Source: a virus. From it: a DNA stretch of 25,638 bases. A program made the translations under genes and the position numbers. Under the pieces are notes generated by a model that made no database searches, was not told the DNA's origin, and was given only the letters and a program-made list of their open reading frames with translations. Below are positions 1 to 25,638 of the stretch, piece after piece (positions within the stretch are counted from its first letter, which is position 1; each line of letters opens with the position of its first letter). The DNA lies in the IMG/VR virus record IMGVR_UViG_3300022187_000208, positions 1-25,638 of that record; one strand, 5' to 3'.

Positions 1-566
1 TGATCTACTGTGCTAGAGTAAGTAACCCAGCATCACAGGAAGCGGGGGATAACATTGATAAACTATGGAACTACCTCCAGCGTAACAAGCACTGGTCGCC
101 TTTTGAAATGGCAAACGTATGTATTGAAATCAATACCACACGAGCTATTAGTAGGCAGATCATTCGACACAGGTCGTTCACGTTCCAAGAGTTCAGCCAG
201 AGGTATGCTGATCCTACTAAAGAACTTGGATTTACTTTAATGGAATGCAGGCTTCAGGATGAAACCAATAGACAGTCTAGTCTTGAGACAGACAATGAAG
301 AACTACGTAGGGTTTGGGTTAGTATACAGTCTAGAGTAAAGGACGTAGCCTTAGCCGAATACCTTAAAGCTATTAAGCTTGGTATTGCCAAAGAGCAAGC
401 ACGGGGGCTGTTACCTGAAGGACTGACTAACTCTAGGTTGTATATGAATGGTACATTGCGTAGTTGGTTTCATTTCTGTGAGGTACGGCAGGACTTGACA
501 ACTCAGAAAGAGCATCGTATAATTGCAGGTCAATGCGAGGACATCATCAAGGGTTTGATTGAATGA
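1..566 (+). CDS. thyX: Flavin-dependent thymidylate synthase ThyX (5' end missing)
   Basis: ThyX makes dTMP from dUMP using methylenetetrahydrofolate, FAD and NADPH, replacing the unrelated ThyA. The reading frame is open from base 3, so the gene starts outside the window; 187 residues are visible. The family signature RHR-X7-S is present (RHRSFTFQEFS, about 174-206), preceded by HWSPFEM and EINTTRAISRQI, both typical of the substrate-binding region. The C-terminal half has LPEGLTNSRLYMNGTLRSW and HFCEVRQD, matching the conserved dUMP/FAD-binding segment. An ATG at 108 is internal, because conserved ThyX sequence lies upstream of it. The stop overlaps the next start (ATGA). An exact sigma70 promoter lies inside the 3' part (495-523). 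Family assignment is secure. Confidence 0.96.
   Translation, partial: IYCARVSNPASQEAGDNIDKLWNYLQRNKHWSPFEMANVCIEINTTRAISRQIIRHRSFTFQEFSQRYADPTKELGFTLMECRLQDETNRQSSLETDNEELRRVWVSIQSRVKDVALAEYLKAIKLGIAKEQARGLLPEGLTNSRLYMNGTLRSWFHFCEVRQDLTTQKEHRIIAGQCEDIIKGLIE
495..523 (+). promoter_or_regulatory. Consensus sigma70 promoter inside thyX
   Basis: The -35 box TTGACA (495-500) and -10 box TATAAT (518-523) are exact and separated by 17 bases. Transcription would start near 530, about 33 bases before the hydrolase start at 563. The boxes fall on codons GAC TTG ACA (Asp-Leu-Thr) and CGT ATA ATT. No terminator is visible before the next gene. Confidence 0.7.
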
Positions 567-1201
567 GCAGACATCATAAAGGTAAGGTTATTATCTGTCT
601 TCACGGTGGAGGGTGGACAAAAGGGACACCATATAACCGTAACTTCGAGGGTATAGAATCCTTTAACGACAAAGGGTACGAAGTCTATGCACCTACGTAT
701 CCTTTAGTGTCTGATGATCCTGAGAAACCTTATACACCTTTTCCCGGTGTGCTTTGGTACATTCAGAAAGAGATTAATAAGTTCAAGGACTACAAAGAAG
801 TTACACTACTAGGCACAAGTGCAGGTGCTACATATGCTGCTATGACTGCTATACATTATAGCACTTATGAGCAACATCGTACACCTGATAAGTTGGTATT
901 GATGTATGGCTATTACGACTTCACCGATACGGTTGGTATTAGTTCTGAGGTAGTGCGGAGATTTAATCTCTTGATCCCTAACCAAGATTACGGATATAGG
1001 CAAAGAGTTAGTCCAGTAACTAATGTAGGTAAGCTTGATGATGCTGGGGTTGATGTTATGATCTTTCATGGTAACAACGATAAAGTTATCGACTCTATTC
1101 AAAGTGATTGGATGGCTGATCGGCTTGACAACGTGACGCATGTCCGGTATGCTGGTGGTCACGGAACAAAAGTGGTGGATTTATATGCGCCTTTTATTTG
1201 A
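563..1201 (+). CDS. Alpha/beta-hydrolase (esterase/lipase-like)
   Basis: This 212-aa protein has the hallmarks of an HSL-type alpha/beta-hydrolase. It shows an HGGGW oxyanion-hole motif at residues 14-18, the nucleophile elbow GTSAG at 84-88 (Ser86), a candidate acid Asp173 in FHGNNDK, and a candidate catalytic His200 in YAGGHG. The triad is therefore complete and the enzyme is probably active. No signal peptide is seen, so it should act in the cytoplasm. The substrate is unknown; family members cleave small esters, lipids or peptides. It sits between thyX and the DNA polymerase, overlapping both (ATGA at 563, and 17 bases at its 3' end). An esterase here is unexpected and may attack a host metabolite or defence signal, but that is inference. 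Confidence 0.85.
   Translation: MSRHHKGKVIICLHGGGWTKGTPYNRNFEGIESFNDKGYEVYAPTYPLVSDDPEKPYTPFPGVLWYIQKEINKFKDYKEVTLLGTSAGATYAAMTAIHYSTYEQHRTPDKLVLMYGYYDFTDTVGISSEVVRRFNLLIPNQDYGYRQRVSPVTNVGKLDDAGVDVMIFHGNNDKVIDSIQSDWMADRLDNVTHVRYAGGHGTKVVDLYAPFI
1125..1153 (+). promoter_or_regulatory. Probable sigma70 promoter ahead of DNA polymerase
   Basis: The exact -35 box TTGACA (1125-1130) is followed after 17 bases by TATGCT (1148-1153), which matches the -10 consensus at four of six positions. The predicted start near 1160 lies about 25 bases before the polymerase ATG at 1185. It lies inside the 3' end of the hydrolase gene. It is weaker than the exact promoters in this block. Confidence 0.4.
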
Positions 1202-2936
1202 TATAGAAGCAGACGGACTGTATCCTACTAGGATCTGGTGCGTGTCTGCTATCGACATAGATACTAAGCAGGTCTATGAGTATGGGCCTGATGAGATTGA
1301 CAATGCTATTGCTTTACTGGAAGATGCTGACACACTGATTGGTCATAACATTATCTCTTATGACCTGTACTGGCTAGATAAACTATACAACGTAGATCTA
1401 TACCATAAGAATATTATTGACACCCTGATCTGGTCACGGATGTTTAACCCTGACAGAGAAGGTGGTCATGGTCTAGCTGCGTGGGGTAATAGGTTTGGTT
1501 ATCCTAAAGTAGAGCATGAAGAGTGGGGCTTCTATAGCCCTGAGATGCAGCATCGTTGTACTGTAGATGTTAAGTTAAACCTTAAGGTCTACAATAAGCT
1601 ATTGACTTCTAAGAAGTATTTCTCTGATGAGTCTATTGATTTAGAACAACAAGTAGCTCGTATCATCAATGAACAAGAACACTATGGTTGTTACTTTGAT
1701 GTCCAAGGTGCTGAGCTTTTACTGGCTAAAGTATCTGATGAGCTTGGTGACATAGAAGATGAAGTACGTAAGACCTTTAAGCCTAAGGAGTTCTTTGTTA
1801 AAGAAGTAACACCTAAGCTTAAGAAAGATGGTACTATATCTAAGCAAGGCCTGCGTGATGAAGAGTATGCAGCAGTTGTTAATTCTGGAGACTTGACACC
1901 GTTCAATAGATATGATACAATAGAGTTCAACCTTGGATCAAGACAACACATTGGTCGTTGGCTTCAAGAAGATTATGGTTGGAAACCTACTGAGTTTACA
2001 GCTACTGGTCAGCCAATGATTAATGAGAAGATCCTTGAAACTGTCGAGGGTATACCAGAGGTAACACTAATACATAAGTACCTGACCCTTCAAAAGATTC
2101 AAGGGTTCCTTACTCGCTGGTTAGATTCAGTAGGTGATGATGATAGGCAGCATGGCTACGTTAATACTATTGGTGCAGTGACTAGACGTATGACACACTC
2201 TGAGCCTAACCTAGCTCAGGTTCCTAGTATTCGTAAGCTATATGGTAAAGAGTGTAGGGCTTTGTTCACAGTACCTGAAGGCTACAAGCTAGTAGGTATG
2301 GATGCTGATAGTCTTGAGCTACGTATGATGGCTCACTACATGGACAATCCAGAGTACACCGAGGCTGTTGTTAATGGTGATAAGGACTTAGGTACTGATG
2401 CTCATAGCGTTAACATGAGAGCAGCAGGTTTAAGTAACCGTGACCAAGCGAAGACAATGTTCTACGCCGTTATCTACGGAGCAGGTGATGGTAAGCTAGG
2501 TCAGATAGTAGGTGGTAACAAACAGGACGGAGCTAAGCTGAAGTTCGACCTGTTCAATAAGCTACCTGACCTTGGTGACTTGATCCATAGGGTACAGACC
2601 TCCGCATCTAGAGGGTTCATTAAGTGCTACGATGGTAGCGTACTTCATGTACGTAAGATACCCGCAGCCTTTAATGTTCTGTTACAAGGTGGTGGTGCTG
2701 TGTTAATGAAACGTGCTTTGGTTATCCTTAAGGAGGATGCAGAGCGAGAAGGACTGGACTTTCATTTTGTGATGAACGTACACGATGAGATCCAGACAGA
2801 GGTACTAGCTAAACATGCTGAAAGGTTTGCTGAACTAGCAGCCGACTCAGTACGCAAGGCTGGTGAGTACTATAGGTTGCGTTGTCCTATGAAAGGTGAC
2901 GCTTCAATTGGTAATACTTGGGCCGAAACTCATTGA
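1185..2936 (+). CDS. T7-like family A DNA polymerase with 3'-5' exonuclease
   Basis: Replicative polymerase of 583 aa. The N-terminal proofreading domain is intact: DIE at residues 6-8 (Exo I), HNIISYD ending at Asp60 (Exo II) and HRCTVD with Asp128 (Exo III). The polymerase domain has motif A (Asp373 in GMDADSLELR), motif B (RDQAKTMFYAVIYGAG, Arg419, Lys423, Tyr427) and motif C (VHDE, 532-535). These align by eye with T7 gp5, which is longer (704 aa). I could not decide whether a thioredoxin-binding loop is present. The ATG at 1185 is chosen because MRLLFDIEADG begins exactly as family members do; an in-frame ATG at 1140 lies inside the hydrolase gene and adds an unlikely extension. It overlaps the hydrolase by 17 bases. 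Confidence 0.96.
   Translation: MRLLFDIEADGLYPTRIWCVSAIDIDTKQVYEYGPDEIDNAIALLEDADTLIGHNIISYDLYWLDKLYNVDLYHKNIIDTLIWSRMFNPDREGGHGLAAWGNRFGYPKVEHEEWGFYSPEMQHRCTVDVKLNLKVYNKLLTSKKYFSDESIDLEQQVARIINEQEHYGCYFDVQGAELLLAKVSDELGDIEDEVRKTFKPKEFFVKEVTPKLKKDGTISKQGLRDEEYAAVVNSGDLTPFNRYDTIEFNLGSRQHIGRWLQEDYGWKPTEFTATGQPMINEKILETVEGIPEVTLIHKYLTLQKIQGFLTRWLDSVGDDDRQHGYVNTIGAVTRRMTHSEPNLAQVPSIRKLYGKECRALFTVPEGYKLVGMDADSLELRMMAHYMDNPEYTEAVVNGDKDLGTDAHSVNMRAAGLSNRDQAKTMFYAVIYGAGDGKLGQIVGGNKQDGAKLKFDLFNKLPDLGDLIHRVQTSASRGFIKCYDGSVLHVRKIPAAFNVLLQGGGAVLMKRALVILKEDAEREGLDFHFVMNVHDEIQTEVLAKHAERFAELAADSVRKAGEYYRLRCPMKGDASIGNTWAETH
1893..1921 (+). promoter_or_regulatory. Near-consensus extended -10 promoter inside polymerase gene
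   Basis: TTGACA (1893-1898), a 17-base spacer and TACAAT (1916-1921) match 11 of 12 consensus bases. TGA directly before the -10 box gives the extended -10 TGn motif. The -35 box again falls on GAC TTG ACA codons. It would transcribe the polymerase C-terminal half and the genes from 2988 on. Confidence 0.5.
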
Positions 2937-2987
2937 CACGCTAGAGTGTATAGAAAAAGTAAGATCTTATTTAAAAGGAGAAAGTAA

Positions 2988-3158
2988 ATGAAAAAGAAAC
3001 TTGAAAAACTTAAAGAACAAAGAGAGCAGTTAGCACTTAAGCTTGACATGCTAGACGCAGAGATCTCTGATCTTGAAAACCCTGACCCTGTTAAGTTAAC
3101 AGAAGAAGAGATTGGAGAAAGACTTGGTTATCCTGTTACAATCATTAAGGATAAATAA
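2988..3158 (+). CDS. Small coiled-coil protein, 56 aa, unknown
   Basis: A 56-residue gene starting MKKKLEKLKEQREQLALKLD and ending VTIIKDK. Residues 2-30 are charged with Leu spaced as in a heptad coiled coil; the rest is acidic and then hydrophobic. A strong ribosome-binding site, AAAAGGAG (2973-2980), sits 7 bases before the ATG. Its stop overlaps the next ATG (TAATG at 3156-3160), so translation is probably coupled to the first sulfotransferase-like gene. The 51 bases before it (2937-2987) contain no gene. I do not recognise the family. It could be a small DNA-binding or regulatory protein, but nothing in the sequence proves this. Confidence 0.75.
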   Translation: MKKKLEKLKEQREQLALKLDMLDAEISDLENPDPVKLTEEEIGERLGYPVTIIKDK

Positions 3159-3760
3159 TGACAGCAATACTTTTAAAACAACCTGAGGCTGTGTTTATTC
3201 ACATTCCTAAGACTGCTGGTAGAACAGTACGTGCTCTTTGGGGTGGGGATATTAAAGCCCCAGTGTCTAAGGGTGTTATGCCCGATGATTGGGTTAACAT
3301 CTATACCTTTGCATTTGTTAGGCATCCTCAGGCTAGACTGATCTCAGCTTACAATATGTTCTCTAAAGGAACAAAGCATATTGAATCAGGTAAGGTTGTG
3401 TCAAGAAGAGTAGCGCCTCTTGAAGGTATAAGCTTTGAAGGGTTTGTTAACAAGATGTTTGATGAGGACGATAGGGATCAACAGTGGTCAGTAACATCCC
3501 ATACATTACCTATGACTGATCCTTATAACCTGATTCAGTATGCAGACTTTGTAGGGAAACAAGAGAAGTTTGAACACGATATGCAATTAGTTGCTAAAGA
3601 TGTAGGGTTGCGTTTAGATTCTCACTTCCCTCAAGTAAACGTATCTGAGAAAGATAAGTCTAGGTTAGAAGTCTGGGCTGATCTACCTCCAGCCTTGCAA
3701 GCTAAGGTACTAGATTACTATGCCGAAGACTTTGAAACATTTAACTACGAGGAATTTTAA
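3158..3760 (+). CDS. Sulfotransferase-like protein, copy 1
   Basis: A 200-aa protein with both PAPS-binding signatures of the sulfotransferase superfamily. The 5'-phosphosulfate loop is IHIPKTAGRT at residues 14-23, and the 3'-phosphate motif is FAFVRHPQARLISAY at 51-65 (Arg55, Ser63). Enzymes of this type (Sulfotransfer_2 and relatives) move sulfate from PAPS onto sugars or other hydroxyl groups. At 200 aa it is shorter than most cellular members and probably only the core. It is a diverged tandem paralogue of the next gene: both share the N-terminal EAVFIH-PKT block, the FAFVRHP block and the C-terminal DF..FNYE. Overlaps copy 2 by one base. The acceptor is unknown; PAPS would come from the host. 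Confidence 0.85.
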   Translation: MTAILLKQPEAVFIHIPKTAGRTVRALWGGDIKAPVSKGVMPDDWVNIYTFAFVRHPQARLISAYNMFSKGTKHIESGKVVSRRVAPLEGISFEGFVNKMFDEDDRDQQWSVTSHTLPMTDPYNLIQYADFVGKQEKFEHDMQLVAKDVGLRLDSHFPQVNVSEKDKSRLEVWADLPPALQAKVLDYYAEDFETFNYEEF

Positions 3761-4350
3761 TGAGTGTATTTGTATTAGAAGATCCTGAAGCAGTGTTTAT
3801 CCACTTGCCCAAAACAGGGGGTACGACAGTACGTAAGGGAGTATGGGGTAAGAGGTATGACGGGCCTTACATAGGTATCTGGAAAGAAGAGTGGGATGAT
3901 ATGTTCTCATTCGCCTTTGTACGGCATCCTATTGACAGGTTCGTTAGTGCCTTCTATATGTTTACTGAAGGAACTGATCAGATCACTAGGCCTAAAGCTA
4001 TGGGTATGTCTCTTGATCAGTTTGCTATAGCTGCTATAACTAACAAGGACGTAGAAGTAACACATGGTATATCACACCATACTGTACCGATGACTAATCC
4101 TTTTAACATGATTGATAAAGCTAAGCATATCTTACGCTATGAAAGATTCGAGCAGGATCTCCATAGTGTTATGGAATCTTTAGGGGTTGACGATCCGTGG
4201 ATTCCAAGGTATAATGTGAGCCAGCGTTACGGTGGTTGGAAGAAGACTATCAAGGACATGAGTCCTGATATCTACGACCAGCTTGTTGATTTTTATCTAG
4301 AGGATTTTAAGGAATTCAATTATGAAGTACCGAGATTGGAACGTGTTTGA
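3760..4350 (+). CDS. Sulfotransferase-like protein, copy 2
   Basis: A 196-aa paralogue of the preceding gene. It carries IHLPKTGGTT at residues 14-23 (PAPS 5'-phosphosulfate loop) and FAFVRHPIDRFVSAF at 51-65 (3'-phosphate site). The middle also aligns by eye (SHHTVPMTNPFNMI here, SHTLPMTDPYNLI in copy 1), showing a tandem duplication followed by strong divergence. The copies may have different acceptors or may form a heterodimer; both are inference. The 3' end holds a near-consensus promoter (4187-4215) and overlaps the next small gene by 29 bases. Function is predicted from motifs only. Confidence 0.85.
   Translation: MSVFVLEDPEAVFIHLPKTGGTTVRKGVWGKRYDGPYIGIWKEEWDDMFSFAFVRHPIDRFVSAFYMFTEGTDQITRPKAMGMSLDQFAIAAITNKDVEVTHGISHHTVPMTNPFNMIDKAKHILRYERFEQDLHSVMESLGVDDPWIPRYNVSQRYGGWKKTIKDMSPDIYDQLVDFYLEDFKEFNYEVPRLERV
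4187..4215 (+). promoter_or_regulatory. Near-consensus sigma70 promoter inside sulfotransferase copy 2
   Basis: TTGACG (4187-4192), a 17-base spacer and exact TATAAT (4210-4215) match 11 of 12 consensus bases. The start would be near 4222, about 100 bases before the 55-aa gene at 4322. A weaker candidate, TTGACA-17-TATATG, lies upstream at 3932-3960 in the same gene. Confidence 0.5.
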
Positions 4351-4489
4351 AGCAGGTGGTATTTTCATCGCCCAACTTGGAGAAGAATACTTAGAAGGAG
4401 AATCTATACAGTCTGTGTTTAATCAGATTGATGATCTAGAAGATGGTACACACGAGGAGCCAGAACCTTATCTGTTTGATATGATATGA
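4322..4489 (+). CDS. Small acidic protein, 55 aa, unknown
   Basis: A 55-residue gene beginning MKYRDWNVFEAGGIFIAQLG and ending EPYLFDMI. It is strongly acidic in the C-terminal half. A ribosome-binding site TAAGGA (about 4308-4313) lies 8 bases before the ATG. It overlaps the 3' end of sulfotransferase copy 2 by 29 bases, and its stop overlaps the next gene start in ATGA (4486-4489), so it fits the tightly coupled operon. No domain or membrane segment is recognised. Confidence 0.7.
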   Translation: MKYRDWNVFEAGGIFIAQLGEEYLEGESIQSVFNQIDDLEDGTHEEPEPYLFDMI

Positions 4490-5049
4490 AAGCAGTAGTA
4501 ATAGCAACAGGGCCTAGTCTAACTCAAGAACAAGTAAACTATACTATCGGTAAGGTGGACTTGACAATCGCAGTGAATGATGCTATAATGGTGGCTCCTC
4601 ATGCAGACATTCTTTATAGTGGTGATAACAGATGGTGGAATTATCACGGCCCTAAACTAGCATGGTATATTGGAGAGAGACTATGTGCCGCAAGGGACAA
4701 CGAATACTCTACACAGATAGAAGGGATTGGAGGACTTGGCCCATTCGAGAAAGGGCGTATACGTTTCGGAAACAACAGCGGCTTCGCTGCCGTAAACGTC
4801 GCACTGAATCGTGGAGCCTCGACTATATACTTGCTAGGGTTCGATATGGGTACAGCCGCAGGGCAACAGCGTCATTACTTTGGCGACCACCCCTCGGATA
4901 TCAATATCGAGTCGCCATACGAGAGCTTCAGAAAGCACTTCAACGTAGCAGCACCAAGCGTTAGGGACTTTGATGCTGAAGTAATTAACTGCACTGAGGG
5001 TGGATTCCTTGAGTGCTTTCCAAAGGCAAAGATAACGGAGGTGTTATAA
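4486..5049 (+). CDS. Rossmann-like GPSL protein (DUF115/MptE- or GT42-like)
   Basis: A 187-aa protein starting MKAVVIATGPSL, a nucleotide-binding turn seen in the DUF115/MptE-like group and in CstII-type (GT42) sialyltransferases. Other conserved-looking patches are AVNDAI (29-34), DILYSGDNRWW (41-51), FGNNSGFAAVNVAL (94-107), IYLLGFDMG (114-122) and HYFGDHP (130-136). MptE-like enzymes transfer a diphosphate to a pterin; GT42 enzymes transfer sialic acid from CMP-sialate. I cannot choose between them from sequence alone. Placement right after two sulfotransferase-like genes makes a glycan-modifying role attractive, but this is inference. An exact sigma70 promoter lies inside it (4561-4589). 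Confidence 0.6.
   Translation: MKAVVIATGPSLTQEQVNYTIGKVDLTIAVNDAIMVAPHADILYSGDNRWWNYHGPKLAWYIGERLCAARDNEYSTQIEGIGGLGPFEKGRIRFGNNSGFAAVNVALNRGASTIYLLGFDMGTAAGQQRHYFGDHPSDINIESPYESFRKHFNVAAPSVRDFDAEVINCTEGGFLECFPKAKITEVL
4561..4589 (+). promoter_or_regulatory. Exact consensus sigma70 promoter with extended -10
   Basis: TTGACA (4561-4566), a 17-base spacer and TATAAT (4584-4589) match all 12 consensus bases, and TGC before the -10 box adds the extended -10 element. It lies within the GPSL-protein gene on codons GAC TTG ACA and GCT ATA ATG. The start near 4596 would serve the genes from 5049 onward (50-aa protein, DnaQ-type exonuclease, PD-(D/E)XK nuclease). Confidence 0.72.
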
Positions 5050-5201
5050 TGAAGCCAGTGGAGACAGAACTTTTAACGGTCTATTGTTTTTTATTCAGTC
5101 TTGCTGGAGGTATAAAGGATAAAAAACAGAGGCAAAGGTTTAGAGATAAGATAGACCGGAAGCGTTTTAAATTAATAAAGGAGATGATGAATGACAGCTA
5201 A
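5049..5201 (+). CDS. Small basic protein, 50 aa, unknown
   Basis: A 50-residue protein, MKPVETELLTVYCFLFSLAG followed by a very basic tail (KDKKQRQRFRDKIDRKRFKLIKEMM). The N-terminal 20 residues are hydrophobic and could be a short amphipathic or membrane helix. The start at 5049 is preferred because GGAGGTG (5037-5043) precedes it and it forms a TAATG overlap with the previous stop; an in-frame upstream start at 5013 is inside the previous gene. The 3' end overlaps the exonuclease start by 11 bases. Family unknown. Confidence 0.65.
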   Translation: MKPVETELLTVYCFLFSLAGGIKDKKQRQRFRDKIDRKRFKLIKEMMNDS

Positions 5202-5979
5202 GATATTGCTGTTCGATATAGAGACAGCCCCAAGTATAACCTATACATGGGGACGATGGGATCAGAACATCGCACCATCACAGGTTATACAAGAAAGTCA
5301 CATGCTCTGCTGGGCTGCTAAGTGGCTCGATAGTGATGAAGTCTTTTTTGATTCACTGCCTAATCACAAAGGTTATAAGCGTAACCCTACTGATGACAGT
5401 AAGATTGTAAAGACTCTATCAGATATCCTGAACGTAGCCGACATTGCTATTGCACATAATGGTGATGGGTTCGATATGAAATGGTTGCGTAAGCAGCTTG
5501 CGAAATATCGTCTTCCTAATGTATCAACTGCGAAGACCGTTGACACGCTGAAAGTAGCTAAGCGTTACTTTAACTTCCCGTCTAATAGGCTTGACGAGTT
5601 GGCTGCATACCTTGGTATCTCAGAGCGTAAGATTAAGACAGACTTTAATCTCTGGCGTGACTGTATGAACGGTAAGGTGGATGCTTGGCAAGCAATGCTT
5701 GACTATAACATCCAAGACCTGTATCCTCTTGAGGAAGTATACAAAGTCTTGAGGCCGTTTATGACCAATCACCCTAACGTTGGTGTATATGAAGATAACC
5801 TACAGATGTCTTGCCCTGTGTGTGGCGGTACTGAGCTTGTTAAGAATGGTTACTACCATACTAACCTGTCTAGGTTCCAGCGTTACAAGTGTAACGACTG
5901 CGGGAATCAGAAGATCAGAGGCCGTACTAACCTGCTTGATAAAGATGAACGTAAGGAGTTGCTGACTAATGCCCTCTAA
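5191..5979 (+). CDS. DnaQ-like 3'-5' exonuclease with C-terminal zinc ribbon
   Basis: A 262-aa two-domain protein. Residues 1-190 form an RNase H-fold DEDD exonuclease: DIET (Asp9, Glu11), HNGDGFD ending at Asp95, and YNIQD with Asp176, so the DEDDy set including Tyr172 is complete. The fold is closest to the PolB-exonuclease/YprB-like group. Residues 208-237 form a zinc ribbon (CPVC ... CNDC) with FQRYKCNDCG, a pattern like the N-terminal ribbons of IS1-type transposases. The ribbon may bind DNA. This gives the phage a second exonuclease besides the polymerase proofreading domain, perhaps for host DNA breakdown or end processing. AAAGGAG lies 7 bases before the ATG. The gene overlaps the following nuclease by 11 bases. 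Confidence 0.88.
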   Translation: MTAKILLFDIETAPSITYTWGRWDQNIAPSQVIQESHMLCWAAKWLDSDEVFFDSLPNHKGYKRNPTDDSKIVKTLSDILNVADIAIAHNGDGFDMKWLRKQLAKYRLPNVSTAKTVDTLKVAKRYFNFPSNRLDELAAYLGISERKIKTDFNLWRDCMNGKVDAWQAMLDYNIQDLYPLEEVYKVLRPFMTNHPNVGVYEDNLQMSCPVCGGTELVKNGYYHTNLSRFQRYKCNDCGNQKIRGRTNLLDKDERKELLTNAL

Positions 5980-6826
5980 ACTAGACACACTAGTACCAGA
6001 TATCTATAAGGTTTTGGATAAACTTAGTGATGGTATAGATATTACTCCTGACATTGAGCCTGAGTTAGATGCTCTAGTAGAAGATATACGAGAGGCTGTC
6101 CTTCATTGGGCAGTCCCTCAGGACAATTCAGGATCATTAAGGATGTCTAATGTTGGTAGACCCGACAGGCTTCTTTGGTTTGATGCTAAGTCACCTAAAG
6201 AACCAGAGCGTATGCCACCTTATGCACACCTTAAGTTCCTGTATGGTCATATACTAGAGCAGCTAGTCTTGTTTCTTGTTAGGGTATCTGGTCACGAGAT
6301 CCAAGCAGAACAAGAGACAGTAGAAGTAGATGGTATTAAAGGCCACATGGATGCTGTCATTGATGGTGAAGTAGTTGATGTAAAGACTGCATCGCCTTTC
6401 GGGTTCAAGAAGTTTAAAGAAGGTACATTAGCAGAGGATGATCCCTTTGGTTATCTTGCTCAGCTTGCTGGTTACGAAGCCTCGCAGGGTACAGAAGAGG
6501 GTGGGTTCCTTGTTATTAACAAAGTAGATGGTGAGTTGTGTCTGTTCAGACCTGATGATCTAGACAAACCTAATATAAATATTAGGATCAACAGAGTCAA
6601 GGAAGTAGTACAGCTTGACACACCGCCTGATCTATGCTATAATGATGTACCTGAAGGCAAGTCAGGCAACATGGTAATCAATAAGTCATGTACTTTTTGT
6701 AACCATAAGCATGAGTGCCGTAAGGATGCCAATGATGGTGAAGGACTGATCATGTTCAGATACCACAACGGCATTAAATATTTTACACACATTGAAAGGA
6801 TGCCTAAAGTTGAAAGAGTTAATTGA
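5969..6826 (+). CDS. PD-(D/E)XK nuclease with Cas4/AddB-like Cys cluster
   Basis: A 285-aa nuclease. The conserved N-terminal block is GRPDRLLWFD (63-72) and KFLYGHILEQLV (89-100, Glu97). The core is GHMDAVIDGEVVDVKTAS (Asp128, then Asp137-x-Lys139), followed by YLAQLAGYE (163-170), the Q-xxx-Y element of RecB-type nucleases. Near the C terminus, Cys241, Cys244 and Cys250 give CxxCx5C, the spacing of the AddB/Cas4 iron-sulfur cluster, with Cys223 as a possible fourth ligand; no N-terminal Cys exists. It occupies the place of the T7 gp6 exonuclease and probably degrades host DNA or processes recombination intermediates. AAGGAG precedes the ATG by about 11 bases. Iron-sulfur binding is inferred from spacing only. 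Confidence 0.85.
   Translation: MPSKLDTLVPDIYKVLDKLSDGIDITPDIEPELDALVEDIREAVLHWAVPQDNSGSLRMSNVGRPDRLLWFDAKSPKEPERMPPYAHLKFLYGHILEQLVLFLVRVSGHEIQAEQETVEVDGIKGHMDAVIDGEVVDVKTASPFGFKKFKEGTLAEDDPFGYLAQLAGYEASQGTEEGGFLVINKVDGELCLFRPDDLDKPNINIRINRVKEVVQLDTPPDLCYNDVPEGKSGNMVINKSCTFCNHKHECRKDANDGEGLIMFRYHNGIKYFTHIERMPKVERVN
6569..6586 (+). repeat. 18-bp palindrome, possible operator
   Basis: CCTAATAT and ATATTAGG form a perfect inverted repeat around a central AA. It lies inside the PD-(D/E)XK gene 28 bases upstream of the -35 box of the exact promoter at 6615-6643. That position would suit a regulator, but the same bases encode protein and the match could be chance. Confidence 0.3.
6615..6643 (+). 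promoter_or_regulatory. Exact consensus sigma70 promoter with extended -10
   Basis: TTGACA (6615-6620), a 17-base spacer and TATAAT (6638-6643) match all 12 consensus bases, with TGC completing an extended -10. It lies inside the PD-(D/E)XK nuclease gene in a different codon phase from the other exact promoters (CAG CTT GAC ACA ... TGC TAT AAT), so codon bias alone does not explain it. The start near 6650 would serve the 41-aa, 83-aa and endonuclease I genes. Confidence 0.72.
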
Positions 6827-6935
6827 TAAGATAGATAAATTCCTTGAGGATATAACACCCGAAGCACTGCTGGCTGTTACAGTAGGTATGGTTTGTTTCT
6901 GTGCTGGGGTGGCTATAGGGGGTGTATTCTTTTGA
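6810..6935 (+). CDS. Predicted 41-aa membrane protein with TTG start
   Basis: Reading from TTG at 6810 gives 41 residues: a charged amphipathic start (KELIDKIDKFLEDITPE) followed by one hydrophobic helix (LLAVTVGMVCFCAGVAIGGV) and the end FF. AAAGGA (6795-6800) lies 9 bases before the TTG. It overlaps the nuclease stop by 17 bases and its own TGA overlaps the next TTG start (TTGA), matching the operon style. A single-TM small protein might be a holin-like or inhibitor peptide; I cannot say. The TTG start makes this call less certain. Confidence 0.5.
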   Translation: MKELIDKIDKFLEDITPEALLAVTVGMVCFCAGVAIGGVFF

Positions 6936-7183
6936 GAGGAACTAGAGCAAAGAAGCTACGCAGACGATCAGAAGAGATCATCGTAGAGTGGCTAAGGACT
7001 TTAGTGCCAGAGGGTGAAGAGCAAGAAAGGATTAACACTACAAACTATCAAGACTTTCTTCCTGAAGAACTTTACTACCGCGCTAATGGTACTACAAGAC
7101 TACAGGCTATGACACCCAAGTACGTACAGAAGGCTCTTAAGAAGAACCTTAATGTTACATACAAGGACTTGATCAGTGCGTAA
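6932..7183 (+). CDS. Basic 83-aa protein, unknown
   Basis: An 83-residue protein starting MRGTRAKKLRRRSEEIIVEW, basic at the N terminus and mixed afterward, without recognised domain. The TTG at 6932 is favoured because it gives a TTGA overlap with the 41-aa gene and a GGGGG purine run lies about 9 bases upstream. A longer reading from TTG at 6893 would add a Trp/Cys-rich stretch that is the shifted membrane helix of the 41-aa gene. The 3' end overlaps endonuclease I by 8 bases. Its place beside endonuclease I suggests a DNA-related role, but that is context only. Confidence 0.65.
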   Translation: MRGTRAKKLRRRSEEIIVEWLRTLVPEGEEQERINTTNYQDFLPEELYYRANGTTRLQAMTPKYVQKALKKNLNVTYKDLISA

Positions 7184-7613
7184 ACCCAGAAAGGCTAGGC
7201 CTAAGGAGAAGAGAGTACCACGAGGTTACGATAGTAACTTTGAAGCACATCTAGATCAAGAGGTACTAGATGATGATTGGGTACACATCCCTACGCCAGA
7301 CCCTGATCCAGTACCGTATGTTGTAGAGCATACTTACCATACAGACTTCATGAGGATAGAAGATGGTAAGAGGATTTACCTCGAAGCTAAAGGACGCTTC
7401 TGGGATTATCAAGAGCATAACAAGTACGTATGGATTAAGAAGGCCCTGAAAGAAGACGAGGAGTTAGTGTTTCTATTTGCTGAACCTAACGCACCTATGC
7501 CGGGGGCAAGAAGACGTAAGGATGGTACTAAATATAGTCACGCAGAGTGGGCTGACAAGCATGGCTTCAGGTGGTATAGTGAGTATAGCTTACCTGAGGA
7601 ATGGAAGAAATGA
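7176..7613 (+). CDS. T7-type endonuclease I (Holliday junction resolvase)
   Basis: A 145-aa homologue of T7 gp3 (149 aa), which cuts branched DNA and breaks host DNA during infection and packaging. The PD-(D/E)XK-type active site is complete: Glu23 in YDSNFE, Asp57 in HTYHTDF, and Glu70-x-Lys72 in YLEAKGRFW. HTY-TDF and the C-terminal HGFRWYSEYSLPEEWKK match T7 gp3 closely in pattern. The start is GTG at 7176, with AAGGA about 10 bases upstream; no in-frame ATG lies near the N terminus. The gene overlaps the previous one by 8 bases. Confidence 0.93.
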   Translation: MRKPRKARPKEKRVPRGYDSNFEAHLDQEVLDDDWVHIPTPDPDPVPYVVEHTYHTDFMRIEDGKRIYLEAKGRFWDYQEHNKYVWIKKALKEDEELVFLFAEPNAPMPGARRRKDGTKYSHAEWADKHGFRWYSEYSLPEEWKK

Positions 7614-7623
7614 GGAACACGTT

Positions 7624-8193
7624 ATGCCTGTAAATAATAATTTACCATCAGAGGATATAGTAGTAGGGCCTTTCCACGCTGACATAGTTAATAGGTTCTT
7701 TGAGGATACAGGTTCTACTAGAACTGTAACAGTAGGGGATGCCGTTAGCTACGACATCTGGTCGAGGGCTTACAGACGCTACGGAGAAGTCAAGGATAAA
7801 GAACCAAAAGGATATCCTGACAACAACCCTAAGACTTCTGTAGGGGCTACTAAGCTGGACTTGTCTTTAGTGCCAGAGTCTGCTATAATCTGTCTTGCAG
7901 CAGCCATGAAGAATGGTGCTGATAAGTATGGCCCGTTTAACTGGAGAGAACATACCATATCTAGTATGGTTTATATCGCAGCAGTTAAGCGCCATGTAGC
8001 TGCTTGGGTAGATGGTGAGGACTATGCAGATGATTCAGGTGTACATCACCTTGATCATGCAATGGCTTGTCTAGCTCTGTTAAGAGATGCAGAGTCTATC
8101 GGTAAGCTTAATGATAACAGACCACCTAAAGGAGCAGCAGCTAGACTGTTGAAAGAGTATGCGGATAACACTGCTACTGCTACTGTTGGTTAG
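7624..8193 (+). CDS. MazG/MazZ-like dNTP pyrophosphohydrolase (DUF5664-like)
   Basis: A 189-aa all-alpha protein. Residues 77-153 match the phage dATP/dGTP diphosphohydrolase pattern: KLDLSLVP, AMKNGADKYGPFNWRE (94-109), RHVAAWVDGED (123-133) and HHLDHAMACLALL (141-153). Related enzymes of the MazG superfamily cleave dNTPs to dNMP and pyrophosphate; MazZ of cyanophage S-2L does this in the pathway to diaminopurine DNA. Here it may remove an unwanted purine dNTP or feed the RNR/ThyX pool. The first 70 residues are not recognised. The start at 7624 is chosen because GAGGA lies 6 bases upstream; an in-frame upstream start at 7477 lies inside endonuclease I. An extended -10 promoter lies inside the gene. 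Confidence 0.78.
   Translation: MPVNNNLPSEDIVVGPFHADIVNRFFEDTGSTRTVTVGDAVSYDIWSRAYRRYGEVKDKEPKGYPDNNPKTSVGATKLDLSLVPESAIICLAAAMKNGADKYGPFNWREHTISSMVYIAAVKRHVAAWVDGEDYADDSGVHHLDHAMACLALLRDAESIGKLNDNRPPKGAAARLLKEYADNTATATVG
7861..7889 (+). promoter_or_regulatory. Extended -10 promoter inside MazZ-like gene
   Basis: TTGTCT (7861-7866, four of six), a 17-base spacer and exact TATAAT (7884-7889) with TGC before it. The TGCTATAAT core equals those at 4581 and 6635. The start near 7896 would serve the lipoprotein and RNR genes. Confidence 0.5.
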
Positions 8194-8377
8194 CGGATGT
8201 ATGTCAAAGACTCCTTGTGTTGAGAGACTAGACATACCCCTATCAGAATGCTTAGCTACTCACCACAGTAAGCCCTTACCTTCGGGCGGGGTTGTTATAC
8301 GGTGTAAGTTCGGCAAAGAGATTTATGTTAAAGCTGGTGTTAAGATTCCACCAGATCCTTGTAATAATTGGAGATAA
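8159..8377 (+). CDS. Small predicted lipoprotein, 72 aa
   Basis: A 72-aa protein with a classical lipoprotein signal: MRITLLLLLLVSGC, lipobox LVSGC with the acylated Cys at position 14. The mature part is about 58 aa with further Cys residues and KIPPDPCNNW at the end. It should be anchored to a membrane facing the periplasm. Its start lies inside the previous gene (35-base overlap), where CTGCTACTGCTACTG encodes both a Leu run here and a Thr-Ala run there. It could be a superinfection-exclusion lipoprotein or an o-spanin; being in the early block favours the former. Neither is shown by the sequence. Confidence 0.7.
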   Translation: MRITLLLLLLVSGCMSKTPCVERLDIPLSECLATHHSKPLPSGGVVIRCKFGKEIYVKAGVKIPPDPCNNWR

Positions 8378-8378
8378 G

Positions 8379-10256
8379 ATGGATCAGTATCAAACATACA
8401 TACATCGCTCAAGGTACGCTAGATATCTTGACGATAAACAAAGACGAGAGACATGGGACGAGACTGTAGATCGTTACATTCAGTTCTGGGTTGATGAAGG
8501 TAAGCTCAAACAGAGTGCTACTATTACTGAAGAACTGCGTGAAGCTATCTATAACCTCGACATCATGCCCTCTATGCGGTGTATGATGACAGCAGGTGAA
8601 GCCCTTAGGCGAGACAACGTAGCAGGTTATAACTGTTCTTATCTTCCTATTGATAGCCCACGTAGCTTCGATGAGCTTATGTACATTCTACTGTGTGGTA
8701 CGGGTGTAGGCTTCAGCGTAGAAAGAGATTACGTTAACAAACTCCCAGAGGTAGCGGATGAACTCCACGAAACCGACACAACTATCATTGTTTCCGACTC
8801 TAAAATTGGATGGGCCTCCGCTTTCCGTGAGCTTATATCTCTGCTCTATGCGGGTAAGATCCCTCGGTGTGATCTTACAAGAATTAGACCGAAGGGTTCA
8901 CGACTCAAGACTTTTGGAGGCCGCGCATCAGGCCCACAACCGCTATCAGACCTTTTTAACTACGCCGTTGAACTCTTTAGAGGAGCTACAGGACGAAAAC
9001 TTACGAGTCTTGAGTGCCATGATCTCGTCTGTAAGATCGCAGACATCGTTGTTGTTGGAGGCGTTAGAAGATCTGCCCTCATCAGCTTATCAAACGTCAC
9101 TGACCAACGACTTCAAGGGGCCAAGAATGGGCAGTGGTGGTTAACACACGGACACAGGGCTTTGGCTAATAACAGTGCAGCCTATACGGAGAAGCCAGCA
9201 TATGAGACTTATCTTAAAGAAATTACAAGTCTTTATGAAAGCAAGTCAGGAGAGCGTGGGATATTTTCTAGGGTGGCTGCTACTAATGTTGCTGCTAGGA
9301 ATGGTAGGCGCGATACCGATAATATTGCTTTTGGAACTAATCCTTGTTCTGAGATCATTCTAAGACCTTACCAGTTCTGTAATCTGTCTGAGGTAGTAGT
9401 ACGAGCAGAAGACACAGAGGCTACGCTAGCTAACAAGGTGCGGCTTGCTACTGTGCTTGGTACGTTACAGGCTACACTAGTAGACTTCAGATACCTTAGG
9501 AACATCTGGAAAAGAAATACAGAAGAAGAGGCCTTGCTTGGTGTGTCGTTAACTGGTATAATGGACAGCACACTGACTAATGGTACTGATAAGAAAGTGA
9601 CTGCTAAACTACTAAGGGATCTAAAAGATGTGGCTATTAAAACCAATAGTGATTATGCTAGAGATTTTGGTATTAACCCCTCTGCTGCTATTACTTGCGT
9701 TAAGCCTAGCGGCACTGTTAGCCAGTTGGTGGATAGTAGTAGCGGTATCCATCCTCGTTTTGCTAGTGCTTACAGACGAAACGTTAGAGCCGATGATAAA
9801 GACCCACTTGCAATACGTATGGTCGAAGCTGGATTCCCTTATGAGAGGGACATTACAAACCCTAACAACCTTGTATTCGGATTTCCGATCAAGGCTCCGA
9901 AGGGGGCAGTGACTACTAAGGATATGGGTGCACTAGAGCAACTAGAACTGTGGAAGATTTATCAGGACAACTGGTGCGAACACAAGCCCAGCATGACCTG
10001 TTACTACACAGATGATAACTTCCTAGCTGTGGCTCAGTGGGTATGGGATAACTTTGATAGCATCTCTGGTATCTCTTTCTTGCCTTACGATGACCACGTA
10101 TATCAACAAGCACCTTACGAGGAGGTAGATAACGAGACTTACAAGAGATTAGTAAAAGAGATGCCCAAAGGTTTTGAGTGGGACTTTGAAGAACTAGAAG
10201 ATAACACAGAGGGTATGCAAACACTTGCGTGTGTTAGCGGGGTCTGCGAGTTGTGA
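8379..10256 (+). CDS. nrdJ: Class II (adenosylcobalamin-dependent) ribonucleotide reductase
   Basis: A 625-aa enzyme of the monomeric RTPR type (ribonucleoside-triphosphate reductase), which uses vitamin B12 coenzyme to make deoxynucleotides. Redox and radical residues are all in place: Cys86 in GYNCSY, NPCSE with Asn321, thiyl Cys323 and Glu325, Cys334 exactly 11 residues later as in the Lactobacillus enzyme, and a C-terminal CVSGVC pair (Cys618, Cys623) for re-reduction by thioredoxin. VKPSGTVSQLVDSSSGIHPR (441-460) is a conserved family block. The start at 8379 follows GGAG and fits the family; the in-frame upstream start at 8292 lies in the lipoprotein gene. It needs host cobalamin but no oxygen, unlike class I. 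Confidence 0.95.
   Translation: MDQYQTYIHRSRYARYLDDKQRRETWDETVDRYIQFWVDEGKLKQSATITEELREAIYNLDIMPSMRCMMTAGEALRRDNVAGYNCSYLPIDSPRSFDELMYILLCGTGVGFSVERDYVNKLPEVADELHETDTTIIVSDSKIGWASAFRELISLLYAGKIPRCDLTRIRPKGSRLKTFGGRASGPQPLSDLFNYAVELFRGATGRKLTSLECHDLVCKIADIVVVGGVRRSALISLSNVTDQRLQGAKNGQWWLTHGHRALANNSAAYTEKPAYETYLKEITSLYESKSGERGIFSRVAATNVAARNGRRDTDNIAFGTNPCSEIILRPYQFCNLSEVVVRAEDTEATLANKVRLATVLGTLQATLVDFRYLRNIWKRNTEEEALLGVSLTGIMDSTLTNGTDKKVTAKLLRDLKDVAIKTNSDYARDFGINPSAAITCVKPSGTVSQLVDSSSGIHPRFASAYRRNVRADDKDPLAIRMVEAGFPYERDITNPNNLVFGFPIKAPKGAVTTKDMGALEQLELWKIYQDNWCEHKPSMTCYYTDDNFLAVAQWVWDNFDSISGISFLPYDDHVYQQAPYEEVDNETYKRLVKEMPKGFEWDFEELEDNTEGMQTLACVSGVCEL
9534..9562 (+). promoter_or_regulatory. Possible extended -10 promoter inside RNR gene
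   Basis: Exact TATAAT (9557-9562) with TGG before it, giving an extended -10, but the -35 region 17 bases upstream is only TTGCTT. It would make a transcript covering the 3' part of the RNR gene and the small genes after it. Weak evidence. Confidence 0.28.
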
Positions 10257-10417
10257 CACTAAGAGATTTATTAAAGTGGATTAGTGAGAACCCAGAGATA
10301 ACCCTTGATTCGGAGTTATGGATAGAAACCGGAAGAGGTCTATCGAGTGAGGTTCACTTTGTTTACAGACTAAACAAGGGTGATATAATATTAGAAAGTA
10401 ATAAATGGAAAAGATGA
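10253..10417 (+). CDS. Small protein, 54 aa, GTG start, unknown
   Basis: A 54-residue gene read from GTG at 10253, whose start overlaps the RNR stop as GTGA. The product starts MTLRDLLKWISENPEITLDS and ends LESNKWKR. It fills the otherwise empty space between RNR and the next gene, and its own stop region overlaps further small frames. A promoter-like element lies in its 3' part (10362-10389). Family unknown. Confidence 0.6.
   Translation: MTLRDLLKWISENPEITLDSELWIETGRGLSSEVHFVYRLNKGDIILESNKWKR
10362..10389 (+). promoter_or_regulatory. Near-consensus extended -10 promoter
   Basis: TTTACA (10362-10367), a 16-base spacer and exact TATAAT (10384-10389) match 11 of 12 consensus bases, with TGA before the -10 box. 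The start near 10396 would serve the small genes at 10421, 10593 and 10820. Confidence 0.5.
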
Positions 10418-10420
10418 ACT

Positions 10421-10600
10421 ATGAGCTTTGCATTTGGTTTAAGGAATGGATTTTGTTTGGGGCTGGACATCTGTTCAGTAGACGGTGACTTAGTAGTAGA
10501 AGGTGGTAGAGCCTTCATATGGGATGGTATTGCAATCACATTTGCTTGCTTTCATATGCTGTTTGGATATGCGGAGGAAGTAGAGATCGAAGATGAGTGA
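10421..10600 (+). CDS. Small hydrophobic protein, 59 aa, unknown
   Basis: Reading from ATG at 10421 gives 59 residues: MSFAFGLRNGFCLGLDICSV at the start, a hydrophobic stretch AFIWDGIAITFACFHMLFGY (31-50), and an acidic end AEEVEIEDE. The hydrophobic stretch may be a membrane segment. It starts 3 bases after the stop of the 54-aa gene; upstream AAAAGA is a weak ribosome-binding site. It overlaps the next ATG by 8 bases. A competing frame from ATG at 10414 ends after 24 codons and is less likely. Confidence 0.55.
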   Translation: MSFAFGLRNGFCLGLDICSVDGDLVVEGGRAFIWDGIAITFACFHMLFGYAEEVEIEDE

Positions 10601-10823
10601 TGCTGTAGTAATAGCAGGAGTCTCTCTGGTCTTTTCCGATAACGGTAAGGGCCAGTTAGAACTCTGTACAGAAGTAACAACCACGGATGCTAAGAAACTA
10701 GTAGATATACTAAGCGACGAGGATTGGGTGATTGTTAATGCGGCTATTAATGCCCTACGTAGAGTAGGGAATAAAGTAGAACAAGAGATTCACAGAGAAA
10801 TAGAGGCGGTTAGATCAGCATGA
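10593..10823 (+). CDS. Hypothetical protein, 76 aa
   Basis: A 76-aa protein, MSDAVVIAGVSLVFSDNGKG onward, ending IEAVRSA. The N-terminal half looks beta-stranded and the second half (DEDWVIVNAAINALRRVGNK and after) helical. GGAGGAAG (10572-10579) is the nearest strong purine run, somewhat far from the ATG, so translation may be coupled to the previous gene. It overlaps the next gene start by 4 bases (ATGA). Not recognised. Confidence 0.65.
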   Translation: MSDAVVIAGVSLVFSDNGKGQLELCTEVTTTDAKKLVDILSDEDWVIVNAAINALRRVGNKVEQEIHREIEAVRSA

Positions 10824-11209
10824 AAACATACGATAGAGTATTATCTATGCCTACAGAAAAAGAACTACTAAAAGCTGAGATAGCTTATAAGCAAGATATA
10901 CTAGATACATGGCACAAAGACCAGTCTGGCGACGGGCCTTGGAGAAGATACAGAAATCTCCTTATGTTAAAGGAAATTTTGAGTGTCTTTCCTCCAGATC
11001 AGTATAGAGTCTGTGGTCATCCAGCCGGGGTCATTATAGACAATAAATGGATAGTGACTCTGCTATCTAAGAAGTGGAGAGTTAACGGTAAAAATAAATG
11101 GTATCGTTTAAAGAGCTTTGAGGAATTCAGGGATCGCTTTGTTAATAAGTCCAAAGAGCAGAAGGCTTTGAATCATCTCGATCAAGATGAACAAACACAT
11201 TCTGATTAA
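10820..11209 (+). CDS. Hypothetical protein, 129 aa, last gene of the left block
   Basis: A 129-aa basic protein with many aromatic residues. It starts MKTYDRVLSMPTEKELLKAE and has WHKDQSGDGPWRRYRNLLML, VCGHPAGVIIDNKW and KKWRVNGKNKWYRLKSFEEF. The pattern VIIDNKWIVTLLSKKWRV suggests a beta-hairpin; no enzyme motif is seen. It is the last rightward gene, and its final 68 bases run through the 3' end of the opposing M15 peptidase gene, so both strands are coding there. No terminator hairpin with a T-run was found beyond it. Function unknown. Confidence 0.65.
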   Translation: MKTYDRVLSMPTEKELLKAEIAYKQDILDTWHKDQSGDGPWRRYRNLLMLKEILSVFPPDQYRVCGHPAGVIIDNKWIVTLLSKKWRVNGKNKWYRLKSFEEFRDRFVNKSKEQKALNHLDQDEQTHSD

Positions 11210-11492
11210 CACCTATCCTTTTACATCCCATGCTCGATGCAATCTCAATAAGCTTAATAGCATCGGCCCCGCCTACTTTAATGTCTACAGCCCGACCAGT
11301 ACTATGTGCTCCGGGCTTAGACTTCTTCTTCTCGATAGGATGCTCAGGACACCGATAACCTGACGTTACTACCATAGGCTTGCCGTAAGCATGACGGACT
11401 ACATCAAGCCACTCCATGAACTCTTGATCCCAATTCTCAGCCCCGCAGTGTTGACACTTCATCTCGTCTGATGTAAAGTATCTACTGGTCAT
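11142..11492 (-). CDS. M15-family zinc peptidase, probable endolysin
   Basis: A 116-aa single-domain peptidase of the M15A type (D-Ala-D-Ala carboxypeptidase/L,D-endopeptidase fold). It shows VTSGYRCPEH (42-51) and the zinc ligands His63 and Asp70 in GAHSTGRAVDI plus His102 in FVHLD. Phage members cut peptide cross-links of peptidoglycan at lysis. There is no signal peptide or wall-binding domain, so it would need a holin; a holin-like gene lies upstream at 23865-24263. An N-terminal CQHC pair (13-16) is present. It is the final gene of the leftward block, overlaps the preceding zincin by 11 bases and overlaps the opposing 129-aa gene by 68 bases. Confidence 0.87.
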   Translation of the reverse strand: MTSRYFTSDEMKCQHCGAENWDQEFMEWLDVVRHAYGKPMVVTSGYRCPEHPIEKKKSKPGAHSTGRAVDIKVGGADAIKLIEIASSMGCKRIGVNQNVFVHLDRDDSKPSALWTY

Positions 11493-11775
11493 CTACTACT
11501 ACACTCCTATCGTACTGTAACCAAGCATGAGCTAGGCCGTCTACTAAAACCTCATCATGTTCTCGTATGCCTAATGAGTATAGCATAGCATGTAAGATCT
11601 CATGACGTAGTGTTAACTCTTTGAACTCCTCAGACTTAAAAGGTTTAACCAAATAGATTGTAGCTGTCTCTTCACAGCACCAACCATGAACCTTAGAGTC
11701 ATCTACATTCTTCCTGAACCAACTCTGGGAGACTTCTTCGACTACCCAATTCCTCGGCCCAAGAGTGAAGTTCAT
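11482..11775 (-). CDS. Small HEILH zincin-like metalloprotein
   Basis: A 97-aa protein with HEILH at residues 58-62 (zinc-binding HExxH) in LTLRHEILHAMLYSLG, followed by HDEVLVDGLAHAW, in which Glu75 could be the third zinc ligand. The layout resembles the minimal catalytic helices of ImmA/IrrE-like and other phage zincins. It has no signal peptide. The start overlaps the stop of the 2117-aa gene (ATGA), and the end overlaps the M15 gene. It could act on a virion protein, on peptidoglycan with its neighbour, or on a host regulator; sequence alone does not decide. Confidence 0.7.
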   Translation of the reverse strand: MNFTLGPRNWVVEEVSQSWFRKNVDDSKVHGWCCEETATIYLVKPFKSEEFKELTLRHEILHAMLYSLGIREHDEVLVDGLAHAWLQYDRSVVVDDQ

Positions 11776-14700
11776 CTATACTTCCTCTTAAGGGCATTAA
11801 GGATTAACCCTGAACCTTCAAAGGCATCAGGAACCTGCATAGTAGACTGATTAAGGGGTGGATTAACAATATCAGCAGCACCTGACTCTTCAACCATAGG
11901 GGGCTTAGGTATCTCTACCATGCCACCCGCCATATAACCTTCCCTGTCTTCACCATCCTGATAGAAAGGACTCTTACCTTCTTTCATCCGTTTCATGGCA
12001 TGTTCTTTAGCCTTAATGATGATTGACCTTGGGATGTTCTTAGCATTACCTTCAAGCTGCATGTTTGATAAGATCTCTACTTCTTCAGGAGTCAGTGTAG
12101 GAACCATAGTAGGGATTTCTATCTCTTCTCCTTCTATTTCTATTCCTACAGAAACCTCAGTCATGGTTCCACCCTGCACCTTATTTTCTACAGGCCCTAA
12201 ATAACCACGAGCAGATTTCTTAGCGCCATCTCGTCGGTACATAGAAGGGTCTTCTTCTACTCTACCACCTTCTGAGTACTTACTACGGAGCCTTACAAGG
12301 CCTCCCATAGCCTTAGATACCCTAGGGTCTGTTATATCAAAGGACTCTGCTCTGGTGGACTTGAGTTGATTACCACTAAACAATATCCAAGACTTCCTTG
12401 ATGACCCTACACCCGCAGCCTCAATAGTATTATTGTACTCGATAGAATCAAATCCAAAGTCTTTAAACCAATCCTGTAGTTCTCTGTTAACCTTATAGAC
12501 TGCCGCTTCATACAGGGTTTTGTCCTTAACAGAATCACTATAAGCTTCTTTAGGTACTTCTATTTCACTAAGCTTTGCCAACTCAGTATCAGATATCGGT
12601 CTATTAAGCTGCTTCTCAACGGCTTGCATAAGAGGGTGCATCTCTTTGTTAACACGTACTCTGTAGCTTTCGATAACAGCATCTACTGCGTCTATGTTAA
12701 CATTAAAGTTCTTCATCTCTGAGACAAGTCCTGAGGTATCGGAGTCCCGCATTTTGGTGATGATATAGTCTTGGATCAGATCAATGGCTTCATCATCTTC
12801 TGCATCAAACACAGTAGAGTAGTTGATGTTTTTGTAAATAGCTTCTGCTGCTTCCATCGGGCGGTACATTCGACTGCGGTACTCTGATCGTCCTAACATA
12901 TCAGGTATCAAATCCTGAGCAGCCCAGCCACTAGGCATATCTACATCTACAATTAATGGGTTCTTAATGCTGATGTAGTAGTCTGAGATAGAAGGGGCAG
13001 GTGCGCTTCCTCGCGTTTGTATAGATTCAGATTCAAAAAGCCTCTTACCTATTTTAAAGTTATAAAACGAAGGGGGCATTTTAGTCTGTATTAAGTTGGA
13101 GTCTCGCCACCGTACTGTATCTTCAATATATTTATCAAAAGATTCTAGGTCGTTGTAGTTAAGAGTGAGTTCTCCATTATCTCCTTTAGTAAATGACGGT
13201 ACTTCCTCTAGTAGTTCCTCGTAATCAGGCTTACTTGAAATAATCTCATCAAAATATTTTGACTCTGCGGGAGTTAGTGTCACGCTTTTCTTTACTGACC
13301 CAAACATCTTCTCAGGATCTGTCTCGGCTAACATACGCTCTCTGGCTTCTGGAGAGAGGTTCCTGTCAGTTGTGTTATCTACATAGCGTATAACATCATC
13401 CCCATAGAGGATAGCTTCAGCCTGTACAGGATCATCTGCTACGTGTATGCCAATCTCTCTTGGGTTCTCACCTGCGTTAACCAACTCACGAGTAGGCTTA
13501 TCGTTAGTAGTTGCACGAAAGACTTTCTCTTTGTGCTTAGAACCACGCATAAATTTAGAGGGGTTAGCTTCTGGCGTAGGAAATACATCAGGAAAGGCTA
13601 TAGATTTATCTCCTTCTTCAGACAGTAACTTCGTAGGTCTAGTCTTAACATAGTCAAATGAGTCTGGGTCGGCCTGTTCAGACCACCTAATGCCGGGGCC
13701 TGATCCGTGTTCTGAAGAAATAAATCTAACAGGAACTTTAGTAACACCCTTAGCCTTAAGAGCATTCATCCTGTGTCTACCTTCGTGACCTACGACTTTA
13801 GCAGTACCTTCTCCGTCATTCTCAAACTTAAGGAAAGGTACATCATCGAACTTACCGCCTTCATCTAGGTGCTCGACAAGCTTTGTAGTACTCTTTCCGA
13901 ACTCAGTATCATCACCTAGTTTTCTAGCCATGTCAAGGAATTCGTCTGGAGACATGAGCACTACAGTCTCTCTGGACTTATGTTTAATAGAGAGAGAATC
14001 AAAAGCTACATCGTTAAAGTACTCAGCCCCTTCCATCTGCTTAACGTCAGACATCTTAGGTAAGCGTTTAGGGGTTTCTCTAACCCTACGCACAATCGAG
14101 TCAGGCACTGGACGTATGTGTTCATTCAAGAACTCAGCAGACTTCTCATCAATCAGAGTAAGTTTCTTAGCATACTTAAGGTCTTTACCTGAACTAAGAA
14201 TCTTGAACACCTCAGGATTAAGAGGCCCAGACGCTGCCATAGATTCCTTTAAGTTCTCTTGTGCTGCCTTACCTTGAGGTGCTGTATCGTAGTAAACATC
14301 AGCATCGTCTATAGTACGCCACATCTCCTTAGCTTCGGGGCCTAAGTTCTTAGCAGCATACAAGGGCCTGTATCCATCGTTGTAGGTATTCAATACCTCG
14401 TCACGAGTGTATAGGATTATATCGTCATACTCATCCTTCGTAATGTCCGTCTTAATCGGACTCTCGCCCTTAGCCATCTGAACATTATCCACCTCAACCA
14501 TATGAGAGAAGTTCAGTTTCTGGTCTTCGCTTATGCCGTACTTCTTCATAAGCTCATCACCCTCGAAGGAATCTAGCGGGATGATTCTATGTACGTCACC
14601 TCGATCATACGTACCCTTACGCTGCTGCCTATGCTTAGGCGTAGACTTATTGCTTACCATGAAAGAGATCTCGACAGGTTTGTCAAGGTCTTCCGTCTTC

Positions 14701-17700
14701 AGCGGGTTTCCTGCTAGACTTTCTAGCGCCCTCATGTTAGCTACTTCAGGAGTATCTGGCCTAAATAGGTGGCGCAAGTGAGGGACAATAGTCTTAGATA
14801 CCTTAGATGCTAAGCCTCCAAGAACAAAACCTATCCTATCTGCTGTATCGCTATAAGATTCTCCAGTGTAAGGGTTTCTTCGTTCAGTAGGATCAGAAGG
14901 AAGGCCCGGAAAATCTACTACACCGCCTTCAGCAAAAGCACCTCTTGAACTTTTACCGCCGCCTATTTTACCATCAAACCCCAGATCTTTATCTAGTTCT
15001 CTAAGCCACTTATCATACGCTTGCCGAGTTCCCTTACCACCAATAGCGTCCATAGCGGCATAGCCGGGAATCATTGTCCCAGCAGTACCCATAGGGCCTG
15101 ATCCATATCTAATAGACCTAGCTATATGACTAGGTAAGGGACCAAACATCCCGACACCATGCCCCACAATACCGTACCTATCTCCAGCTTGTTTAGATCT
15201 TAAAGCTACGTCAGCTATGATACCGTGTCCACCCCACCTAACCACGCTGTCTACTAAGATTTCATCGGGGTCTTTATTAAGAGACTCTCCTTGGCTTCTA
15301 GTCATGTTACCAATCGTAGCAACTGCGGTCATGACCCCTGCTGTCCCCAAAGTCCTAGCATTCTGGACAAGAGCATCATCCCCTCCTAAACTCCTAGCCA
15401 TCTTCTTCAATACCACATTTGAGAAAGCCGTGGGATAACTCATTAACTGGAACAACAGACCAGTAAACGGGTGGTTCATCACGTTAGGTTTAAGAACATT
15501 CGTTCTATTAGGGTGCAGGATAACACCAGACGTATAACGTGCAGCCGCCCTCTCGATGCTCTTGAAGTACGCATCGTCCTTAAGAGCACCGCGAGTAACC
15601 CACTCAATACCTTCTTCGGGGGAGATACCTAAGTCAGCCAACTCATTAAGCAATCGAGTCCTTCTAGCTGCTCTCATGTACGGCTTAGCGCCTGCATGTG
15701 CTGCGTCCTTAGCAAGCTCCTTCAGGTTCGTCTGTACAATATCATGTCCTGCGTGATAAGCACTCATCTCTACGAACTTCGTCCAGTCCGTAAGGGCAGT
15801 AACTTTAAAGAAACCGTTCTGGAGCTTACGTGCTGTCTTGCTCGACATCTTATAGCCTGTCAAGCCTTCTACTCTGTCCTGTGCTGCTCGGCTAGTAGCA
15901 ATATTAAACCTAGCCATCGTATCCCAAATTTCTGGCTTAGTCATATTGTGTTTGACTTGCAGAGTTTCTAGCATATCAAGACCAAGCTTTTTATTAGCTT
16001 TAGCCACCATACTATTATAGCCAGTTACAGCACCATAAGCTGTTGTTTTACCTGCAACTTTAAGAGAAGACCCTACACCTTTAATCGCTTGAGTAGGTGT
16101 GGCGTTTAAGGTTAACAGGGCCACCTCAGACAGGGACGAGAGCGTTGCTAAAGGAAGCAACGACATCTGGTATCCAAGCATTACCCCATCTACCCACGGC
16201 TTGAAGGTGGGCGAGATACCTTGTACTTCGTTGGCTGCAATCTGATAGGTTTGGTTAAGTAGGTTCCTCTCACCCGCCGATAAGCCTGCGCCTTCTGCTC
16301 TAATTCCAGAAGCCTCCAGCTCTAGGGCAATATTATCCAACCATTTCTCATTAAACTGAGCGCCGTTCTTAACGCCTAAGGTTTCTACTAAACCAAGTTT
16401 ATGTCCATGATCAAAGATATAGTCCAGCATAACTTCCTCAACATTATTGTCAAGGAATTTAGAGAACATATTATCGTCTTTAATATCTTCAAGGGATCTT
16501 GAAGGAGAGAACGCTGGTCTTCCTGCCTCCAATGATTGCCCCTCATTAGAGACAGCCAACATATCACGGTATATTTTAGAAGCTACTTGTCTAGCATTAA
16601 CTAGCGTCTTTGTTTCAGGATCAATCTTTGGCTTTGCTTGCCCAGACGCAACCAGAAGATCAAGGAACTCTTCTCTGTTTTCTTGCATGACCTTCCGGTT
16701 CCAGACACGAGGCACGTAGTTCTCGTGAAAACCTATGTCGATATCCAGTGCCTTAGCATGGCCGTGCATAAGGTCGAGGTTTTCTCTAATCTGATCGCCT
16801 GCTTTTTTAATAGCGTCATCAGGGTATTGACCATCAAAAGATAGCTCCCCGCCTCGGAGGTAGTACATCAAGCGATTATTAACTGAATCATCTACCTTGT
16901 TAGTCAGCGGATCTTTAAGAGTATCGAATGCTTTCTTAAAGTTTACTGCGTAATGACCAGTGATTTCATTGACAGCCTCGCCCATAGTTCGACCAGCTAC
17001 CTCACGCTCTCCTCGTAACGGACGAGCCATATCATAGGACAGAGAATTCATCAGCTTCTTAGCAGTGGGAGAGTATTTGGATAACTCTACAAGAGCGCCC
17101 GTAGGCTTACCATACGTTTTAGCTAAAGCATACCTAGCTTTTTGTGTAGCTTCAAAGACCGTAGGGCTGTTCATTATTTCTTGAAACTTACCACTAGACT
17201 TTACAACCACATCGTCTACAATCTCGTCAGTCTCCATGAACTTATCGACTGCGCGGCTATCGAGATACCTACCACCAGCCCATCCCAACGTGCCGCCTAA
17301 GACCGTACCAGTACCTGTTGTAATCAGGTTCTGCTCAAAGTCAAACTCTTCTTTGGCACCAACATTAATATCAGTGATCTGCTCGGCTGCGTCAATCGCA
17401 CCGGAACCAGCACCGGCCTCAATAGCCCCGAAGGAAGCACCCTTTAAGGCGATATTTCTTTTAACCTGCTCTTGTGTAATCTTATTTGCAGTAAGCATCA
17501 TAAGTTGACGCGTTGTTACACTCGTACCGCCAGTGAACGCAGCAGTTAACAGAGCTACTTGTGATATCGGGTCAGTAATACCCTGATAAGTATACTCAAA
17601 GATAGCATCTCTCCACTCAGCAAACCCCTCAAGCTCAGCGTTATCAAACATATCTTTAAGCTCGAAGTAAGCTTGTGCTTCTTCAGGCGACCAGACTTTT

Positions 17701-18125
17701 GATTCAATCGCCATCTGGATAGCTTCTGTAGTATTAGCGCCTCTTGCCCTAAAAGCTTCTATAGCACTCATACCCCCAAGAGCTAAGCCTGCTTTTTCTG
17801 ATAGTTCAATAAACCTCTCATCAGATTCTAGCTCAGTGATGCTCATCTGCTCAGGGTCTTCGATCAAAAACTCATAGGCTTCTTCTCCCCACTTAGAGAG
17901 CTTCTCGCCTATTGTCTGAGGTTTTTCTTCGGGCGCAACGACCTGAGCTTGCTCTATAGAATCAGCTTCGTCAATACTAAACCCAGATTTAAATTCTTCT
18001 TCTTCGTTTAGAGAGAAGCCGGATTTAAACTCATACTCATCTGTTTTAAATCCAGACTCAAACTGAGCATCGTCTTCTTCCCCTAGGCTGAACCCGGAGG
18101 TAAACTCATAATCTTGGTCAGACAA
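11772..18125 (-). CDS. Giant multidomain internal-virion-like protein, 2117 aa
   Basis: The largest gene here. Residues 8-52 carry four imperfect copies of EF-SGFS. Residues about 70-1050 are mostly helical with Gly/Ala-rich hydrophobic patches (196-206, 270-286, 650-700) and HENYVPRVWNR (467-477), as in large phage ejection or polyvalent proteins. Residues 1363-1470 contain VVGHEGRHRMNALKAKG with VPVRFIS, resembling ParB/sulfiredoxin-fold domains. Residues 1534-1935 resemble ADP-ribosyltransferase-like polyvalent domains (IGIHVADDP, YYISIKNPLIVDVD, GFDSIEYNN, LFSGNQLKS). The end (1969-2012) has GGTMTEVSVG and IPTMVPTLTPEE. The start is TTG at 18125, supported by GAGAGG 7-8 bases upstream; the next Met is at residue 94. 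It probably enters the host with the DNA. Domain calls are by eye. Confidence 0.75.
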   Translation of the reverse strand: MSDQDYEFTSGFSLGEEDDAQFESGFKTDEYEFKSGFSLNEEEEFKSGFSIDEADSIEQAQVVAPEEKPQTIGEKLSKWGEEAYEFLIEDPEQMSITELESDERFIELSEKAGLALGGMSAIEAFRARGANTTEAIQMAIESKVWSPEEAQAYFELKDMFDNAELEGFAEWRDAIFEYTYQGITDPISQVALLTAAFTGGTSVTTRQLMMLTANKITQEQVKRNIALKGASFGAIEAGAGSGAIDAAEQITDINVGAKEEFDFEQNLITTGTGTVLGGTLGWAGGRYLDSRAVDKFMETDEIVDDVVVKSSGKFQEIMNSPTVFEATQKARYALAKTYGKPTGALVELSKYSPTAKKLMNSLSYDMARPLRGEREVAGRTMGEAVNEITGHYAVNFKKAFDTLKDPLTNKVDDSVNNRLMYYLRGGELSFDGQYPDDAIKKAGDQIRENLDLMHGHAKALDIDIGFHENYVPRVWNRKVMQENREEFLDLLVASGQAKPKIDPETKTLVNARQVASKIYRDMLAVSNEGQSLEAGRPAFSPSRSLEDIKDDNMFSKFLDNNVEEVMLDYIFDHGHKLGLVETLGVKNGAQFNEKWLDNIALELEASGIRAEGAGLSAGERNLLNQTYQIAANEVQGISPTFKPWVDGVMLGYQMSLLPLATLSSLSEVALLTLNATPTQAIKGVGSSLKVAGKTTAYGAVTGYNSMVAKANKKLGLDMLETLQVKHNMTKPEIWDTMARFNIATSRAAQDRVEGLTGYKMSSKTARKLQNGFFKVTALTDWTKFVEMSAYHAGHDIVQTNLKELAKDAAHAGAKPYMRAARRTRLLNELADLGISPEEGIEWVTRGALKDDAYFKSIERAAARYTSGVILHPNRTNVLKPNVMNHPFTGLLFQLMSYPTAFSNVVLKKMARSLGGDDALVQNARTLGTAGVMTAVATIGNMTRSQGESLNKDPDEILVDSVVRWGGHGIIADVALRSKQAGDRYGIVGHGVGMFGPLPSHIARSIRYGSGPMGTAGTMIPGYAAMDAIGGKGTRQAYDKWLRELDKDLGFDGKIGGGKSSRGAFAEGGVVDFPGLPSDPTERRNPYTGESYSDTADRIGFVLGGLASKVSKTIVPHLRHLFRPDTPEVANMRALESLAGNPLKTEDLDKPVEISFMVSNKSTPKHRQQRKGTYDRGDVHRIIPLDSFEGDELMKKYGISEDQKLNFSHMVEVDNVQMAKGESPIKTDITKDEYDDIILYTRDEVLNTYNDGYRPLYAAKNLGPEAKEMWRTIDDADVYYDTAPQGKAAQENLKESMAASGPLNPEVFKILSSGKDLKYAKKLTLIDEKSAEFLNEHIRPVPDSIVRRVRETPKRLPKMSDVKQMEGAEYFNDVAFDSLSIKHKSRETVVLMSPDEFLDMARKLGDDTEFGKSTTKLVEHLDEGGKFDDVPFLKFENDGEGTAKVVGHEGRHRMNALKAKGVTKVPVRFISSEHGSGPGIRWSEQADPDSFDYVKTRPTKLLSEEGDKSIAFPDVFPTPEANPSKFMRGSKHKEKVFRATTNDKPTRELVNAGENPREIGIHVADDPVQAEAILYGDDVIRYVDNTTDRNLSPEARERMLAETDPEKMFGSVKKSVTLTPAESKYFDEIISSKPDYEELLEEVPSFTKGDNGELTLNYNDLESFDKYIEDTVRWRDSNLIQTKMPPSFYNFKIGKRLFESESIQTRGSAPAPSISDYYISIKNPLIVDVDMPSGWAAQDLIPDMLGRSEYRSRMYRPMEAAEAIYKNINYSTVFDAEDDEAIDLIQDYIITKMRDSDTSGLVSEMKNFNVNIDAVDAVIESYRVRVNKEMHPLMQAVEKQLNRPISDTELAKLSEIEVPKEAYSDSVKDKTLYEAAVYKVNRELQDWFKDFGFDSIEYNNTIEAAGVGSSRKSWILFSGNQLKSTRAESFDITDPRVSKAMGGLVRLRSKYSEGGRVEEDPSMYRRDGAKKSARGYLGPVENKVQGGTMTEVSVGIEIEGEEIEIPTMVPTLTPEEVEILSNMQLEGNAKNIPRSIIIKAKEHAMKRMKEGKSPFYQDGEDREGYMAGGMVEIPKPPMVEESGAADIVNPPLNQSTMQVPDAFEGSGLILNALKRKYR
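17970..18104 (-). repeat. Four imperfect EF-SGFS peptide repeats at the N terminus
   Basis: Residues 8-52 of the 2117-aa protein contain FTSGFSLGEED, FESGFKTDEY, FKSGFSLNEE and FKSGFSIDEA, spaced 14, 11 and 12 residues apart in an acidic, probably disordered tail. The DNA copies are similar but not identical, so the peptide rather than the DNA seems to be conserved. Confidence 0.75.
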
Positions 18126-18128
18126 AAT

Positions 18129-19937
18129 TTAGCCTCTCGTTTGAGAAAACTTTTTAAGGAAAGAATAGAACGAACCTTCCCCGGCGAGGGCGCTAGCATT
18201 ATACGTTTCTTTTTCTAAGTACCTAAGCCATGTCATATTTCCAGAAGCCTTAACAGCGTCGAGTCGGCCCACGAGCTTCTGCACTTCCTCTGGAGTCATG
18301 GATTTAATTTCTTCGTAGTGCTTCTGTCCGGCCCCCATCAGAGCCTCGAAGTCTTTCTTAGAAATCACCGCTTCGTTAGATTCTGCAATAGCAACAATAA
18401 CTTCGACACCTGAGTTAATGACAGGTTTAAGGTGCGCGCTAGGATCACCCCCTTCCCAACTGTCCCAAAAAGTACCGATATCTATCTCTTTAATAGCACG
18501 ATTAGCAAACGCTTGGCCCGTAACACGACTAAGATCTACTTGGTACTCTGTCTCTAGTTGACGAGTTCGCTTTGCTGTAGCATCTAGCACAAGCTGAAAC
18601 CCAGAGTTATCTTCGCCTCCGAACCGAATCTTATCGTCAAGAGTATCAGTATATTCTTCTAAAGCAGCTTTGTTTTCTTCACCGAAGTAGGGAGAAATCC
18701 TAGACTGAAACTCATCGAGGTCTTCTTTAGGGAGTCGCTGAAAGTCAGCAGGCTTATCCACTTTAATTGTTTTAGTAGATCCTCCAGCCTGATCAGATAC
18801 CATTGTTGTTGTCACCTTAAAGGTAATACCGTTGATATCTTCAAGAGATTCAGCAGTTTCTGTCACAGGCCAGAAGCCAGCGAGACTACCATACTTAGCT
18901 TGGTCGGCTTCGTTCACAAACTTAGCCCCGCTAGATTCAATAACCGTATTACCAGTAGGATCTACCGTCTTTGTTACATCCCGGTACATCTCCACGCCTT
19001 TGTGGATAAAGGTTTCTTGCTTAGTCTCTGTTTTAGATTCTTTATATGCCTCAAAGAGTCTACGATCTTCTTCTGTAGGAAACTCGTAGTCAGTCTTCTT
19101 AGTGCCATCTGAAGCTTCTCGTGTAACTTTAAAAGAACGGAACGGCCTCTCGTCACTAGGAAGCTGCTCGTCCCTTGCGGTTACCTTGAACACATTGGTT
19201 TCTACCTTAGCCAACTTATCCTTGTACTTAACATAGTTCTCAGCGGCAAAGTCATCACCTGTAGACAGCAGGACATTCTCAGCTTCATTAATAATCTTAG
19301 CACTCTGAGCATAAGGGCTTAATTCAAGAGACCTAAGGTACTCTCGTTGATAATCTTCTTTAGACTTACCACGGATTTTAGCGCCTATAATCTCAAACAT
19401 ACTATCAGGTCGTTTGTCTACACTGGCTAAATAAGCATCTCGTTCTTGTGCCGTACCCAACATAGGAATAGCAGCCCTAGCTTTCTCATGAGCGCCGTAC
19501 ATTTTCTCCGCAATCTTATAACCTTCTCCGTGGTAAAAAGATTCTAATTGCTTTTCGCTAGGTCTGTCAATACCCTGATCTCTGAAGTACTGGTCAGCCA
19601 TTGATTCGATACGAGGACGAACCTTAGTCGTGTAGAAGTAATCTACTCCGTTACCTTCAAACTTATCAATCTCTTTTTGTCTAGCTACTGTACGCTCGGC
19701 TGACATAAGGGCTGTATTGTGCTTAGCTCGTGCCGCAAATACACTTTCATTAGTAGCCCAATCCTTAACCTTATCATCAAAAAAAGATTTAGCTACTCCA
19801 GCCCCAAGCTGAAGACCCAGCCCCATCAACAGAGCCTTACGCTGATCTTTCTTAGCACGTTTCTCCTGCTTACGTACTCGCTCAATCTTACCAGAGAGTA
19901 AGCTCTCACCTAGTTCTGTAATGTCTGGTCTTGCCAT
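18129..19937 (-). CDS. Probable internal virion protein, 602 aa
   Basis: A 602-aa, highly charged, mostly helical protein without recognised enzyme motif. It starts MARPDITELGESLLSGKIER, has a basic coiled region at 17-34 and a short Gly/Leu-rich hydrophobic patch (ALLMGLGLQLGAGVAKSFF, about 35-53) that could meet a membrane. Its place between structural-type genes and directly before the 2117-aa gene matches that of T7 gp15 before gp16, and its size is close to gp15-type proteins, so an ejection-channel role is a fair inference. AGGA lies about 8 bases before the ATG. Four bases separate it from the 200-aa gene; 3 bases separate it from the TTG of the 2117-aa gene. Confidence 0.65.
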   Translation of the reverse strand: MARPDITELGESLLSGKIERVRKQEKRAKKDQRKALLMGLGLQLGAGVAKSFFDDKVKDWATNESVFAARAKHNTALMSAERTVARQKEIDKFEGNGVDYFYTTKVRPRIESMADQYFRDQGIDRPSEKQLESFYHGEGYKIAEKMYGAHEKARAAIPMLGTAQERDAYLASVDKRPDSMFEIIGAKIRGKSKEDYQREYLRSLELSPYAQSAKIINEAENVLLSTGDDFAAENYVKYKDKLAKVETNVFKVTARDEQLPSDERPFRSFKVTREASDGTKKTDYEFPTEEDRRLFEAYKESKTETKQETFIHKGVEMYRDVTKTVDPTGNTVIESSGAKFVNEADQAKYGSLAGFWPVTETAESLEDINGITFKVTTTMVSDQAGGSTKTIKVDKPADFQRLPKEDLDEFQSRISPYFGEENKAALEEYTDTLDDKIRFGGEDNSGFQLVLDATAKRTRQLETEYQVDLSRVTGQAFANRAIKEIDIGTFWDSWEGGDPSAHLKPVINSGVEVIVAIAESNEAVISKKDFEALMGAGQKHYEEIKSMTPEEVQKLVGRLDAVKASGNMTWLRYLEKETYNASALAGEGSFYSFLKKFSQTRG

Positions 19938-19941
19938 AATC

Positions 19942-20544
19942 TTATCCTAAAAGGGACTCTTCTTCAGGGGGCATATCTACCCCTTCATTGTCATTTAAAA
20001 CCTCTGCAGCAGGCTCAGATTGCGTCTGAGGGGCTAATAGAGAGGTAGGTGCCTCATCTATCTTATCCTCGATTTCTTTGGGTAAAGCACCTTGAGGTAC
20101 TTTCTTGGACTCTGGAGCCTTAGATGCTATAGCTTCTTTAAAGCTAGAGATATCAGTACTATCTTCATCCTCGTCAGGCTCATCATCAATTCTGAAGTCA
20201 ATCTCTGCTCGTTCAGCCAGTGCCATGAACATATAGGCTACAGGCTCAGCAAGCAGCAGCATCATGTCTGGGTTCCACTTACCAGCTCTAAACCCTTGAT
20301 ACAGAAGATTTTGTGTAAGCTCCATAACCGAAGCCTCCCCGGAATCGAGGAGGTTCATCATAGGCACATACGTATCTTCTTCAATGAGTTTCCCAAAGAC
20401 CCACTCCTGAGCCTGCTTGAGATTAGTAAACTGAGGAGGCTTCTCGTAAGCTGCTGGATTCTCAGGATCATTAGTCAAACTCTGGCCGGGGATGGGTCGT
20501 TGGAACTTAGCCATCTCCTCGGCTACTCTCATGTCTGTGCTCAT
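19942..20544 (-). CDS. Acidic virion-associated protein, 200 aa, unknown
   Basis: A 200-aa protein. The N terminus has FQRPIPGQSLTNDPENPAAY and KPPQF, a Pro-rich block I associate with marine phage structural-region proteins. A helical middle (60-117) is followed by a very acidic, low-complexity tail (DDEPDEDEDSTD, then Pro/Glu/Ala-rich), probably disordered. Placement between the 324-aa and 602-aa genes, with an ATGA overlap upstream, argues for a virion or assembly role. It might be a chaperone or scaffold for the helical proteins around it. Function is not known. Confidence 0.6.
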   Translation of the reverse strand: MSTDMRVAEEMAKFQRPIPGQSLTNDPENPAAYEKPPQFTNLKQAQEWVFGKLIEEDTYVPMMNLLDSGEASVMELTQNLLYQGFRAGKWNPDMMLLLAEPVAYMFMALAERAEIDFRIDDEPDEDEDSTDISSFKEAIASKAPESKKVPQGALPKEIEDKIDEAPTSLLAPQTQSEPAAEVLNDNEGVDMPPEEESLLG

Positions 20545-21515
20545 GAATAACCCCTCGGTGTTTGATAACTATAGATCTGATCAAAGAGCGCGTTGTAGTT
20601 AGTATTAACAAGACCCTGATTGAATGTACTCATAAACGGGCTAGACTGGAGGCTATAGTCTACACCGCCTGTGTAGGCAATACCGCCACTAGGGGTTTGG
20701 ATTTGTTGTGTCTGCGGCGCTAAGCCTACAGCCTGCATGAGATAATTACTGCCCATCTTTGTTACATCAGAAACAAACCTGTCTTTGGTGTTCTGAGCAA
20801 TCTTACCAAAGAAAGATTCATTCTGTTCTGATGCGGCCTTGGCTGTCTGTTCGATAACGGCTTCGGTTGCTTCTACGGGATCGTATCCTACATCCCCCGG
20901 CTGAGCATTCTTTAGCCTAGCTACTTCTTCTGGGGTTCTTGGTTGGTTTAAGATATCATCAAGTTGTTTTGTATCTTCCATATAGGTTTGGTATTCTTTT
21001 TCAGCTACTGATCGAGCATGGAAATCCATGCCTTGAGCATCCGTCTTCCAAGGATCAAAGATACCAGAAGCACTATCACGCACTGCACCAACACTCTTAC
21101 CTACGCCATCCATCCAAGACTGAAAGCCGCCCTCGGGGTTCATACCCATCTTAGCCAGCGTAGCATCAGAGACGCCCATCTTGCTCAGGAAACCACCACC
21201 TACTTCTTTAACAAAACCACCAACAGCATCAGTAACAGTACTGAATACTTTACCCGCAGTCTTACCAAAGTTAACAGCAGTCTGAAGGATTTTACCTACA
21301 CCCTGCATCAGTGGGTTCGACATAGCTCCAAGGGAGGTAGCAGCTTTTCCAAGCAGGCCTCCTATCCCCGGTAACAGAAAGGCCAGACCGATCTGCCCAA
21401 CGATACCAAGCTTACCCATGAACTTACCGATCTTCTTAAACGTGCGCTTAATGGCCTTACCGATCTTCTTAAAGACCTTCTTGACACCTTTAAATATCTT
21501 TTTAAGGAATCCCAT
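20541..21515 (-). CDS. Virion protein with cationic amphipathic N terminus, 324 aa
   Basis: The first 38 residues hold 14 Lys/Arg in the pattern KKIFKGVKKVFKKIGKAIKR, with aromatic and aliphatic residues on the opposite helical face, followed by a hydrophobic Gly-rich stretch (39-60, GQIGLAFLLPGIGGLLGKAA). The first acidic residue is Asp96. Such a start resembles membrane-active peptides. The rest is mixed, ending YSYQTPRGYS. Position and length suggest an ejection protein comparable to T7 gp14, which forms a pore in the outer membrane, but I see no clear homology. GGAGGC lies 6-7 bases before the ATG, which follows the previous stop immediately. Confidence 0.65.
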   Translation of the reverse strand: MGFLKKIFKGVKKVFKKIGKAIKRTFKKIGKFMGKLGIVGQIGLAFLLPGIGGLLGKAATSLGAMSNPLMQGVGKILQTAVNFGKTAGKVFSTVTDAVGGFVKEVGGGFLSKMGVSDATLAKMGMNPEGGFQSWMDGVGKSVGAVRDSASGIFDPWKTDAQGMDFHARSVAEKEYQTYMEDTKQLDDILNQPRTPEEVARLKNAQPGDVGYDPVEATEAVIEQTAKAASEQNESFFGKIAQNTKDRFVSDVTKMGSNYLMQAVGLAPQTQQIQTPSGGIAYTGGVDYSLQSSPFMSTFNQGLVNTNYNALFDQIYSYQTPRGYS

Positions 21516-23831
21516 TTAAGAGCCTCCACTCATCATATCACCAAATGTTTTAACAATCGTATCAATCTTAGAGAACGAAGTGCTACTAGGGTTCTCGTGG
21601 CTAAGGGCAGTAGCATACAGGTTAGTAGCATTAGTCTGGTAAGCAATATAAGACTGCTGATCAAACGCTGCCTCGTCCCTAAGCTGCTGCCACATCATAC
21701 TAAGAGCACTAGTCTCTAGGTTAAAAGCATTCATAGCATTCTGCTGGTTAATCGCATTAGCCGCTGCCGTGTCTGCTGTATTAGCCTGTCGCCTCCAGTT
21801 GACATTACTCTGCTCAATAGCCTGAGCATTAGCAGCATTCCACTGATCTCGTTGGAACTCTACTTGAGCATTGAACTGCTGAGTCTGTGTGTCTAGCTGA
21901 GCATTAAACTTAGCAGCCTCTTGTTCCATGCCAGCTTCTTGTAACTGAGCCACGTTGAACTGCTGAGCATTAAACTGCTCCATCTGATTAGCAGCCGCAG
22001 CATTCTGCATATTAACCTGATTGGCTAGGTTAGCCATAAAGGTCATTACTTGATTCTCTGAAGCTGCGTTGAACTGCTTAGCTGCATTAACAGCAGCTTG
22101 GTTACTTAGGAGCTTCTGCATCTGGCTCTGTGTATTGAGCATCTCCATCTGCTGCTCGTTGCTCAGGTTAGTAACATCCATCTGTAGGAAGTTACGAGCA
22201 TTCTCAATCTGTACACGAGTCAGAGCATCTGCATTAGCCAGATCCTGAGAGGCCAGAAGTGTAGCTTCTTGTAAGGCTGCTTGCTGTGCGTTGTTAACAT
22301 TAGTCAGTACAGCAGTCTGCATCCATTTAGAGTTAGCCAGTTCAACCTGCTGGGCAGCATTAAACTTAGCCATGTCCATACCAGCCTGAGTACTGGCATT
22401 GTAGATAGCAGTCTGCTGAGCAGCGTTAAGGTTAGCTACTCCGATCTCAGAAGCAATCTTAGCATCTAAGGCCCTGAGTTCTGCATCAGTCTGAAAGGCT
22501 ACTACGGCATTCTGAGAGTTAAGCTGAGCTTCAGTAACATCTACTTGTGTCTGCAACTGAGCACGAGTAATCTCTGCTTGTTGTCTGTTCTGGAGATTAA
22601 GGTTAGCTCGTTCTTTCAGGGCATTAGCATTACCCTGAGCAATCGGTAATGCCGCAGATACAATAGCACTAAACAGTGCTGTCTGTCCTACTGTAGAGGC
22701 TGACATACCTCTAGCAGCCATCTGTGCTTCTACTGCACTGACAGCAGGCAAGGCCCACGAAGGAGTCTCACCGTTTTCCATACCCTGTAGGAGGTTATCA
22801 ATCTGTGTAGATACAAGAGCTTCTGTTGGCAGCTCAGCTACTTGAGCCTGTACCTCTGGCTCCATGATGTCTACGTCTTCTAGTTTAGGTAGACCTGTCT
22901 TATCTACTTTAACTTCACCAGCCTGTACTGCCTTAGCAAAAGCCCCTTGAGATAACACACCATCAACGACTTTAGCCTGAGACTCTAACATCTCTCTGTT
23001 AGTAACAGCAGACTCTTTAACGTCTATTGGCTTCTCAGATAAGATAGCCTCTGCTATTCTAGATACTTCACCTGTAGCAGCTTCACCTACTGCGGCCTCT
23101 TGAATCTGTTGAGCACCGTAAGTAGTAGCCTTCTTAGGGTCTAACTGAGGTGTATCAGTAAGTACACCTTCTTTGGTTTTAATAGTAACATCTTCAGAAA
23201 CACTACTTGCTGTAACGTCTGTTTGTTCTCCTATCTGCTCAGCAGGCCCAGAGACAGTACCTTCAGGCAGTTGACCATCTTTAACAAGCTTCTCTTGTGT
23301 GATCTGAGTATCTGCTGAAAGTTTCTTTTCGCCAGAAGCGTATTGTTCTAAAGCCTTTTGTGTGCCTTCTGGATCAACACCCGGAGAAACAGAATCTTTA
23401 CCGCCGCCTGTAGGAGGAACAACAGTAGAACCAGTAGGGCCTACGTATTGCGTACCTGTCCAAGTAGCACCCTTAACATCACTTAAGGGATCTTTAACAC
23501 CACCGCTAGGGTTCTTAGCCTTCCAATCTTCATAGCCACCCCAACTTCTGAACTCTTCATCAGATATGTGACCATCTTTATCTGTATCCTGAACACCTAG
23601 ATTAAATGCTGCCATGTCATCAGGAGAGGCATTAGGAGCCGCGCCTGCTGCAATAGCTGCTTTAACCTCATCGGATTGAGGAACAGAAGTAGTAGTAGGT
23701 TGTCGGGGGTTTGAAGAAGGAAGATTCTTACGACCACCTGCTTTTACAGCACCTTCTAACATCTTAGGATCAATCATCCCAACAGCACCGCCAGTTTGAT
23801 ATCCTTTCCTTTTAGATTTCTTTCTAGCCAT
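21516..23831 (-). CDS. EF-hand and hendecad-repeat virion protein, 771 aa
   Basis: Residues 1-20 are basic, then YQTGGAVG. Residues 82-93 are a textbook EF-hand loop (DTDKDGHISDEE) with all Ca2+-liganding positions filled. Residues 110-340 are Pro/Thr/Ser/Val-rich and probably extended. Residues 411-707 are 27 uninterrupted 11-residue units, Ala/Gln/Asn-rich, with Asn at position 2 in 18 units; this predicts a long helical rod. The C terminus (708-771) is helical, ending FGDMMSGGS. It is likely a structural rod or ejection-tube component. The ATG at 23831 has no ribosome-binding site and lies 8 bases after a -10 box, so its mRNA may be leaderless. Confidence 0.7.
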   Translation of the reverse strand: MARKKSKRKGYQTGGAVGMIDPKMLEGAVKAGGRKNLPSSNPRQPTTTSVPQSDEVKAAIAAGAAPNASPDDMAAFNLGVQDTDKDGHISDEEFRSWGGYEDWKAKNPSGGVKDPLSDVKGATWTGTQYVGPTGSTVVPPTGGGKDSVSPGVDPEGTQKALEQYASGEKKLSADTQITQEKLVKDGQLPEGTVSGPAEQIGEQTDVTASSVSEDVTIKTKEGVLTDTPQLDPKKATTYGAQQIQEAAVGEAATGEVSRIAEAILSEKPIDVKESAVTNREMLESQAKVVDGVLSQGAFAKAVQAGEVKVDKTGLPKLEDVDIMEPEVQAQVAELPTEALVSTQIDNLLQGMENGETPSWALPAVSAVEAQMAARGMSASTVGQTALFSAIVSAALPIAQGNANALKERANLNLQNRQQAEITRAQLQTQVDVTEAQLNSQNAVVAFQTDAELRALDAKIASEIGVANLNAAQQTAIYNASTQAGMDMAKFNAAQQVELANSKWMQTAVLTNVNNAQQAALQEATLLASQDLANADALTRVQIENARNFLQMDVTNLSNEQQMEMLNTQSQMQKLLSNQAAVNAAKQFNAASENQVMTFMANLANQVNMQNAAAANQMEQFNAQQFNVAQLQEAGMEQEAAKFNAQLDTQTQQFNAQVEFQRDQWNAANAQAIEQSNVNWRRQANTADTAAANAINQQNAMNAFNLETSALSMMWQQLRDEAAFDQQSYIAYQTNATNLYATALSHENPSSTSFSKIDTIVKTFGDMMSGGS
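21711..22601 (-). repeat. 27 tandem 11-residue (33-bp) degenerate repeats
   Basis: Aligning residues 411-707 of the 771-aa protein in blocks of 11 gives Asn at position 2 in 18 of 27 blocks and Asp or Glu in five more, often with Ala at position 3. The register never slips across the whole array. Clear units are FNAQLDTQTQQ, FNAQVEFQRDQ and WNAANAQAIEQ. Repeats are conserved in protein rather than DNA. Confidence 0.8.
23553..23588 (-). other. Canonical EF-hand Ca2+-binding loop in the 771-aa protein
   Basis: Residues 82-93, DTDKDGHISDEE, fit the 12-residue loop: Asp at 1, 3 and 5, Gly at 6, Ile at 8 and Glu at 12. The flanks (DDMAAFNLGV before, FRSWGGYEDW after) can form the E and F helices. 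Only one clear hand is seen. Confidence 0.75.
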
Positions 23832-23839
23832 AATGAAAT

Positions 23840-23868
23840 ATTATACCATATTTTTGATCAAAAGTCAA
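23840..23868 (-). promoter_or_regulatory. Late sigma70 promoter, extended -10, close to the 771-aa start
   Basis: On the minus strand, TTGACT (23868-23863), a 17-base spacer and TATAAT (23845-23840) match 11 of 12 consensus bases; TGG before the -10 box adds the extended -10. Only 8 bases separate the -10 box from the ATG at 23831. The -35 box shares its TGA with the stop codon of the holin-like gene. This is the only strong promoter I found in the right block. Confidence 0.72.
23852..23863. promoter_or_regulatory. 12-bp palindrome in the promoter spacer, possible operator
   Basis: TTTTGATCAAAA is a perfect palindrome lying between the -35 and -10 boxes of the promoter at 23840-23868 (it touches the last base of the -35 box). 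A protein bound here would block RNA polymerase. It could also simply be AT-rich spacer sequence. Confidence 0.35.
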
Positions 23869-24263
23869 GACCTTGATCTAATGTCTTGAATAGTCTTTAC
23901 TGTTTTACTAGCTAACGGTACACCAGCACCAACACTAAAGACAGCCACGACTAGATACTGATACCAGTCCGGTGTTAAATCAAGTGCAGCAAATCCATCT
24001 TGTACAATCTGCGTAGCACCGGGAATGAAACAAAGCACTAGGGGGATAGATATTACCAAAGTAATATACTCATCCTTCCATGAGGTACTCAAATCCTCTG
24101 TGCGTTTCATATCCGCAAGGAACTCAGAAGCCTCTGCTTGCTGAACTCCTTCTAGAGTTTTCATGTGTCTAGCTTCTTCTAGCTCTTTCTTCTTTAGCCG
24201 CCTATCGCCTATACCATTAACTACACTAGCTACCGGGGCTACTAGAAGCTTTAACCATTCCAT
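23865..24263 (-). CDS. Holin-like membrane protein, 132 aa
   Basis: A 132-aa protein with a short amphipathic N-terminal segment (MEWLKLLVAPVASVVNGIGD), a charged linker (21-60), and two strong hydrophobic segments (ITLVISIPLVLCFIPG, about 67-82, and YQYLVVAVFSVGAGVPLA, about 101-118), ending in a basic tail. SWKDEY before the first helix resembles the 3-TM holin group found in phages and gene transfer agents. Holins open the inner membrane at lysis to release the endolysin; the probable endolysin is at 11142-11492. Its start overlaps the previous stop (TAATG). Assignment rests on topology and context. Confidence 0.62.
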   Translation of the reverse strand: MEWLKLLVAPVASVVNGIGDRRLKKKELEEARHMKTLEGVQQAEASEFLADMKRTEDLSTSWKDEYITLVISIPLVLCFIPGATQIVQDGFAALDLTPDWYQYLVVAVFSVGAGVPLASKTVKTIQDIRSRS

Positions 24264-24595
24264 TACTGATCATGTCCTGTTTTAATTTCTAGGCGCTGGA
24301 CTCTATCCGAAAGCTCCTTACGTTCTTCTGCACTCTTAGTCTGTAGATCAGCGAGTCTATTAATACTCTCAGAGATACGAGACATATTAGCCGTATAGGT
24401 TGCTTTCTCTTGAGCAGACCTTAGCTCTGTCTCTGCAATTCTTAATTCAATGTTCTGTAGTTTCTCTTCGTGATTAGTTAGATCATCGCTAAACGTATAG
24501 GCTGCGCCCATTAACAAACTAACTATACCACCAACTACTACCATTACTGGTACACTAACTCTATCTAGACTTACGTGATCTATCTCGTCACTCAT
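24263..24595 (-). CDS. Single-TM coiled-coil protein, possible i-spanin
   Basis: A 110-aa protein with one N-terminal membrane segment (VPVMVVVGGIVSLLMGAAYTF, about 15-35) and then a charged heptad-type coiled coil (38-105, NHEEKLQNIELRIAETELR and ERKELSDRVQRLE). This is the layout of inner-membrane spanins (Rz type), and the neighbouring lipoprotein and holin-like genes fit a lysis cassette. Other single-TM coiled-coil proteins look the same, so this is tentative. AAGGAA lies about 7 bases before the ATG; 11 bases separate it from the upstream gene. Confidence 0.55.
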   Translation of the reverse strand: MSDEIDHVSLDRVSVPVMVVVGGIVSLLMGAAYTFSDDLTNHEEKLQNIELRIAETELRSAQEKATYTANMSRISESINRLADLQTKSAEERKELSDRVQRLEIKTGHDQ

Positions 24596-24606
24596 GGAAT
24601 ATTTCC

Positions 24607-24951
24607 TTATGTTCCGTCAGTATGTTTAGGGCCATAAACTACGTGCTCAAGCTCGTGTTCTAAGACCGATTTAACTGCATCGTCTGTGGATTTACCCACA
24701 TAGATGTGTATAACATTGCTACCTACTCCCAACGCACATCCGTGGGCGTCGTGGTCACAATGCTTCATTAGCTCACTACCATCAACTACATTATAGAAGA
24801 TAACGGCTGAGTCTTGTAACTCAAAGCTCTGAGTCTTTGAGACTGTAGTTGTATGAGGGACTACCCTAGCGTCACAACTACCTAGACTAAAGCAGATGGC
24901 TACTATCAGTCCCGCCCGGAATAGCAAAGTACTTAGGTGGCATATGAACAT
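24607..24951 (-). CDS. Lipoprotein with HELEH zinc-protease motif
   Basis: A 114-aa protein. The N terminus is a signal peptide with lipobox LGSC (Cys26), preceded by AGLIVAICFS. Near the C terminus HELEH (99-103) is followed by VVYGPKH, giving HExxH with His110 as a possible third zinc ligand; the spacing is one residue longer than in metzincins. It would be lipid-anchored in the periplasm, where a peptidase could act on the cell wall or on envelope proteins. A role in lysis (o-spanin position next to an i-spanin-like gene) is also possible. It starts inside the previous gene (65-base overlap) after GAGGAAGG. Confidence 0.6.
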   Translation of the reverse strand: MFICHLSTLLFRAGLIVAICFSLGSCDARVVPHTTTVSKTQSFELQDSAVIFYNVVDGSELMKHCDHDAHGCALGVGSNVIHIYVGKSTDDAVKSVLEHELEHVVYGPKHTDGT

Positions 24952-25638
24952 TCCCTTCCTCGTCTACTGTAGGGGTGCGTGGATATATCTCGTCATACAG
25001 GGCCTTCAGCTCAGGATCACCTGCCACTTCTTCGAGCACAGGAACCTTCTGGGTGTAGGTGTCTTCAGGAACCTCCTCACCATCGCCATACACAGGAACT
25101 TGCTTGTAGCCCTCAATCTCGTCGGTTGTCTCGTAGTAGTCCAGCACCATTACCGGGGTTTCAATGACCTCAAGTAGCTCACCATCTTCTCCGTAGACAT
25201 TGCGCGTCTTAACGACTCCGACCTCGATAGGCTCTGGCAGTTCATTACCATCCTCGTCGTGAGTGCGAGTGACAGTCTTTTGCTTGTCATGTCGCACTAC
25301 CTTGTAGATTGGGTCGCCGTCTGTATAGCCCACAACCACTTGAGGCGTGTATGCAGGGACAGTTACAACCTCCTCTGTCCACTGAAGCTCACCCTCAATC
25401 TCGACCTGACGCTTGAATCCGTGGATTTCTTCGAGAGAGGTAACGGTCACAAAGGGCAGTTCAGCCAAGCCTTCAAGCTCGTCAATCGAGGTAATGACGA
25501 TCATGCTCTTAGTGCCATCTGGTGAATACTGAATATGCTTGCCCGAGCGTCCGTCGATCTTGCCTCTGTAGGGTGATTCCTCGTTTACGAGTCCTGTGGC
25601 CCTGAGAGCGTCCATGTCGTGACAGATGGAAATAATCA
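24887..25638 (-). CDS. Acidic beta-rich protein, unknown (5' end at window edge)
   Basis: The frame is open to the right edge. The only internal ATG near the start, at 25615, lacks a ribosome-binding site, and the last two bases of the window read TG on this strand, so an ATG or GTG may straddle the edge; 242 aa lie after 25615. The protein is acidic and Val/Thr/Tyr-rich, with alternating patterns such as FVTVTSLEE, QVVVGYTDGDPIYKVVRHDK and PVMVLDYYET that suggest beta strands, and DG-containing turns. It may be a tail-fibre or appendage part, but no domain is recognised. Local GC (about 52-55% in the lines counted) is higher than in the repeat gene (about 45%). Confidence 0.6.
   Translation of the reverse strand, partial: IISICHDMDALRATGLVNEESPYRGKIDGRSGKHIQYSPDGTKSMIVITSIDELEGLAELPFVTVTSLEEIHGFKRQVEIEGELQWTEEVVTVPAYTPQVVVGYTDGDPIYKVVRHDKQKTVTRTHDEDGNELPEPIEVGVVKTRNVYGEDGELLEVIETPVMVLDYYETTDEIEGYKQVPVYGDGEEVPEDTYTQKVPVLEEVAGDPELKALYDEIYPRTPTVDEEGNVHMPPKYFAIPGGTDSSHLL

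What the first reader, a model, noticed from the sequence alone, without database searches (positions are those of the whole stretch)
21711..22601. 27 uninterrupted 11-residue repeats in a phage virion protein
Residues 411-707 keep an exact 11-residue register, with Asn at position 2 in 18 of 27 units. Hendecads give straight or right-handed coiled coils, rarer than heptads. A rod of 297 residues could reach roughly 44 nm if fully helical (0.15 nm per residue), enough to span the cell envelope. The Asn ladder may form an internal polar core along the rod.
Basis: partly seen in the sequence, partly recalled or inferred. Interest (0 to 1): 0.68.

Follow-up and report, generated by a model that had tools for sequence, protein, structure and literature searches.

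The report
Register-locked hendecad coil in phage ejection gene
A protein of a marine short-tailed virus of bacteria carries a long 11-residue repeat whose length in relatives changes only in exact steps of 11, which suggests a very long helical coil, possibly the wall of a tube that delivers the viral DNA into the cell.

Summary
In detail: residues 411-707 of a 771-aa minus-strand ORF hold 27 eleven-residue units, Asn at position 2 in 18 (lag-11 z 6.1). The family occurs in HMO-2011-type podophages and many marine viral contigs, always first in an ejection-like gene cluster (86).

The register is locked. Between conserved anchors flanking the array, 162 of 162 distinct homologues have a length equal to 6 mod 11, over 14 lengths from 171 to 644 residues; a tree needs at least 14 length changes. 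No proline occurs in about 49,000 array residues, against 6.6% in N-terminal parts of the same proteins.

The helical wheel has two opposite hydrophobic seams, a charged face and an amide face. That fits a large helical barrel better than a trimer, and puts Asn-2 on a shoulder, not in a core. The pattern matches the DNA pilot protein H of phage phiX174, in register (61). A DNA-conducting tube is my best guess (about 0.45).

AlphaFold of the monomer instead breaks residues 470-586 into short helices every 22 residues (89), so one unbroken 44-nm rod is not shown. I found no virion proteomics or structure.

The parts
21516..23831 (-). ORF of the hendecad protein, 771 aa (P0001)
   Evidence: ORF list and translation; homologous to HMO-2011 gp25, HTVC103P gp59, CHOED gp13 and others
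21711..22601 (-). 27 hendecads, residues 411-707
   Evidence: autocorrelation z 6.1 at lag 11; 0 Pro; register conserved in homologues
22602..22874 (-). conserved helical domain just before the array, residues 320-410 (P.WA..A......M..RG...S......A...AI..SALPIAQ)
   Evidence: alignment; AF2 pLDDT 77-91 for its first half
22626..22652 (-). upstream anchor of the length test (ALPIAQGNA, residues 394-402)
21789..21809 (-). downstream anchor of the length test (SNVNWRR, residues 675-681)
22074..22424 (-). middle section, residues 470-586: AF2 predicts short helices at 22-residue spacing
   Evidence: pLDDT mostly 77-87 to about residue 570, lower after; 22-residue alternation of unit types
21723..22058 (-). 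C-terminal section, residues 592-703: AF2 predicts one 112-residue helix
   Evidence: pLDDT about 61-80
21519..21710 (-). C-terminal tail, residues 708-771, predicted helical
   Evidence: alignment, AF2
22875..23831 (-). variable Pro/Gly-containing N-terminal part, residues 1-319
   Evidence: 25 Pro in residues 1-410 of this protein; low pLDDT
20541..21515 (-). 324-aa partner with a basic amphipathic/hydrophobic N-terminus; present in part of the family
   Evidence: weak PHROG tape-measure matches; HMM hits in 84 loci, always next in order
19942..20544 (-). 200-aa partner, the most constant neighbour
   Evidence: HMM hits in 103 loci and in all 16 phage loci examined
18129..19937 (-). 602-aa partner, diverged
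   Evidence: HMM hits in 38 loci
11772..18125 (-). 2117-aa giant protein at the end of the cluster, internal-virion-protein-like
   Evidence: PHROG 7348 (E 4.5e-73, 'endolysin') and PHROG 6958 (E 1.3e-12, virion structural protein); HMM hits in 75 loci

Best explanation
The protein is an internal ejection (pilot) protein of an HMO-2011-type podophage. Its hendecad array forms long parallel alpha-helices that pack side by side through two hydrophobic seams (positions 9/5/1 and 3/7/11) into a large-bore helical barrel. Charged positions 6 and 10 face out; Gln/Ser/Thr/Asn at 8 and 4 line the bore; Asn-2 sits at the outer edge of one seam, probably bonding to the neighbouring helix. On infection the barrel would form the DNA conduit through the envelope, as the H tube does in phage phiX174, with the partner genes serving as membrane ends and inner-membrane part. 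Shown by sequence: the periodicity, register lock, absence of proline, two-seam wheel and conserved gene order. Inferred: oligomer, bore, DNA passage and presence in the virion.
For: 162/162 homologues keep the anchor distance at 6 mod 11 over 14 lengths while other distances in the same proteins are spread over all residues mod 11; at least 14 length changes on a tree; 0 Pro in 27,005 + 22,011 array residues against 6.6% in N-terminal parts. Hydrophobic/Ala content peaks on two opposite sides of the 11/3 wheel, charge is highest at 6 and 10 (41% each), which are also the most variable columns. A coarse packing model improves steadily from trimers/tetramers to 12 helices and puts 4/8 in the bore. 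phiX174 H matches the family's hendecad profile at z 5.4, 0 of 1,000 shuffles, in the register that puts H's Gln 1/8 on positions 8/4; T7 gp15/gp16 and P22 gp7/gp20/gp16 do not. The H tube is lined by Asn, Gln and Arg (PMC7354561) and podophage Sf6 gp12 forms a decameric channel into whose stem the H tube fits (PMC4755594). The gene starts an invariant cluster ending in a giant internal-virion-like protein.
Against: AF2 with 48 sequences breaks residues 470-586 into short helices (pTM 0.36). No sequence homology to H or to any solved structure and no fold match in the PDB (94). The packing model is crude: on H itself it does not distinguish 2 from 10 helices (71), and its preference for large n only rises to the limit tested. 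The longest arrays (about 97 nm if helical) exceed any envelope. Array length does not track the lengths of partner proteins (97). No evidence that the protein is in the virion.
Confidence: 0.45

Rival explanations
1. The array is wholly or partly a helix-turn solenoid with 22-residue coils (two hendecads per turn), so that Asn-2 of every second unit stacks in a ladder between coils; only the C-terminal third is a long helix.
For: AF2 with 48 sequences gives helices starting every 22 residues at 470-586, the most confident part of the array. Lag 22 exceeds lag 11 in most homologues and two unit types alternate in 62% of arrays at z > 2. Several length steps are multiples of 22, including 110-residue duplications.
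Against: No proline in about 49,000 array residues and 1.3% Gly, whereas the turns would make up about a third of the section; helix propensity of the alternating part is as good as that of the C-terminal part. Lengths fall in both classes mod 22, so odd 11-residue steps occur. Monomer AF2 often forces repeats of oligomeric coils into intramolecular packing (general knowledge). No fold match.
Confidence: 0.2
2. A dimeric or trimeric coiled-coil rod, such as a tail needle or fibre shaft, with polar core layers of Asn.
For: Phage needles are trimeric coiled coils that vary in length (general knowledge); the gene lies near the tail-fibre genes of HMO-2011; in the classical a-d-e-h assignment (a = 9) Asn-2 would be a core position.
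Against: Two opposite hydrophobic seams with poor fit for 2-4 helices; no knob or receptor-binding domain after the array, only about 64 helical residues; the cluster downstream is ejection-like.
Confidence: 0.15
3. A structural core or scaffold-like protein inside the capsid that organises ejection proteins around the portal, without ever conducting DNA.
For: Same gene neighbourhood; core stacks are known in T7 (PMC8954989), and helical proteins surround the portal in phage DEV (PMC10925440); array length is free to vary fourfold (49).
Against: Strict register over up to 644 residues is more than a spacer needs; the similarity to H in composition and register (61).
Confidence: 0.2

Closest known systems
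DNA pilot protein H of phage phiX174 (Microviridae; PDB 4JPP)
   Same: Parallel-helix coil with hendecads rich in Gln/Asn; the family's 11-position profile matches H residues 142-204 far above shuffles, in the register that aligns H's Gln 1/8 with family positions 8/4.
   Different: H has three hendecads followed by heptads (120 residues); the family has only hendecads, 171-644 residues between anchors. No sequence homology was detected. H serves an ssDNA phage.
DNA-injection protein gp12 of Sf6 / gp20 of P22
   Same: Podophage ejection-cluster protein; Sf6 gp12 forms a decameric tube with a predicted coiled-coil stem (PMC4755594).
   Different: P22 gp20 shows no match to the family's hendecad profile and no 11-residue array.
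Internal virion protein gp14 of T7
   Same: Short protein early in the ejection cluster; weak hendecad-profile match at 10-53 (z 3.8, 1 of 1,000 shuffles).
   Different: No long array; the match weakens over 66 residues (20 of 1,000 shuffles); homology was not tested by profile comparison.
HMO-2011 gp25 and homologues in pelagiphages, roseophages, CHOED, MQM1 and Slicky01
   Same: Direct homologues, same array and gene order.
   Different: All annotated 'hypothetical protein' or given an uninformative label; array length differs in multiples of 11.

Membership tests
HMO-2011 gp25-type hendecad protein family | sequence homology over the pre-array domain and array | tested here: met
   tblastn E down to 8e-58 in phages; 16 and more than 500 viral-contig relatives
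HMO-2011 gp25-type hendecad protein family | array length 6 mod 11 between anchors | tested here: met
   281 residues in the window protein; 162/162 in all
HMO-2011 gp25-type hendecad protein family | conserved cluster order | tested here: met
   one order in 112 loci, allowing absences
Podophage ejection (internal virion) proteins | genes between tail genes and a giant gp16-like protein | tested here: met
Podophage ejection (internal virion) proteins | presence in the virion and release into the host | not testable with these tools
   no proteomics found in the paper library
Podophage ejection (internal virion) proteins | sequence or fold homology to T7 gp14/15/16, P22 gp7/20/16 | tested here: inconclusive
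   no Pfam/PHROG/PDB sequence match and no PDB fold match; the fold of the model is itself uncertain
phiX174 H-type DNA pilot tube | sequence homology | tested here: not met
   profile search of the PDB did not return H at E up to 10
phiX174 H-type DNA pilot tube | hendecad pattern with amide residues on the lumen face | tested here: met
   profile match z 5.4, 0/1,000 shuffles, same register; lumen assignment of H's Gln is my reading of PMC7354561
phiX174 H-type DNA pilot tube | about ten parallel helices around a 22-25 angstrom bore | not testable with these tools
   only indirect, from a coarse packing model
Trimeric tail needle / fibre | single hydrophobic core seam | tested here: not met
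   two opposite seams

The most novel reading that the evidence does not exclude
A dsDNA-phage counterpart of the phiX174 H tube that arose independently: an amide-lined helical barrel made only of hendecads, whose length is quantised in 11-residue (about 1.65 nm) steps from about 26 to 97 nm, partly by tandem duplication of 110-residue blocks, in one of the most abundant marine phage groups.
Probability: 0.3. Interest if true: 0.82.

Novelty: new variant of a known kind. Interest (0 to 1): 0.62.

Why it matters
[quoted passage not shown] The exact 11-residue quantisation gives a sharp, cheap test of whether the array is one continuous register-locked coil. If it is an amide-lined tube, two unrelated phage types converged on the same chemistry for passing DNA, and this family would offer natural length variants from 171 to 644 residues for studying it.

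Tried and rejected
Full-length AF2 with 13 sequences: pLDDT 40, not usable. Foldseek of the 452-residue model: no PDB match, and only the family itself in viral models, with tape-measure proteins next but not significant. Pfam, PHROGs, NCBIfam and PDB sequence searches with the protein: nothing. PDB search with the family profile: only KMP-11 at E 2.5, judged chance. Idea that array length matches lengths of partner proteins: no correlation. Idea that apparent register jumps in some homologues are true breaks: they cancel to zero, and end-to-end length stays 6 mod 11. Idea that other podophage ejection clusters carry the same array: of 592 ORFs of 80 aa or more in stretches of nine phages and the window, only family members score above zero. 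A trimer with an Asn core: disfavoured. A second anchor test for members lacking the downstream motif gave too few and doubtful anchors. I prepared an alignment of the 602-aa neighbour for folding (75) but used the last folding job on the array.

Full report
Observation. The array is on the minus strand in a 771-aa ORF (window 21516-23831). Residues 411-707 map exactly to 21711-22601. They form 27 units of 11 with Asn at position 2 in 18. Identity autocorrelation reaches z 6.1, 6.1 and 4.8 at lags 11, 22 and 33 and stays below z 1 at all other lags up to 40. TRF finds no DNA repeat, so the period is maintained at protein level.

Family. No Pfam, PHROG, NCBIfam or PDB sequence matches the protein. 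tblastn finds homologues in 19 phage records, including HMO-2011 (SAR116), pelagiphages HTVC103P/104P/115P/033P, CRP roseophages, Slicky01, Aeromonas phages 1233 and MQM1, and Vibrio CHOED, all called hypothetical or unhelpfully labelled. The window itself has no near DNA match among phage genomes and is a 25,638-base virus record.

Register. I fixed two conserved anchors, SALPIAQ-like before the array and SN..WRR near its end, and measured the distance in every distinct homologue. In the first set 69 of 69 distances are 6 mod 11, with 13 different values from 171 to 644. Distances from the start to the first anchor, or from the second anchor to the end, are spread over all residues mod 11. 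In a second set fetched afterwards 93 of 93 are 6 mod 11 and add a fourteenth length, 358; most of that second set (83) share one length, 226, so it adds fewer independent events than its size suggests. A tree of 66 members needs at least 14 length changes. Freely gapped pairwise alignments place single gaps of 11, 22, 33, 44, 55 and 110 residues; one distant pair gives 92 + 95, again a multiple of 11 in sum. The 534- and 644-residue classes show a strong lag-110 signal, so part of the growth is tandem duplication of ten hendecads. Duplication alone would also give multiples of 11, so the rule is evidence of a register-locked array but not by itself proof of selection.

Helix content. No proline occurs in 27,005 array residues of the first set or 22,011 of the second, against 6.6% (1,938 of 29,530) in the N-terminal parts of the same proteins. 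Cysteine is absent from both parts, so its absence is not specific to the array. Glycine is 1.3%. AF2 with 48 sequences (pLDDT 73, pTM 0.36) gives helices at 383-463 and 592-703 (112 residues), but between them short helices whose starts are spaced by 22 residues. This is the one result that speaks against a continuous rod. It coincides with a real 22-residue alternation of two unit types, one with Leu-3 and Asn-5, one with Ala-3 and Met-9. I lean towards a continuous helix because turns with no proline in any of 162 sequences would be odd, and because helix propensity in the alternating part is no worse than in the C-terminal part. A monomer prediction of an oligomeric coil cannot settle it.

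Wheel. At 11 residues per three turns, hydrophobic plus Ala content is high at 9, 5, 1 on one side and 3, 11 on the other. Positions 6 and 10 are 41% charged and the most variable. Positions 4 and 8 are Gln/Ser/Thr/Asn/Ala with 15-16% charge. Position 2 is Asn in 67% and the most conserved column class. One-seam dimers to tetramers fit this poorly (r 0.16-0.29); the fit rises with helix number up to the largest tested, 12 (r 0.53-0.58), with 4 and 8 facing the bore and Asn-2 near the outside. The model is coarse and did not single out ten helices for phiX174 H, so it argues against one seam rather than for a number.

Comparison with H. Among ejection proteins of phiX174, T7 and P22, the family's 11-position profile matches H at z 5.4 over 44 residues (none of 1,000 shuffles), T7 gp14 weakly (z 3.8; z 2.3 over 66 residues) and the others not convincingly. 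The best register puts H's Gln 1 and Gln 8 on positions 8 and 4. H residues 151-271 form a decameric tube 170 angstroms long whose inner surface is mostly Asn, Gln and Arg (PMC7354561). Sf6 gp12, a podophage DNA-injection protein, is a decamer with a 25-angstrom channel whose stem fits the H tube (PMC4755594). No homology to H was found, so this is likeness of pattern, not membership.

Context. In 112 loci the order is always hendecad gene, then (where present) the 324-aa, 200-aa, 602-aa and giant proteins. The giant protein matches PHROG 7348 and PHROG 6958, annotated endolysin and virion structural protein. This is the layout of podophage ejection clusters, which diverge rapidly (PMC8954989), but no partner was shown here to be a T7 or P22 ejection protein.

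Conclusion. Established here: a hendecad array with locked register across a large phage family. Likely: continuous helix over most of it (about 0.75) and a role in ejection (about 0.75). Best guess for mechanism: an H-like amide-lined DNA tube (about 0.45).

Noticed in passing
23781-23801 (-), and within 11772-18125 (-): A short motif [MYF]x(1-2)GGx[VI] (here YQTGGAV near the N-terminus) occurs in 115 of 174 hendecad proteins against about 8 after shuffling, and in 49 of 75 giant partner proteins, but in 1 of 103 of the 200-aa, 2 of 39 of the 602-aa and 7 of 84 of the 324-aa partners. It could be a shared packaging or processing signal; 96 of 440 other long ORFs in the loci also match.
   Followed up: partly
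23553-23588 (-): A perfect EF-hand loop (DTDKDGHISDEE, residues 82-93) in the variable N-terminal part; 9 of 174 relatives have a similar loop.
   Followed up: partly
19942-20544 (-): The 200-aa neighbour is the most constant partner (103 loci and all 16 phage loci) yet matches no Pfam or PHROG family.
   Followed up: no
3158-4350 (+): Two adjacent sulfotransferase-family genes (PF03567) in a phage genome.
   Followed up: no
1-10256 (+): Opposite-strand half carries ThyX, DNA polymerase A, an alpha/beta hydrolase of the BD-FAE type, an RNase H-like exonuclease and a B12-dependent ribonucleotide reductase.
   Followed up: no
11142-11775 (-): An M15 peptidase (PF08291) follows the giant gene, next to a 97-aa HExxH-type protein matching PHROG 1233.
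   Followed up: no
L111, L002 and other 534/644-length loci: Arrays of 534 and 644 residues contain 110-residue tandem duplications (ten hendecads).
   Followed up: partly
L122-L135: The family also appears in contigs binned as Campylobacteraceae, Maricaulis, Flavobacteriaceae, Blastopirellula and others, mostly MAG contigs that may be phage contigs.
   Followed up: no
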